Shown in pieces: positions 1 through 64,000 of a stretch of DNA of 64,000 nucleotides. The position numbers and the translations under genes were made by a program. Under the pieces are notes generated by a model that worked only from the letters and a program-made list of their open reading frames with translations, searched no databases and was not told where the DNA came from. Within the stretch, counting starts at the first letter, position 1; every line of letters starts with the position of its first letter. Where the stretch lies: NCBI GenBank assembly GCA_003116975.1, contig BGKB01000017.1, forward strand, positions 558,001-622,000, written 5' to 3'. Source of the DNA: Aurantiochytrium sp. KH105. Its lineage: Eukaryota > Sar > Bigyra > Thraustochytrida > Thraustochytriidae.

Positions 1-3000
1 CCTCGACGATAGAGAACGACGGCCATGTTATTCATTGTGCTTGCTGTTCCAGGGTGCCTCGGCCCGAGCTTTTCCTTTTTGATCTCGAGAACTTGCTGGT
101 CCAGCTCGATCGCTGCCTCATACTGACCCTGCGAATCGAGCACGCCAGCAATGCTGGCCATCGTCGCGGCCGTTGAATCATGGGTTGGCCCGAGCTTTTC
201 TTTTCTGATTTCCAGCACCTCATAATACAGCTCGAGCGCTGCGTCGTACTGGGCCTGCAAATAGAGCACGTTAGCAATATTGGCCATCGTCGTCGCCGTT
301 GAAGGGTGCCTCGGTCCGAGCTTTTCTTTTTGGATCTCAAGAACCTCATAATACAGCTCGAGCGCTGCATCGTACTGGGCCTGCGATTTGAGCACGCCAG
401 CAATATTGGCCATCGTCGTCGCCGTTGACGGGTGCCTCGGTCCGAGCTTTTCTTTTTCGATCTCAAGAACCTCATAATACAGCTCGAGCGCTGCATCGTA
501 CTGGGCCTGCGAATGGAGCACGCCAGCGATGTTGTACATCACCGCCGCCGTTGAATCATGGGTTGGCCCGAGCTTTTCTTTTCTGATTTCCAGCACCTCA
601 TAATACAGCTCGAGCGCTGCATCGTATTCGCCCTGCGAATCGAGCACGCCAGCGATGCACTCTATCGTCATCGCCGTCGACGGGTGCCTCGGTCCGAGCT
701 TTTCTTTTTCGATCTCAAGAACCTCATAATACAGCTCAAGCGCTGCGTCGTACTGAGCCTGCGAATGGAGCACGCCAGCGATGTAGTACATCACCGCCGC
801 CGTTGAATCATGGGTTGGCCCGAGCTTTTCCTTTCTGATTTCCAGCACCTCATAATACAGCTCGAGCGCTGCGTCGTACTGGGCCTGCGACTCCAGCACG
901 CCAGCAATATTTGACATCGTCGTCGCCGTGTCAACGTGCTTCGGCCCGAGCTTTTCCTTTCTGATTTCCAGCACCTCATAATACAGCTCGAGCGCTGCGT
1001 CGTACTGGCCCTGCGTACGCAACACAAGAGCAATACCGGCCATCGTCGTCGCAGTATAAGGGTGCCTCGGTCCGAGCTGTTCCTTTCTAATTTCCAGCAC
1101 CTCTTGGTAAAGCTTCAATGCTGCGTCGTATTGGCCCTGCGAATACAACACACCAGCCATATTGTGCATCATCGTCGCCGTTTCAGGATGTCTCGATCCG
1201 AGCTTTTCCTTGTCGATCTCGAGAACTTGTTGGTATAGCTCGAGCGCTGCGTCGTCCTGGCCCTGGGATCTAAGAACGATGGCAATATCGGCCATCGTCG
1301 TCGCCGTGCAAATATGTCTCGGCCCGAGCTTTTCCTTGCGAATCTCAAGAACTTCTTGAAAAATTTTTAGCGCTGCGTCGTACTGGCCCTGGGATCTAAG
1401 AACGCGAGCGAGACAATTCATCGTGTTTGCCGTTACTGGGTGCCGCGGTCCGAGAATTTCTTTTTCTATCTCGAGAACGTCTTGGTGCAGCTCCAGGGCT
1501 GCGTCATACTGACCCTGCAAATCTCGCATGTCAGCAATGCTGTGCATCGCCCCCGCCGTTGATGGGTGCTTTGGCCCAAGCATTTCCTTGTTAATCTCGA
1601 GGACTTGCTCGTACAGCTCGAGCGCTGCGTCGTACTGGCCCTGCGAATGCAGCACGCCAGCAATATCGGTCATCGTCGTCGCCGTGCCAGGATGTCTCGG
1701 CCCGAGCTTTTCCTTGCGAATCTCGAGGACTTGCTGGTATAGCTCGAGCGCTGCGTCGTACTGGCCCTGCGAATGCAGCACGCAAGCGGTACATGCCATT
1801 GTGTTTGCCGTTGCTGGGTGCCGCGGCCCGAGACTTTCTTTTTGTATCTCGAGAACGTCTTGGTGCAGATCCAGGGCTGCGTCATACTGACCCTGCACGT
1901 TTAGTATGTCAGCAATCATGTGCATCGCCACCGCGGTTGACGGGTGTCTCGGCCCCAAATTTTCTCTGTCGATCTCAAGAACCTGCTGAAAAAGCCCGAG
2001 CGCTGCGTCGTACTGGCCCTGCAATCGCAGCACGCCAGCAATGCAGCTCATTGAAGTTGCCGTGTCAGGATGCCTCGGCCCGAACTTTTCCTCGCGAATC
2101 TCGAGAACTTCTTGAAAGATCTTGAGCGCTGCGTCGTACTGGCCCTGGGATCTAAGAACGCCCGCGAGACAGTTCATCGTGCTTGCCGTTACTGGGTGCC
2201 TCGGTCCGAGACTTTCTTTTTCTATCTCAAGGACTTCTTGGTGCAGCTCGAGGGCTGCGTCATACTGACCTTGCGAATCTCGCATGTCAGCGATTTTGTG
2301 CATCGCCCACGCCGTTGACGGGTGCTTTGGCCCGAGCATTTCCTTTCTGATCTCGAGGACTTGCTCGTACAGCTCGAGCGCTGCATCGTCCTGGGCCTGC
2401 AATTGCAGCACGCCAGCAATGCAGCTCATTGCAGACGCCGTGTCAGGATGCCTCGGCCCGAGCTTTTCCTTTCTAATTTCCAGCACCTCCTGGTAAAGCT
2501 TCAATGCTGCGTCGTACTGGGCCTGCGAATACAGCACGGCAGCAATGCACGCCATCGTCGTCGCCGTGCTAGGATGCCTCGGCCCGAGCTTTTCTTTTTT
2601 GATCTCAAGAACCTCTTGGTAAAGCTTCAATGCTGCGTCGTACTGGGCCTGCGAATGGAGCACGCCAGCGATACACGAAATTGTGCTTGCCGTGGATGGA
2701 TGCTTTGGCCCAAGTTTTTCCTTTCTAATTTCCAGTACATCCTGATACAGCTTGAGCGCTGCGTCGTACTGGCCCTGTGAATTCAGTACGCCGGCGATAC
2801 ACGAAATTGTGCTTGCCGTGGATGGATGCTTTGGCCCGAGCTGTTCCTTTTCAATCTCAAGGACCTCATAATACAGCTCGAGCGCTGCGTCATACTGGGC
2901 CTGCGTCCAAAGTTCGTCAGCAATGCAGCTCATTGTAGTCGCCGTGGAGGGGTGCTTTGGCCCAAGTTTTTCCTTTCTAATTTCCAGTACATCCTGATAC

Positions 3001-3440
3001 AGCTTGAGCGCTGCGTCGTACTGGCCCTGTGAATTTAGTACGCCGGCGATACCAGCTATTGCTGTCGCCGTTTCAGGGTGCCTCGGCCCAAATTTCTCTT
3101 CTCTAATTTCGAGAACTTCCTTGTGCAGCCGGAGCGCTGCGTCATACAAGGCCTGCAAAACGAGCACGTCGGCGATACAGGACATCGTAGTGGCCGTGTC
3201 AGGGTCCTTTAGCCCGAGCTTTTCCTTTCTCATCTCGAGAACCTCGCGGTAAAGCTTGTGCGATGCGAAATACTGACCTTGCGCCATAAGCACGCCGGCA
3301 ATCCGATGCATCGTGGCCGCCACGGAAGGATGCCTCGGCCCAAGCTTGTCCCTTTTAATTTCAAGGGTCTCCTCGTACAGCTCAAGCGCTGCGTCATATT
3401 GGCCCTGGTCCTCCAGCAACCATGCGACATTGTGCATGAC
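1..3440 (-). repeat. 126-bp tandem array coding TPRs (27 units)
   Basis: The motif gctgcgtcgta or gctgcatcgta recurs every 126 bp from about 113 to about 3389 without a change of spacing, giving 27 in-frame units. Neighbouring units are highly similar at nucleotide level, which points to expansion by unequal exchange or conversion. The array continues past the left edge. Confidence 0.9.
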
Positions 3441-4598
3441 CTGAGCAACCTCAGCGGTGGACCCATGGGCAGCCTTTCGGGCTTCGACGATTTGATTCGC
3501 TGTCAGCACAAGCCACTGGCGGACTTTGGCAAGAATGGTGGCGTTAAGGGTCGAGAAACCGCCATCAATGCTCCTCACGGCCTCATTGATCATGTCTCGA
3601 TCCTTTTCCGAATGACACTCGGCATCGGCAAGATCGAAGCCCGCAAGTACTTTCGCTATAGCATCAGGCGATTCATCCGCCATGAGCTGAACGAACTTTT
3701 CATCTTCGCCAGGAGCGAAGATGGGTTCGAGAGGCTTGCCGCATTTGACAGCGCCATAAATTTCCCACACGCACCACATGCGCGTGAGAGGCGTTGGTCT
3801 TTTCCAGCTGTCAAAGAAGATGAGGCGCTCGTCGAAGCGCTCAATGGCAGCATGCAGGCCATGGGTGAGCAGCTCATCGCGCTGCTTCTTGACTTCCTCG
3901 GCGAGGTCACTGTCCTTGTTTGCGAGCTTGGGTTGATTGGCGCAAAAGATGTCGAGCCAGACGTACGTGCGTGTCAGGTCGCGATCCTGTGCGTGGTAGT
4001 GCGCGACGATGGACGCCACGAGGTCCCCAAAGCTGCACTTGCGCGCTTGACTGACAAAGGCGCCGCGAAAGGGGGGGCCGACGCAGGCCTTGTCATCGCT
4101 TTCGTCAAGGAGAAGATCAATGTAAAAGCCGGGGTTTTCCAGATTATCTTTGCACAAGACGACATTTGCGCAAATGTCTTCAATCGTCCACCCCGCTCTG
4201 GGCTTGGCCTTGGCTTGTCGACTGGGCTCGAAGTGAACCCTTCCTTTCGTATATGCAACGCACCCAGTTTTTTTGCCTTTTTCCACGGCCACGGTTTGCC
4301 CTGCCTTGACGACGGTGGTGATTTTTTTGCCTCGAGGGGATCGCGCGACAGCATCCACGTCCTCAAGGAGCTCGTACAGCTGTACGCCAGGCGCAAGGGT
4401 CTCGTCGAGGACGTCCTGCCAGACCTGCTGCAAGGCGGCGACGCTTATGCCGCAGTACCGGACAATGTCATTGCTGAGGTCGTCGTCAACGAAGGACCTG
4501 CTGGAGCTTGCTCTGCGCGCGAGCGCGGTGGACGCCCTGCGCGCGAGGTTGCCCAAGCTTGAGCGCAAGCTTGAGCGCTTCGCGGACGTGCGTGCCAT
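1..4598 (-). CDS. TIR-like domain plus 27 kinesin-light-chain-type TPRs (3' end off window)
   Basis: An open frame runs from an ATG at 4598 (context gccaccATGG, in-frame TGA just upstream) to the left edge, about 1532 codons, so the C-terminus is missing. The N-terminal ~390 residues are non-repetitive. They contain VWLDIFCANQ (about 3960-3930) and LTRMWCVWEIYGA (about 3790-3745), which resemble TIR strand-B and box-3 segments (a W-x-D segment, then WC-x-x-E); the fold assignment is inference. From about 3440 downward come 27 units of exactly 42 residues with the kinesin-light-chain TPR pattern (QAQYDAALELYYEVLEI, KEKLGPRHPSTA). The likely role is a scaffold or sensor with a signalling head. 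The next minus-strand gene upstream is another TIR receptor. A 434-codon plus-strand frame over the same DNA is its antisense shadow. TPR call is firm; function is unknown. Confidence 0.85.
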   Translation of the reverse strand, partial: MARTSAKRSSLRSSLGNLARRASTALARRASSSRSFVDDDLSNDIVRYCGISVAALQQVWQDVLDETLAPGVQLYELLEDVDAVARSPRGKKITTVVKAGQTVAVEKGKKTGCVAYTKGRVHFEPSRQAKAKPRAGWTIEDICANVVLCKDNLENPGFYIDLLLDESDDKACVGPPFRGAFVSQARKCSFGDLVASIVAHYHAQDRDLTRTYVWLDIFCANQPKLANKDSDLAEEVKKQRDELLTHGLHAAIERFDERLIFFDSWKRPTPLTRMWCVWEIYGAVKCGKPLEPIFAPGEDEKFVQLMADESPDAIAKVLAGFDLADAECHSEKDRDMINEAVRSIDGGFSTLNATILAKVRQWLVLTANQIVEARKAAHGSTAEVAQVMHNVAWLLEDQGQYDAALELYEETLEIKRDKLGPRHPSVAATMHRIAGVLMAQGQYFASHKLYREVLEMRKEKLGLKDPDTATTMSCIADVLVLQALYDAALRLHKEVLEIREEKFGPRHPETATAIAGIAGVLNSQGQYDAALKLYQDVLEIRKEKLGPKHPSTATTMSCIADELWTQAQYDAALELYYEVLEIEKEQLGPKHPSTASTISCIAGVLNSQGQYDAALKLYQDVLEIRKEKLGPKHPSTASTISCIAGVLHSQAQYDAALKLYQEVLEIKKEKLGPRHPSTATTMACIAAVLYSQAQYDAALKLYQEVLEIRKEKLGPRHPDTASAMSCIAGVLQLQAQDDAALELYEQVLEIRKEMLGPKHPSTAWAMHKIADMRDSQGQYDAALELHQEVLEIEKESLGPRHPVTASTMNCLAGVLRSQGQYDAALKIFQEVLEIREEKFGPRHPDTATSMSCIAGVLRLQGQYDAALGLFQQVLEIDRENLGPRHPSTAVAMHMIADILNVQGQYDAALDLHQDVLEIQKESLGPRHPATANTMACTACVLHSQGQYDAALELYQQVLEIRKEKLGPRHPGTATTMTDIAGVLHSQGQYDAALELYEQVLEINKEMLGPKHPSTAGAMHSIADMRDLQGQYDAALELHQDVLEIEKEILGPRHPVTANTMNCLARVLRSQGQYDAALKIFQEVLEIRKEKLGPRHICTATTMADIAIVLRSQGQDDAALELYQQVLEIDKEKLGSRHPETATMMHNMAGVLYSQGQYDAALKLYQEVLEIRKEQLGPRHPYTATTMAGIALVLRTQGQYDAALELYYEVLEIRKEKLGPKHVDTATTMSNIAGVLESQAQYDAALELYYEVLEIRKEKLGPTHDSTAAVMYYIAGVLHSQAQYDAALELYYEVLEIEKEKLGPRHPSTAMTIECIAGVLDSQGEYDAALELYYEVLEIRKEKLGPTHDSTAAVMYNIAGVLHSQAQYDAALELYYEVLEIEKEKLGPRHPSTATTMANIAGVLKSQAQYDAALELYYEVLEIQKEKLGPRHPSTATTMANIANVLYLQAQYDAALELYYEVLEIRKEKLGPTHDSTAATMASIAGVLDSQGQYEAAIELDQQVLEIKKEKLGPRHPGTASTMNNMAVVLYRR

Positions 4599-4628
4599 GG
4601 TGGCTGTTCAGGACGATCGGGTTCTGCT

Positions 4629-4952
4629 GTCGTGACAAGTGTCCAGAGCGATTCTCCCCTAGGGACGGCTCGCGTCGCGCTGGAAAGTTGGGTATTGCGT
4701 TCTGCAGACCGCGCTTTGGGTGTAGTAGTTGACTGACAGACTGACCAGTGTTGCAACGACTGGCTGCCAGTAGCCATGGTAAATGCTGGCTAACCTGATT
4801 CTGTACTTGCAAGCCGTATCATGTTAGTGTTGTCACGGCAAGTGTCCAGAGTGATTCTCCCACAGGGACGGCACGCGCCGCGCTGGAAACCTGGGTATTG
4901 CGTTCTGCAGACCGCGCTTTGGGTGTAGTAGTCGACTGACAGACTGACCAGT
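4629..4952. repeat. Tandem pair of a dispersed ~200-bp repeat
   Basis: Copy 1 is about 4629-4830 and copy 2 about 4831-4952 (3'-truncated). Both carry aagtgtccagag, ggtattgcgttctgcagacc and gactgacagactgaccagt. A third diverged copy lies at 10402-10560. No coding capacity, terminal inverted repeats or poly-A tail were seen, so the class is unknown. Confidence 0.7.
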
Positions 4953-5728
4953 CGCCTCGCCCCGCCTCGCCGCGCAGAGTGACGAGAGGGAGGCTTCCTT
5001 GGACGCCTGTCGGATACGTGCGTTTCTAGCACTCGACTCGACTTGACGTTGTCGCTTGACGAACAGCCCGGCAGATGGATAATCTTCGTCTTGCGGAGAC
5101 GCCGCCGCGCAGGCGGGTAGGCAGCCCTGATGCGCGTGCTTGGTGGACGGTGTCGCAAGCTTGCGGTGCCCATACTCGGGCAGGGGCGCGCTCATCACAT
5201 TGCTCGGCGCGGAGTCTCGCCGCTGGGAGCAGCTTGAAAATCAGTGAAGATGCGTGCGGGTGCTGGTGGCGCGAGCAACGAGAGGCGAGGCGCGGGGAGG
5301 CCAGGACGCGGCTGTATCGATGGAGATGCGCATTCCGAGATGACCGCCTCGCGCTGCCCGGCGACTTGAGTTTTTCAAGCCCGTAGTCATGCTGTCTGCA
5401 ACTTTATACGTTGTGAAAGTCGATGTTTGAGTCGATGCTGGCGGCCAAGCAGGGTTCAGGTCAATGAGTCGATGCGGCCACGACCGCTCGCTTTACAGTT
5501 ATGGTGTCAAACGCGTAGCGAGCGAAAGGACAACGCAAAGCGAGAAAACATGGCAAGGAGGACCGCCGTCATGTGCTGGGTCATGCATACTGTGACGCCA
5601 CCGCCGCATCTCCCGTAACCCATACCCGCTGCGTCGTGTGCAACAAAAAAGACCAAGAGAGTAAAAAAGTAAAGCAAAAGTTTATAAGCGAGATATTACT
5701 ACTGCGTTGCAGTAAGTGATCACAAGCA
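4953..5728. other. Gene-free spacer
   Basis: Only short frames with no recognisable protein. The segment 5640-5720 is AT-rich compared with its surroundings and lies downstream of the NACHT-WD40 gene stop. No RNA gene was recognised. Confidence 0.5.
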
Positions 5729-5896
5729 GTTAATGTCGGTCGCCCACCCACGCAGGCATGGCACACGGTAGCGCAAAGCCGCATGGTTAGGTCCCGGGTT
5801 CGATTCCTTGGAGTTAATGTCGGTCGCCCACCCACGCAGGCATGGCACACGGTAGCGCAAAGCCGCATGGTTAGGTCCCGGGTTCGATTCCTTGGA
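5729..5896 (+). repeat. Two identical 84-bp tRNA-like repeat units
   Basis: Units 5729-5812 and 5813-5896 are identical. Each ends with ggttcgattcc, a perfect match to the Pol III B-box / T-loop of a tRNA. About 40 bases upstream is tggcacacggtagcgc, which resembles a D-arm / A-box. The T-stem pairs only with wobbles and no full acceptor stem can be drawn, so this is a tRNA-derived repeat (SINE-head-like), not a functional tRNA. The second unit overlaps the 3' end of the antisense NACHT-WD40 coding region and supplies its stop codon. Confidence 0.7.
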
Positions 5897-8800
5897 CATG
5901 CAAGACGTGTACCATCCCGCTATCGTCGCCAATAACGTAAACACCTCCCTCGCGAGCTGTTCGTGAGATTGCGTGGTCCGCCGTGAAGCCTATGCCTTCG
6001 CTAAGCTTCACATGCGTTCCGCTCTCAACGTTCACCAACGTGTTTGTTCCAGGTGTAGTAGTCGATGCCTCCGCTTCACCAGCGTTGAGTGCCTCGCCCG
6101 TTCGAGCGTTCCAGTAACGAGTTTCATCCCATGACTGTGATACGACTGTGTCGCCCTGTATCGCCACGCTCTTGACCGAACCAGAGTGCCCCTTCAACAC
6201 GTGCTGCTCCTCGCCCGACGTAGCGTTCCAGATGCGCACCGTCTTGTCATAGGACCCACTGACGATGGTGTCGCCTTGTATCGCCACACTCCAGACCGGA
6301 CCAGAGTGCCCCTTCAACACGTGCTGCTCCTCGCCCGACGTAGCGTTCCAGATGCGCACCGTCTCGTCATAGGACCCACTGACGATGGTGTCGCCCTGTA
6401 TCGCCACGCTGGTGACCGAACTAGAGTGCCCCTTCAACACGTGCTGCTCCTCGCCCGACGTAGCGTTCCAGATGCGCACCGTCCTGTCCACGGACCCACT
6501 GACGATGGTGTCGCCCTGTATCGCCACGCTGTTGACGTAATCAGAGTGCCCCTTCAACACGTGCTGCTCCTCGCCCGACGTAGCGTTCCAGATGCGGACC
6601 GTGTTGTCCGTGGACCCACTGACGATGGTGTCGCCCTGTATCGCCACGCTCCAGACTTCATCAGAGTGCCCCTTCAACACGTGCAGCAAGGGGTCGCGGG
6701 GATGAGCAAGGGTGACGCGAATAGGCTCCAGCCATGGCTGATCAGGTGTTTGCAGACTACGTGCCAAGGGATCTTTCGAGTCGTGACCAAGACGCGCCAG
6801 AACTTGCGACGCAAGTTCGTTGGGATCGTAGCTGAGGGCATGCACTGCTTTGCTCAGGAAGCGGGGCGTATCACTTTCGGGCGCAAAGTAGATGTCGAGT
6901 TCGACGCAGTCGCGAATGAGGTTTCCGATTGTGGCGCGCCTTTGCGCTTCATCGTCACCGACAGAAATGGCGCTCTGTACCCATGCAAAGTCATTCAGGA
7001 GCTCGAAAGCCTCAGCGTGCTCGCCGCTCTTGACGAGGTGAAAGACGGCGTGACGGAGCGAGAAAACGTCGTCCCGCGATTTGCTGCAGTAGTCGGCCAA
7101 GGCAGTATGGCCATCTTCAACATCCACGCCAAGATTTCCGCTCAGGTCGTCATCCAGCAGCCAATCTGCCATCCGCTTGTGGATGAGCGCTACACGACCA
7201 TCGCCGCCCTGGTACAAGAGATTACGCGCGTCGCCAACGATCTTTTTCGTCTTCTTCTTGGTTTTGTCAAGAATCACGGTGAGTTGCTCGACGCTCAGCG
7301 GCTCGCGCGCTGCCACGATAGGAGTTAGCAGTGACTGATAAGCATCGTCACCGCCCATCTTATCGCGAAGGCGCTTAAAGTACTCCTCAAACATGCCTCC
7401 AAGCCCGTTGGGAATGGCGTCTTTGTGAGAGATGTCCTGATAGGTCAGCACTCCACCTTGTTTCTCCTCCTTCATCCGGTTCAGGGTCTCGGGAAGGAAG
7501 CTCGCCCAGAGAAAGAGACCTTCGGATCGCTCGGAAAGAATCTTGGCGCAAGAAGCAACGTCTTTTTGCTCCACGGTATCTTTCATGTCGCACAGCAAAT
7601 GCTTGATGTGCATTTCGATGTCGCGAAAGTTCTCTTCGTCCTTGAGCTCCAGCACTTTAGAATCAAGGCTATTGTTGGTGATGCCGCGCTGGATCTCGCC
7701 TTCGGGACGTGTGCTCACAACCAAGCTGAGCCATGAGGGCATCACATCCTTCCACGTACGAATGACCTTTGTCAAGACATCGTCGCTTTTGCTGCACTCG
7801 TCGAGAGCGTCGAGCACGACCACTTGTCGCATCTGATCTGAGCCGAGATTGCTCAAAGGGTCGACGAGAATGGTCTGAAATACATCGGCCAGAGGCTTGT
7901 CGCGGATACCGCCAAAGCTCACGGAGTCAAGCGCATCGGCAAAGCCACGCACGTTCAGGCAGAGCTGCCATGCAATGCTCACAAGAGCCTCTTTCGGCGC
8001 AGCGGTCGTGACTTGATCATGTCGAAAAAAATGATATGCCGCAACAAAAATAGGCTGGCGCTCTCTCTTGCTACGGCGCCACAAGCTACGTACACGTGAC
8101 GACTTTCGGCGCGGCTCGACACGTTCATCAGCCTTGCTCTTTTTGACATCTTCGTCAGTTTTCAGAGCGCCTCCGCGGTGGCAAAGCTCGGCCATGATGA
8201 CGCTTTTGCCGACGCCGCCGTCGCCCACAAGAATGAAGACGGCACTCTGTTTCTTGTTGTACCAGTCGCAAAACTCGTCGATGATCCAGCTTCGCGTGCC
8301 GAGGGTAAAGTTCTCCGCCTTGCCCTTGGCCCATGCCTCTGAGCTGCACGGGTTCAGGCGAGGATAAATGTCGCGCATCAGAGGGGTGAGGTCCGATGAA
8401 GCCTCGGGCGTCGCGATGCGCATGCGAATGGCATTGGCGAGGCGTTCGATCGCCTTGTCCGAAAAACTGCCATTCGAACAATCGGAAAGATCCACCGGTG
8501 CTTGTCTTGTGAGCGCGAGCTGAAATCGCCCAGTCCACCCAGTTGCGGGCTTGGCCATGTCCTCTTCCAGCGCGGCGACCACGATGCGGTCGAATCGCTT
8601 GTTGCCAGCGTATTGGAACTCCTTGAGGCAGTTGTCTGACCGATCACCTTTGTTGATCTTGTCCATGTATCCTTTTGTCGCGAGGACGAGGAATATGGTG
8701 GACGAGTCGATGCCTCTTGCCATGCTTTCATCAGTGCTGCCGGACATTTCCTGTGCGTCGAGCCAGACGTCAATGCCGTGGTCGCGGAGACGCAATGCGA

Positions 8801-9437
8801 GTTCGATGGCCATCTTGTGCACTAACTGATTCTTGCCCCACTCGTGGGACAAAAATGCGTGGAATCTCTTGATACTTGCACTCTCTGTGGCACGCGCTTG
8901 AGCAAATTTGACTTGGCTAATCAGGAAGGCAATGTTGGCCTTTTCAGGTTCGAAGAATTCGACGTACAAATCATTGGGCAAATACCAAGCGATTGCGCCA
9001 TCCCAAGTCTTCGGCTTGGCCATCTTTTTATCGATGAGGATGGGTACAAGCGCGTTCGGGAGGACCCTCGCCACTGCCTCAACGAGCATCCAGTTGCCTT
9101 GGAGTGCCATACTCACGAGCAGAAGAGCGACCGAGGCATTCTTGGCCGCCTCTTCTGCCTCGGCGGCTTTGCTCGCGGTGCGCACGGGCACGCTGAGGTG
9201 GGGCTGAATCGCGTCAACCAGCTGCTCGGCCAAGGACTCGTCGGCGGAATCGTGTACGACGAGGACGGCGACGTCGGCGAGCACCTCAGGGGGGTCAAGA
9301 AGCGCCTCCGCCTGCTCAGACGCGGCGGTATGGAGCTCTGCCTCCGCCTGCGCGGCATCGTCAACCTCGACCTCTGCGTGCGCTCCGCCGACGCGACCTC
9401 CGTTGAAGAACGCAATTAAGCTCTTCACCCTCACCAT
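5871..9437 (-). CDS. TIR-TIR-NACHT-WD40 STAND receptor
   Basis: 1188 residues from ATG 9437 (context aaaccATGG); the frame stays open further upstream but has no earlier ATG that I could find. Order: a degenerate TIR-like segment (about 54-140), a full TIR (about 190-320: FHAFLSHEW, GIDVWLDAQEM, then CLKEF with Glu273 at the NADase glutamate position), NACHT (P-loop GDGGVGKS 405-412; Walker B VVVLDALDEC about 539-548), a helical linker, then five WD40 blades from about residue 940. Architecture matches the fungal HET-E/HNWD class but with TIR as effector. Expected role: ligand on the WD40 propeller drives NACHT oligomerisation and TIR activation, probably cytosolic; this is inference from the family. 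The final ~8 codons and stop derive from a tRNA-like repeat. A 380-codon antisense frame over the WD40 repeats is a shadow. Confidence 0.9.
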   Translation of the reverse strand: MVRVKSLIAFFNGGRVGGAHAEVEVDDAAQAEAELHTAASEQAEALLDPPEVLADVAVLVVHDSADESLAEQLVDAIQPHLSVPVRTASKAAEAEEAAKNASVALLLVSMALQGNWMLVEAVARVLPNALVPILIDKKMAKPKTWDGAIAWYLPNDLYVEFFEPEKANIAFLISQVKFAQARATESASIKRFHAFLSHEWGKNQLVHKMAIELALRLRDHGIDVWLDAQEMSGSTDESMARGIDSSTIFLVLATKGYMDKINKGDRSDNCLKEFQYAGNKRFDRIVVAALEEDMAKPATGWTGRFQLALTRQAPVDLSDCSNGSFSDKAIERLANAIRMRIATPEASSDLTPLMRDIYPRLNPCSSEAWAKGKAENFTLGTRSWIIDEFCDWYNKKQSAVFILVGDGGVGKSVIMAELCHRGGALKTDEDVKKSKADERVEPRRKSSRVRSLWRRSKRERQPIFVAAYHFFRHDQVTTAAPKEALVSIAWQLCLNVRGFADALDSVSFGGIRDKPLADVFQTILVDPLSNLGSDQMRQVVVLDALDECSKSDDVLTKVIRTWKDVMPSWLSLVVSTRPEGEIQRGITNNSLDSKVLELKDEENFRDIEMHIKHLLCDMKDTVEQKDVASCAKILSERSEGLFLWASFLPETLNRMKEEKQGGVLTYQDISHKDAIPNGLGGMFEEYFKRLRDKMGGDDAYQSLLTPIVAAREPLSVEQLTVILDKTKKKTKKIVGDARNLLYQGGDGRVALIHKRMADWLLDDDLSGNLGVDVEDGHTALADYCSKSRDDVFSLRHAVFHLVKSGEHAEAFELLNDFAWVQSAISVGDDEAQRRATIGNLIRDCVELDIYFAPESDTPRFLSKAVHALSYDPNELASQVLARLGHDSKDPLARSLQTPDQPWLEPIRVTLAHPRDPLLHVLKGHSDEVWSVAIQGDTIVSGSTDNTVRIWNATSGEEQHVLKGHSDYVNSVAIQGDTIVSGSVDRTVRIWNATSGEEQHVLKGHSSSVTSVAIQGDTIVSGSYDETVRIWNATSGEEQHVLKGHSGPVWSVAIQGDTIVSGSYDKTVRIWNATSGEEQHVLKGHSGSVKSVAIQGDTVVSQSWDETRYWNARTGEALNAGEAEASTTTPGTNTLVNVESGTHVKLSEGIGFTADHAISRTAREGGVYVIGDDSGMVHVLHVQGIEPGT
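6130..6690 (-). repeat. 120-bp WD40 repeat array, near-identical blades
   Basis: Five units at 120-bp spacing (blocks near 6181, 6301, 6421, 6541, 6661). The core coding VAIQGDT and TVRIWNATSGEEQHVLKGHS is almost invariant in DNA. Differences concentrate in the codons after GHS, the residue after the following V, and the two residues flanking D in SGSxDx. The last blade before the C-terminus is more diverged. Confidence 0.9.
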
Positions 9438-10606
9438 GGTTTCACGGAGACAGGGCACTCGCCGCGGCCGTCTTTGTTCGTTCAGCCGCGCTCCCCTTCT
9501 CGCGCGCGTCTGCCCCGCCCTGAGCGCCGTTCCCCTCGCCCCCGCGGCTGCACGTCCGCGTCCTCGTTCTCCGCCCTCGTGCGGCGAATTGGTTCTGCTG
9601 CTCGCGCTCTGCTCCGCCCTCGGCGGCTGGAGCGAGGAGATCAAAGTTCCAGAATACTCCCTTGTATGGGCCTACCATGTATAAATGTCCCAATGTGGTT
9701 CTGCTGGAGGGGGTTAAACGATAATTATTCGCCGCGCGTGCTGCGCATTTTTTCCGAAGCCCTGCTTCTCTCCCTATAAAATTGGAGGGGCGGGGTGTGT
9801 GGCGTGTGCATGACAGCTCAAGCATGGCTGGCGGCCGTTCTCCGGCGTGTCCAGCGTGCACACGTCGCGCGAGCCGTGCCGTCCGCAGCCTTTCCCACTC
9901 ACTGCATCCGCGAGTGGTGATGGGCCTGAAGGAAAAGGAAAGCGGGCCGGGCTTGGAAGGGGGGAAGGGGGAAAAAGGGATGGCATGACAGTGAGTGAAG
10001 GGGTGAGTGCTGAAGGACGAAAGTGTGTGCTTGCGGTTGCGGACGCTGTCCCTGCCTTTCGAAAAGAGGCGCCTGGCTGCAGCAGCAGCAGGCTGCTGAA
10101 AGTGAGTTGCCAAACGAGCCAGCTGTGCCAATCACGTTGAACGGGCGACCGAGCCTGCCAGCGCTTTCACGATGCGGCTGACGCGCCTATCAGCCAACCA
10201 GCCCAGCCAGATGACGACACTGTATAGACAAACAAACAAACAACCAAACAAACAAACGGTCTATCGGGCGCGCGCCCGCCATGTGTGCTCTGCCTGGGGC
10301 GGCCGGCCAGATTCTTCTCTTTACGATCTCGGTAGAAAGCACTAACTGTAAACCCAAAAGGCGTGAAGCAGCCAGTCCAGCTGTGGAAGCAGGCCGAAGA
10401 CAACTCGCGCTGGAAACTTGGGTATTGCGTTCCGCAGACCGCGGGTCGGGTGTATAGCAGTGTTGCAACGACTGGCTGCCAGTGAAGAGCAGTTATAACT
10501 CACTGGTAGGGCAAATGCTGGCAAAGCAGATTATGCACTTGCAAGCTGTAGTGTTAGTGCCTTCTTTGTGAGTGTCTTTGTTATTGTTTACGAGGATTCT
10601 CTCGAT
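9438..10606. other. Spacer, no gene recognised
   Basis: GC-rich 5' flank of the NACHT-WD40 gene, then low-complexity DNA with a (CAAA)n tract at about 10228-10257 and a diverged dispersed-repeat copy at 10402-10560. The frames here look compositional and match no family I know. Confidence 0.5.
10402..10560. repeat. Third copy of the dispersed ~200-bp repeat
   Basis: Shares ggtattgcgttccgcagacc, gttgcaacgactggctgcca and cttgcaagc with the pair at 4629-4952. It lacks the segment around gactgacagactg. No flanking duplication was identified by eye. Confidence 0.65.
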
Positions 10607-11524
10607 TCATATCACGAATGTTTCGATCTGGCCATCAACGGATCTTGATGGAGAACTTGCATTGATGAACGTTGTGTGCGGTGTCGTCAGCTTTCCTGGC
10701 GTATGGCAGTGTCCAAACACATGCAGCTTTGGACGCACACGTTCTACAACTTCGTCGAATAAGACTGGACATCCTATATTTCGTCCATTGAGCTCGAAAT
10801 CTAAAATGCTGAATGGTGGTGAATGTGTCACAACTACGTCGACGTCTGATGGAATTCGAGACCAGATGCTGCGCGCATGACCTTGTGATCTGATCGAAAA
10901 TGCCCACAAGCTTGGTTGTTGAGCCACTTGCACGTATGGCGAGCCATAGAACTTTACATTCTCAATCACAACCTCTTCATTCTCCAAATAGTGGACTTTA
11001 TTCTCCACGAGCTGCTTTCGAAAATCCACCTTCCCGTATCGTGCGTATTCTCGAGCATGTGCGTGGTCTTGGTCGAAGATGGTGTCGTGATTTCCAGCAA
11101 CAAGAATTTTGTGTCTATGTGGCTGTTTGGCAAACCAAGAGATGAAGCCTAACGCTTCGTCAATGCCACCGTTGCTACAAAAGTCGCCAGCATGAACAAG
11201 AACGTCTCCATGTGGTAGCTCTCCAAGATTATGGTGTTGACAATGTGTGTCTGACAAAAGTACGAGTTGCATCTTGGTCGATGATTGGGGTTTGGAATGA
11301 GTACGCTTGTTGCCACGCTCATTACACATATGCGAACTGTTCCCGCTTCGAGCAGCAGGAGGGAGGTCAATTTGACCTTGAGGGTCAGATTCAGTTGGGA
11401 CTCTATATGACCTGTCTTCCTTGTCATGGTCTCTGGCCATCGTTATCGACACGTTATCTTGGTTGTGACACGCCAAAGCACAGACCGTTGGTAGGAGTAG
11501 CAACGCGTGGTGCATACCGCTCAT
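10607..11524 (-). CDS. Calcineurin-like metallophosphoesterase
   Basis: 305 residues. The metal-binding motifs are all present in order: SDTH (D92, H94), HAGD (D114), GNHD (N145, H146), THSPP and GHCH near the C-terminus. Length after the N-terminal extension (~85 residues) and the motif spacing fit the UPF0046/MPPED-like branch of the family, which hydrolyses phosphoesters; substrate is unknown. The first 20 residues (MHHALLLLPTVCALA) could be a signal peptide, so either a secretory form from the first ATG or a cytosolic form from a Met at residue 85 is possible. It is divergent from the ribonucleotide reductase gene, with starts 229 bases apart. Confidence 0.88.
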   Translation of the reverse strand: MSGMHHALLLLPTVCALACHNQDNVSITMARDHDKEDRSYRVPTESDPQGQIDLPPAARSGNSSHMCNERGNKRTHSKPQSSTKMQLVLLSDTHCQHHNLGELPHGDVLVHAGDFCSNGGIDEALGFISWFAKQPHRHKILVAGNHDTIFDQDHAHAREYARYGKVDFRKQLVENKVHYLENEEVVIENVKFYGSPYVQVAQQPSLWAFSIRSQGHARSIWSRIPSDVDVVVTHSPPFSILDFELNGRNIGCPVLFDEVVERVRPKLHVFGHCHTPGKLTTPHTTFINASSPSRSVDGQIETFVI

Positions 11525-11753
11525 CTCATCCCATCAAGCAAATCCTCTTCAGCAGCCCCTCGTCAAGCTAAAGTCAGCTAAACAAGGAGGTAAACTGTCG
11601 TCGTGCCTTGCGACAAGTGCAGAGCAGACAAGGAAAGCCAAACAGCCGAACAGCCAAACCGCCAAACAGCCACACAGTCAGCCAGAAGGGAGAAGGGAAT
11701 CAAACAGTCCTTGCCCGCAACCAAAAAAAGGAGAAGGGAATCAAACAGAGAAC
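11525..11753. promoter_or_regulatory. Divergent promoter region
   Basis: Short spacer between the starts of the phosphoesterase (minus) and RRM1 (plus). It holds aacagccaaacag-type short repeats (about 11640-11680) and a duplicated gagaagggaatcaaacag element at about 11690-11750. No clear TATA box. A shared promoter is inferred from layout alone. Confidence 0.45.
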
Positions 11754-14261
11754 ATGTCTGAGGCTCGCCCTTCGATGGGCGTGCCGGCTGCTGGGGCTGC
11801 CATTGGCCCAGCGAGATCCAAACCGGCGCAGCCTAAGCTCTTCAGCGTGATCACGCGCAGCGGCGAAGTGAAGCACGTTGACTTTAACGCTGTCACTGCG
11901 CGCCTGGAACTTGTCGGGGAAGGCCTCAACCATAACTTTGTGAGCATCGACAAAGTCGCCCAAAAGACCATCATCGGCATCACCGATGGGATGCCGACGA
12001 GTGAGATTGACGAGCTTGCCTCGCGAGTTGCCGCCGACATGGCAACGCAGCACCCTGACTACAACCTCCTCGCAGGCCGCGTTAGCGCTTCGAATCTGCA
12101 AAAGACCTGCCCATCCAGCTTTGTCGAAGCCGCTCGCAAGCTTCACGCCGGCGACATTCTCGCGGACGACCTCTATGAGTTCATCCTTGCAAACGCAAAC
12201 GTGATCAATGCATCGATTGAACACGCGAACGACATGGTTTTCGACGTCTTTGCCATGAAAACCATGGCACGCTCGTACCTTTTGCGCGTGGACAAGGTGC
12301 TGGTGGAGACACCGCAGTACATGTTCATGCGCGTGGCGCTCGCCGTCTTTCTCGGGGATCTTGACAAGGCTCTGCGTATGTACAAGATGCTCTCTGCGCG
12401 GATGTACATCCACTCGTCGCCCACCCTCTTCAACGCAGGCACGAAATGTGCGCAACTGGCGTCCTGCTTCCTCGTCGACACGGTCTCGGACTCCATCAAG
12501 GGCATCTTCGAGACGCTGTCCAAGTGCGCAGACATCTCGAGGGTCGCGGGGGGAGTCGGGCTTGCGATCGGCAAGGTTCGCGGCAAAGGGGCCTACATCA
12601 AGGGCACGAATGGGTACAGCACCGGCATTGTGCCCATGCTCAAGCTGTACAACGACACTGCGCGCTACGTGAACCAGGCTGGTCGCCGCAAGGGCTCCTT
12701 TGCCATCTTCCTCCAGCCGCACCACCCAGACATGCTCAGCTTCCTCGAGTTGAAGAAGCCTGCGGGCGCAGAGGAAGCGCGGACGAGGGATCTCTTCACG
12801 GCCGTCTACGCCTCGGATCTCTTTTTCAAGCGCGTGCAAGATAACGGCACCTGGAGCTTCTTCCACCCCACCACCGCGCCGGGCCTCGACGAGGCCTTTG
12901 ACGATGTCGACGATAAACGCTACACTGAATTGTATGAAAGGTACGAGCGCGAGGGGCTCGCGGTGCGCAGGATCCGAGCCCAGGTCCTCTGGAAGGCCAT
13001 TCTTGATGCTCAAATGGAGTCCGGCGTGCCCTACATCACGAACAAGGACCAGGTGAACCGCATGGCCAACCAGCGGAATGTTGGTCCTGTCATCAGCAGC
13101 AACCTCTGCAATGAGATTGTGCAGCACTCGAGCCCTGAAGAGACAGCCGTGTGCAATCTCGCGAGCCTTTGCCTCGTCCGCTTCTTCGATGAGACCACGC
13201 GGGACGTGGACTATCGCAAGCTTGCCGAGTTCGCCGGATACGCGATCGAGGCGCTCAACAATGTCATCGATCGCTCCATTTACCCAACGCCGTGTGCAGA
13301 GAGGTCGAACATGCGGCACAGGCCCCTCGGCCTTGGCGTCTCGGGCTTGCAAGACCTGCTTTTCAAGCTCCGCCTGCCATTTGACTCGGTAGGGGCGCGC
13401 GAGGTCAACAAGAAGGTCTTTGAGGCCATCTACTTTGGCGCCATGCGAATGAGCGTCGAGCTGGCAAGATGCAATGGGCCCTACGCATCTTACGAAGGCT
13501 CACCGCTCTCGAAAGGCAAGCTGGCATGCGACCTTTGGGGAAGCGAACCTCAGATGCACGAATACTTTGACTGGGAAGGCCTGCGCAGGGATCTCGCGGC
13601 TTTCGGCGCACGCAACTCCTTGCTCATCGCGCTCATGCCTACGGCTTCAAGCTCAACCTTGCTTGGCGTGAATGAGTGTTTCGAGCCCATCACGGCAAAT
13701 GTGTACCTGCGCAAGACCTTGTCGGGCGAGTTTGTGCTCATCAACCGGTACCTCGTGCAGGACCTCTGCGAGCGTGGCATCTGGTCAGACGATCTCGCTC
13801 AGCAGCTCATTGCTGCCAACGGGAGCGTCAGCGAGATCGAAGGGGTCCCTACGGATATCAAAGCGCTGTACCGCACCGCGTGGGAGATCAGCAACCGTGC
13901 CATCATTGACATGGCCGCCGAGCGCCACCCTTGGGTTTGTCAGAGCCAGTCCATGAACCTCTTTCTTAAACACCCGACCGCCAGTTCGCTTACAAGAATG
14001 TATTACTACGCGTTCAACAAGGGGCTCAAGTCCATCGTCTACTACCTTCGCATGCAACCCAAGGCTTTGTCTGCCAAGTTCTCCGTCCCTGCCCAACGCG
14101 CGGCGGTAAAGTTGGCGACATCAGCGGAGGCAGACATTTCCGTCTCGAGCGAAGCCCCGCCTCCTCTCGTGTGTACCGTTCGCGCAGAGGGAGGGGGTGG
14201 CAATGATGAAAGCCTTCAGGAAGACACCGATGATGACATCTGTCTCGCATGCTCGACCTAG
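11754..14261 (+). CDS. RRM1: Ribonucleoside-diphosphate reductase large subunit (class Ia)
   Basis: 835 residues, full length for a eukaryotic R1. It makes deoxynucleotides from NDPs with the small R2 subunit. An N-terminal ATP-cone (about 22-110) is followed by the catalytic barrel. The redox pair is C238 (in ASCFLVDT) and C467, and the thiyl/active-site motif NLCNE gives N450, C452 and E454. The radical-transfer tyrosine pair is in SIVYYLR, and the C-terminal swinging-arm pair is C830/C833 in CLAC. The spacing of the catalytic cysteines equals that of human RRM1. Residues ~778-825 are a low-complexity, acidic linker before the tail. Start ATG at 11754 gives a short tail before the ATP-cone. 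No intron seen. Confidence 0.97.
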   Translation: MSEARPSMGVPAAGAAIGPARSKPAQPKLFSVITRSGEVKHVDFNAVTARLELVGEGLNHNFVSIDKVAQKTIIGITDGMPTSEIDELASRVAADMATQHPDYNLLAGRVSASNLQKTCPSSFVEAARKLHAGDILADDLYEFILANANVINASIEHANDMVFDVFAMKTMARSYLLRVDKVLVETPQYMFMRVALAVFLGDLDKALRMYKMLSARMYIHSSPTLFNAGTKCAQLASCFLVDTVSDSIKGIFETLSKCADISRVAGGVGLAIGKVRGKGAYIKGTNGYSTGIVPMLKLYNDTARYVNQAGRRKGSFAIFLQPHHPDMLSFLELKKPAGAEEARTRDLFTAVYASDLFFKRVQDNGTWSFFHPTTAPGLDEAFDDVDDKRYTELYERYEREGLAVRRIRAQVLWKAILDAQMESGVPYITNKDQVNRMANQRNVGPVISSNLCNEIVQHSSPEETAVCNLASLCLVRFFDETTRDVDYRKLAEFAGYAIEALNNVIDRSIYPTPCAERSNMRHRPLGLGVSGLQDLLFKLRLPFDSVGAREVNKKVFEAIYFGAMRMSVELARCNGPYASYEGSPLSKGKLACDLWGSEPQMHEYFDWEGLRRDLAAFGARNSLLIALMPTASSSTLLGVNECFEPITANVYLRKTLSGEFVLINRYLVQDLCERGIWSDDLAQQLIAANGSVSEIEGVPTDIKALYRTAWEISNRAIIDMAAERHPWVCQSQSMNLFLKHPTASSLTRMYYYAFNKGLKSIVYYLRMQPKALSAKFSVPAQRAAVKLATSAEADISVSSEAPPPLVCTVRAEGGGGNDESLQEDTDDDICLACST

Positions 14262-14459
14262 TCTCGAGCCTCAGACGGACAGAAGTCTTTTCTTTCGAGG
14301 CAGTAGAACAACAAGTAAACAGATCGCTGCTCGTTTACGCATTTCCTGAATCGCGCGGTCCCATATGTGCTGAGAATGACAAAAAAGTGTGTCCATAAGG
14401 GGAAAAGCACATATATATCATCGTGCTAATCCCGAGGACAGGAGAGTGCGAACTTCCCC

Positions 14460-15245
14460 ATGACGTCCTTAACACCTACCTTGGGTGTACAAGGCTTACT
14501 ACACACTCTTATCGCAGTAGTTGCCTTGCGATTAGCCCAAGCTGCTCGGACCTTCCCTCTGCCTGGCTATTGCTCCGTGAATGGGGAAAAAATCTACTTT
14601 AGAGGCTCGACCAATGCGTCGAACCCCGTCACGTATTGTAACTCTTCCTACATCGGAGAGAACGCGACCTATAGCACCAGCGAGCTGTACACACAATCGC
14701 CAGAATGCGACTTCAAGTCCCTAAACTACGACGACATGGCTGTCTATTCCAAAGACGACAGTTCGTCATACTTGAAGCTACACAACCATTTGGCTTGTCC
14801 TGATGGGGAAGTTATTCGGTCGGAGGAGAGTTACAACGCGAAGAAATATGACTACTATGGCGTTTGTGTCGAGTTCTGCATCAACCAGACTTTGTCGAAT
14901 GCGTCTTTTGTGTGCAACTCGATCTGGATTGAGACCGACGAATCTGATACTAATTTGAACCATTTCTTTTGCAATGCTCAGACGTGTGTTGGTCCAGACG
15001 AGAAAAGCGACACGTATCCCACAGTTGAGCTGCTCGGCACAAGGGCAAACGTGATGGATCGCAGCGGGTGGGTGATCGACATGGAGGCTTGTCAGAACGC
15101 ACTTACACTACAAAGTACAACAAAACAAAACAAAACAAAACAAAACAAATTAGTAGGCCTATCTCTCAGAAAAAAGAAGAAGAAATGCAACAACGTAGTA
15201 AGGTTACTAATTTTGGTAAACCCCATGCGACATTCATCATCTTGA
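14460..15245 (+). CDS. Secreted Cys-rich protein, unknown function
   Basis: 261 codons. It starts with a signal-peptide-like segment (about residues 10-28, LLHTLIAVVALRLAQAA), followed by a domain with about ten cysteines and many N-x-S/T sites (NAS, NSS, NAT, NQT, NAS). This indicates an extracellular or luminal glycoprotein. From about codon 215 the sequence changes to a lysine/asparagine low-complexity tail coded by a caaaacaaaac repeat, so the true 3' end or a splice may lie near 15110. tatatatatc at about 14408 could be a TATA box. I do not recognise the family. Confidence 0.6.
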   Translation: MTSLTPTLGVQGLLHTLIAVVALRLAQAARTFPLPGYCSVNGEKIYFRGSTNASNPVTYCNSSYIGENATYSTSELYTQSPECDFKSLNYDDMAVYSKDDSSSYLKLHNHLACPDGEVIRSEESYNAKKYDYYGVCVEFCINQTLSNASFVCNSIWIETDESDTNLNHFFCNAQTCVGPDEKSDTYPTVELLGTRANVMDRSGWVIDMEACQNALTLQSTTKQNKTKQNKLVGLSLRKKKKKCNNVVRLLILVNPMRHSSS

Positions 15246-16134
15246 GCTGTTGCCGAGGTTTGAGCTTTACACGACACGATCTCAAGTAGGCCTAGCTTGC
15301 CTTGAGGACCCTAGCTGATCCGCACGAACTCCGCCGCTTGGCGACGCCGAGACGCGGTGAAGTTCGTGCAGAAGAGCTGGAGCGGAGCGGCGGAGCGGGG
15401 CTGAGGCGAGGGACATGGGAGCGATGGGCCTGGGGTGATTGATGGTTGAGAAGCGGAGATGAGCAACTTGGCCGCGCGGCCAGGGCGGGCGGGCGGGAGG
15501 GAGGGAGGGAGGGCGGAGGGGGACAAGAGGAGGAGAGCGTGCGCGCGTGGAGGGAGGATGCAGAGGAGCGGGTTTGCGTGCGGATCCGCGAGCGGGCTTT
15601 GGATTCTTTGGGGGAACTGCCGGGTTCTATGGGACGCGTGGACGCAGTGTGATAGGTTAAGAGCGCAAGTGGGTTATAGGGGCGCGGGGAAGTCGGTTAT
15701 AGCGCGGGCGATAGTGGGCACAGCGCGTGCAGAAGGACCCGGGAGGAGCGCGGGAGGGACTCTCGGAGGCGAGACATTGCGGGAAAAAGGAGCGCTTCCC
15801 CACGCGCGCATGAACGTGCTCCAGACGTGATCCGGCGACAGTGACGGCCTCATCAACCATGCGGCATAACATAACATAACACAACATAACATACCGTCAC
15901 CTGGCTGACATGCTATGCCGATTGGTCATGACCATGCATGAAGGAATCTAGCACTTCAAGAAGAGCAAGATACTAGATACAACAGAGTCTCTCCGTTGGA
16001 CAGGAGCAGATTGGACAGAGACGCGCCGGCGCGACAGGGCGGGGCACTCGAAGCATACAGGCCCGCTGGGCGACGGCGTCGGCGGTGGCGGCGACGACGA
16101 CGACGACCAAGGAGAGGACGAAGAGGACGAGAAG
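15246..16134. other. Gene-free GC-rich spacer
   Basis: Contains a purine-rich gggcgggagggaggg block (about 15485-15520) and a short cataacataacata tract (about 15865-15890). Frames here are compositional. The final part is the 5' flank of the prenyltransferase gene. Confidence 0.5.
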
Positions 16135-17034
16135 ATGTCAACGGCATACGAGGTGTTCCTGGCGGCGCGGCCGTGGAGCTTCACGACGAGCGTCTTCCCC
16201 GTGCTGCTGGCGGCCGCCGCGACGCGAGGCACGCAGTCGGAGGACGGCGCAGATGACTTTTCAGGATGGCAGTCGCCGCGCAAGGTGACAGCCGTGCTCT
16301 TCGTCGCTGTCCTCGTGCATACAGCAGCCAACCTGGCCAACACGTACTTTGATTTTAGGGATGGCGTCGATAGGCCCGAGACCGCGAGCGACCGTACCTT
16401 GGTTGACGGAAAACTTTCAAAGGCATCAGTTGCCGCTGCAGCCGCTGCATCGCTTCTCGCGGCGCTGCTTCTCGCATATGTAACACTCGAACCGCACCCG
16501 CTTCTGAGCATCGTATGGGGCGCTGGCTTATTGCTCAGTCTTTCGTACTCAGCGCCGCCACTTCAGCTCAAATATCGCGGTCTCGGGGACATTGTCACCA
16601 TGTTGTGCTTTGGCCCAATTCTCATGCAGGGCACAGCGCTCGCACTAACCGGCGAGGTCTCGATCGATGTCTTTTGGTTGAGCGTGCCGATTGCTCTTGC
16701 AACCGAGACCATCATGTTTGCCAATAACACGCGCGACATTGAGTCCGATAAGGTCGCTGGAATTATCACCGTGTGCCAGCTTCTCGGCTTTGAGCGCTGC
16801 AAGGACGTTTACGGCGCCCTCGAAGCGCTCATGTACGCCAGCGTCTTTGTTCTTTCCATGCGAGCGCTCAACTTTTGGTATCTGTTTCTCCCCTCCCTCA
16901 CACTCCCCATCACCGTTGACAACATTCGCCTCTTTGTCAACGACCCTGCCATTATGCGCGACGCGCCCGAGCGCAATGCGCAATTCCACATGCTCTTTTG
17001 CCTTTGTCTTACCGTTGCGACCTACCTTTCCTAG
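16135..17034 (+). CDS. UBIAD1: UbiA-family prenyltransferase, UBIAD1/MenA-like
   Basis: 299 residues with about eight hydrophobic segments, the usual UbiA size. The first Asp-rich site is NTYFDFRDGVD (N69, D73, D76, D79), followed by ETASDRTLVDG, the UBIAD1/MenA signature. The second site is NNTRDIESD. The family transfers a polyprenyl chain to a naphthoate or naphthoquinone acceptor in membranes, giving menaquinone-type products. UBIAD1 rather than COQ2 is favoured by the ...DRTLVDG and NTRDIESD motifs. The first ATG (16135) leaves almost no leader, so no targeting peptide is evident. Downstream is a 37-bp minisatellite. Confidence 0.9.
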   Translation: MSTAYEVFLAARPWSFTTSVFPVLLAAAATRGTQSEDGADDFSGWQSPRKVTAVLFVAVLVHTAANLANTYFDFRDGVDRPETASDRTLVDGKLSKASVAAAAAASLLAALLLAYVTLEPHPLLSIVWGAGLLLSLSYSAPPLQLKYRGLGDIVTMLCFGPILMQGTALALTGEVSIDVFWLSVPIALATETIMFANNTRDIESDKVAGIITVCQLLGFERCKDVYGALEALMYASVFVLSMRALNFWYLFLPSLTLPITVDNIRLFVNDPAIMRDAPERNAQFHMLFCLCLTVATYLS

Positions 17035-17080
17035 GCCCTAGATGTAGTATACTACAACATTCGATAGGTTTCCCATCAAG

Positions 17081-17268
17081 CAGCAACAGCTTGGGTCAAT
17101 AGATCTGTTTATTGTGGCAGCAGCAGCTTGGGTCAATAGATCTGTTTATTGTGGCAGCAGCAGCTTGGGTCAATAGATCTGTTTATTGTGGCAGCAGCAG
17201 CTTGGGTCAATAGATCTGTTTATTGTGGCAGCAGCAGCTTGGGTCGATAGATCTGTTTATTGTGGCAG
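17081..17268. repeat. 37-bp minisatellite, 5 units
   Basis: Unit with core cttgggtcaatagatctgtt at 17090, 17127, 17164, 17201 and 17238; copies are almost identical (one a-to-g change in the last). On the minus strand each unit contains AATAAA. It sits in the 3' flank of the prenyltransferase gene. Confidence 0.92.
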
Positions 17269-18110
17269 CCTTGCTCCTCTACAAGGCTGCGAGGTCTACT
17301 TGCCTTATCAAGGCGCGCGCCGAGTCAACTTGATGGTGGTATGCTTGCTCGGCCAATAAACCTGTGCCCCCTTCTAGCAATCTCATCTTTGACCTTCTCA
17401 CACGCTGCTCTACTACTGCTTGCTCCCCGTGCCTCTGTGCCCTGCGTTGCGCCGGCTCGTGTCCCATCGCGTCGCCCCTCCCCCCCTCCCCAAAGCTTGC
17501 AGATGTTGCAGGTATACGCTGAGCTGCTCTTCCCACCACATGCACGACATGCATGCTCTTTTTCACAGAAAATTCACAAGGCCCGTGGCGCGTGCAAGCT
17601 TTGTGCTGGATCTCGTGACTTCACAGTCAAGTTGAGAACGCACACTGCGCTGCCCTGCCAGCCAGCCAGCGCGAGCCAAGCTGCCGCGCGTGTGCTCGCT
17701 GGCGATGGAGAGAAAAAGGTCGCGGTGGGAAGCGGCCATGCGTCCTTGCTTGTGCACGTGCCTCTGTGTGTTGAAGGGATGAACGAGGGAGGGTGGGAGG
17801 AAGCAATAACTGCGACATCTGCAGAGGCGAGCTGAGACGAAAGTCAAGATCGCGCAGGCCAGCATACCTCGAACTCTCTGTCGCGGCAGCAAGGTCGGCA
17901 AGGCCGGCAAGGCGGTGGTGAATCGACCGCGGCCTCGCCTCCTCAGGCCTGCACGCTCGCACGAAAGCTCCGCTCTGCTCTGCTCTGCTCTCCTCTGCTC
18001 TGCTCTCGCTCGCCTGCACAGACGAACCACGAACGCACGAAACGCGTCCACGGCAGTAGATCGCCGCGGGCGCGAGACGCGGGGGACGAGCGCGACAAAC
18101 TCACGCCAAA
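17269..18110. other. Gene-free spacer
   Basis: No credible protein on either strand. Contains a (CTCTG)n tract at about 17975-18010 directly upstream of the M20 peptidase, which may be promoter-proximal sequence. Confidence 0.5.
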
Positions 18111-19970
18111 ATGGGTGTCGAGGTCGAGTCGGAGAACATGACGCCACCCAGAAGCCACTCGTGCTGGGTCTGCGCGTCCCGAGAGGCCGGCTACGTTGGC
18201 GAACCGAACGCCCTGGTCAAGGCCCAGACCGCCGTTGAAAACACGGACGTGCTGGGCAGCGTTTCGCACGTCTTCAAATCGATCGGACGCGTCCGTCAGG
18301 CGCTCGGTGCCGTCGGATGGATCGCAGTCGTCCTGCTTGTGAGCGCGACTGTCGCCGAGGCGCGCGATTTCCGCCCCTCGGACGGTACGCAGACCCTCCG
18401 TCTCGCGCTCTTGGCCTCTGCTAGTGTGGCCGCCATTGGCCTCGTTGTCATGGTCAATGCCGCACGCTATGGTGCATCATTCGAGAGCCAATGCGCTCGC
18501 TCCTCGTATCTTGGACGCGGCGAGGAGCTCAAGCTCGACGAAGCTGGCGCAAAGCGCCTCGCAGAGTCGCTGTCGCGCGCCATTCGTCTCAAAACGATCT
18601 CCTTTGAGCCGGACGACTCCAACGGCGATGCCACCGACTTTGGCGAATTTCTCAAGTTCCACAAACTTGTCGAAGAGCGTTTCCCTCGCGTGCATGCCTC
18701 CAGCTTTGTCAAGCGCACCGTTGTGAACAGCTACAGCCTACTCTACGAGTGGTCCGGCCTGGACGACCAGCTGGCCCCTATCATGCTCTGCGCTCACATG
18801 GACGTGGTCCCCACCCCTGCGGCCTCGAGCTGGTCCATCGACGACCCGTTCAGCGGCGAGATCGACGCAAATGGTGTCATTTGGGGCCGTGGCGCCATCG
18901 ACAACAAACACAATGTTATTGCGCAGCTCGAGGCGCTTGAGACGCTCCTGAGTGCGGGCGTCGAGCAGCCAGAGCGGACTGTCTACTTTGCGTTTGGACA
19001 CGATGAGGAACTTGGCGGCGAAGCAGGCGCCATGCATATTGGCGCCGAGGTCAAGCGTCGCCTTGAGGCCTCTGGCCACAATGCGTTGGCCTTTCTCATT
19101 GACGAAGGGCCCTTTCTCATCAAAAACGTTCTTCCCGGTCTCACGGAGCCCATTGGTCTCATTGGGACCACGGAGAAAGGCTCTGTCAGCGTCAAGCTCT
19201 CGGTTTCCTCCGCTCCTCCCGGCCATAGTTCCATGCCTGATGCGTCCGGGCAGTCCAACGTGGCAATTCTTGCCCGGGCGATCTCCCGGCTCGAGGCTCG
19301 ACCCTTTCCCGCCGTCGGTCTCGATTACTTGATCAAGTGCTGGGAAATGCTCGGTCGCGAGCTGCCGCTATCTTACCGGGTTATCTTTGGCAACTCCTGG
19401 CTCTTTCGGCCCTTGCTGCGCAAGGTGCTGTTGCAAAAGAACGCCACGGCAGCCAGCGTGCGGACCACAACGGCCATCACCATCTTGCGCGCTGGCACCA
19501 AGATCAATGTGCTACCAGGCGAGGCCACTGCATGCGTCAACCACCGTATCCACCCGGGCGACATTTCTCATGAAAATGTTGTTGCATACGACCGCAAGGT
19601 CATTAACGATCCTCGTGTCGATGTATCTATTTATGGTATGGAGAACGTCCTTGAGCCTTCGCCGGTCACTCCCACGGACGCGCCCCAATTTCGAACGCTT
19701 CAGCGCATCATAAGACAAGTCTTTAACGCTGCATCCGTGCCCAACGTCATGATTGGTAATACGGACACCAAACATTACTGGCAGCTTTTCGACGAAGAAG
19801 GCGGCACTCACATCTTCAGATTCTCTCCCGTTGTGTTTGAGTGCCTCGAGGATACGCAAATGTTTCACGGCATCGACGAGCGCATCAGCACCGAGAACCT
19901 CGTCAAGCTCCACGAGTTTTATGTGACGCTTCTCTCGAGCGTCTCGCAGCTCGACGACCCCGCGAACTAA
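18111..19970 (+). CDS. Membrane-anchored M20 metallopeptidase (PM20D1/CPS1-like)
   Basis: 619 residues from ATG 18111. Two hydrophobic segments (about 68-84 and 97-117) precede the catalytic domain, suggesting a membrane anchor. The di-zinc site is recognisable: CAHMDVVP (H229, D231), GAIDNKH (D264), GHDEE (E299 base, E300 ligand), and a late conserved HGIDERIS near the C-terminus supplying the last His. The dimerisation insert lies about 345-480 (GHSSMP). The family members PM20D1 and yeast carboxypeptidase S hydrolyse or form N-acyl amino acids and peptides; the precise substrate cannot be read from sequence. Next gene (helicase) is co-directional, 486 bases downstream. Confidence 0.9.
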   Translation: MGVEVESENMTPPRSHSCWVCASREAGYVGEPNALVKAQTAVENTDVLGSVSHVFKSIGRVRQALGAVGWIAVVLLVSATVAEARDFRPSDGTQTLRLALLASASVAAIGLVVMVNAARYGASFESQCARSSYLGRGEELKLDEAGAKRLAESLSRAIRLKTISFEPDDSNGDATDFGEFLKFHKLVEERFPRVHASSFVKRTVVNSYSLLYEWSGLDDQLAPIMLCAHMDVVPTPAASSWSIDDPFSGEIDANGVIWGRGAIDNKHNVIAQLEALETLLSAGVEQPERTVYFAFGHDEELGGEAGAMHIGAEVKRRLEASGHNALAFLIDEGPFLIKNVLPGLTEPIGLIGTTEKGSVSVKLSVSSAPPGHSSMPDASGQSNVAILARAISRLEARPFPAVGLDYLIKCWEMLGRELPLSYRVIFGNSWLFRPLLRKVLLQKNATAASVRTTTAITILRAGTKINVLPGEATACVNHRIHPGDISHENVVAYDRKVINDPRVDVSIYGMENVLEPSPVTPTDAPQFRTLQRIIRQVFNAASVPNVMIGNTDTKHYWQLFDEEGGTHIFRFSPVVFECLEDTQMFHGIDERISTENLVKLHEFYVTLLSSVSQLDDPAN

Positions 19971-20456
19971 TCTTTTTAGAATTTTAAAATCTACCTCATG
20001 CAACATGCCTTCTTTGCTTTCCCCTCTTCCAGACTGCGCGGACTTTGAGAACTTCGCATGAAACCCCTCAAGTACGTGGGAGCAAACGTTGTAAAAATGG
20101 GTCACATTTACGTGTTCGTCCCGAGCCAGAGTCGGAGGAAGAGGCAACTGCTGGTCTCGTCGGGATATCGTGCTGCCAAGATTGCCACGCACCATCGACG
20201 TCTCGCGGGTGCTCTCTGTGAATATTATATCGACACGGAGGCTCGCCAATTACGCTCCGTCCCCGTACCCCACTGGCACGTAGCTCACTCCTCTACCATA
20301 ATAATTACCAATTTATCGTCTCGTGGACTGACCAACCTAACCGTAACAAAACAATCTCAAGCAAGCAAGCAAGTAAGCAAGCAGTCAAACAAGCAAGCAA
20401 TCGAAAATCGAAAGCACATCGTCGCGGCGTCACGACGCGACCCGCCCAGTGTGAGC
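19971..20456. other. Spacer / helicase 5' flank
   Basis: No separate gene. The open frame of the helicase extends upstream to 20058, but the leader looks non-conserved and includes a caagcaagcaagcaag tract (about 20358-20400), so I treat it as untranslated. Confidence 0.55.
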
Positions 20457-23135
20457 ATGTCAGGGCCCGAGGAGGAGAAGGCTCGCTGGGCGTGGCCCTT
20501 TGCGTTCGCCCCGTACGACATCCAAAAGCAGTTCATGAGCGAGCTGTACGAGACCTTGGAGCATGGCGACGTAGGCATCTTCGAGTCGCCAACGGGGTCT
20601 GGCAAGAGCCTGAGTATGATCGCGAGCGCCCTCCACTGGCTCAAGGTGAACCGCCACCGCGTCTTTCTCGACGACGACGGCGACGCTGCGCAAGCCGTAC
20701 AAAAGGCAGCCGAAGAGCCCGCTTGGATTCGTGCTTTTGCACAGGAACGAGCAGCGCAAGCCCGCGGCGACGCCGAGGAAAAGCAGCGACGGCGACGCGA
20801 ACGGGTCGAGCGCCGAAGAGGCGAGGCGCGCCAGTCTGCGAGCAGGAAACACGGACTTCTTTCTTCCCGATTGAGCTTGAAAAAACGTCCGCGGCCCTCG
20901 GACCATGACCGTGACCCATCAAGCGACTCCGAATTCGCACTCGATGACGAGGACGAATCCGCCTTTGACGGGGAGTGCGCAGGGAGCGACTGGCGCGCAC
21001 GCGCATATGATAGCGACGACAGTTTGGACAAAAGGTTGCGGGAGGACGAAGCAAATCGCTTCGCCGAAGATGATGAAGACGATCTTGATTGCCCACGCAA
21101 AATCTTTTTCTGCAGCCGTACACATTCACAGCTTTCCCAGTTCATGAACGAAATCAAACGCACCCCATTTCGCTCCTCGGTTGCCTGTGTGGCGCTTGGG
21201 TCACGGAAACAGCTTTGCACAAATGATTCGGTCCGCGCGCTTGGATCAGCCGCCCGTATCAACGAAAAGTGCCTGGACCTCATCGATCAGGCCCGCAAGG
21301 AAAAGGACGGCACATCCCCAGCGCCCCTGGCGGCAGCAGTGCGCGGCTTGCCGGCACGCTCGTCGTGCGCATGCTTTGACAAGAATGCCATTTCCAGACT
21401 CAGCGAGGACATCCTTTACGAGGCACAAGACATTGAAAGCGTTGCAGAAATGGCCAAGGAAGACCGGACGTGCGGCTATTACGCAGCTCGTGCAGCAGTG
21501 CGCGAGGCCGAGTTCGTTGCGCTTCCTTACTCGATGCTTCTCCACCGCAAAACGCGCGAATCGTTGGGCATCGAGCTCAAAGGCAATGTCATCATTTGCG
21601 ACGAAGCACACAATGTCATCGAGGCCATCAATGAGGTTCACAGCGTCTCGCTGTCGCTTGCAGATGTGACGCAGGCCAGAGCCGATCTTGTGGCGTACAG
21701 GGACCGATATCGAACACGTCTGAACCCAGCCAACAAGGTGTCCATTAACAACCTTCTCGTTGTCGTCGCTGGTCTTCAAACCTTTATGCAGCGAAAGTCT
21801 ACAGGGAAAGAATCGTCTCTTGTTGTCACATGTGGCGCGCTCGCCATCGAAGCCGACATTGACCACGTGAACATCTTTTCAGTGCTGCGTTTCCTGGAGT
21901 TAAGCAGGCTTCCGCAAAAGCTGCGCGGCTTCGCGGACCGATACTTGGAACACAAGGACAAAGTTGGTCAGGTTGCCATAGCAGCCGCGCCGCCGCCGCC
22001 GCCGCGCAAGGTACAGTCCCTCAGTTCTCCTCGGCCTTCAAACAAGCACGCTAAACGTGTCAAGGCTCTCCAGCCCTCAACTCTTCCTTCCCGTCGCAAG
22101 CCGGCAAGCTTACGTCCAGTGCATGCATTCCTCGAGGGGCTTAGCAACGCAGAGAAAGACGGCAAGGTGCTTGTCGTCGTTGATGGTCCTCGTACAAGCA
22201 TGAAGTTCCTCATGCTGAATCCGGGCACGCATTTCCGGGAGATCGTTGATCAGGCTCACGCCGTCGTCCTTGCAGGTGGTACCATGAAACCTACTGTGGA
22301 CGTGGAGACACAGCTCTTTGGCCATTTGCCATCGTCAAAAATTCGCCTCTTTTCCTGCGGGCACGTCATTCCAAAGGAAAATATGTTGTGTCTCTGTCTT
22401 GGCAGTGGCCCAACGCGGACTCCTCTTGAGCTGACGTTTGCCAACCGAGGCATGACCTCTGTGATGGACGAGATTGCTCGGAGTCTTGTGAACATGTGCT
22501 CGCTCGTCCCCAATGGCTTGGTGGTCTTTTTACCTTCATACGCATATGCGGATCAACTCTTTGCGCGCTGGAAAGAAAGCAATCAGTGGACCCGGCTTGA
22601 GGCCAAGAAGACCATCGTCTGCGATACACGAGACGCTGTGCAGTCCGACAAGTTGCTGGAGACGTATGCCGCGGCAGCACGATCGCCACGTGGCGCTCTC
22701 CTCTTCTCCGTTGTTGGAGGTAAACTTTCCGAGGGCATCAACTTCAAGGACGAGCTCGCGCGCTGCGTTGTCATGGTCGGGCTCCCCTTTCCAAATGCTC
22801 GCGACCCTGAGCTCAAGGCGAAAATGGACTTTCTCGATCGGCCCGCGCATGCGAGCAAAGATGCAAAGCCATTCCAGAAGCCCGCTCTCAGCAGCAAGGA
22901 CTTTTACGAAAATATTTGCATGAAGGCTGTCAATCAATGCATTGGACGGGCGATCCGTCACCGTGACGATTTCGCAGCCGTAGTACTCATGGATGCGCGA
23001 TACGCGCGTCCAAATATTGCCGCCAAATTGCCCAAGTGGATTGTTGGGGACAATGAACTCGCGCTCGCGCCAAGCTTTGGTCGCTTTGTGCAGCGCTTGC
23101 GCGCTTTTCTTGCGAACAAGAGAGACGCTATATGA
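20457..23135 (+). CDS. DDX11: DDX11/CHL1-type iron-sulfur DNA helicase
   Basis: 892 residues from ATG 20457 (MSGPEEEKA). Superfamily-2 XPD-like helicase. Motif Ia/Q region FAFAPYDIQKQF, Walker A SPTGSGKS (44-51), an acidic/charged insert (about 85-215), Fe-S cysteines spread over LCTND, KCLDL, SCACF and TCGYY, DEAH box 382-385 (CDEAHN), motif V GKLSEGINF and motif VI QCIGRAIRHRDDF near residue 829. The large insert between motifs I and II and the GKLSEGINF/GLPFPN block are typical of CHL1/DDX11, which acts with cohesin and replication forks in the nucleus. FANCJ or RTEL1 are less likely on size. Convergent with the elongase gene. Confidence 0.92.
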   Translation: MSGPEEEKARWAWPFAFAPYDIQKQFMSELYETLEHGDVGIFESPTGSGKSLSMIASALHWLKVNRHRVFLDDDGDAAQAVQKAAEEPAWIRAFAQERAAQARGDAEEKQRRRRERVERRRGEARQSASRKHGLLSSRLSLKKRPRPSDHDRDPSSDSEFALDDEDESAFDGECAGSDWRARAYDSDDSLDKRLREDEANRFAEDDEDDLDCPRKIFFCSRTHSQLSQFMNEIKRTPFRSSVACVALGSRKQLCTNDSVRALGSAARINEKCLDLIDQARKEKDGTSPAPLAAAVRGLPARSSCACFDKNAISRLSEDILYEAQDIESVAEMAKEDRTCGYYAARAAVREAEFVALPYSMLLHRKTRESLGIELKGNVIICDEAHNVIEAINEVHSVSLSLADVTQARADLVAYRDRYRTRLNPANKVSINNLLVVVAGLQTFMQRKSTGKESSLVVTCGALAIEADIDHVNIFSVLRFLELSRLPQKLRGFADRYLEHKDKVGQVAIAAAPPPPPRKVQSLSSPRPSNKHAKRVKALQPSTLPSRRKPASLRPVHAFLEGLSNAEKDGKVLVVVDGPRTSMKFLMLNPGTHFREIVDQAHAVVLAGGTMKPTVDVETQLFGHLPSSKIRLFSCGHVIPKENMLCLCLGSGPTRTPLELTFANRGMTSVMDEIARSLVNMCSLVPNGLVVFLPSYAYADQLFARWKESNQWTRLEAKKTIVCDTRDAVQSDKLLETYAAAARSPRGALLFSVVGGKLSEGINFKDELARCVVMVGLPFPNARDPELKAKMDFLDRPAHASKDAKPFQKPALSSKDFYENICMKAVNQCIGRAIRHRDDFAAVVLMDARYARPNIAAKLPKWIVGDNELALAPSFGRFVQRLRAFLANKRDAI

Positions 23136-23435
23136 TCATGACAACAGCAAAACGCACCTTTCCCTTGATATCTTTTTGTATACTGCGCGGAAGTAAGGAA
23201 GTCTTGCTCTGAGATTGCTCTTGATTCGTCTCGGATATCTTCTGTCACAATGTTATAATTTCATCCATATCTAGCACATCCAGCAAGACATAGCGCGATG
23301 GTACTCCGTTTTTTAAGACTCGCAAGCAAATTCCCCGATCGCACCGATCCCGTTTTAGTCTTGGTCTTCTTTACACTCTTGTAGTCTGTGGTCCAAAGCA
23401 ACGCGAGGTTGTACCCCCCCCCCCCTCCCCCCCCN

Positions 23436-23957
23436 CTCAATGGTGGCGATAAGGTGAGGAACGGTGCGAACGAGACCGATCGTGCTGAACACCGAGAGAC
23501 CCAGGTTCCAAAGAACGAGCAGGGGGGTCAGGTCCATGGCAGGGAGCTTGGACATGATGATGCGGCCAAGAAAGATGCCGACGAGGTAGACGACGCAGCA
23601 AATAAGAGGGATCTCGTAGTACTTGCGCATGTACATGGACAGAGGCGAGCCATCAAAGCTGTCTTCCCAGTCAAAAGGGTAAAGCGGCTTGAGTTCCGGC
23701 TTCATGGCCCAAGTGACGGGGAACGTCATTTTGGCACCGGCGTTATCAATCGCGTAGTGCGTCTCGTTGTAACGTCCAACCGTGCCATCGTTCCACGCCG
23801 CATCCCAGGCGCTCAGCGCGTCGGCCTGCCAGTCCCCGGTGGGCCTCCACTTCTTGGGCATGAGTACATCTTCGCGTTGGAAGAGTTCGCCAGCCTTGGC
23901 CACATACTCGAGCACAAGCGGCTCGTACGTCTTCCACATCTTCTGCACCTCGTCCAT
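23436..23957 (-). CDS. ELO-family fatty-acid elongase, N-terminal part only
   Basis: 174 residues from ATG 23957. The segment YYEIPLICCVVYLVGIFLG, then PAMDLTPLLVLWNLGLSVFS and GLVRTVP, is the standard first third of ELO condensing enzymes of the ER (closest in style to ELOVL3/6). The family uses malonyl-CoA to extend acyl-CoA. The coding sequence stops at an N (23435) inside a run of more than 20 G on this strand. The catalytic HxxHH box and later membrane helices are absent. The sequence beyond the G run (23434-23260) has a short frame with a lysine-rich tail, compatible with an ELO C-terminus but not proof. I read this as an assembly collapse rather than a real truncation. Confidence 0.8.
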
Positions 23958-24450
23958 GGTTGCTTGTCCTTCTCACGGTTCTAAGATGACCCTGTCTGTT
24001 GTGTGTACGATGTACATGTCGACGTGTGTTCGTTGGCGGTGTCATCAGCCGCAGCAATTTCGTGCCGCCGTCGTTTGTCAGTCAGTGAGTCAGTCATTCA
24101 GTGAGTCAGTCACATCATCGTTCTTCTACATCCGGCCGCCTGCTCGCCCGCCCAGCACCCCTTCCCCCGCCTCGCCTCGCCTTCCGCAAAAGGCCAAGCA
24201 AGCGGAGCGACGGCCAAGTTCGGCAATTTCCGGCGTCGTCATCCTTTCAAACCGTGGCCGCTTCCGCCGGCGCCCCGCCCCGGCCAGGCCGCAGCGGGCC
24301 GCGCGGCGCGCGCAGGCAACCACGGCCCTCCTCCCGCGGCGCCGCGCGCGGGGCTGGGCGCGGCCGGCCTCCTCCCCCGCGGCGTCGAGCGGCACGTACG
24401 TGTGGACGCGCGCCAAGCTGGCGGCTGCGTTTTCGAGTTTGCTCGTGCGG

Positions 24451-24541
<91 letters not shown>

Positions 24542-24562
24542 TTCTTTCTTTTCTTTTCTTTC
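24451..24562. repeat. (CTTT)n microsatellite
   Basis: About 110 bases of uninterrupted cttt units with slight degeneration at the right end. Confidence 0.97.
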
Positions 24563-24597
24563 AAGGATACTAGTGTCGGGTCGCCCGCAGTTTACTC

Positions 24598-24671
24598 CAC
24601 TTGCACGCGCCGTTTGTTACACTTGCGCCGTCGAAGCCGCACTTGCGGGCGCAACTTGCGACGTGCGCAAG
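24598..24671. promoter_or_regulatory. Cluster of CACTTGCG-like motifs
   Basis: Contains cacttgcacgcgcc, acacttgcgccg, gcacttgcggg, caacttgcgac and gtgcgcaag within 75 bases. The same motif clusters at 30664-30720 and 42997-43150, both 5' of genes. Candidate transcription-factor site; the gene controlled here is uncertain (elongase start is ~640 bases away). Confidence 0.45.
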
Positions 24672-25374
24672 CTCGGCCGGGCCGTAAGCTGGGCCCAGTG
24701 GGCGGAGAGGAAGCTGGGCGTAAGTTTGGCCGCAGCAAGGCGCGCGGAACGTGCAGTGGGCGAGGTGGGCAGGGCGCGGAGGAAGCGGCAGAGGGGACAG
24801 ACTTCCGTGCACATCTCTTGCATCGTTTCTGTAGATGCATGCGGCGCCCAAGTGGCAGCAGTTTCACGTGAAATGCGGAGAAGCGCATCGTCGCGCACAG
24901 GGCCAGGCAGGTAGGTATCCATCCATCCGTGCGTGCGTGTGTGGATGAATGTAGAGCGGTTCCGTTGTGAGAGTGATGGAAAGATGTCACGTTATTGTCC
25001 GTCGACAGGCCAAGATGGAGGAAGAGGGAGAAGGCCGAAGATGATATCATAAAGATTGTTGGTGTCAGTCAGGATTGGTGGGGCGGTCTACGTGCTTGCT
25101 GCCGGCCGTGAAAAAAGAAGGAGAAAGGAGAAGGAGAATAAGAAAGGAAGGACTACGTTTGGATGCGCCGAGGCTTGCGCCATCGAGACAAGAATGGCTG
25201 TTGCCACGTTGGGCCAGCGTGGAGAGGAAGCATGTGCTGAAAATCTCTCTTTTCAATCCAATCCATTCTTTTCGGAACTCATTTTGGTGCTTGTTTGTAC
25301 CCAACGAGTCTCATTTGCTGTTTCCGTAATAAGAGTGCGATGTTTCTCGACGAGCGGCAGACGTTGCGAATTTA

Positions 25375-26337
25375 TCATGCAAACGTCTCATCAGGTGCCC
25401 AATCGCCAGGGCTGTCAACGCCAGCGTCGCGATTCAGTTTACGAATAACTGCAGCGGTGCTGCGCTCGAGGGCAGTGTCGTGAAGCTCGCCAGTAAAGGT
25501 ACCCCCGTATTCTTTGGGCAAAATGGAAGGATCCATGAGGCTGCGCAAAAGTGCCTTGAGCTTTTCGTTGCTGCCGGACGGAAAATGAATTTTCTCGGTT
25601 GTCTTTTTGGCGAGAAAAGGCTTGACAGCGGCCCAAATGAATCGGAAACTGAGCGACGCGTTGACCACGTAAATATTGACGATGAGCTCCGGATACTGCT
25701 GCATGGCATGATTCATGGGCTGAAAGTAGTTGATGACCTCGCGAGTTAGCTGAGCAAGTCCGACATCCTTGATGTCAACAATTTTGTTGAGCCGGCCCGT
25801 CCTGGTGAGCCTGTTCTTGATCCAAAACTCATTGAGGAAAACGCAGTGCGCCGCAAAATCCTCCGCAGTGATACCTGCCTTCTTCAGCTCGTCAACGTTC
25901 TTGCGAACGTCGCTGAATCGCTCAAGCGTGACCAGATTGTCATCAGCGTCGTTGCCAAACCATGCGTGAGGAAACAGAGACTTGATGCGGAAAAAGTTTC
26001 CCTGCGGCTTGGAGAGAATCTTGTCAATGTCGTTCTCGCGACGCCACTTTAAAGACTCCTTCCATTGGCGGATGGCCTCTTTGCGGTGATTGTCGGTGGC
26101 ATCAAACCATTTTTTAGGGCAATCCGCATCTGTGAGGGACTCATCAAAGGCGCCCGAGAGAGCCTGCAGGAGCTCCTCGATGCCCTTTGTGTCCGAATCA
26201 GGAATGTCTGCACTGAGCTGTCGAAGCGAGGAGTCTTCGTCGTTTACATCGTCCAACGCGTCCTGCATTTCATCTTCGCAATCGGCCGACTCGATCATGG
26301 GGCCGTCATTTTCGAACGGGGTGGGGGCGGGATCCAT
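25375..26337 (-). CDS. SEC14 (CRAL-TRIO) protein, small paralogue
   Basis: 320 residues. A short acidic N-terminus is followed by a SEC14-type lipid-binding domain (about 100-300: SLFPHAWFGND, FLNEFWIKNRL, GLAQLTREVINYFQPMNHAMQQYPE, FIWAAVKPFL, LPKEYGGT). The family binds phosphoinositides and other lipids and exchanges or presents them at membranes. It is strongly similar to the SEC14 part of the 1023-residue gene immediately upstream (shared QLSADIPDSD, IEELLQALSGAFDESLTD), including the helix before the domain. It lacks the neighbour's PH-like, membrane and C-terminal parts, so it is a partial tandem duplicate or a stand-alone ancestor. Confidence 0.88.
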   Translation of the reverse strand: MDPAPTPFENDGPMIESADCEDEMQDALDDVNDEDSSLRQLSADIPDSDTKGIEELLQALSGAFDESLTDADCPKKWFDATDNHRKEAIRQWKESLKWRRENDIDKILSKPQGNFFRIKSLFPHAWFGNDADDNLVTLERFSDVRKNVDELKKAGITAEDFAAHCVFLNEFWIKNRLTRTGRLNKIVDIKDVGLAQLTREVINYFQPMNHAMQQYPELIVNIYVVNASLSFRFIWAAVKPFLAKKTTEKIHFPSGSNEKLKALLRSLMDPSILPKEYGGTFTGELHDTALERSTAAVIRKLNRDAGVDSPGDWAPDETFA

Positions 26338-27306
26338 GACCTGTGATACGGAAAAGACCGCTGGAGCACAGCAAGAGCTTCAAGTGGGGAGGAATCCTTC
26401 GTTCGGTCAGGCAGTTAGTTCGTCAGCTCTTCTGCTCCTCCTCTCCTTCTCTCCTCATCTGCTGCTCTTCACTCGAGCCAAAAAGGGTTTGTTGAAGGGG
26501 TTGACTTCGCAAAAGCATCTCCATCCGACCGGGACGGGCGGGACGTGGCCCCATCCCCCCCGGGCTCGTTTTCCAGCAGACGACGACGCGAACTCGGCAA
26601 GCGAAGGCGCTTCGCGCGCAGAGCGAGCTGCGACCGTTCGCTGGTGCGGAGGAGGGCTTGCTGCTGCCAGCCAGCGGAGACGAGCGTCACTCACTCACGT
26701 TGAAGGTATGCAGGCGGGCCGTCTTCGTTTGCGAGCTCCTGCGAGCTCGGGTCCGTATCACCGTGTTGGTTGTTTCAAGTATAGCCTACAAGTGGTCAGA
26801 GAAGGCGGGCCGACTGACAGCAAGTGCACGGAGAACGGCGGCGGGTGCCCTAAAAAGCATCCATCGTTCGCCTGCAGAACTCCGTGTTCCGTATCGGTTC
26901 GAGGAGGAAACTAGGAGACCGAAAGAGCGATGCGCAGTGCCGCAGCCTGACCGTGCTCGCAGTGCGCGCGGCGTGGCTTTTGCGAGGATGACATGACGAG
27001 CTTTGATGAAGAGCGCAAGGTAAGAGAGCGTGCGTCCATGGTAATCAAAAACACGATGGAATTTCTCCTCTTTGACCATGACGTTCTCCTCTCGATGGAT
27101 GAAAAAGTTTTCTTGAGGAGGAGGGTAGCGGAAGCAGTGCGGGCTTGCATTTTTATCAGAAGATATCGAGTTGTCAGCAACAGCTGAATTTTATCGAAAA
27201 ACAGCAAAAACTCGTGAGGATTGCCCTTCTGCCTGCAAGCTGGCAAGCAAGAGCACACCTCGTGTACGGATTTTGTGTTGTTAGAAAAGACAGGTATTGA
27301 TAATTA
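26338..27306. other. Spacer between SEC14 genes
   Basis: No credible coding sequence. This is the 5' flank of the small SEC14 gene and the 3' flank of the large one. I saw no remnants of the large gene's C-terminal domain in the listed frames. Confidence 0.45.
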
Positions 27307-30300
27307 TTACTTTCGGTCAGATATGACAGTGACAGTCTTGGACTGATTATCCTTGGCGCGCTGGTACTCGATGGACATGACCTTTTTGTCGTCGGTCTCG
27401 GCGTGCACGCCGTGATGGACGATGCGACGGTCACCATTTTCGAGCTTGAAGTTCAACTGCAAAACCTTTTCGCCCTCGCGCACGCGACCTTGCATATGCG
27501 CAGGCGCAGAGACGGTCCGGACAACAACGGAATCATCCTGAACGCCAATGTCGACATCCCCAGGATCGGTATCGGAGGCAGGCTCGTCCAAGGCAGACCC
27601 CGGCTGTTTGGCATTGATAAAGCCGCTGGCGCGATTCGTGACCGGTCCCGTTGTGGTCGTAATGTGAACGTGACGTTTATTGTCCTTGCGTGAGATTTCA
27701 ATGGTCTGATTCGAAGTAAGACGACGTGCGACCGCACGCTTGGCAAAGTTAATGTTTTGCAATTCAAGGATCGGATCAAGGGTCTCGCTTTCCTTTGAAT
27801 TGCTCACCCAGCTTCCCGAGAGAATGTTTAAATGAGCGTGGTCTGCTTCCGAGTCCAGGTCGCCCCCCTCTTGCTGCAGCATGACAGCGGACGGTACGCC
27901 TGCCGGGCGCTCCTCGGCTGCTTCGAGCACATTTGTCCCTGTGAGTTGGGAAACCTCCTCGCTGATGCCGTCCTCGCCAGGGAATTCATTGGGGGCCCAG
28001 TCACCAGGACTATTCACGCCACAATCGCGATTCAGCTTGCGGATGGACGCCGCCGCACTACGCTCAAAGGCAATGTCGCGAAGCTCGCCGGTAAAGCTTC
28101 CGCCATATTCCTCTGGAAGAATAGAGGGATCCATCATGCTGCGCAAGAGAGCCTTGAGCTTTTCGTCGCTGCCCGAGGGAAAGTTGATTTTCTCGGTCGT
28201 CTTCTTGGCCAAAAAGGGCGAGACGGCGCCCCAGATGAAGCGGAAACTGCTAGGCGCATTGATCACGTAGACTTTGATGATCAGCTCCGGATACTGTTGC
28301 ATGGCGTGATTCATGGGCTGAAAGTAGTTGATAACCTCGCGGGTGAGCTGGGAAAGTCCGAAACCCTTGAGGTCAATGATCTTATTGAGACGGCCCGTCT
28401 TGGTGAGTCTATTTTTGATCCAAAACTCGTTGAGAAAGACGCAGTGCGCCGCAAAGTCCTCCGGGGTGATACCTGCCTTTTTCAGATCGTCCACGTTTTT
28501 GCGGACTTCGCTGAATCGCTCAAGTGTGACGAGATGGTTTTCCGAATCGTTGCCGAACCAGGCGTGCGGAAAGAGCGTCTTGATGCGGAAAAAGTTCTCT
28601 TGCGGTTTGGAGAGAACCTTGTCGACTTCGTTCTCGCGACGCCATTGCAATGACTCGCGCCATTGTCGTACGGCCTCCTTGCGGTTGTTGTCAGTGGCGT
28701 CGAACCACTTTTTCGGGCAGTTCTCGTCTGTGAGTGATTCGTCAAAGGCGCCCGAGAGGGCTTGCAAGAGCTCTTCGATGCCCTTTTCATCCGAGTCGGG
28801 AATATCTGCGCTGAGTTGCCGTGCCGAGGCGTCGCCATTATCCTGAGCATCCTGTGCCGCATTTTCGCGGTCAGCAATCTCGTGCATGAGGTCATCCTCG
28901 GTCTGATCAGCATCCATAACGCCCTGTTCCAGTCCTTCGCAGCACGAGCGCAGGCGCAACTCGATATCGTGCACTTTGAAGGTTTCGACGGCGTTTCCGC
29001 GCGTGTTCAGCGCGCGACTGCCGGTGTCATTGTCGGACGTGGATGAAACAGGCTTGTGCTGCTGTTTGCCGCGCACAAAGAGCATGGCGGCAGCCACGGG
29101 CAGGGCAAGAAGTGCCAACACGTATTCGCGCTCATAGCACCAGCGCGGCAAAACGATCGCGATCGCGACAAAGGCGCTGATAATGGCGACAAGGGTCGTT
29201 TCCTTGACTTTGAAAAGCAAAGCGTGCTCGCCGACGTCGGCCTCCACCTTGTCCGCAGAAACCTTGGGAAGCGAATTTCCCGCCGAAGGGCCATGGGGTC
29301 CCGCGCTGTCTTCTGATCCAGGCTCGGGCTTGACAAAGTTCGCCTCAAAGGTCAGCGTGAGCGGACGAGCATTTGTATCCGAAAGGGGATCTCCGCGAAG
29401 CATGGCCGTGCCATCCTCGCGGTCGTCGGCCCCCCTTGCAACACGTTCGGAGGCGCGCACATGCATGGGACGTAGTTTGACACAGTAGGCCACGCCCTTG
29501 GGGCCCGTAAAGTAAATGCGCAAGATGTCAGTCTCCGCGACCCTTTGACAGCGTATCGGCTTGTCAAAGGCAACATTGCGGGAGAGCACCTCTTCAGAGG
29601 TCTTGCTGACGTCCGAGGTGCGAGTGACAACGACGGGCTGAAAGGCGCGAAAGGCATCGCCGCCTGTGATGAGGCCATCTTTGAGCGCCTCGACGGCCTG
29701 CCGGTAAGCCTTGAGCGCGATTTCAAGATTATTCATGAGCTCGTCGAGCTTTTCTTGTGACTTGACGCGAATCAGGTGCGTGCGAGCGAGTCCGGTCACC
29801 GATGTCGTGCGGATCTGCACAATTTTGTCCGTGCCGGCCTTGGTCTCAACAAACTGACACGCATATGCAACATCCTCCATGGAAATGGTCGTCTTGATGT
29901 CCTCGGCCATACCAATGAGCTCGCCGACGCCTGCCCCGAGTCCAAGGGACCGCGAGCTCCAGCTCACGTCGCTTTCACTGCCATCTGCGGAGGGCGACTT
30001 GCTGCCATTGATGGGAGAGCTGGCGGTGGGCGTCGAGACGGCCGACGCAGACGAGACCGACCCGCGGCGTTTGTTGCTGCTAAAGAGCACGACCGATGAC
30101 ATGGTGATCATGAGAATGCGCGGCTTCCACACTGATCCGACCTGGGTATCGCCAAGGTTGAAGCTGTCGCTGATACTCCGCTTGCCGGAGATGCCGAGCG
30201 TGGTCACGTGCGCCATCTTGTCGCGCATGAACCCATTCTCCTCCACCTCGCACACCGCGCGCACGCCCAGCGCCGACGCGGCCTGCGCGCTCAGCTTGTC

Positions 30301-30378
30301 CCCGCCCGTCTTGGACCGCGCGGATAGAGGGCTCCTGCGCCGCGAGTAGATGACCCGCGTCGACGTCGTCGGCGCCAT
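27307..30378 (-). CDS. PH-like, two-helix membrane, SEC14 multidomain protein
   Basis: 1023 residues from ATG 30378 (context cagccATGGC); the frame opens further upstream but without an ATG. Order: N-terminal PH/GRAM-like region with long Ser/Thr linkers (about 40-280; VWKPRILMITMSSVVLFSS), a middle beta-rich segment, two close hydrophobic helices (about 395-450; TLVAIISAFVAIAIVLP and LALLALPVAAAMLFV), a SEC14/CRAL-TRIO domain (about 530-780), and a beta-rich C-terminal domain I do not recognise (from about 840: IEISRKDNKRHVHITTTT, GEKVLQLNFKLENGDRR). Expected to sit on a membrane and handle phosphoinositides or other lipids. The SEC14 part is repeated in the next gene. CACTTGCGC motifs lie about 290-340 bases upstream of the start. 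Confidence 0.82.
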   Translation of the reverse strand: MAPTTSTRVIYSRRRSPLSARSKTGGDKLSAQAASALGVRAVCEVEENGFMRDKMAHVTTLGISGKRSISDSFNLGDTQVGSVWKPRILMITMSSVVLFSSNKRRGSVSSASAVSTPTASSPINGSKSPSADGSESDVSWSSRSLGLGAGVGELIGMAEDIKTTISMEDVAYACQFVETKAGTDKIVQIRTTSVTGLARTHLIRVKSQEKLDELMNNLEIALKAYRQAVEALKDGLITGGDAFRAFQPVVVTRTSDVSKTSEEVLSRNVAFDKPIRCQRVAETDILRIYFTGPKGVAYCVKLRPMHVRASERVARGADDREDGTAMLRGDPLSDTNARPLTLTFEANFVKPEPGSEDSAGPHGPSAGNSLPKVSADKVEADVGEHALLFKVKETTLVAIISAFVAIAIVLPRWCYEREYVLALLALPVAAAMLFVRGKQQHKPVSSTSDNDTGSRALNTRGNAVETFKVHDIELRLRSCCEGLEQGVMDADQTEDDLMHEIADRENAAQDAQDNGDASARQLSADIPDSDEKGIEELLQALSGAFDESLTDENCPKKWFDATDNNRKEAVRQWRESLQWRRENEVDKVLSKPQENFFRIKTLFPHAWFGNDSENHLVTLERFSEVRKNVDDLKKAGITPEDFAAHCVFLNEFWIKNRLTKTGRLNKIIDLKGFGLSQLTREVINYFQPMNHAMQQYPELIIKVYVINAPSSFRFIWGAVSPFLAKKTTEKINFPSGSDEKLKALLRSMMDPSILPEEYGGSFTGELRDIAFERSAAASIRKLNRDCGVNSPGDWAPNEFPGEDGISEEVSQLTGTNVLEAAEERPAGVPSAVMLQQEGGDLDSEADHAHLNILSGSWVSNSKESETLDPILELQNINFAKRAVARRLTSNQTIEISRKDNKRHVHITTTTGPVTNRASGFINAKQPGSALDEPASDTDPGDVDIGVQDDSVVVRTVSAPAHMQGRVREGEKVLQLNFKLENGDRRIVHHGVHAETDDKKVMSIEYQRAKDNQSKTVTVISDRK

Positions 30379-30663
30379 GGCTGCCGCCCGCCGCGGCCCC
30401 GCGGCCCCCCGCTGCGGCCCCGCCCGCGCGCGCGCGCCTCGCTGCCTCCCGCGCGCCGCCGAGCCGCGCCGAGCCCGCGCCAAGCCCGCCGCCCGCAAGC
30501 CGCGCGCCCTTCGGGATCTGCGCGAGCTCGGGTTGGATTCAAATCAGCTCGGGCTGGATTCAAATCAGCTGGGCTCCTTCCTTCCTGCCTTCCTTCCCTC
30601 GTTCCTCCCCTCCCTCCCTCCCTCCCTCCCTCCGCCGGCCTCGGCAAGGGCCGCAAACGCGCC

Positions 30664-30720
30664 GCGCAAGTGCGCGATGGGCCGATAACGCACTTGCGCG
30701 GCGCAGCGCAAGTGCGCGCA
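30664..30720. promoter_or_regulatory. Three CACTTGCGC sites in both orientations
   Basis: gcgcaagtgcgc at 30664, cacttgcgcg at 30691 and gcgcaagtgcgc at 30706, flanking a small inverted arrangement. Position is 290-340 bases upstream of the PH-SEC14 start. Confidence 0.5.
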
Positions 30721-30794
30721 GGAGGGCCGAGCCCGAATCGCGAACGCGCGCTGGATACATAGTACAGTGACGCACGCTGACGCACGGACGCCGA

Positions 30795-30925
30795 CACGGA
30801 GCTGCTGCTGCTGCTACTGCTGCTGCTGGTGCTGGTGATGATGACGATACCTATAACGCTGCTGCTGCTGGTGCTGGTGATGATGAGGATGATGATAATG
30901 CTGCCATGATGATGATGCTGGGCTT
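30795..30925. repeat. Trinucleotide repeat block
   Basis: Interspersed ctg, gtg and atg/gat triplets, e.g. gctgctgctgctactgctgc, then gatgatgaggatgatgataat. The pattern ctgctgctgctggtgctggtgatgatgac-like is present twice. Confidence 0.85.
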
Positions 30926-31515
30926 GGCGCGAGGTGGAATGGGATGCAGGACTGGAGATGAAGGGCGACGGGGTCAACGAGCTGCAGAGCGTCACGAAGA
31001 TGCAGCGTTGGAGATCTCTTTCCTTTTCCATACAACCATGCACCCATTCGTCACGGCCGCGGTGAGCGTCGGAGCCGCAGAAGGATGATCGAGATCGGAT
31101 GATGTGAAGATGGCTGCGGCTGACGTCGAGGTCTCGACAGCCGATGGCAGGCTGTTGTGCAAGGCCAGCGATGGTGGCGGGGCGTGGCGTGGCTTACAGA
31201 GATACGCTGACTGGATCGAGGTGGAGGAGGAGGAGGAAGGGGGAGGGGCGCTATATATAATTTCGAAGCAAGATCAATTGAGCAAGAGACAACCGATGCA
31301 CGCGACGGCGTGATCATCATGATAAGCGGAACGAGAAGGGCCAGCCAGCCAGGCAGACAGACAGCCCAATTGCTTCGAGTTTAAGCTTGGACGAAAGCAA
31401 GAGCTAGACTTCCTTCCCTTCCCTTCTTCGAGCGCAAGGAGCCAAAGAGTGAGCGTCCAATGAGGCAAAACATAGCAGCCCTCGGGCTTGGGCTTGATCA
31501 AGGAATGCACAGTTT

Positions 31516-31540
31516 AAAAAAAAAAAAAAAAAAAAAAAAA
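31516..31540. repeat. Poly(A) run of 25
   Basis: Uninterrupted A tract in GC-rich DNA, preceded by cagttt. It might be the tail of an old retrotransposed copy, but nothing recognisable lies 5' of it. Confidence 0.85.
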
Positions 31541-32274
31541 GAGCACAAAAGGCTTTCGCGTAGTGCGTTGACAAGTCTTGCCAAGAAATGACGATGATGA
31601 TGGTGATGATGATGTTATTATGATGAAGACCGCAAGGTCAAGATCATGATGAGTGAGTCCCACCCAAACACTGCGTCGACCCCAGCTCGACCTGACCCAC
31701 GCCTATTTGTATTATAATTTTTTACTAGCCGTTGAGATTTGAAGCGCCCCCCGGGCCCTGCCGCGGCGGGCAGTCAGTCAGTCTCTCACTCGCGAAAAGA
31801 ATACATACCTGCGGACGGTGTTGCGTAGCAAAGAAGCCAGCAGGAACCTCGAGCAGCGAAAGAAGGACCTACGCGCCTCGTTGAGGCCGGAATGTTCTGG
31901 GGCGGAGCGAGCGCCTACCCAACAAAAGATGAGAAGTCTACTCTTATGAGAGGCCGTTTGCGGCCGGAAGAAAGAACTTGAAGCCGCGCTCGGGATCTGT
32001 GGTGAGACCGCCTCCGTCTGTAAGCGGGACAGCAGCATACGAGATTGCATGTGCGGGCCGTTTTATCCTCAGCGGCGGGGCTGCCAACGATACAATGAGG
32101 CCAAGTTGGTAGTATGAAGGGGCAGACAAGGGCACGTTTCTGCAATTGCGTGCTGCGCGCACGACTGCGAGCGACGCAGCGCAGCATGATGCTCAGAACG
32201 GCAGCAAAAACCTTGGCAGACGTCGCGCACTCGGTGCGTCACCACCGCTCTGCACGTGGCGAGAGCGGGGGAGC

Positions 32275-33906
32275 ATGAGCGGCGTGCTCTCCCTCGAGGG
32301 CCAGGGTGAGGATGACGCCAATGCTGGACTGAACGGCCTGGTGTATGTGTCGCTGTCTCTGATTGCTGGCATAATCGTCTGGTTATTCATGCTCGCATGG
32401 CTCGCGGTCTTTCACGCGTACTCCAACAACCGGATGATCCGTATTCGCGGGTCATGGAACTCTTTGGGAATTGGATCACTCTTGTGCTGCGCTTGCGCAA
32501 TGTCCACCGCTTTGTTCGTGAACGATCTCTTTGCATCTTGTTCGATTTCTGTGGTGCTCATGGTGGCGCCACTCGTGCCGCTGTGCCACAAGTTTGAGAT
32601 TTTTCTTCTTCGGTTCCATCGGCTGTACCGCTTCAATGCGCACACTTCTGTTGTCACCTCGCAATCCTCCGAGCCGAACACCTCGTTTAGATTTCGCACG
32701 CGACGAAGTCATCGTCAGGAACTCCGGGCGCTCTGGGCCGTAAACATGTTCTTTGCTCTCTGTATGGTGAGTGCGTCCGCCCTCTACGTTGTCTCGGACG
32801 TCAATAGGCTCTCTGAGGATTCGTCACTGCAGAAAATCCCAGGAGACCTGAACAAGTGTCTCGGTAATTCTTACTACTTGCACATCGTGCTCGCCTCCTT
32901 TGGCATGAATGGACTCGTCATGGTGTACTTAATGCTGCCTATTTTTCGGGAAATTTCCATGCACGCGCGCTCTGCGGCGGATTCCCTGGGCTTGCGGCGC
33001 GCCCTCTTGCGTATTTGCATCAAGAGCCTCGTGAGCATCATTTTGCTCATCATTACTGGCTTTGCCATGTTCTTTGGCCTGCATGTGCGCTTTCCCGTTG
33101 GGGTGCTGGCTCTTGCACTGTTTTCCATCTTCGTGGACGTGATCATTATGCCCTGTATTCAGGCTGTAAAGGATATGCGCGAACAGCGAATGCTCGAAGC
33201 TGCAATGGAAAGCGGGGACGAACTTGGGCTCGATCGGAGCGTGTCCTTGCTCAAGGCCTTCTTGCACAGTAAAGACGGATATGCTTCGGTGGCCGGCCAT
33301 TTGCGAAAGGAACTTGGTCTGGAGACCCTCGAATTCATCATTGCCGCTGTTCGATTTAAGCGGCGTTTCGGCAAATCCAAGTCCGGTTCCAACAAGTCGC
33401 CCGCCGCAAAGGCAAAACAGACGAACGCAAAATCGACGAGGAGTGTCGGTGATAAGAATGAGCTGATGCGCACCGAGTGTATGCAAATCTTTCGCAAGTA
33501 CATCTGGTCCAAGGCAGAGAATCAGATCAATCTCCCCGATATGTACATGCGAAAATTCGCGCCCTTGGAGGCCAAGCGGATAAATGGCGGCCTCAACAAG
33601 AGCACGCGTCATTTCGCGATTATTGCGGGGCCTTCGGCCGTCGCGCCCGCGCCAGCGCCGATGCCAGACGACTTTATCGTCACGCCTACCATTTTCGATG
33701 AGAGCGTCCGCGAGGTGCTCAACATGCTTTTCTACGACTCATTTCAGCGCTATCTGCAGAATCCGGCACAGCTTGCGCTCTGGGACAAATTCCAGCGCGA
33801 GATGGCTCACGTCCGCTCGCTCTCTGGCTTCCAGCGTCGCTCTTCTTCTGTCAGCGGCTCCTTTGACGATTCCAGCACTCCTTCCCACGTCCTGGAGGCG
33901 AGCTGA
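32275..33906 (+). CDS. Multi-pass membrane protein with RGS-like tail
   Basis: 543 residues from ATG 32275. Six or seven hydrophobic segments in the first ~310 residues (e.g. LIAGIIVWLFMLAWLAVF, ISVVLMVAPLVPLC, VSIILLIITGFAMFFGL, VGVLALALFSIFVDVIIM). After them comes a region with RGS landmarks: FLHSKDGYASVAGHLRKELG/LETLEFIIAAVRFK, then RTECMQIFRKYIWSKAENQINLP..., and a late FDESVREVLNMLFYDSFQRYLQ. This is the arrangement of 7TM-RGS proteins (G-protein-coupled receptor fused to a GTPase accelerator for G-alpha), known from plants, fungi and protists. A basic Lys/Ser insert (about 365-395) interrupts the RGS part. Ligand unknown. Confidence 0.78.
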   Translation: MSGVLSLEGQGEDDANAGLNGLVYVSLSLIAGIIVWLFMLAWLAVFHAYSNNRMIRIRGSWNSLGIGSLLCCACAMSTALFVNDLFASCSISVVLMVAPLVPLCHKFEIFLLRFHRLYRFNAHTSVVTSQSSEPNTSFRFRTRRSHRQELRALWAVNMFFALCMVSASALYVVSDVNRLSEDSSLQKIPGDLNKCLGNSYYLHIVLASFGMNGLVMVYLMLPIFREISMHARSAADSLGLRRALLRICIKSLVSIILLIITGFAMFFGLHVRFPVGVLALALFSIFVDVIIMPCIQAVKDMREQRMLEAAMESGDELGLDRSVSLLKAFLHSKDGYASVAGHLRKELGLETLEFIIAAVRFKRRFGKSKSGSNKSPAAKAKQTNAKSTRSVGDKNELMRTECMQIFRKYIWSKAENQINLPDMYMRKFAPLEAKRINGGLNKSTRHFAIIAGPSAVAPAPAPMPDDFIVTPTIFDESVREVLNMLFYDSFQRYLQNPAQLALWDKFQREMAHVRSLSGFQRRSSSVSGSFDDSSTPSHVLEAS

Positions 33907-34579
33907 AGTGAAGCTCGTTGGCTTTGCAAAACCCTTTGTCGCAAAATTATTGGTGCATACCCCTTTTCTCACATTCACATCCTCGAGCGCCCTTCTTGAT
34001 CCAATCTTCATCCCTTCATTCACGCACGCCCACTCCCTCAATCATAATCATTCTTTCTTTCATTCCTTCATTCGCTTATCCACCGATCTCGCAGGCTTGC
34101 TCCATGTCAAGTCAAGTCTTTCTCTTCGCGCCCTCTTCTTGCTTCTTGCCGCTGCTGCCCGTCTTCCCTTTCGCGTTGCGCGCAATGAATCAATCAATCC
34201 ATCAGTCAATCGATCAGTCAATCTCTACCACCATTCAATCAACCAGCCACAGCTCGTGGCAATCGACCCATGGCCAAATCAATCAACCAAGCTTTCAATC
34301 AATCAATCAATCAACCACTCACTCACTCACTCACTCACTCACTCACAGTCAATCAACCATTCTACTACCAACGGCGCTCAGCCAGATAGATGCTGCGGAG
34401 ACCAGCAGCAGAGGCGCGACCTCGGCGCGGAAGAGCGCCGGAGAGGCCTCCGTTCCTCCCTCCCTCTCTCTCCCTCTATCTCTCTCTCTCGCGCGCTCTG
34501 GCTGGCGGCGGCAGAGCCCTGGCGAGGGCGGCGAGCGAGCGCGCGGCGAGGGCGCGTGCGGCGGGCGAGGGCGGCGAGG
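33907..34579. other. Spacer with AATC and ACTC repeats
   Basis: Between the RGS-like membrane-protein and cyclophilin genes; simple tracts aatcaatcaatc and actcactcactcactc at about 34180-34350. The long frame through it is only the upstream opening of the cyclophilin frame. Confidence 0.6.
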
Positions 34580-35272
34580 ATGGCGGCGGCGGGGGCGCGC
34601 GGGGGCGCGGTGGCGCGCGCGGTGCGGTGCGCGGCGGAGCGGCGCGGCGCGAAGGGGTACAAGTGGCTGCAGCGGCACTACGAGGACAAGGCGGCCGCCG
34701 AGGCGCTCGCGGCCGCGCTCGCGGAGCAGGACGCGCTGCCGCCGGTCGCCAAGGAGGGCCACGTGCGCGCGCGCGCGTTCCTGGAGTTCTCCAGGCAGAC
34801 CGAGAAGGCCGGCCGCGTCGAGGTCGAGCTCGCGGACGACATCGTGCCTGTGACGGCCGAGAACTTCTTGCGCCTCTGCGACGGGGACACCGCGCTGGCC
34901 GACGAGAAGTTCACGTACAAGGGCACGGAGCTGCACCAGATCATGCGCGAGTCCTGGCTGCTCATGGGCGACGTCGGCCACAAAGACGGCCGTGGAGGCC
35001 ATTCTGCCTTTGACTCCAAATATTTCGACGATGAGGGCTACTTTTTCAGACACGCCAAGCCGGGCATCCTCAGCATGGCCAACGCTGGCGCGCACATGAA
35101 CGCGAGCTGCTTCTTCATCACACTCAAACCCTGCCTGCACCTCGATGGCCGGCACGTCCCCTTTGGTCGGGTCACGAGCGGCATGGATGTTCTCGAGGAC
35201 CTTGCTGGCGATCTCATCGTCAAGGGACGGCCGACGTCTCCCATCGTCATCTCTGACTGCGGCTCGTTATAG
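34580..35272 (+). CDS. Cyclophilin-type domain with altered active site
   Basis: 230 residues from ATG 34580 (aggATGG). The cyclophilin fold is clear: VEVELADDIVPVTAENFLRL, GILSMANAGAHMNASCFFIT, HLDGRHVPFGRVTSGMDVLEDL and a final IVISDCGSL. Usual members are peptidyl-prolyl isomerases. Here key residues differ from cyclophilin A: the FHRII segment reads LHQIM (catalytic Arg55 replaced), GGDF reads MGDV, Gln111 is Cys, and Trp121 is His. Catalysis and cyclosporin binding are therefore doubtful. The first ~35 residues are Ala/Arg-rich and could target mitochondria. AATAAA at 35304 may be the poly-A signal. Convergent with the mucolipin-like gene. Confidence 0.88.
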   Translation: MAAAGARGGAVARAVRCAAERRGAKGYKWLQRHYEDKAAAEALAAALAEQDALPPVAKEGHVRARAFLEFSRQTEKAGRVEVELADDIVPVTAENFLRLCDGDTALADEKFTYKGTELHQIMRESWLLMGDVGHKDGRGGHSAFDSKYFDDEGYFFRHAKPGILSMANAGAHMNASCFFITLKPCLHLDGRHVPFGRVTSGMDVLEDLAGDLIVKGRPTSPIVISDCGSL

Positions 35273-35585
35273 ATTAATCCAAATTAGACAAATTGAGGGG
35301 AAAAATAAAGTCGATGAGGGCGAACACTTTCCATGCTTGCGACGATGGCGATGACGTTTCCGCTCTCTCTCTTTCCCATTTCGTTTGTTGGGAGTGAGTT
35401 GCCACAATGACGTTCCGACGCAAAAAGCTTGGGCCATTCTGTCAATTGATGTCCCTCCTTTTCTTTCTTGTCTCCAATCTTGTTTTCACATCCCTCTTCA
35501 ATTCCGCTCTCACCACCATCCAAGGAAAAAGAAAAACAATTGACAAAGCAATTCGTACTCTGATCAAAAAGACCTGCCAAGATCC

Positions 35586-37544
35586 TTAAGTTTGCTCGGA
35601 TAACGTGTTTGCTCGCGTTCTCGTTCTCGTCCTCGTTCGCTGCATGGCCCCCGCCGTATTCGATGACATGTACAAAGAGACACCAGAACTGCGCCGCAAA
35701 AGCTCCCTCGACGTCGCCGCCGCCCCCGTGGTCGCCTCCGCAGCCGCCGTACTTCCGGCCATGGACAAGGAAGAAGGAGGGCGCGAGAACGGAGTCGAAG
35801 ACGAGGCACGGTGATCCTCTGCGCTGCGGCAGCTCGGCCCAGGAGGCTCGTCCAGAAGCCAAAGTCCGTGCTCAATGAAAGCGTGTTCCACCACCGCGAG
35901 CATGCACATACCCACAACGTTGAAGTGCAGCACAACAAAGGAAAGCACGTAAACGACCGAGACGAACTGAGGGACGTCAGTGACGGCTTCGAGATCACGA
36001 AAAGTAGGCCAAATCTCGTCACCGAGGCAAAGTGAAAAGAGCGTAATTGCCGTGTTGCGCGCACTGCCAAAGCGCGAGACACTGTCGCCGTAGAGCGCAA
36101 CCCCGAAAAGCATGTAAGCAATCGTGATTGGCAAGACCCCCAACAGAGTCTTGAGCGCCTCGACACGAGCCATTCGATTGACCTGCAAGAAAAGGTAATT
36201 AACGAGTCCGTATTCGGCATACTCGAGCAAAGAAATTAGATGAAGCGCGCAGCTCAAGCCAAGTAGGACTTTATTCGCGTCCGACCCGATGCCAAGACCA
36301 AGCTGGTCCACGAGGTCGCGTTGGCCTGGCTGCTGCTGCCCCGCGTCCACCATCTGAATAAGGGCATACACAAGGCACGCAAGATCAGCAACAATGGCAA
36401 GCAGGTTCCAGAAATTGAGAATGGTCAGCTTGTCACGAAAGCTGACGTCCTGCCAGCACGGGCCGCCGGCGGAACAAGAAGCGCCGCGCGCATTTCCCGT
36501 CAGCGCATCCTTGAGCCTTTGCAGCACCATGACTCCACGTGCGACACGCGCAATGCCTGTCAGCAAATGCGCGAGCGTGGCCACACAAAGCCAGGCGTGA
36601 AGCCAAGCAAGCGAGGTTCGCGCAGCTGTATGGTCAGCAAAATCACTGGCGAAACACGTGTGCCCACCTTCGGAGGAAAGATGACCGAAAAATGGTCCTG
36701 CGCCCCTCTCTCGGCGAAAGCGCGCAACAAACAGCCAGCGCACGCACGGCTCGCTCAAGAGGATCCCTGGATCCGGATTGACCGACTCGAGCCACATGTC
36801 GAGATGCACGGCCTCGAGGGCGTGCAGAAATACTGAAATTTCTTCTCGAGACTGTGCTTTGCTAAGCGGTCCAAGATCGCGCGAGTTATGGACAATGTGC
36901 GCGATCTTCGTGCCATTGCGAAGCGTAAAGAGCAGGCGCGGAAAGGGTAGCGAAGGACTTGCGGGAGAGCCTGCAACCATGATATAATCCACCGAGTTGA
37001 CCTCAAGACGAAAGTAGTTCCGTACGACGCGCGCAATCTGCTTGTGTGTCTGGCTTGTATTGAATAGTACAAAGTCGTTTGCGTGAAAATCCTCGGCGTC
37101 CAGCCCAAAGCCGCCATGCCGCGAGAATTCATCGTGCTGAAGAGCACCTCGAAACAGCAGGTTGTATGCATTGCGCTCGTAGCTCACCGAATTGCGCAGA
37201 ATGCCGGCCTCGATCCAGAGCACGTAGCACATCAGCGAAGCGATACAGAATCCGTGGACGAGCATGCGCGTCGGCCACACCCCGTAGCGGGCCCACCGCT
37301 CCCAAGGACTTATCTCGATCTCCTCGAGCAGATCTCCAGGCCCCGCCATGAGCGGGCCCGTTGCGCTCGAATAGCGCCGGCGACGACGACGTCGGCTCCG
37401 ATGCTCACGTTGGCTCGCCTCATCTCGCGCTAGCGTCTCTCTTACAGATGTCGCGCCAGCTCGCCCGTCATCCAACCGGGTACGCGCGCTCGGCGCGGTT
37501 CTCTGCGCTATCATTGTATTGTCTATACGCCCGCCGCCTTGCAT
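35586..37544 (-). CDS. Mucolipin/polycystin-type TRP cation channel
   Basis: 652 residues from ATG 37544. First helix about 95-117, a long luminal loop with N-x-T sites and paired cysteines (about 118-310), then five helices, a pore ITLFSLCLGDEIWPTF at 500-515 (compare the TRPML pore FSLINGDDM) and a last helix to about 553. A Ser/Thr-rich tail with a repeated RTRT follows. The N-terminus has a poly-Arg stretch that could bind phosphoinositides. TRPML channels release Ca2+ or other cations from acidic organelles. Polycystin is the main alternative, but the loop size and pore favour mucolipin. Confidence 0.87.
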   Translation of the reverse strand: MQGGGRIDNTMIAQRTAPSARTRLDDGRAGATSVRETLARDEASQREHRSRRRRRRRYSSATGPLMAGPGDLLEEIEISPWERWARYGVWPTRMLVHGFCIASLMCYVLWIEAGILRNSVSYERNAYNLLFRGALQHDEFSRHGGFGLDAEDFHANDFVLFNTSQTHKQIARVVRNYFRLEVNSVDYIMVAGSPASPSLPFPRLLFTLRNGTKIAHIVHNSRDLGPLSKAQSREEISVFLHALEAVHLDMWLESVNPDPGILLSEPCVRWLFVARFRRERGAGPFFGHLSSEGGHTCFASDFADHTAARTSLAWLHAWLCVATLAHLLTGIARVARGVMVLQRLKDALTGNARGASCSAGGPCWQDVSFRDKLTILNFWNLLAIVADLACLVYALIQMVDAGQQQPGQRDLVDQLGLGIGSDANKVLLGLSCALHLISLLEYAEYGLVNYLFLQVNRMARVEALKTLLGVLPITIAYMLFGVALYGDSVSRFGSARNTAITLFSLCLGDEIWPTFRDLEAVTDVPQFVSVVYVLSFVVLHFNVVGMCMLAVVEHAFIEHGLWLLDEPPGPSCRSAEDHRASSSTPFSRPPSSLSMAGSTAAAEATTGAAATSRELLRRSSGVSLYMSSNTAGAMQRTRTRTRTRANTLSEQT

Positions 37545-38157
37545 GGCACATCTCAGCCTGAACTCGAACTTGAAGTCGAACGACGAAATGATCGAGCATA
37601 CCCCATGGCATACTACAGTTTCATAATGGTGACGAACTCCGGATTATCGCGCATGGACCCGGCGTTGATGTGCTTGCAGGCAAATCATATCTCACTGAGC
37701 TTGACATCCGCGAGCTCTTCGTACGTCGTGAGGAGCATGATGGCCACGCCATTATTGTCATCGTCATCCCTCACGTCCGTGTCATCGCCAAAGATGCGTC
37801 ATGAGCCGTAGCGGCACTCTGCATCTCGGCGGCGAGTCGCCTCCTCCTGCTACAAATCTTCGGCATTCATCGCGCCTGCAATAGGCTTTGTTTTCTCGAG
37901 TAAAGTATACATATGCAGTCGTGTTCAGGCCTGGGAAAGACCGGCGTATCGTTTGCAACATGCAAGAATAGAAAAACCAAAGCAAGTTCCCGTCGGATGG
38001 GTGGATAGTACGTGCACAGTCATGCATGCATTATCTCCTCTTCGCTGAGATGATCTGCAACAGTATTCCGCTCAGTTTATTTATTATTCGATACATGAAA
38101 ACGCCATCCACCGAGCGAGAAATGTTGTGCAAGTGCTGTCTGTGGTCGATGCTAGTC
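37545..38157. other. Spacer, no gene recognised
   Basis: 5' flank of the channel gene and 3' flank of the lectin gene. Short frames only. Confidence 0.5.
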
Positions 38158-39243
38158 TCATTGCCAGTAAAAAGTAGAAAGTGAGTTCCCGCATGTATCG
38201 ACATGAGCATTATTGTCGTCAGTAGGGTCCATGTAAAGGCACTTGGTAGAAAACGTATTGGTCTTGATACGATTTGCAGTAAAGGTCCACTCGTCATTTG
38301 AAATGATGCCGCCACAGCTTCCTAGGAAGGCATTTCCTCCCAAGAGGCGCCATTTCAGGCAGGCCTTCCTGTTGTAGACCGACTTGATCTTGCCATTCTG
38401 GAGGTACCACCTCTGATTCGCTCGACCATGGCAAGTCTGGAGATATACGTTGTTGGTCTTCATGGACGCGTCCAAACATCTCACCTTGTTGTTGGTGTCT
38501 TTTAAGCGGATCGTTTTGGCTGCCTTGTAATTGAAGCACAGGTAGGGCTGAATTGTGTCGAGGCCATACAACTTGTACGACCCGCACTTATCGCAATTGA
38601 AGACTCCTTTCCAACACGTCTTGCAGATTCTGGACCAATGTTTGAACGTTGCAGTTCCACCTGTGAGTTTTCCTGCAGGGACGACAATGCTCCCGTTGTC
38701 TTTGATGACAATCAGCAAAGCTTCGGCCCCCATCGCAACAAATTCGGCAGTGGTGTCCCCAATTTCGCTTCCGAGCCAGACGAGCGGTCCGCCGCTTGAC
38801 AAGGAGAACGCTTCGAGTGCAAAGGACTTGATCTTGTCCGCGAGACTTAGATGTGCGCCCCAAATTGTAATGTCACACTTGCTTTCAATCTCGCTTCGAA
38901 CCTCACCCATGTTGTTGAGAAGGGCTCGACGATCCGCCGCACTATCGATGGTCCGGAGATTGCGGTCACCATCGTGACTCTCATTGGTCGTGTCGTCTTG
39001 AGCCTCGTCAACATTTTGCTGCAGAAGATCACGTTGATCGTCAGTGGCAGCTGTCGCAAGGCGGCGATCCGCGTTCGGATCCACGTTGTCAGCGGCTCCG
39101 GGGATAAAGGTGAAGACGCCTGGACGCACCTCTGTGGGCATGGTCAATTGCGCCTCGGAGGTGTCGCCAGCAGCGGCATTGTCGCCTGCGCATGCAGCGA
39201 CGACCATGCTGGCCATCATGAGGCCATAGATCTTGGTCTTCAT
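38158..39243 (-). CDS. Secreted ricin-B-type lectin-domain protein
   Basis: 361 residues. Signal peptide at 1-20 (MKTKIYGLMMASMVVAACAG), an acidic low-complexity region (about 30-120), a globular middle domain with CxxC pairs (CKTCWKGVFNCDKC), and a C-terminal beta-trefoil repeat region (about 240-361) with ricin-B QxW-like sites QRW, DEW and FYW and paired cysteines (RCLD...QTC, KCLYMD...DTC). Such domains bind galactose-type glycans. The middle domain is not one I recognise. Nothing indicates a toxic enzymatic chain. Upstream spacing and direction suggest an independent gene. Confidence 0.8.
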   Translation of the reverse strand: MKTKIYGLMMASMVVAACAGDNAAAGDTSEAQLTMPTEVRPGVFTFIPGAADNVDPNADRRLATAATDDQRDLLQQNVDEAQDDTTNESHDGDRNLRTIDSAADRRALLNNMGEVRSEIESKCDITIWGAHLSLADKIKSFALEAFSLSSGGPLVWLGSEIGDTTAEFVAMGAEALLIVIKDNGSIVVPAGKLTGGTATFKHWSRICKTCWKGVFNCDKCGSYKLYGLDTIQPYLCFNYKAAKTIRLKDTNNKVRCLDASMKTNNVYLQTCHGRANQRWYLQNGKIKSVYNRKACLKWRLLGGNAFLGSCGGIISNDEWTFTANRIKTNTFSTKCLYMDPTDDNNAHVDTCGNSLSTFYWQ

Positions 39244-39532
39244 TGCACACCTCGGTCCTCCTTGCTTGTTTCTTCTCTTTTCTGTCCAAGCTTTCGAATT
39301 CGAATTCGGGGTTTGCTTCGGCCCCGATTTTCTCTCCGCGCTGCGATCGTGCTGGACAACCCCATGGCAACTTTGCTGCTAACATACAAAGCCAGCGGCG
39401 GCCAATAACCGCCGCTTTCGCAGCCCGGGCGGACGCTTCAGGAGCGAGCGCGCGCGAGACCATGCCCATGCGCAGGTTCTCCTCCTCCCCACAGCCGATG
39501 CTTGTCCTCACTGGGAGGGAGGGAGGTGCTAA
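39244..39532. promoter_or_regulatory. 5' flank of the lectin gene
   Basis: Upstream of the lectin start, before the tandem duplication begins. GC-rich with no clear core-promoter motif. Confidence 0.35.
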
Positions 39533-40225
39533 GGGGTTGATGAAGGGAGAAGGGGAGTACCCGTCCCGAGCTGGCCGAGCCGTGCTCGACGCAGCGCAAC
39601 GGCGCCGTTGCCAACATTGCCCGCTCGCCAGCCACTAGAGCAGTGCCGGACGGCCCGAAGGTCTCGTCGCGCAGAATGAGCTCGCGTTGGCGATAATTTC
39701 AGGCCGTGGTGGCGAAGTTGCAACCTCGGAATCTCGAACCCACCCGGCTCTTTGCATCCTTGGCAAGGTACGCGAGGACCCCGATTACCTCAGGGAAAAT
39801 TCGAACTTTGTCTCATCACGGGTACAAAACAGCATGCGCATGCACAATGCACGATCGCTGACCATCTGGCCCGAGAAATATGGGGTTGATGAGGGGTGAT
39901 AAGGGGGTACCCGTCCCGAGCTGGGCCGTGCTCGACGCAGCGCAAAGGCGCCGTTGCCAACATTGCCCGCTCGCCAGGCACTAGAGCAGTGCCGGACGGC
40001 CTCAAGGTCTCGTCGCGCAGAAAAAGCTCGCGTTGGCGATAATTTCAGGCCGTGGTGGCGAAGTTGCAACCTCGCAATCTCGGACCCACCCGGCTCTTTG
40101 CCTCCTTGGCAGGGTATGCGAGGACCCCGATTACCTCAAGTAAAACTCGAATTTTGTCCCACCACGGTACGAAAGAGCATACGCATGCACAATGCACGAT
40201 CGATGACCATCTGGCCCGAGAAATT
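39533..40225. repeat. ~349-bp direct tandem duplication
   Basis: Copy 1 is 39533-39880 and copy 2 39882-40225, roughly 90% alike by eye. Both begin ggggttgatga and end ctggcccgagaaat. Shared blocks include ggcgataatttcaggccgtg and gcatgcacaatgcacgatcg. Neither copy codes for anything recognisable. Confidence 0.9.
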
Positions 40226-40414
40226 CGATTTCATCAAACCTTTGCTGGCTTTGCGGCGCGAGAGCACCGGTCCCCTCTGGTCTCTACTGGAGCCGAGCCG
40301 CTGACTAACGCGTGCATGCGTGCATGCATGCTCAGGACCAAAAGAATCCATTGGTCGTTGGGCCATTCCCTTGGAGAACACGCGGTCCAAGATCGAGCTC
40401 TTGTGGTGGGGAGT

Positions 40415-40540
40415 CTTGAACTTGATGAGGTATGCTTCGACGAGCACAGCTCTCACCTCGAACTTGATGAGGTTCGGCTCGGCAAGCGCAGCTCTCACCT
40501 CGAACTTGTCGAGGTTCGGCTCGACGAGCTCAGCTCTCAC
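40415..40540. repeat. 42-bp tandem repeat, 3 units
   Basis: Units start at 40415, 40457 and 40499 with core cgaacttgatgaggttcggc...agctctcac. Because 42 is divisible by 3, a plus-strand frame across it has a 14-residue repeat, but no protein family is recognisable. Confidence 0.88.
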
Positions 40541-41030
40541 CTGGTCTTGCGGATTCTCAAGACGTTTGCACGTACAAGCTCCGCAGGCTGTCTGCGCTTC
40601 CAGTCATAGGCCAGGACGCGAAGAAAGGAGAACAGGACTACGAAGATGCACTGACGTGATCTTGCTGAAATTGGATGAAAAGAACATGAAATGGGACAAC
40701 TTGTGTCGTGAGCGCGATGGATACACATAAGTCCCAAAGTGTGAGCAAACCGTCTCTCTTACCGTAGATACAGACGACAAGCAAGGCTGTAAATGTATGT
40801 AATACCATCGAATGGTACTCTCACGCCCGCAAGTTTTGTAAAAAGCTTGTGCAAAAGAACATAACAAGAGGAGGAGGCACGAAACAACACAGATATCTTG
40901 ACCTTTCCTAATTTTCGAAGGAAATAAAGGATCATCGGAAGGCGTAGGAGCCGCGAGAACGAAAAGCGCGCGAAACAAAGTTAGCGCAGCGACGTACACA
41001 TGGAAACAGTAAAGAGGAACGGCGCGAAGA
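40541..41030. other. Spacer, 3' flank of the repeat-protein gene
   Basis: No coding evidence on either strand. Confidence 0.5.
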
Positions 41031-42869
41031 TTAGACCTTGTCAACAGCAACCTTGCGCGAGGCGCGGAAACTGCTCGAGCGAACACTGGAGCGGGTGCTC
41101 ATGCGCACACTGCCCCGGCCTCGGTCGAGCGAAACAAGAGATTCGCCGTACAATTCCATGAGCTCTGCGTTAAAAGCATCGATGCCATTCTCGAGAATTC
41201 GTGCAGCGTCCTTGGCAACCTGTTCTGGGGTTGCCTTGGCAGGATCCTTTTTGGAGTAAAACACAAGAATCTTGGCCTCGAGCGCGGCACCCTGCTTGGA
41301 GCGCTCATGCTCCTCTGGCAAGTCCACCAAAGGAGGCGGACCCGGCGGGAGCGGAGCTTCGCGCGTGTACTTGTAGGTTGACGCGGGCCGCGGTGGCGGC
41401 ATGTCCGGGTGCGGAGGTCCGACGGAGGCCTCCGTGTCCCCTCGAGGTCGGCCTTGACCCATGTCGGGCTCCTCGGCAAAGGTCGTATCTTCGAGCGACT
41501 TGCCATAACGCTTTTTCAGCTTCTTGTTGAGGGCCTCGACCGAGTTCTCGTAGCACCAGTCGACAATTGTCTGAATGTCCTTGTCCGACTTTTCCGCGCC
41601 CACGGCGCCGTAAAAGAGGCGCAGTCGTGCACGAAGGCCCGTACCGTCAAGATCATCATCGTACTTGCGACGCAGCGTCTCATTCAAACGGTCGAGACCG
41701 TTGACAAGCGCCCAGCCCGTGACAGTGTCGAGTTGGTGCTCGTTCTCCGGCTCGAGCTTGGTGGGATCGAACCGCGCATAAAAGCGGACGAGCTGCTCGC
41801 GAACGCTCTGGAACTCGGCGTCAATGTCGATGAGGTCCTGTCCGTACTTGGCCCGCAGTTTCTCATTGAGCGCAACTTCGCCGGCTTCAATGGCAAACTC
41901 AATGATGGGCGTGACACCCTCCTCCAAGAGGCGGTTGGGATCATGACGCGCGTAAAAGACCTCGACGAGCTTGCGCAGGTACTCTTGGTAGGCGAGGTCG
42001 GCCTCGACCTGGGCCTCGGCCTCCTCGCGCGCGCTTGACGCCAAGCTGCCGCTCTTGCGCTGGGACCTGCGCAGCGAGGCCATGCTCTGGCGGAGGCTTC
42101 GACGCAGACTCGCAGAGCGCGACGCGGGCCGCGACTTGGTCGTGGACCTGCGCAAGATGGTGTTCATGTTGACGCCGTACTTTTGCTGGAGTCGGCGGTT
42201 CATGTCGTGGATCCCGTGCTTGAGCGTAAAGTCGACGACGAACTCGAGGTTGTCCGGGTCGAGCTTTTCGGGGGCGTTTGCCTCGTAAAAGGAGATGAGC
42301 TTGCGCTCGATCTCGGCGCGCACCTTGGCGCGGTCCATGGACCCGAGGCCCTCGCCGTATTTGCTGATCATCTTTTGGTTGAGCGTTGTGAACCCGTGCA
42401 CGATGCCCCACGTGAGCACGGTGCGCACGTCCTCCTCGCTCTTGCTGGGATCATACTTTTCGTAAAATGCCTCGAGCTGCACGAGGACATCGGACTCGAA
42501 GACGTCCTCCACGCCCTCTCCGAACTTGCGCGCCAGCTTCTCCGAGAGCACGTCGACGCCATTGTGCAGGGCCCAGTCGGTGATGGCGTCGATGTCGGTG
42601 GGGCTGTCGAGCTTGGCGACGTCGTGCTTGATGTAGAACATTTCGATGCGGGACCTCAGGATCGCCCTCTCCGCGTCCCCGAAGTCGGCCGTGTCCACGC
42701 CGCTGCCCAGGTACGCCCCGTACCGATCCACGAGCGCGGCGTTGAGCGCGTCGAGGCCTTCGGCCAGGCCGAAGTCCACCACGGCATCGATGCCATGCTC
42801 CAGCCGGCCGGGGTCGTACCGCTGGAAGAACTCCACCAGCCGGCTGTACAGCGCCTGCCGCTCCGTCAT
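41031..42869 (-). CDS. Protein of about seven ~75-residue FYxKxDPxKL...KYG repeats
   Basis: 612 residues from ATG 42869. The protein is almost entirely repeats. Each begins L.xFYxKYDPxKLE, continues with a V.xWAL.NG.xDLNEKL stretch and ends KYG.xL (e.g. VEFFQRYDPGRLEHGIDAV, LEAFYEKYDPSKSEEDV, VRFYARFDPTKLEPE, ILVFYSKKDPAKATPEQ). Two linkers interrupt it: a Ser/Arg-rich linker (about residues 210-250) and a Pro-rich one (about 490-530). Similar short FY..xx.P.K..V...L...G...L..KYG motifs are scattered in stramenopile and kinetoplastid proteins, so this looks like an expanded version of that family; the link is inference. Predicted largely helical, cytosolic or cytoskeletal. Function unknown. 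Confidence 0.8.
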   Translation of the reverse strand: MTERQALYSRLVEFFQRYDPGRLEHGIDAVVDFGLAEGLDALNAALVDRYGAYLGSGVDTADFGDAERAILRSRIEMFYIKHDVAKLDSPTDIDAITDWALHNGVDVLSEKLARKFGEGVEDVFESDVLVQLEAFYEKYDPSKSEEDVRTVLTWGIVHGFTTLNQKMISKYGEGLGSMDRAKVRAEIERKLISFYEANAPEKLDPDNLEFVVDFTLKHGIHDMNRRLQQKYGVNMNTILRRSTTKSRPASRSASLRRSLRQSMASLRRSQRKSGSLASSAREEAEAQVEADLAYQEYLRKLVEVFYARHDPNRLLEEGVTPIIEFAIEAGEVALNEKLRAKYGQDLIDIDAEFQSVREQLVRFYARFDPTKLEPENEHQLDTVTGWALVNGLDRLNETLRRKYDDDLDGTGLRARLRLFYGAVGAEKSDKDIQTIVDWCYENSVEALNKKLKKRYGKSLEDTTFAEEPDMGQGRPRGDTEASVGPPHPDMPPPRPASTYKYTREAPLPPGPPPLVDLPEEHERSKQGAALEAKILVFYSKKDPAKATPEQVAKDAARILENGIDAFNAELMELYGESLVSLDRGRGSVRMSTRSSVRSSSFRASRKVAVDKV

Positions 42870-42996
42870 CCTCCCCCCGCCGCCCGCGCTGCACCCGGCC
42901 TGCCTCCGCGCGCGCGCTCCCTCGCTCGCGCGCCGCCGGAGCTCGAGACGCGCGCGGATGAAGGACTGAAGACGGAGCGCGCCTTGGAGCAGGGGC

Positions 42997-43150
42997 GACT
43001 TGCGACGCGCCGCGCGCAAGTGAAGAATGGAGACCGGCAAGTGGGTTTTGGCCGGAAAGAGGGACGGTAAGGGGCCACTTGCGCGCCGCCGAGAAGCACT
43101 TGCGCCGAGGGTATAGGCTACTTGCGCAGACGCGCATTCCGCACTTGCGC
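42997..43150. promoter_or_regulatory. Cluster of CACTTGCGC-like motifs upstream of repeat-protein gene
   Basis: Sites gacttgcgac (42997), gcgcaagtga (about 43014), ccacttgcgcg (about 43076), gcacttgcgccg (about 43097), ctacttgcgcag (about 43119) and gcacttgcgccg (43141) lie 130-275 bases before the start codon. Same motif as at 24598 and 30664. Confidence 0.55.
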
Positions 43151-43232
43151 CGCCGCACCCCCTCCGAGAGAGAGAGAGAGAGAGAGAGGTACCGCGCCGC
43201 GCGCCCCGCGCTCGCACACGCGCGCCCTGACG

Positions 43233-43264
<32 letters not shown>

Positions 43265-44218
43265 CGCGGGGGCGGCGCGTGCGCGCGGGCGCGGGGGCGG
43301 CGCGCGAGGGCTGGCTGGGCGCGCGAGAGCGCGCGGCTTGGCGGCGGCGAGCGCGGCAGAGAGAGAGAGAGAGAGGTCCCCCGCTCGGAGTCCCCGCGTG
43401 CCCCCCAACGCAGGCAGCGCCTGCTTGCCGCGCCTTGACTTTGCGACCGCAGAGGGCGCAAAACACGCGCGTGCACGCGCCCGCGGCCTGCCCCCCGCTG
43501 CTGGTATATACGGTATAGAGGGCGCGGGTGTGCGCTGCTAGGAGTAACATGTGACAAAAATGCAGCGCAGTGCAGATGCTGGAGCAGGATCGGAGCGCGT
43601 GCGCGTGCGGGACGTGGACCCCGAGACGGTCGCGGCCGAGACGGTCGCGACACTGCAGCGACGGTCGCGCTGGGCGGGAAGGTTCTGGGTTTGGGGGAGA
43701 AAGGGTTGCGCAGTGGATCGTGGGTCGTCGTGGGAGGAGTACGTAGCACTTGGAGGCCCAGAAGGAGTTTTGCTGCTGGAGTTGGAGAAGTCGTCGTCGT
43801 TGGCGTCGGCGTCGTTGTGATTGGTGGTGGCGTTGAGATGCGATCGCTGATGTGAGACAGACAATGTAATCTTGGCCCCACGGCACAAGTGGCATCGACG
43901 CTTGCATTTGATCAGACTGCACCACGCTGCAGAGCAAAATGCAAGAAGGAAAGGAAAGAAAAGAGGAAAGCGAAATCAAGTGCATGACTTTGAGGAGCGG
44001 GACCGGGCATCGTTACGAGATAATTTCAAAAAGTTGGAAGCATTTCAAGGGGAACACCAGACGTCGCGACGAAAGCGGTCAGCTCTGGCATCTTGTTGCG
44101 TGCAATTACGCCACTAGTCTCTTTTGTTTGTTTGTTTGATCGATTGCTTGCTTGCTTGCTTGCTTGCTTGGCTTTGGCGCTCACTGGAGCGCGGCAGCAT
44201 GGGGGCGGGCACGCGGGC
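43151..44218. other. Spacer with GA and GGCA simple repeats
   Basis: (GA)n at 43167-43188 and about 43358-43375, (GGCA)n at about 43233-43265; ggtatatacggtatag (about 43502) is the best TATA-like sequence. No gene recognised. Confidence 0.5.
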
Positions 44219-47200
44219 TCAGACGGCGAGAGACGGGACATCGACCTCCTCGACCTCTTGCACGCCGCACTCCTTTTTCAGAAAATCGTCAAGTTCCTTC
44301 ATTGAGGACTCGGGCGTCTGCTGCTTGCGAGACGCGTGCGCATGGCGGCCCTGGTCGGCGCGCTGCGAGGCCTTCTCGGTCGCAGTCTTGGAATCATCTC
44401 CAGCAATTCCACCAAGGGCAGCGCTGGACTGCAAGACATCGCCGCTGAGAATGTTGAGCGCGGAAGGAAGATTACTAAAGGAGAAAATGGAAGCGTTGCG
44501 GTGCATGGGCCGCAGAAAGGAGGCTGCGTGCAAAAGCGAGTGCTCCGAGACCCGTGTTCCGTACAGCGATGAGGAAAAGTTCTGCGAAAGCTTGTGCGTG
44601 AGTTTAGCCGTCGAGAGTGTCTTCCACGACTTGGTCGCACGCAGCGTCAGGTCGTCAGCGTCACCAGAAGCGAGCACCTCCAGGTCCTGCGTAAAGCGCT
44701 CGAGATCAGCGGTTCCCACTCCGACGTCGTCGTGGTGGTCGCTGTTGGAGGCATTGTTGCTATCAGCAGAAACATCGTGTGATGTGGTTCTTCCTTGCAC
44801 AGGGCGCGACTTGGTCAATGTCGCGTTTGGCCCATCGCGCTCGTGCGCTGCGTTGCTGCCAGACAACGGAGCCGTATTCGTGCTGTCGCTCGTTCCCGGT
44901 CGCCCCGACGAGGAAGATGACGAGAGCATGTGGGAGAAGCTAAAGTGCGACTGGTTATTGACATGGTTGCGCGGCGACAAGCGGTCGGCCTCTAGCAGGC
45001 TGTCGAGACCCTGGCGCAAGCTGAGCGTGGACATGACCGGGTAGAGGCTGCCCATAATCTCGTCGCAGGTCTTTTCCTCGCGATCGCGGAGACTGCGAGA
45101 CGCCTTGTTCGGATTGCCTCCGTGCGCGCTGGAACCGCGACCCGTTCGGGATGCCGGCGACTCCACTCCCTGGGGCGAAGCGAGGAACTCCGGATCTGGC
45201 TGCGCGCAATGGCCCAAAAAGACGTTCTGGAATGCCTTGAGAATGTTGAGCATAAAGGCGACAGTGCCGTACGGGTCGTGCTGGCGCTGTTCGAGAGGTT
45301 GTTCGCGGGCAAATTTTACAATGCGCGCCCCGAATCGTCCGTCGTCAACGAGGAACTTGCTAAAGCCGACCTCGTTGAGAATGTAGTCGTCGCACGGGGA
45401 GCGGCTGGGCGAGTCGTTGCCGCTGTGGCTCGACCGAGTCCGAAGCCCGGGGCCAGCGCATGGGAGACTTGCCTTGGCCGGCGGCACGGCGAGCCAGTGC
45501 TGCGCCAGATCCAAAGTGGTGGCGCTAAAGTGCTGAAAATCGCCATGATCTCGCAACGAAAGTGACGCGTGCGGCTCGGCGTTTTTAATCGAAAAGTTTA
45601 CCATGCGCAAGAGCTCGTAAAGGCACACTTGACGCGGGTCGTTCATACTTCCAGCACGTTGTTTGCTTGTGGCATCAGCCTCGTTGGTCGCGCTGCTTGC
45701 TTTGTACACTTCGAGCTGTGGGATGGACTGCGATCGCGACATGCTTGGTTCCGCAAAGCACGACGCCCACGCGCACGAATCATTGGCCCGTTCGCGCTGC
45801 TGTCGCTCTCTTTGCTGCTGCTGTTGTTGCTGCTGCTGCTGCTGCTGTCGCTCCCTCTGCTGTTGCTGTTGCTGCTGACGGCGTTGCATAATGTGCTCTT
45901 GCTGCTCACGCGGATGCACAGCGTGCTGGCTTGAAGCAAAGGTGACGCTTGACGGACCGTGCGAATCGCTGGGCTCGCTTGAGGTCCGCTTTTTGGAGAA
46001 GCGCGAACGTCCCGAGACATTGAGACGCTCTTGCGAAGCAAGTCGACGCACATATTGCTTGACGCCATAGGCTTGGGCAGGAGGCTCTGCCCACGCGGTA
46101 CTGTGTCGTGTCTGCCCTGCGTGCATGCGGGAATCTTGCGTCGTTCGCTGCGACTTGGTGAGCGTGGGCGGGTCAAAGTCGTCAACACCGCCATGAAGGT
46201 AGCGATCCTGATATGTTCCACTGTGATACGTAGAAGACCCATATGCATGCCGCTGTTGCGACTGCGAGGGCTGCCGCTGTTGCTGCGAAATGTGCCGCGT
46301 CGCCGAGACATGAGGCGGTGCACCCTGCCCGCTCGAGTAGCCCTCTGATGAGGCCGCATCGCTCGGGTATCTGCGTGCTTGAAGTGGAACTGTGCGCTGA
46401 TGGCGCAAAAGAGCACTCGTCTGCGGGGCCGAGTGGCGTGTAAGGCGACCAGGCTCGACCTCGCGACGCTTCTTTGCGCGACGCGTGGGCAATGGCGGAC
46501 TGTTCATTGGCAAGCGGGTCTGACGCGAGTTTTCGAGCTTGGTTGCGATTCCGTTCTCCATCTTGGGTGGAAGCACGCCTGTCCGGTTTCGGCGACGACA
46601 AAACAACTTCCATTTGGGCGAGGTTACCGCAGCGAGGACGCGATAGTGCTCGGGGCGCTTTTGCGTCCCTGGAATGAGCTCGAGAACGTAAGCGCGAAAG
46701 TTGTGGTAGACGTTACGCGTCAGCTTGCTTCCGAGGAAACCGTAATGCCAGCCCTTGAGGTTGCGATTGAACTCGAAATTGACGCGAACGCTGCCATCGG
46801 CGTCGATTCGCCGATCTTGGAGCTCGAGCCCCTCAATGTACTCGAGAAGGGGCTCGTCGGCTTGTCTAATTTTTGTGCGCACCTGCTCGATGGAAAGAAC
46901 ATCGCCGGCTTTGAAACGCTCGCGAGAGATTCCCTTGGCCGCTGCAGCGGCAGGGCTGTTGAGCTCGCAATCTGCAATGCAAAAATGAGCAAAGCTGTAG
47001 AGCTGACCCTGAACGGACTGCGGCAGGTAGTAGAAGTTGATGACGATGCTATGGCCGCAAAAGCCGCGCTGATGACCGAGTCCTTGGCAGTGGTTCGGAA
47101 AGCAACGCAAGTTCTTTTGGCCATTAGCTTTGTTGTTGCGCTGGTATGCCTGAGCCCATTGGATGTTGCTGTGAAACTCTAGCCTCGGCAGCATCTCGCA

Positions 47201-47305
47201 GTCCTTGGACATGTTGCCATGCTTGGCGTCGGTCCCGCGCACCACGCCGTTCGCCGAGAGGGCATCGACCGCGGCCGAGGTCACCAAGGCGGACTTGGGT
47301 TCCAT
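44219..47305 (-). CDS. Large polyQ protein, unknown function
   Basis: 1028 residues from ATG 47305. The N-terminal ~250 residues look folded and Cys/His-rich (CFPNHCQGLGHQRGFCGHS, LYSFAHFCIADCE, then NRNLKGWHYGFLGSKLTRNVYHNFRAY), which might be a nucleic-acid or zinc-binding domain. The middle is long and disordered, Ser/Gln/Arg-rich with polyQ stretches (coded by cag/ctg runs at about 45790-45880). A conserved-looking block (about 600-780, LYELLRMVNFSIKNAEP, DYILNEVGFSKFLVDDGRFGARIVKFA) follows, then a Ser-rich tail with a final acidic ...EEVEEVDVPSLAV. A nuclear or RNA regulator is possible but only a guess. No family recognised. Confidence 0.7.
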   Translation of the reverse strand: MEPKSALVTSAAVDALSANGVVRGTDAKHGNMSKDCEMLPRLEFHSNIQWAQAYQRNNKANGQKNLRCFPNHCQGLGHQRGFCGHSIVINFYYLPQSVQGQLYSFAHFCIADCELNSPAAAAAKGISRERFKAGDVLSIEQVRTKIRQADEPLLEYIEGLELQDRRIDADGSVRVNFEFNRNLKGWHYGFLGSKLTRNVYHNFRAYVLELIPGTQKRPEHYRVLAAVTSPKWKLFCRRRNRTGVLPPKMENGIATKLENSRQTRLPMNSPPLPTRRAKKRREVEPGRLTRHSAPQTSALLRHQRTVPLQARRYPSDAASSEGYSSGQGAPPHVSATRHISQQQRQPSQSQQRHAYGSSTYHSGTYQDRYLHGGVDDFDPPTLTKSQRTTQDSRMHAGQTRHSTAWAEPPAQAYGVKQYVRRLASQERLNVSGRSRFSKKRTSSEPSDSHGPSSVTFASSQHAVHPREQQEHIMQRRQQQQQQQRERQQQQQQQQQQQQRERQQRERANDSCAWASCFAEPSMSRSQSIPQLEVYKASSATNEADATSKQRAGSMNDPRQVCLYELLRMVNFSIKNAEPHASLSLRDHGDFQHFSATTLDLAQHWLAVPPAKASLPCAGPGLRTRSSHSGNDSPSRSPCDDYILNEVGFSKFLVDDGRFGARIVKFAREQPLEQRQHDPYGTVAFMLNILKAFQNVFLGHCAQPDPEFLASPQGVESPASRTGRGSSAHGGNPNKASRSLRDREEKTCDEIMGSLYPVMSTLSLRQGLDSLLEADRLSPRNHVNNQSHFSFSHMLSSSSSSGRPGTSDSTNTAPLSGSNAAHERDGPNATLTKSRPVQGRTTSHDVSADSNNASNSDHHDDVGVGTADLERFTQDLEVLASGDADDLTLRATKSWKTLSTAKLTHKLSQNFSSSLYGTRVSEHSLLHAASFLRPMHRNASIFSFSNLPSALNILSGDVLQSSAALGGIAGDDSKTATEKASQRADQGRHAHASRKQQTPESSMKELDDFLKKECGVQEVEEVDVPSLAV

Positions 47306-50300
47306 TTCGCGATTTGCTGGAATGGCAGCGAGTGGGGGGGGGTGGCCCTTGGGCTTGCTTTCTTTTTCCACCCTTCTCTTGGGGCGCACAAGGTCTGCTG
47401 AGTCACGCAATGGGCTGAAATGAAAAGGAGGAGCAGGTCCGTGTGCTTGAAGACCGCGACGTCTGCGTCTTGCGTTGGTGGTCGACCCGCTTGCTGACTG
47501 ACGGTCAGGCTCCGCCCCGAAAGCAACAGCCGCTGGGCTCTTCTGCTTGCTCGCTCACTTACTTGGCAAAGAACGGATCCACGGGCGACAACCAATGCGT
47601 CCGTTTGCTTTTAACAAGATACGCGGGCCTCGTTGTGAGGTCTTCTTTTGCAAGGCTTCACAGCCGCGAGGGCCCTGCCTCGATTCGCTGCGTCCGAGCG
47701 ATGATCTGGCCTTGATTTGGCTTGGGCCTAGCCAGGCTTGGCCCGTCAAGCCAAGCTCGAGCGAGGCAACCTACACCGAGCGAATCGCAGCGGACGCGAA
47801 GCGACTCGTCTCTGCTGGGCCTCCCCCCTCGCCGCGAGCGAGTTTGCCCCTCCGTCCGTGCAGGCCCTGCGCAGCGCCGGCGTATGCACGTATTTTTCGG
47901 GTTTGCTTTCGCGCGCAGGAATTGGACCCCGGCAGTCAAAGGCGCGATGCCCAAGCAGCGCGCAAGCGTTCTATGTCCTCGCGGTCCTGCCCGGCCCCGC
48001 GCGACACGACTCGACACGACACAACACGACACGACGCGAACTTGATTTGCTTGGCGACTGACCAACCCTGGCGCCAAGCTCCGTCGCGCCTCGACGAGGA
48101 GACCGACCAACGATCGATCGATCGATCGAGCGAGCACTCGATCGATCAACGAGCACTCAATCGTGCGCTTGATCGAGCGGGCAGTTAGTTGGCCGAGCTG
48201 TCGGAGGGAGACTGCGACGGCGGAAGCTGGGGAAGCCAACGACGTCTCGAGCGAGCGCGGGGCGGCGGGCGAGGGCAGGCGCGGGCGGAGCGGCATGCGA
48301 GTCTGCAGGTTTCCGCGCGCGCGGGTCGCACGCCGGCGACCGGAGACGCAGATGCGAGGGCGACGAGAAACGGGAGAAAAACGAAGAGCGGCCGGCTGAC
48401 TGACGCCACTGAGGAGTCGAACGAAGGAAGGAAAGGAAGAAAAGAAGTTGAAAGACCTGGGATGAAAGACCCGGCGGAGTCCAGTGAGGAGACGCAGCTC
48501 CGACGCTCCGACGCAGCCGCGCCTGGCGAGCGCTCGGCGAAGGCGCGGCGCCGCTGTAGCCGCGTGATCCAGCCAGCGCCGCACTCCAGCCAGGGCGGTA
48601 GGGCGGGAGAGCCTCGGCCGAGAGGGCGCGCCGGACAAGGGCGGGGAGGCGGGAAAATTTCTGAAGGCCAAAAATGTGCAAAAATGTGAAAAAATGCGAA
48701 ATAGGTGCCATGAAATGCGAAAAATTGCGATGCGATGCGATGCGATGCGAGCTTGGACAGCGCGGAGGGAGGGGAGGAAGGAAGCGCGAGCCAGCAAGCG
48801 CTGCGAAGTAATGTGATGTGATGCGACGCCGCCTCGCGCCGGGATGGAGCGGGCGAGAGAGGGAGGGAGCCAGCCGCGGCTGGCGGGAGGGAAGCCGCCG
48901 CCAGGGGCTCTCGCAGGTCGTCCTCCCGCGTCTCCGTGCTGGACAGCCAGGCCGGGGGAGCTCTCGCTTGTCCCTGGCGTCGGCTCAGCCAGGCCGAGCG
49001 GCGCGGCTAACGCGACGAAGTGAAGCGCGGGCGAGGAGGAGGAGCAGGAGGAGCCGCGGAGCGACTGACGCTTAAAGATCCTGCCTGACCTGTATCCCCA
49101 ATGCTGGTCGACCGGGCTTGCGTGCGGGGCGCGGATGAGAGAGGGCGCGCGAGAGGAGGATCGCTTGCAGCCAGGTCTTTTACGGAGCGTACGACGCGGA
49201 CGGAAAACGGGGAGAGAGAAGGGATGGAGAGAAGGCGAGGCCGCCGCAGGGCCGGCCGGGCGCGCTCGAGAAGGATCGCTTGGTCGTTGCGCTGCGCTGC
49301 GCGGCGCTTCCATCGGCCTTCCGCGAGCCCGGCCTTCCGCTTCAAAACAGGCCGCACGACCGACCAGACCAGATGTCAAGGAGGAACAAAGGCCGAAAAA
49401 GGAAATTCGAGCGAAGGGAAACGACGCACTCGTTTCGCTCGCCCTGACTCTCTTTGCTCTTCCGCGGGCGGGGTCTTTCAGGTCTTTCGTCCGCGCCTCC
49501 CCCGCGTCAGGACTGCGCCTCCCTCGCTCCCTCCCTCCAACCGGCCCGCCCGCCGATCGTCCCTCCCTCGCTCCCTCGCTCCCTCGCTCGCTCGCTCGCT
49601 CGCTCCATGCCTCCCTCAGGCCGCGACGCGCCGGGCCTTCCCCAGGCTCGCCCCTCGCCTCGCCTCGCCTCGCCTCGCCCCGCCCCAGCGAGGCTGCGTC
49701 CGCCGGCGTCGCGGCCGAAGGTCCGCCTGCCTCGCCGCCCGGCGCGCCTCGCGGAGGCCGCGGGACCCCCACAGGCGCCAACCGCTCCGCAGCTCCGGCG
49801 CGCGGAGCGAGCGATCGTGTGACGGAGTTACCGTAGGAGCGGCTAGCGCGCGGCTACGGGCCGCGGAGGCGGCGGGGTCCCTCCAAAAAATCGAAAAGAA
49901 AGGGCGAGGGAACGGCGGGAGAGGAGAGGAGAGGAGAGGAGAGAGCGAGTGGCAGCGAAAGGGGCAGCGACGCCGAGGAAGATGAGATCGGGGCGCGATG
50001 TTTTGTTTGGTGCGCGAGTGGAACGAACGGAAGACGAGCAGAGCGTGGCTTTACGTCGGCCAGGCGTGAGAACATTCGCAACGTACGTTTTGGGACGAGA
50101 TGGAGAGGGAGGAACTCAGGTAACCTTCTATTTCCAGACTACCGATTCATGCTCTATGCTCTGCTTCTATCTAAGCCCAGTGTTGTGTTGCCAGGGGATT
50201 TCTCGTTTCCCTTGCCTGGGATGTGGCGAGCGCACGCGATAAGAGAGCGGATCACATCCTACTCGTACGTCGAACGCTGAGTGAAGCTTGGGTCTAACGT

Positions 50301-50911
50301 CGCGCGGGCACATTCAGACTACCGCTAATGATCAAAATGCGCTTCTGCTTGACAAACATGACCTCGAGCGTGTTGATTGCAAAAGTTTCCCAGAACAAAA
50401 TGGAGGGCGAGGAATCGGATGAACGTCACGATGTCTTCTTGAAGAATTCAAACAACTGACTCGAGAAAACCTACTGCAAGATCCGCTTCTACCCAAGCAT
50501 TTAATGAACGCAATAAGAGGAGAGTTTGCATTCTCCTCGCACGTCCGCAGACGAGTCGAGCTTACATCCAATGCCACGCGGACATGATCAACCTGTAGTT
50601 TTTGGCAGAGATATTTTTCTTTCTCCTTATAACGTGGCCTCGAGTCGACGATGGCTTGTCTCTTGCAAAATGTAAAGCTTACTGCAATCTGCGTCAAGAT
50701 CACAAGATTCTATTTTGGAAAAGGATTGGCTTCAAAATTACAGCTATTTTCTAAAAAGACTTGATTTTTTCTTCTTTCTCTTTCGTGGCCATCGGTGCCA
50801 AAACTAGCATTCCGATCTGAATTGGATTTCTTTCACGGCCAACGGCGTCAAGTATAGGAAAAACTTGGTATTCTTTAGTGGTCTCGCGAAAAGCAATTCG
50901 TCATCTCACAG
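47306..50911. other. 3.6-kb gene-free GC-rich region
   Basis: Between the 5' end of the polyQ gene and the 3' end of the PARP gene. Dominated by gacacgacacaacacgacac (about 48010), gatcgatcgatcgatcgagc (48112), gcgatgcgatgcgatgcgat (48730), ctcgctcgctcg (49585) and cgcctcgcctcgcctcgcc (49660) tracts. A 707-codon minus frame crosses it but reads as Arg/Ser/Pro low complexity. No RNA gene was recognised. Confidence 0.55.
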
Positions 50912-53284
50912 TCAGCGTGAAGTACGACTCTGTGAAACGGCTGCAGCCGCTGGAAATAGAGCATGAGGAAGCTTGAGGTCGTGCACGGAGACGTTGTGAG
51001 GTTGTTCATTATGAATGAGAATGACCGATGTCCTGACGTAGTCCTCAAATGGAACGACATGGATACCGTTGCCGTTGGGACGACGTCGCAAACTAAAACT
51101 CGAAGACGAGCAAACATTGCCACTATCGCCCATGCCTGCGCCTGCTTCGAGCGCTGGGTCAGGGATCCCGTCCTTGGCTTCCCAGTTTGCATCAGGTTCC
51201 GCAGTGACGCAAGGTTTGTTGTCGCGGAGCGAAGATGAGTACGCAAAGGCGCCAGTGTTGTTCACTACCTCGCATACGGCCTGACAAAGGAACTGGCCCG
51301 AATGGACGTTGGGTAAGAGTTTGCTCCCCGGCCAATTCACATTGCCCGATTTAATGTACGAAGACGTTGTCGATGTCTGTTCCGCAAGGTATATACCATT
51401 ACCATACGATGCGCCGTGACGACGGTACTTGGAATGCGAGGAAAAGTTTTTGAGACCAAGACGCACAATCGAGTGCCAGTTGCCAGCAGGACTTCCGTGA
51501 AAGGCCAAGAAGGTTCCGTGCTTGCGCTGCAAGTGACGGAATCGCGCCTCTTTCTCTGCAGGACTGAGGACCTGGAACTGGCATATCGTGGAAAGCCCAG
51601 GGATCTCCTCATCGGGTTCGAGGCATCGCAAAAAACTTCGGCAACCGCCACCAATGACCCAACCGAGAAGCGAGTAGAGCTGGCAATCGATCTTGTCAAG
51701 AAAGCTGCGCAAGGTCCCGCTTCGCGCATGCTCCCACAGAACCGTCATGGGTGGCATCCGCCTTACAAGACGCTCCACGATGCGCTTTTGGTCTGGAATG
51801 CCGGTTCCCTTGGGCGCGCAAAGTGTAATGGATGTCTCGTGGATATCCGTGAGTGCCATGGAAAGGAGGACGAGTAGAAAATCGACAACTCTCCAGTTCT
51901 CGACAAGCTCGTGTTCCACGCTTACGCCAAGCTTGAGCTCCTCTGCCTGGAAGATGCACTGATCCGCATCGCACACCGCTGGCCGGAACATTGTCATTGG
52001 AAGTGAGGACGAACACAGCATGCAACGTCCCACAATGCCTACGATGGTGGACCTGACGAGATTCCCTAGGTCTGAAAGCTCGACAAGTCCGTGGGTGCGC
52101 TTGTCTCTGCCTTTCGAGTCTTCGCCTCCAGTGTGTGTCCACGTGGGCATGAAAGAGCCCACACGTGTACTCAAAGAGGCGAATTGTGGCGAGGATTGTT
52201 TTCGCGACGCCTGCTTTCGATCTTCCTCGCGTTCGTGCTTGGACGCGTACTGCTTCTGGCGCAGTCTGTCCTGAATGATCCAGTTCATAGAACTCTGCAG
52301 GCTATCACGCTTCAGGTCCGGTGGGAACGCGCTCTCGAAGATACCGAGTCCAACGTTGGGAAATTCTCGAACAAGACCAAAACACTGCACGTTCTCCCAG
52401 GTCAAGCTATAGTTGGCCTTGAAGAGCACGCGCACGACGACGTGTTTTGCGTTGCTTTTTTCTGCTTCGGTCTCACACAAGGCCTGCAAACCTTTAAGTT
52501 GCACCTTTGTAAGATTGCTCGTGTCGCGCATGTCGACTTCGATCCATATCCAGGAAATGTTGCTACTTAGTGCGTAGAACGCGCCGCGATAGCCGTGTGG
52601 CAGGTCTGCGCACGCTTTGCTGAGGTTGGCTTCGAGTTTTCCGGGACCAAGCCACAGTCGTCCTTCTTCCCGCATTCTGTTGATCCATTCGTGCGTCACG
52701 CCGAGTTCGTGCGCGGCGCAAATTGCAGCCTCGCTCATTTCCACCACGGCACTGCCCTGCTCATCGCCTTCGCCTTCGCCTTCGTCTTCATCTTCATACA
52801 CAATGTCCATGTCATCGTCATCTTCCAGCTCGAAACTGACTGCGCTTTCTTTCGCGGCGTCCTCGTCATTGCATGCCGCTGCGTTGTCCTCGGGCTCACC
52901 ACTCGTCGTACGCTGCGACGCCGCCACTCCTGAGGCCGGCGAAAAAAAGTCAAATAATGCGGAGAAGCGACGCTTCTTCCTTGCTGTGGACGGTTTCGTC
53001 TTGTTCTGAACAGTCTCACTCTGCACCAAATCATTCACGCTTCCTGACTTGATCGCTTGCAGTACATTGAAGTCCTCTTCCTCGTCTTCACTCGCATCGC
53101 CATTGGGGCTCTCGTGAGACAAGATCGTCTCAAGGCTCTCTTGCGAAGCATTGCGAGACGGCATTTGGGCGGACATTAAACGCAGTGACGACAGCGCAGG
53201 CGAATTTGGCGACGTAGCTGCCGCCGCTGCCGCCGTCGCCGCCGATGGAGACACAGAAATCGAGGACTGCGTCGAGAAATTCAT
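50912..53284 (-). CDS. PARP6/PARP8-like ADP-ribosyltransferase
   Basis: 790 residues from ATG 53284. The N-terminal ~190 residues are Ser/Ala-rich then strongly acidic (runs of E/D). A middle domain (about 210-370) precedes the PARP6/8-type region SSLPMTMFRPAVCDADQCIFQAEELKLG and WRVVDFLLVLLSMAL. The catalytic fold is at the C-terminus: the H position is in TFLAFHGSPAGNW, the Y position in YGNGIYLAEQ, and the late segment VRTSVILIHNE takes the third position with a non-Glu residue. That makes mono-ADP-ribosylation more likely than poly-, as in PARP6/8. The substrate is NAD+; targets unknown. It lies 0.83 kb from a TIR-bearing receptor gene in the same orientation. Confidence 0.85.
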   Translation of the reverse strand: MNFSTQSSISVSPSAATAAAAAATSPNSPALSSLRLMSAQMPSRNASQESLETILSHESPNGDASEDEEEDFNVLQAIKSGSVNDLVQSETVQNKTKPSTARKKRRFSALFDFFSPASGVAASQRTTSGEPEDNAAACNDEDAAKESAVSFELEDDDDMDIVYEDEDEGEGEGDEQGSAVVEMSEAAICAAHELGVTHEWINRMREEGRLWLGPGKLEANLSKACADLPHGYRGAFYALSSNISWIWIEVDMRDTSNLTKVQLKGLQALCETEAEKSNAKHVVVRVLFKANYSLTWENVQCFGLVREFPNVGLGIFESAFPPDLKRDSLQSSMNWIIQDRLRQKQYASKHEREEDRKQASRKQSSPQFASLSTRVGSFMPTWTHTGGEDSKGRDKRTHGLVELSDLGNLVRSTIVGIVGRCMLCSSSLPMTMFRPAVCDADQCIFQAEELKLGVSVEHELVENWRVVDFLLVLLSMALTDIHETSITLCAPKGTGIPDQKRIVERLVRRMPPMTVLWEHARSGTLRSFLDKIDCQLYSLLGWVIGGGCRSFLRCLEPDEEIPGLSTICQFQVLSPAEKEARFRHLQRKHGTFLAFHGSPAGNWHSIVRLGLKNFSSHSKYRRHGASYGNGIYLAEQTSTTSSYIKSGNVNWPGSKLLPNVHSGQFLCQAVCEVVNNTGAFAYSSSLRDNKPCVTAEPDANWEAKDGIPDPALEAGAGMGDSGNVCSSSSFSLRRRPNGNGIHVVPFEDYVRTSVILIHNEQPHNVSVHDLKLPHALFPAAAAVSQSRTSR

Positions 53285-54115
53285 TCCTTCTTGGCAAGGA
53301 TTCTTTCGCGGAGAACTCGACTCTTCATGCAATAAAATACTGGCAACAGACCGTGCGTTCTTGGGGCAAACGCGCAGCAAGGATGCAAAGCAAGAGGCGA
53401 GTCCCTGCGCGCCCCCCCTGCGCAAACGCGGACGCGGGCCTTTGGCCTAAAGTTCTTGTTTGAGAACAACGAAATCTCCGCGGCTGGGCTCGCTTGCTCT
53501 CCGCCACTGTGCGCGCGCGCGCGCGTCTGGAGAGAAAAGTCAGATGCGCGGGGTGAAGACGCACGCAAGCTCGATCGCGCGGGGTGAAGACGCACGCGGC
53601 GGAGTCGCCCCGCTCCGCCCCGCCCCGGTGCGTCCGCGCTCTTGCACTTTGTTACCAGTTTGCTGGTTGGAGAACTCGCGCAAGATAATTGCTGATTGTG
53701 GAGAACTCGATTTATACCATTTTATGGTACCAAACGAGAAACCCCAGGCGAGAGTCTTTGCTTCTAAAGCTTAACTTTTTTTCTCGCTTCCTTGCTTGCT
53801 TTCTTCAGTAGCGTTGACTCGTCGAAATATCCGGACATTCCCTCCACCTGCTCATTGGTCTTGTTGGATGACGCACCCAGAACTTCTTTCTTTCGTCGCG
53901 ACATTCGGGAACCTCGAAAGTTTCACAAAAGAAATTCCCAATTTCTTTGAGCGGAGCTCATCATTATCATCATCATCATCAACAACAACAACAACAACAA
54001 TAACAACGAGATCATCATCTTCTTCTTGATTGTTTTCTTTTGCAAGAGATACTGTGATTCGATCTCTTCGAGCGACCACATGCAACCAAGTAAGAGCAAG
54101 ATTATTTCAATAATT
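53285..54115. other. Spacer with CAT/CAA triplets
   Basis: Contains tcatcatcatcatcaacaac (about 53970) triplets in the 3' flank of the WD40-Roc-COR-TIR gene. No gene recognised. Confidence 0.5.
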
Positions 54116-57100
54116 TTAACACGCATCAATGCGCGCAATAAGTTCTTCATAAAAAGCTTCAGCCAGGTAATGGCGACGCTGAAACGGCATGGACTCCGTC
54201 TCGCGAAAGAGGTGTTTGGCAGCGTCCGGGGCAGACTTGATGTAATTGGAAATAGTATCGAAGCCGAATCGATCCGGATCGCTCTCGTGCACGAGCAACA
54301 CAGGCTTTTCTTCCTGCAGTGCTGTTTCCAGCTCAATGCGCACGGCGCCCTCAAAAACGGTCTTGGAGAGGAAAAGAAGATAGCACTTTGACGCACGAAT
54401 GCCGCGACGCATAGCGTCCTCTGCCAGATTGCCCTGGCTCTCCTGATCGAGCCAGACCTTGATGCCTCGATTCTTCAGTTTCTCCGCCATGAGGTTGCAT
54501 GCGTCGCCGGCTTCCTTCTGTCGGTGGCTCAAAAAGACGTGGTATTCGAGACCAGCACCCAGCCGTCGAACTGACGCCAGCTCCACATGACCCGTATCGT
54601 GCTCGTCTTCTGTAAGTGAACCGTCCGTGAAAAACGGTTCAAAGTCAGCGACGCGAGCATTGCCCAGGCCCACTGACGCAACGGCGACAGCATTCGCATC
54701 GCGAGACTCGACCAAAGTATCGTACTCGACGCGAACGAGCGGGTTTGGGGGCGACTGCAAATGCAGCTGCCAGGGCAGGTCCTTGAAAACGGCGTCACGA
54801 GCCCCGCGAAACATGCTAATGAGCGTCTTCAGCGTGCTGGCAGGGTTTTCCGTTCCAGGCACCATGATGAGGCGAATCTGATTGCCCGTTTCCTCGAGTG
54901 CGAATTCGGACAAGCCAAAACGAATAATGGCTTGCTGGCCGGCAAGTCGTGGAGTGCCCACACGCGTGCTCGACTCGCCACTACGCTCGGCACATAGTGA
55001 AAGAAGACGCGCAAAGACGCCATCAGGGAGATAGAACTCGGAAAAGTCCAGCACGCAGGTCAACCCATTCGAGAGACTGGCAATGTCGCGTTGTATACCG
55101 CTGTCCCTCGAGTTCTTGAGCAAACTGCTCACGAGGTAAAGTGTCTCATTTCGGCGGTGTCTCGGCAGCGACCTCTCTGGGAACTTCCAGTTGGACGAGA
55201 GCATGGTGTCGCGCATGAACTCCTCGAGGTAGACGACCTCTTCGCCATCCCATAGAAAATCGAGCAAAGTGCGCGTAGCGATGCCCTTGCGACGCAAGAG
55301 CACAAAGTCGTCCTCGAGTTCGAGATCGGCAAGCCTTTCGTCAAAGTAAATCTCCTGCACGTGGATTTCGTCCGCAAGCACTCGTGCCAGCTTGTCCAAG
55401 AGCCATTGCGGGTTCAAGACCACCTTGTCGTGCAAGGTGTCGGTGGCGCGCAGGTGAACGAGCATACCGAGCTCGTGGAAAAACTTGAGAAGCTCGTCTG
55501 TTTGGTCGCCAGCGTGATACTGGTCCGCCAATTCCTGTACCGTTGCGAAGGGCACGTGGTCGTATTCAAGCTTCATGAGGTCGTCGATGACCTTGAGCCA
55601 GCGCAACGAGATCTTTTGCGAGACGGACTCGAGCTTTGATGCGGACTTTTCAACAGCGCGGCGTAGCTCGACGGCACGATCTGCCGCAGAGCTCATGTTG
55701 TCGATCGGAAAAAAGCTCAGTTTTTGCGCTTGGTTTTTGACGAGCTTGACACCACGCAGCGCTTCGAGGGCATCCCGCAGAAGTTTTTCTACAGTCTGCA
55801 GACTGCCACGGTTGGAGGCTTGGTCGTAGTGCGTTCCGACCAAAAGGACAGGGGCCTTGGGCGCGTGCAACCTGACGGAGTTGAGCCAAAAGGACAAATA
55901 CTCCAAAGCTTGATCTTGCTTGGTGAGGAGTTCCTGCATGTCAAAGACGAGCATGAAGATGCCCTCACGCGTGAGGAAAATGTGGTGCAGCGCGTAAAAG
56001 ACCTCCTGACCCGCATAGTCCCAAATCGTAAAGTAGATCTTCTGGCCTGACTGCGTCTTGCCGGCCATGGTCTCGATCTCCGCAATGTCGAACCGCCGCG
56101 CCACCTCGGCCTCAGGCACCAGTTCCACCTGCACCTCTGCAACAAAGGGTTGCACCGCAGAAGAGCGTCGGCGCCCTGAGACGAGATCCGACGCCTTGCG
56201 GCTGATGCGCTTAGGCAGTGATTGCCGCTTCTTGCTCGCCGCTTGCTCCTGCATGCGCAGCGCCGCCACGCGATACGCCTGGCGTTCAAATCCGCTATCA
56301 AGGTCCTCGATCTCATTCCAGGACTCTGCATCGGTGCGCTTGAGCTCGACGCCCACCGTCGAGATGTGCTCCGCCACGGGCTTCATGCCCAGCAGCGAGC
56401 GCACCGTGGACGTCTTGCCGGCGGCGGCCTGGCCGACGACCATGAGCTTGCAGCGGCCCAGCTCCGCGGGGTCCCCGTTCACCAGCGCCGCCTTGAGCGC
56501 CTCCTCCGCCGCCGGAGTAGTCGCGGTGGCGCCGAGCACTCCCTCGATGGGCCGCACGGCCTCCGTGCCGTCCAGCACGCGCGTCGAGGCGCCCGTCTCC
56601 GCGTCCCAGATGCGCACGCTCTGGTCGAAAGACCCGCTCGCGATCTTCGACCCCACGAGAGAGACCGACTGCACCCAGTCCGAGTGTCCCCGCAAGACGT
56701 GCAGCGCGTCTCCGCTGCGCGCGTCCCAGAGTCTGACCGTGTTGTCCCAGGACCCGCTCAGGATGCGGTCTCCCTCGAGCGCGACAGAGAACACCGTGTT
56801 GGTGTGTCCTTCGAGCACGTGCAGGAGCTGGAAGGAAGGCACGGCGTAGACCCTCACCTTGTTGTCGGACCCGCTCACCACGCGCTGCGCGTCGATCGCG
56901 ACCGCGTTGACCACGCGTGTCGCCTCGGTGAGGACGTGGCGTGGGTCGCCGCTGACCCGGTCGAAGACGCGCACGGTGTAGCCGCTCAACCCGGCCACGA
57001 GCAGGTTCTTGTGGGCGGCAACGCTGCGCACGCTCGCTTCGGCGTCGATCCTCAAGGTCTCTCGGCCGCTGATCTTGTCCCAGACGCGGACGGTCTTGTC

Positions 57101-57409
57101 CTCGGATCCGGAGATGATCTCGTTGCCGTCGAAGACGACGCTCAAGACATTGCCGGTGTGGCCCTCCAGGGCGTGCAGGACGGAGGCGGTGGCCAGGTCG
57201 ATCAGAAAGAGGCCGCCTTCTTGAGTCCCCACGGCGGCGAGGTTGCCCTGCACGGCCACGGTGTTGGCCTCTTTGTTATTGCGCGTCTTCATCTCCGAGA
57301 CGAGGGCGCCGTCCTTGCTCCAGGCGCGCAGGAAGCCGTCCCAGCTGGCAGCAAGCACGAGGTCGGCGGACTGCGCGACGCCGAGCACGTAGCCTTGGAT
57401 GCGGCCCAT
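54116..57409 (-). CDS. WD40-Roc-COR-TIR receptor (intronless)
   Basis: 1097 residues from ATG 57409 (gccgccATGGG). A WD40 propeller of about seven blades (1-280; SGSEDKTVRVWD, SGSWDNTVRLWD, SGSFDQSVRIWD) is followed by a Roc GTPase: P-loop GQAAAGKT (326-333), G3 WDYAGQE (about 463-469), G4 GTHYDQ. The COR domain follows (ISLRWLKVIDDL, LNPQWLLDKLARV, YLPDGVFARLL). The TIR is at the C-terminus (about 965-1090: YHVFLSHRQ, IKVWLDQES, then RIELETALQEEKP with a Glu at the NADase position). The core is closely related to the LRR gene 2 kb upstream, but the sensor differs. A ~90-residue basic insert separates Roc G2 from G3. Expected to oligomerise through Roc-COR and signal by TIR; biological trigger unknown. 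Confidence 0.93.
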   Translation of the reverse strand: MGRIQGYVLGVAQSADLVLAASWDGFLRAWSKDGALVSEMKTRNNKEANTVAVQGNLAAVGTQEGGLFLIDLATASVLHALEGHTGNVLSVVFDGNEIISGSEDKTVRVWDKISGRETLRIDAEASVRSVAAHKNLLVAGLSGYTVRVFDRVSGDPRHVLTEATRVVNAVAIDAQRVVSGSDNKVRVYAVPSFQLLHVLEGHTNTVFSVALEGDRILSGSWDNTVRLWDARSGDALHVLRGHSDWVQSVSLVGSKIASGSFDQSVRIWDAETGASTRVLDGTEAVRPIEGVLGATATTPAAEEALKAALVNGDPAELGRCKLMVVGQAAAGKTSTVRSLLGMKPVAEHISTVGVELKRTDAESWNEIEDLDSGFERQAYRVAALRMQEQAASKKRQSLPKRISRKASDLVSGRRRSSAVQPFVAEVQVELVPEAEVARRFDIAEIETMAGKTQSGQKIYFTIWDYAGQEVFYALHHIFLTREGIFMLVFDMQELLTKQDQALEYLSFWLNSVRLHAPKAPVLLVGTHYDQASNRGSLQTVEKLLRDALEALRGVKLVKNQAQKLSFFPIDNMSSAADRAVELRRAVEKSASKLESVSQKISLRWLKVIDDLMKLEYDHVPFATVQELADQYHAGDQTDELLKFFHELGMLVHLRATDTLHDKVVLNPQWLLDKLARVLADEIHVQEIYFDERLADLELEDDFVLLRRKGIATRTLLDFLWDGEEVVYLEEFMRDTMLSSNWKFPERSLPRHRRNETLYLVSSLLKNSRDSGIQRDIASLSNGLTCVLDFSEFYLPDGVFARLLSLCAERSGESSTRVGTPRLAGQQAIIRFGLSEFALEETGNQIRLIMVPGTENPASTLKTLISMFRGARDAVFKDLPWQLHLQSPPNPLVRVEYDTLVESRDANAVAVASVGLGNARVADFEPFFTDGSLTEDEHDTGHVELASVRRLGAGLEYHVFLSHRQKEAGDACNLMAEKLKNRGIKVWLDQESQGNLAEDAMRRGIRASKCYLLFLSKTVFEGAVRIELETALQEEKPVLLVHESDPDRFGFDTISNYIKSAPDAAKHLFRETESMPFQRRHYLAEAFYEELIARIDAC

Positions 57410-57709
57410 GGCGGCAACGGCGGCGAGGGGAGCGAGGGCGGGCGGGCGGGCAAGCGGCGTGAAGAAGCGGCGCGAGCGACTGCGGCTGCGGCGAGAAGGG
57501 CCGAGAAAGAAAGCAGAGAGAGAAAGAGACTCGGGGCGAGGAAAGAAAAGATGGGAGAGAGGGGAGAGAGAGCCTGGGCTGCCTGCTGATGCGATTCCGC
57601 CTTGGCGCGTTCTCCGCGGGGGGCGCGCACGGACGGAGCGTGCCGCGGCGGCGCCCGTGCGCGGGGTCGCGGGAGGGGGGTGCTGGCTTGCGCCTTGCGC
57701 GCCTGCTTG

Positions 57710-57745
<36 letters not shown>

Positions 57746-58234
57746 CCGCGCGGTCAAGCCTTGCGCGCAGGGGCGAAAGGGAGCTTAGGTGTTTGGGCGA
57801 AGGCCGAGCGTGTGCACACGCTGGCACGCGCGGACGGTGCACACGCGCTGGCTGGCTCAGGCTGGCCTGGCTGGCCTGGAGAAGTGCGCAGCCTGCGACC
57901 CACATGCCATCAACGATCATCAACGCGGCCAACAGAAATGCAAGCGAACAACTGTGCGATGTTCGAGATGCCGAAACATTAATCCAGGCTTGACATGAAC
58001 GAAAATAGAACATTCATGGCATGTCTTCTGAACGCAGGCCTAAAATCTCCTGGTGAAAATGACTGTTTCTGATCAGAAGGGGGCATGCATCTCTCACTCT
58101 AGGAGTAATCTAATTCACATTTTCATTCAAACGTTTTCATAGGAGTAGTAGTCAGATGGAACAAGATTGCAAGCAGTCAAATTTCTTCTTGAGATCAGCA
58201 CTTCGAAGTGCATTAGAATTCCACCATTGGCACA
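57410..58234. other. 5' flank of the WD40-Roc-COR-TIR gene
   Basis: GC-rich, with a (CCTG)n tract at 57708-57747. The receptor frame stays open upstream through it but there is no conserved sequence, so I treat it as untranslated. Confidence 0.5.
57708..57747. repeat. (CCTG)n microsatellite
   Basis: About ten uninterrupted cctg units. Confidence 0.95.
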
Positions 58235-59191
58235 TCATGATTTTTTTGGCTTGACATAAAGCTTTGTGACTTGTGCTTGTTGCTTAACGCTCAACAGCTT
58301 GAAGGTCCTACGATCACTCCCTTTTCCTTGATTGAAAAGATTGCAAAACCGAACAAGTAGGGCACATCTTTGCATGAAGGTCCTCCCCTCATCCATCTGT
58401 GCCGGCTTAAGATCTGTTTTCACTTCCGCTGGCGATACATGGATTTCTTCAATGGGCCCTTCTGTTTTCGGACTTCCTCCTCATTGGGCCGCACGGCCTC
58501 CGGGGTCTGAGAAATGTGAGCCAAGGCCTGAGACGTCGTGCATGGCGGGCCCGTCGTCCAGGTTGAAGGCTGAAGGGAGAGGTGTGGCGGTGAGATCAAA
58601 GGCCGAGCCCCAGCCAGAGTTATCGTTGGTGGGATCGCGCGTGGACCTGGAAACGTATGGCGCGTTGAGCGACATGAGCTTGCCGGGGATATCGCTGGGG
58701 AAGATACCATCATGGGGACGAAAGTGCATATTGTCCAGCTCACTCAATGTGTGGCCGTTGCCATGGCCACTATTGCTGCTGCTGCAGCTCCCCGAGCTGG
58801 CGCTTCGAGGGTGCATGCCGAGAACCTCGTTCCAAGACCTTCGTGCCGTCAAGCACGCGCGTCTCTGCGCCCGTCTCCGCGTCCCAGATGCGCACGCTCT
58901 TGTTGCGAGATCCGCTCACGATCTCCGACCCGAAGAGAGAGATCGACTGCACCCAGATCGAGTGTCCTTGCAAGACGCGCAGCGCGTCTCCGCTGCGCGC
59001 GTCCCAGAGTTGTCCCAGGACCCGCTCACGATGCGGTCTCCCTCGAGCGCGACAGAGCGCACCCAGTTGGTGTGTCCTTCGAGCACGTGGACGAGCTCGA
59101 AGGAAGGCACGGCGTAGACCCTCACCTGGTCGTCGTTCGACCCGCTCACCATGCGCTGCGCGTCGATCGCGACCGCGTAGAGGACTTCCAC
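58235..59191 (-). pseudogene. Degenerate WD40 fragment from the neighbouring receptor
   Basis: 58785-59191 (minus) aligns with WD40 blades of the 54116-57409 gene: AVAIDAQRMVSGS, VRVYAVPSFELVHVLEGHTNWVRSVALEGDRIVSGSWDN and later SVRIWDAETGAETRVLDGT. A 10-base deletion relative to the intact copy, in the codons after SWDN (near 59015), shifts the frame. About 330 bases of unrelated but coding-like sequence separate DGT from a remnant PEAVRP (about 58495), which matches EAVRP following the propeller in the intact gene. Downstream to 58235 is a short Lys-rich frame (TEGPIEEIHVSPAEVKTD) ending at a stop. No Roc, COR or TIR sequence is attached. It could alternatively be a spliced small WD40 gene; pseudogene is favoured by the shift. 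Confidence 0.7.
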
Positions 59192-59240
59192 GTCTTTTCT
59201 TTCTCCTCGTTTCTCACTTTTCCCTGCTAGAATGAGTCAT

Positions 59241-62200
59241 CTAGACAGTGGTCGCACATCGTCGAATGAGCTCACGGAAGAAGCTGTCCTCCTCGTACCA
59301 CTTGCGTCGCACAGGGAGCGACTCTTCCTCGATGAGGAGATTTTTGCAAAAGTCAGGCGTTGAAGTGATGTACTCGCTAAAGCTCGTGTAGCTGAGACGG
59401 TGGGTGTCCGGCTCGTGCACCAAGACGATCGGCTTTTTGGCCTCCAAGGCACAGCGCAATTCCGCTTTGACTGCTTTGCTCTTGAAAATGCCCTCGGTAA
59501 GAACGAGAACATAGGTTCGCGTGCGTCGCACGCCATCGAGCATGGCTTCCTGGTTCAATTTGTCTTTGTGAGACTGGTCGAACCAAACCTTGACGCCGCG
59601 GTTCTCAAGCTTCAGTCGCAACGTCTCGGCAAGGTCGCCGCCCGTTGATTGCACATGACTCAAAAACACGTGCGTGTCCTCGTCCGGCCCAAGGGATGAC
59701 ACTGCCTTGGCGCGAGGTACTGCGGGGCCATCCTCATCGGTATCCAGAGCCCCGATCTGCTCGACGAAAAAGGGCTCGAACTCGCTCACCGTAGCCACTC
59801 TTTTGCTGTTACGCCCTCGCAGACGAGCGCGAAACTTGCCTTCGCTTCGAGCCTTGGTAATCTTTGCGTAGGAGACGAGCACACGCGACGTTGGGCTCTC
59901 GAGGAGAAGGTCCCAAGGAAGTCCACGAAAGACGGTTTCTTCCTGCTCGCGGAACATGGACACGAGCAGCTTGATCACCATCGCTGGGCGCTCGGCCTCT
60001 CTGGCGAGACTTACCCGGACGACATTCTCCCTCACGGAAAGGAGAAAGTTGTTGATGCCGAAGGACATCATAGCCTGTTCACTGCCGAGCAATGGGGCCA
60101 TGGGCTCGTCGTCGCCAATCACACTTGGGCGTGCCGCGTACTCTGCACACTGTGCTACAAGCCGATGAAAAACCCCTCGCGGCAAAAAGAATTCGGAAAA
60201 GTCGAGCTCGCACGAGAGACCGGGCTCAAAGTCCTCGGTGTCGACCTCTCGCGAAAAGGTCGACAACAGACCCGAGACGAGAAAGTCTTCATTCGAGCCA
60301 GCCTCATGTGCAAAGTGCCACGGACAGAGAAGCATATTAGCGTCCATGAATTCGAGCAAAAAGTCAACTGCCTCGTTGCCCCACAACCACGCAAGCAGCC
60401 GCCGAGATGCAATGCAGTGATCGCGCAGACGCTCGAAGTCTGACATCAAGCCGCTGGCCTTGAGGTCTGCGTCATAGAAAAACTTCTGCGCATGCAGGTC
60501 ATCCGCGATGACGCGCGCTAGCTTGTCAACAAGCCATTGAGGATCGATGACGATGAAACGCTCCAGCGTTTGCGAGCCGCGAAGGTGCACAACGACACCA
60601 AGACCATGAAAAAAGGAGAGCATGGCGTCGACGTCGCGGCGCGGCAGACCGTATGCTGCGGCCAAGTCAACGATATCCTCAAAGGACATGTACGGAGCGT
60701 GGCTATTCAAGAGATCTTCGTGAACCTTGAGCCATGCAAGCGGAACCCTTTTTTTCACATACGACTGTGCCATCGCAGTCGCTGCAATGAGTGTGCGAAG
60801 ACTTGCGGCTCGATTCGGATCCGTGTCTGTGTTGTCAACGGGGACAAAGATCAAATCGCCCTCGGGCCGTATCAGAGTGCCTCGCGTCCTCTTAAGGCAA
60901 TTGGCCTCGAGAAGCTTCTGGTTGACTTGGCTAACATCGCGCACTTGGTCTTTGTGCGTGCCGACAAGAAGCACGGGAGCGTCAGGCGCATGCATCCTGA
61001 TGCTATTGAACCAGAAATGTAGACTCTTCAGGGCTTCCTCCTGTGTTGCGAGTTTCCCATAGGCTTCTTCCGAAAGAGAGTCCTCGAACATCTCTTTTCC
61101 AACAATCTCTCGCATGTCGAAAACGACGAGGTAGAGGCCTTTGTCCGTGAGGAAGATGTGATGAAGAGCGTAAAACACCTCCTGTCCGCCATAGTCCCAT
61201 ATCGTAAAGCTTACGCGCGTCTCTGATGAAATCGAGCTCTGAAGTAGTAGCTGTTCGTCTTCCGTAATGGAAAACTTGCGAACGACCTCCTCCGAGGAGA
61301 GAAGCGCCTTATGTCGTGGAGAAGCTTCCAAATGTAATGCAGGCTTGGGCTCCGAAGCCACGCCAGGTAGCTCCTGCGAAGACGATGGCAGGGGCGGCGG
61401 GGCCGACGGCACATCGTGTAAAGGTGCATCGAGCTGTTGTGCATCAGACATGTCTGCAAGCTCGCGCAAACGGCGAGCAGCAGCAAAACGCACCTGCGCG
61501 GAAAATTCACCTTGGTCTGACGCTACTTCTCTCCAGTCGTGCGCCCTCGTCCGATGAACATCGGCAACTTCGGTGGATCGATGTTCGTGAATCGGCGATT
61601 GGCCCAACAGAGACCGAACCGTCGAAGTCTTCCCTGCGGCGCCGCGGCCAACAATCATAAGTTTGGCTCGACCCCAGGGATGGGCGTCGCCGTGAGAGAT
61701 GACCGCATGGACAGCGTCAAGCCATGGAGCATCATCTTCTGTGGAACCATAATGTTGGAGACGACCTGCTCGTGCTTTGTTCTTTCCTAGAATGAACTTG
61801 ATCTTGTCCACGGCATCGAGCAGCGTCATGCGAAAGTTGCTGGCCAGACTGCGATATCAAATTTGCGTGAGTACACGATTTCGCAAACCTTTCTTGGTTG
61901 CAAGACAGCGCAACGTACTCTAGTTTTCGTAGCGAGCGAGTTTTTTCGCACGATTTGGCGAGAGCGCTGACGCCTTCATCACCAATGTCATTGTTACGAA
62001 GACTGTGCAAAGAGAAGGAGTTGTGTTTTCAAAGTGAGCATATGTTTCATCTTCCCCGTGTATCGCGTGCGCCAACGTACGAAAGTTTTTGCAGGGTCGA
62101 GTTGCATGCCAGCGCGTCGGCCATGGCCTTGGATCCTGTGTCGCCGATCTTGTTGTATGCAAGCCTGTACCGGGAACGTGAGTTAGCACGCCATATGATT

Positions 62201-63706
62201 CGAGCGGTTCGCTTTAAAAAAATTCGAACGTACCCGAGGCTCTGCAAGGTTGAATTGGCTTTCAAGCCGTTCGCCAGAGCCGCCGTGCCCTCGTCGCCAA
62301 TCTCATTGACCCATAGACTAATTTACGATCAAACGCGAGAGAGAGAAAAGCCAAGCCACTAAATCTGTGAGTGTCCTTTCTGTCCAGTGGAGATAATCGT
62401 CAATCGACCACATGGAAACGTACTCGAGAGCACATAGCCCCGTGTTCTGTGCAAGAGCCTCTCCAAGGGCTCTGCTGCCCTTGACGTGAATGTCGTTTCG
62501 GCTGAGACTAGGCAGAGCATCACGTCAGCCCAAAATACGTTCCCTTTTCCTTTGCTCGCTCGTCGACTTACTTGAGTTTACGTAAATGTGAGTTGGACTC
62601 GAGTCCTCGCGCAAGGGCGCATGCTCCGTCGTCAGAAACATGGTTGCCTCCGAGACTGCTCTGACAAGTTAGTCTTGTGACACGTTCTTGCTGCGCGATA
62701 ATTCCAGCAAAAGAAAAACCAGAAAAACAAGAAGAACAAGGAAAACGTACTCGAGCTTTTCGAGTTGCGAGTCGTGGCCGAGAACCACAGCCAGAGCCTC
62801 TGCGCCAGCACTTCCAACTCGGTTGTGCTGAAGACTGTAAAGGCAACAAACATGTGAGTCGGCAAGACCAAGAGCGCACGCAGGAAAAAAGTTTGACACG
62901 TACTCGAGTTCTTTCAACGCGGTATTTTGTTGAAGGGCCGCGGCTAGCGCTGCAGCGCCTACATCTGAAATTAGATTATTTTGCAGACTGTAATGTTGCG
63001 GAATCAAGCTTGTCATGTCAGTCGTGCAGATTACACAACCATCAGCCGAGTCAAAAACGTACTAGAGCGTGCGAAGGTGGTTATTTGCAAGAAGCGCATG
63101 CGAAAGTGCCCGCGCTCCTTCGTCGCCAATGTTCGTGCTGCTAAGGCTTTGTTTGCGCAACAACCAACAACAACAAAAATTAAAAACGTCAGCGTTTCGG
63201 CTCACAATTCTTGCTGCTGCTGCCAGCAGTGGCAGGCACGTACTCTAAATAAGTTAGCGTAGCATTTTGCTTCAAGGCGAAGGCAAGAGCCTTTGCGCCC
63301 TCGTCTCCGACGCTGTTGGCTCGAAGACTACAACATTAACGTTGTACAAGCGGATGAATGAGTGGATGGATGCCAGTGGATGGATGGATCAACGAACCAG
63401 TTAGCTTCAAGCGAACGAGCAAAGATGATGAAAGTTGCAGTTCGTCAACGTACTCGAGAGTGAGCAGCATGGATTTTTCTGCCAGTGCCGCCGCAAGCTC
63501 CTTGGTTGCCTCTGGACCAACATTCCTGTCAAATAGGCTGGGAGCGCATAAACGAAGTTCAGACATCGTGAGTCGATAATGCTCTCGCGCCTCCATGTAC
63601 ACATGGCGCCAGAATGTTCCTGCAGAGCAACCTACCTAATCTTGGTCTCTCCGTTGGCCATGTCCTCGACCGCCGAGGCCACGTCGTCCGCCTTCACCCA
63701 CGCCAT
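59241..63706 (-). CDS. LRR-Roc-COR-TIR receptor, 12 exons (one exon per LRR)
   Basis: Spliced model on the minus strand: exon 1 63706-63636; LRR exons 63537-63454, 63327-63244, 63146-63063, 62987-62904, 62834-62751, 62655-62572, 62507-62424, 62317-62234, 62164-62081, 62002-61919; last exon 61848-59241. Lengths sum to 3519 nt, giving 1172 residues. Introns are 64-126 nt, GT-AG, mostly gtacgt donors. Each LRR is 28 residues of the RI/NLR type (LxxNxIGDxGAxALAxxLxxNxxLxxLD). Then Roc (P-loop GRGAAGKT 371-378; WDYGGQE; GTHKDQ), COR (WLKVHEDL, DPQWLVDKLARV, FLPRGVFHRL) and a C-terminal TIR (HVFLSHVQS, VKVWFDQS, KAELRCALEAKKP). Paralogue of the WD40-Roc-COR-TIR gene. Confidence 0.92.
61919..63537 (-). 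repeat. Ten tandem 84-nt LRR exons with short introns
   Basis: Every unit is exactly 84 nt and phase 2 at both ends. The codon split by the intron is the Asp (GA|T or GA|C) or an equivalent residue of the LD step at the LRR boundary in most units. The units differ clearly in sequence, so the duplication is older than that of the WD40 blades at 6130-6690. Confidence 0.93.
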
Positions 63707-64000
63707 GAGCCTCGTTCGCGAGTCCGCGAAAGCGCGCGAAAGCGACTCTTGCGGTGCAGAGCCGCGCTGTCCCAGAGGCCCACCCGCAAACAAGCCCGGC
63801 CGCGGAGCCTGATCCCGCGCGCCGCGATGCCGCTCAGCGGCCCCTCGTGCCGCCCGGGCCCGCCGCCGCCGCGTCGGCCCCGGAGAGCGCGCGAATCGTC
63901 CCCTCCAGTGCCGTCCCGACTTGGTGAGTTGGTTTGCTCTTCGTACGTGCAGTCGGAGAGACCTCTCTGCGAAACCCCCGAAACCGTAACGGCCGCACGC
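63707..64000. promoter_or_regulatory. 5' flank of the LRR-Roc-COR-TIR gene
   Basis: GC-rich, no TATA box seen. A plus-strand ATG at 63829 opens a Pro/Arg-rich frame to the window edge; it could be a divergent gene's start, but composition alone explains it. Confidence 0.4.

Follow-up and report, generated by a model that had tools for sequence, protein, structure and literature searches.

One leucine-rich repeat per 84-nt exon in an LRR-Roc-COR-TIR gene of Aurantiochytrium sp. KH105

Results

A gene model built from the 64,000-nt stretch of DNA analysed here (the window) shows ten ribonuclease-inhibitor (RI)-type leucine-rich repeats (LRRs), each encoded by one predicted symmetric phase-2 exon, and comparison with related genes shows that this layout is ancient within one ROCO-TIR subfamily and has been kept there. 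The best explanation of the whole, to which we give a probability of roughly 80%, is that the gene encodes an intracellular LRR-Roc-COR-TIR receptor which has kept an old exon-per-LRR layout and would act through the switch mechanism proposed below.

Exon layout of the LRR-ROCO gene

The LRR-ROCO gene was rebuilt from the sequence on the minus strand between positions 63706 and 59241. The coding sequence of 3,519 nt encodes 1,172 amino acids without internal stops and consists of a 71-nt exon 1, ten 84-nt LRR exons and a 2,608-nt Roc-COR-TIR exon. The first coding exon (63636..63706) encodes a short N-terminal cap and ends at a phase-2 GTAGGT donor; a comparable first exon ahead of an LRR exon was read by eye in the paralogous locus L038. 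Translation is likely to start at 63706, although this is unproven because the upstream reading frame stays open up to the window edge. The LRR exons, located on the minus strand by the sequence rebuild and a repeat profile, lie at 63454..63537 (LRR exon 1, phase 2-2), 63244..63327 (2), 63063..63146 (3), 62904..62987 (4), 62751..62834 (5), 62572..62655 (6, donor GTAAGT), 62424..62507 (7), 62234..62317 (8), 62081..62164 (9) and 61919..62002 (10), and each encodes one 28-residue RI-type LRR.

All 11 introns are in phase 2 and have acceptors ending in AG, with GTACGT donors at nine and GTAAGT and GTAGGT at one each. They are 64–126 nt long, a length divisible by three in five cases, and retention would introduce an in-frame stop for eight of the 11 when the true exon ends are used. 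The earlier note, made by eye from the same DNA, had described ten 84-nt exons with one LRR each, constant phase 2, mostly gtacgt donors, AG acceptors and a frame, with a total divisible by three, that runs into an intact 2.6-kb Roc-COR-TIR exon, and the rebuilt gene agrees with it throughout. Its statement that the split codon is Asp in most units is correct by a narrow margin: the codon at the exit of the LRR exon is Asp in six of the ten, and between the LRR exons of seven family genes it is Asp in 12/40 and Asn in 11/40.

The repeat profile was built from other family genes only and was run over 59001-64000 of the minus strand without a splice-site requirement, the training repeats having been gathered under an AG/GT condition. 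It returned exactly ten blocks, all ten with AG and GT exactly placed. Because a profile from other genes of the family recovers the blocks in this way the exon pattern is not due to chance, and the observation of one exon per LRR is confirmed. No LRR blocks were matched on the opposite strand of the 22 scanned sequences.

The Roc-COR-TIR core

The core exon (59241..61848, minus strand; 2,608 nt including the stop) encodes a linker after the LRRs followed by Roc GTPase, COR and TIR domains, which were assigned by Pfam and fold matches. Domain coordinates were derived from core residue numbers, with residue 1 at 61856. The Pfam-matched Roc stretch (60948..61226, minus; 62.5 bits, cut-off 27) contains DYGGQ, while the P-loop lies upstream of it as a motif in the alignment (61623-61649, minus), and both the P-loop and DxGGQ of this Roc GTPase are kept across the 30-row alignment. 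COR is positioned directly behind Roc (COR-A, 60492..60743, minus; 53.8 bits, cut-off 35.3) and its fold matches LRRK2 and bacterial Roco. The C-terminal domain has a TIR fold (59412..59669, minus; TIR_2, 40.6 bits, cut-off 28). Its Glu799 pairs with a glutamate in the TIR-1 protein of worms, and 26 of the 28 ungapped alignment rows keep this residue. By extension from studies of SARM1 and plant TIRs, Glu799 is the putative catalytic glutamate.

The gene shares the LRR-Roc-COR order and the Roc-COR fold with bacterial and metazoan ROCO proteins (C. tepidum Roco 6hlu, LRRK1, LRRK2), although LRRK1 and LRRK2 have a kinase behind COR where the window gene has a TIR. Pfam scans found no NACHT NTPase: the core gave Roc, COR-A, TIR_2 and Ras only, and the LRR part LRR families only. 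Human NOD/NLRC proteins contain a NACHT NTPase and C-terminal LRRs, whereas the predicted protein combines a Roc-COR GTPase with N-terminal LRRs and a TIR.

LRR exons in paralogous genes

Paralogous LRR-ROCO genes contain 1, 5, 6, 7 or 10 LRR exons, and over the family genes these RI-type exons are 84 nt long in 43/47 cases, 87 nt in two and 81 nt in two. Homologues with uninterrupted LRRs, which the earlier note had named as evidence against its reading, were sought among the paralogues. Of the 22 loci closest to the window gene, 18 showed one or more LRR blocks with a splice flank on either side. The scanned sequence of the other four (L006, L008, L011 and L012) contains no LRR block, and in L006 and L011 the contig ends less than 300 nt upstream. 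The LRR block of L005 contains an in-frame stop, as does the LRR of the single-LRR paralogue L034. A tandem trio on contig C138 was found to have 7, 5 and 6 LRR exons, the count for the middle gene being a minimum since a weak first LRR exon may have been missed. When the seven- and six-exon genes of this trio are matched by position, one exon is left unpaired. With regard to exon shuffling between subfamilies at older dates, exon order could be aligned better than shuffles (at most 10/200) in only five of 21 gene pairs, three of which are the C138 trio.

The published Hondaea protein models P0001, P0003 and P0004 leave out most LRR exons, unlike the full model with one exon per LRR, which counts against that model, and P0001, which includes one whole LRR exon plus pieces of others, looks like a poor gene prediction. 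P0028, P0030 and P0033 represent a second Hondaea LRR-ROCO type.

Comparison of copy pairs

When LRR-ROCO genes were compared with their near-identical second copies, the number and lengths of the LRR exons were equal in all seven pairs, while the introns between LRR exons differed in length in 18/40. This combination of fixed exons and varying introns is the strongest support for the gene model. Between the window gene and its copy on contig C36 the conservation of exons exceeds that of introns only modestly, so that the intron argument rests on length and gaps.

Pooled over the seven pairs, pN/pS was 0.19 for the LRRs and 0.19 for the core (Fisher P 0.75), with ranges over single pairs of 0.05–0.53 and 0.04–0.36, respectively. 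The LRR value was above that of the core in the window pair (0.36 vs 0.20) and in one C138 pair (0.53 vs 0.26). At concave-face LRR positions the pooled pN/pS was 0.09, a ratio of counts that rests on only four nonsynonymous differences. Diversifying selection is absent from the pooled counts, though single pairs range widely.

Over 12 arrays, the most similar pair of LRR exons within a gene was 48–68% identical, which gives no sign of recent exon duplication, and 60500-64000 contains no direct repeats of 30 nt or longer. Recent tandem exon duplication was rejected on both grounds. The earlier note had envisaged an array free to change in length. Repeat gain and loss are seen between paralogues, whereas the paired copies within the genome show none, and the DNA does not support the dynamic half of that interpretation: free variation at present finds no support in the matching exon sets of the seven pairs, the low within-gene identity or the equal pooled pN/pS of LRRs and core.

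Discussion

In the proposed mechanism, which draws on knowledge of the related families, the LRR arc would bind or guard a target, and binding would free the Roc GTPase switch. A shift in the state of the Roc-COR dimer could then bring the TIR domains together, which would signal by cleaving NAD or as a scaffold. With exons arranged in this way, whole repeats could be gained, lost or skipped with frame and fold preserved.

It may well be, at somewhat less than even odds, that the introns simply came along with an inherited LRR exon module and now serve no purpose, while the WD40 sisters and other LRR genes lost them or never had any. The copies without any change in exon number would fit this, as would a search of the own genome with the LRR part, in which the best 20 rows all span at least 162 query residues without a stop and none falls in the listed ROCO loci; these rows contain no LRR-only exon reservoir outside ROCO genes of the kind reported for kelp. 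Some lower rows outside the ROCO loci do contain stops (C54, C117, C16, C87, C197) and are candidates for interrupted LRR genes. That each gene keeps 5 to 10 short introns, with exons 0 mod 3 and in phase 2, suggests constraint, although repeat homology alone would also yield such exons.

A less probable but still credible alternative is that the symmetric exons are alternatively spliced now, generating many sensor isoforms per gene. Every LRR exon is frame-neutral, and two of the annotated Hondaea models show exact whole-exon skips at predicted sites (in P0003 from LRR exon 3 to 6, in P0004 from 2 to 4), which may come from RNA or from gene prediction; that P0001 looks poorly predicted counts against this reading. 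Alternative splicing of LRR exons is reported for Ectocarpus ROCO genes in PMC11378527, and PMC6642158 describes isoforms of human NLRP3 that arise in the same way. We likewise regard as tentative the broader view that the gene belongs to a splice-modular branch of a large ROCO-TIR family, with 84-nt phase-2 RI-type LRRs that converge or share descent with the NOD/NLRC and brown-algal designs, a sensor varied by exon skipping, and a sister branch with an uninterrupted WD40 sensor.

It is improbable that the array is hypervariable, with exon copies passing between alleles and paralogues or being duplicated among them under diversifying selection, the scenario put forward for brown algae. The differing exon numbers of paralogues, the unmatched exon in the C138 trio and the raised LRR pN/pS of two pairs point in that direction, but the seven copy pairs with identical exon sets, the equal pooled ratios, the low concave-face value, the divergence of exons within genes and the limited alignability of exon order all argue against it. 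That the gene is an interrupted pseudogene mistaken for an intron-bearing one is most improbable, since the coding sequence of the window copy is intact and both LRRs and core are under purifying constraint across the seven pairs, despite the stop in L034 and a C36 partner whose core loses frame around residues 608-623.

The exon-per-LRR layout retained in this probable intracellular receptor is of a design known already from brown-algal ROCO and human NOD/NLRC genes. Exon-encoded LRRs in brown-algal LRR-ROCO genes were reportedly described by Zambounis in 2012. The brown-algal genes resemble the window family in placing their LRRs N-terminal to a Roc core, in giving each LRR a phase-2 exon of its own, and in forming a large family in a stramenopile. 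According to Teng 2024 (PMC11378527), their exons are of 72 nt and encode a 23-residue LRR, LRR-ROC-COR is the sole domain structure, and both alternative splicing and positive selection, the latter from codon-model tests of sites on the concave LRR face, are reported; the genes described here differ in their 84-nt RI-type exons, their C-terminal TIR and the purifying selection between copies. As the same architecture has been published for brown algae, likewise stramenopiles, the parallel that the earlier note drew for a distant lineage has a precedent. The comparison with ~84-nt LRR exons of vertebrate NLR genes holds, in that most human NOD/NLRC genes have one 28-aa LRR per exon (PMC6642158), and the window gene shares with them a frame-preserving RI-type repeat with its exon border at a fixed position.

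The novelty lies in finding the design in this lineage, on a ROCO protein with 84-nt RI-type repeats and a C-terminal TIR, and in contrast to WD40 sisters. Among the literature matches listed, which for two of the queries were 20 of 14,457 and 12 of 2,290, in a search with subscription journals mostly outside its coverage, none reported a thraustochytrid ROCO or LRR exon by title or start of abstract. This gives a third setting of LRR immune-type receptors with one repeat per symmetric exon, now in a unicellular organism. Teng 2024 (PMC11378527) gives at most four ROCO copies per surveyed SAR species outside brown algae and links the brown-algal expansion to multicellularity, a relation that needs re-examination because this assembly of a unicellular organism contains at least 52 ROCO loci, both copies of each pair counted.

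The genome also provides a natural contrast, in which like Roc-COR-TIR cores stand behind either an exon-modular LRR or an uninterrupted WD40 sensor, making the effect of exon modularity on evolvability or splicing testable. The tandem WD40-Roc-COR-TIR sister in the window, identified by ORF and Pfam (54119..57784, minus strand), is one uninterrupted reading frame with a core 39% identical to that of the LRR-ROCO gene, and the WD40-type ROCO-TIR loci L023-L030 have open frames of 1,030–1,293 aa. Just 3' of the LRR-ROCO gene lies a WD40 fragment (58838..59181, minus strand) with 87% DNA identity to 56560-56910 of this sister.

Exon-intron structure of the probable receptor gene

The gene encoding the probable minus-strand LRR-Roc-COR-TIR receptor was rebuilt base by base, which gave a first exon of 71 nt (63706–63636), ten exons of exactly 84 nt each and a last exon of 2,608 nt (61848–59241) that encodes the linker and the Roc, COR and TIR domains (the core). 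The 11 introns are 64–126 nt long and all in phase 2, the acceptors are all AG and the donor is GTACGT at 9 of 11; retention of an intron gives an in-frame stop in 8 of 11 cases. The joined coding sequence of 3,519 nt encodes 1,172 residues with no internal stops, and the codon split at the LRR exon exits is Asp at 6 of 10. The gene model of the earlier note, with ten 84-nt phase-2 LRR exons leading into the core exon in an open frame, was reproduced, confirming the observation of one exon per LRR and the structural side of its interpretation.

A profile of the LRR repeat, built from other genes of the family and applied without a requirement for splice sites, was used to scan the minus strand of 59001–64000. 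Exactly 10 blocks were obtained, with AG and GT exactly placed at all 10, the training repeats of the profile having themselves been gathered under an AG/GT condition. No LRR blocks were obtained when the 22 scanned sequences were read on the opposite strand.

Comparison of paired copies

The strongest test that the layout exceeds chance was the comparison of paired genes within the assembly (76.0 Mb, 367 contigs). Near-identical second copies were found on contigs C17/C36 (C17 containing the window), C49/C90, C22/C12 and C13/C24, together with three tandem genes on C138/C69. Synonymous differences between pair members were 3–16% in the LRR exons and 4–11% in the cores, and the copies appear to represent two haplotypes or subgenomes. 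The number and lengths of the LRR exons were identical within 7/7 pairs, and the introns between them differed in length in 18/40. Alignment of the window gene with its C36 copy (L002) gave no gapped columns in 911 nt of exon and 34 in 955 nt of intron, with a modest difference in identity (96.0% for exons, 93.5% for introns). The L002 core shifts frame near core residues 608–623, which could reflect a disrupted allele or else a fault in the assembly.

The ROCO family in the genome

A search of the genome with the core protein gave 59 matches, corresponding to at least 52 loci after merging of 7 partial rows; this is a lower bound because the WD40 sister within the window is absent among them. 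The analysis covered thirty loci with flanks of up to 1,500 nt on each side, and nine of these loci were extended further upstream. LRR blocks with both splice flanks were present at 18 of the 22 loci closest to the query (that of L005 holds an in-frame stop) and at none of the eight more distant loci, L023–L030, all of which match the window's WD40 fragment and have open frames of 1,030–1,293 aa. In the tree an environmental protein joins the 22 LRR-type rows (97/94), and two Hondaea proteins fall with the WD40 rows in a separate clade (100/100). The C13/C24 pair, which carries five LRR exons, lies outside the remaining 20 LRR-type rows of this genome (100/99); the one-exon-per-LRR layout is therefore old within the LRR-type ROCO subfamily.

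One member of each of the 7 pairs was included in a census of 47 LRR exons, with lengths of 84 nt in 43, 87 nt in 2 and 81 nt in 2, and phase 2 throughout. Donors were GTACGT in 27/47, GTAAGT in 16/47 and others in 4, so that GTACGT outnumbers GTAAGT as LRR-exon donor in these 7 genes. The arrays contain 10 (C17), 7 (C49), 7 (C22) and 5 (C13) exons, with 7, 6 and at least 5 in the three C138 genes. One further paralogue group, L034 (C158) and L038 (C166), has a single LRR exon; the LRR of L034 contains an in-frame stop, and the L038 introns contain long CTTT-type simple repeats.

Uninterrupted genes

A WD40-Roc-COR-TIR sister lies in tandem on the same minus strand as one uninterrupted frame (54119–57784), so that two sensor types adjoin on one kind of core within the window. 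Directly behind the stop of the LRR-ROCO gene is a WD40 piece (58838–59181, minus strand) with DNA 87% identical to this sister, and similar sequence is present in L002. Elsewhere in the window many genes consist of one long frame, among them an NLR-like gene with TIR, NPHP3_N-type NTPase and WD40 repeats (5874–9671, minus strand) and a 1,535-aa frame full of TPR repeats that runs off the window (3–4607, minus strand). A search of this genome with the receptor's LRR portion gave matches to numerous other LRR genes. None of the best 20 rows falls in the listed ROCO loci and each spans at least 162 query residues without a stop, so the closest other LRRs of the genome are not encoded one exon per repeat; among lower rows outside the ROCO loci, five contain stops.

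Relation to known systems

Teng 2024 (PMC11378527) describes 111 brown-algal ROCO genes with one LRR per 72-bp phase-2 exon, except in the small groups 3 and 4, shows alternative splicing for examples and credits the Ectocarpus case to Zambounis 2012. An NLRP3 splicing paper (PMC6642158) gives one 28-aa LRR per exon for the majority of human NOD and NLRC genes, an arrangement resembling the one LRR per 84-nt exon found here. The exon-per-LRR principle was therefore already known twice. Phase 2 is common to the brown-algal genes as that account presents them (PMC11378527) and the present ones, but the exons are 72 bp in the former and 84 nt, of RI type, in the latter. What appears new is how these features combine: RI-type 84-nt exons on a ROCO protein that ends in a TIR domain, in a single-celled stramenopile whose ROCO family is large and includes a sister with an uninterrupted sensor. 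The limit of at most four ROCO genes in each surveyed SAR species outside brown algae, as stated in Teng 2024 (PMC11378527), fails to extend to the present genome.

Variation of the LRR array

The earlier note had also proposed that the LRR exons could be freely added or skipped. Symmetric exons would permit such change, exon number varies among paralogues, and in the C138 trio one exon is left over when the seven- and six-exon genes are matched by position. Exon number is nevertheless fixed between pair copies (7/7), the top identity between two LRR exons of one gene is 48–68% (12 arrays) and pooled pN/pS is 0.19 for both LRR and core (Fisher P 0.75; 7 pairs), leaving this dynamic part of the interpretation unsupported at the DNA level, though LRR exons may yet be skipped in splicing. 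Single pairs ranged over 0.05–0.53 for LRR and 0.04–0.36 for core, with 0.36 and 0.20 respectively for the window pair. At five concave-face positions per repeat pN/pS was 0.09 (exposed versus other positions, P 0.12). The pooled values are unlike the positive selection reported for brown-algal ROCO genes in Teng 2024 (PMC11378527), which used a different test.

The nearest named proteins were from Hondaea fermentalgiana. The annotated proteins P0001, P0003 and P0004 matched loci L004 (99.3% identity, 854 residues), L009 (99.2%, 654 residues) and L022 (98.8%, 823 residues). The organism belongs to this thraustochytrid species or to one very close to it; the protein search with the window gene returned no close copy, the best match being 61%. 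In the annotation models, P0003 and P0004 skip LRR exons exactly at predicted sites (from 3 to 6 and from 2 to 4, respectively). All three models omit most LRR exons, and the omissions represent either isoforms or poor prediction.
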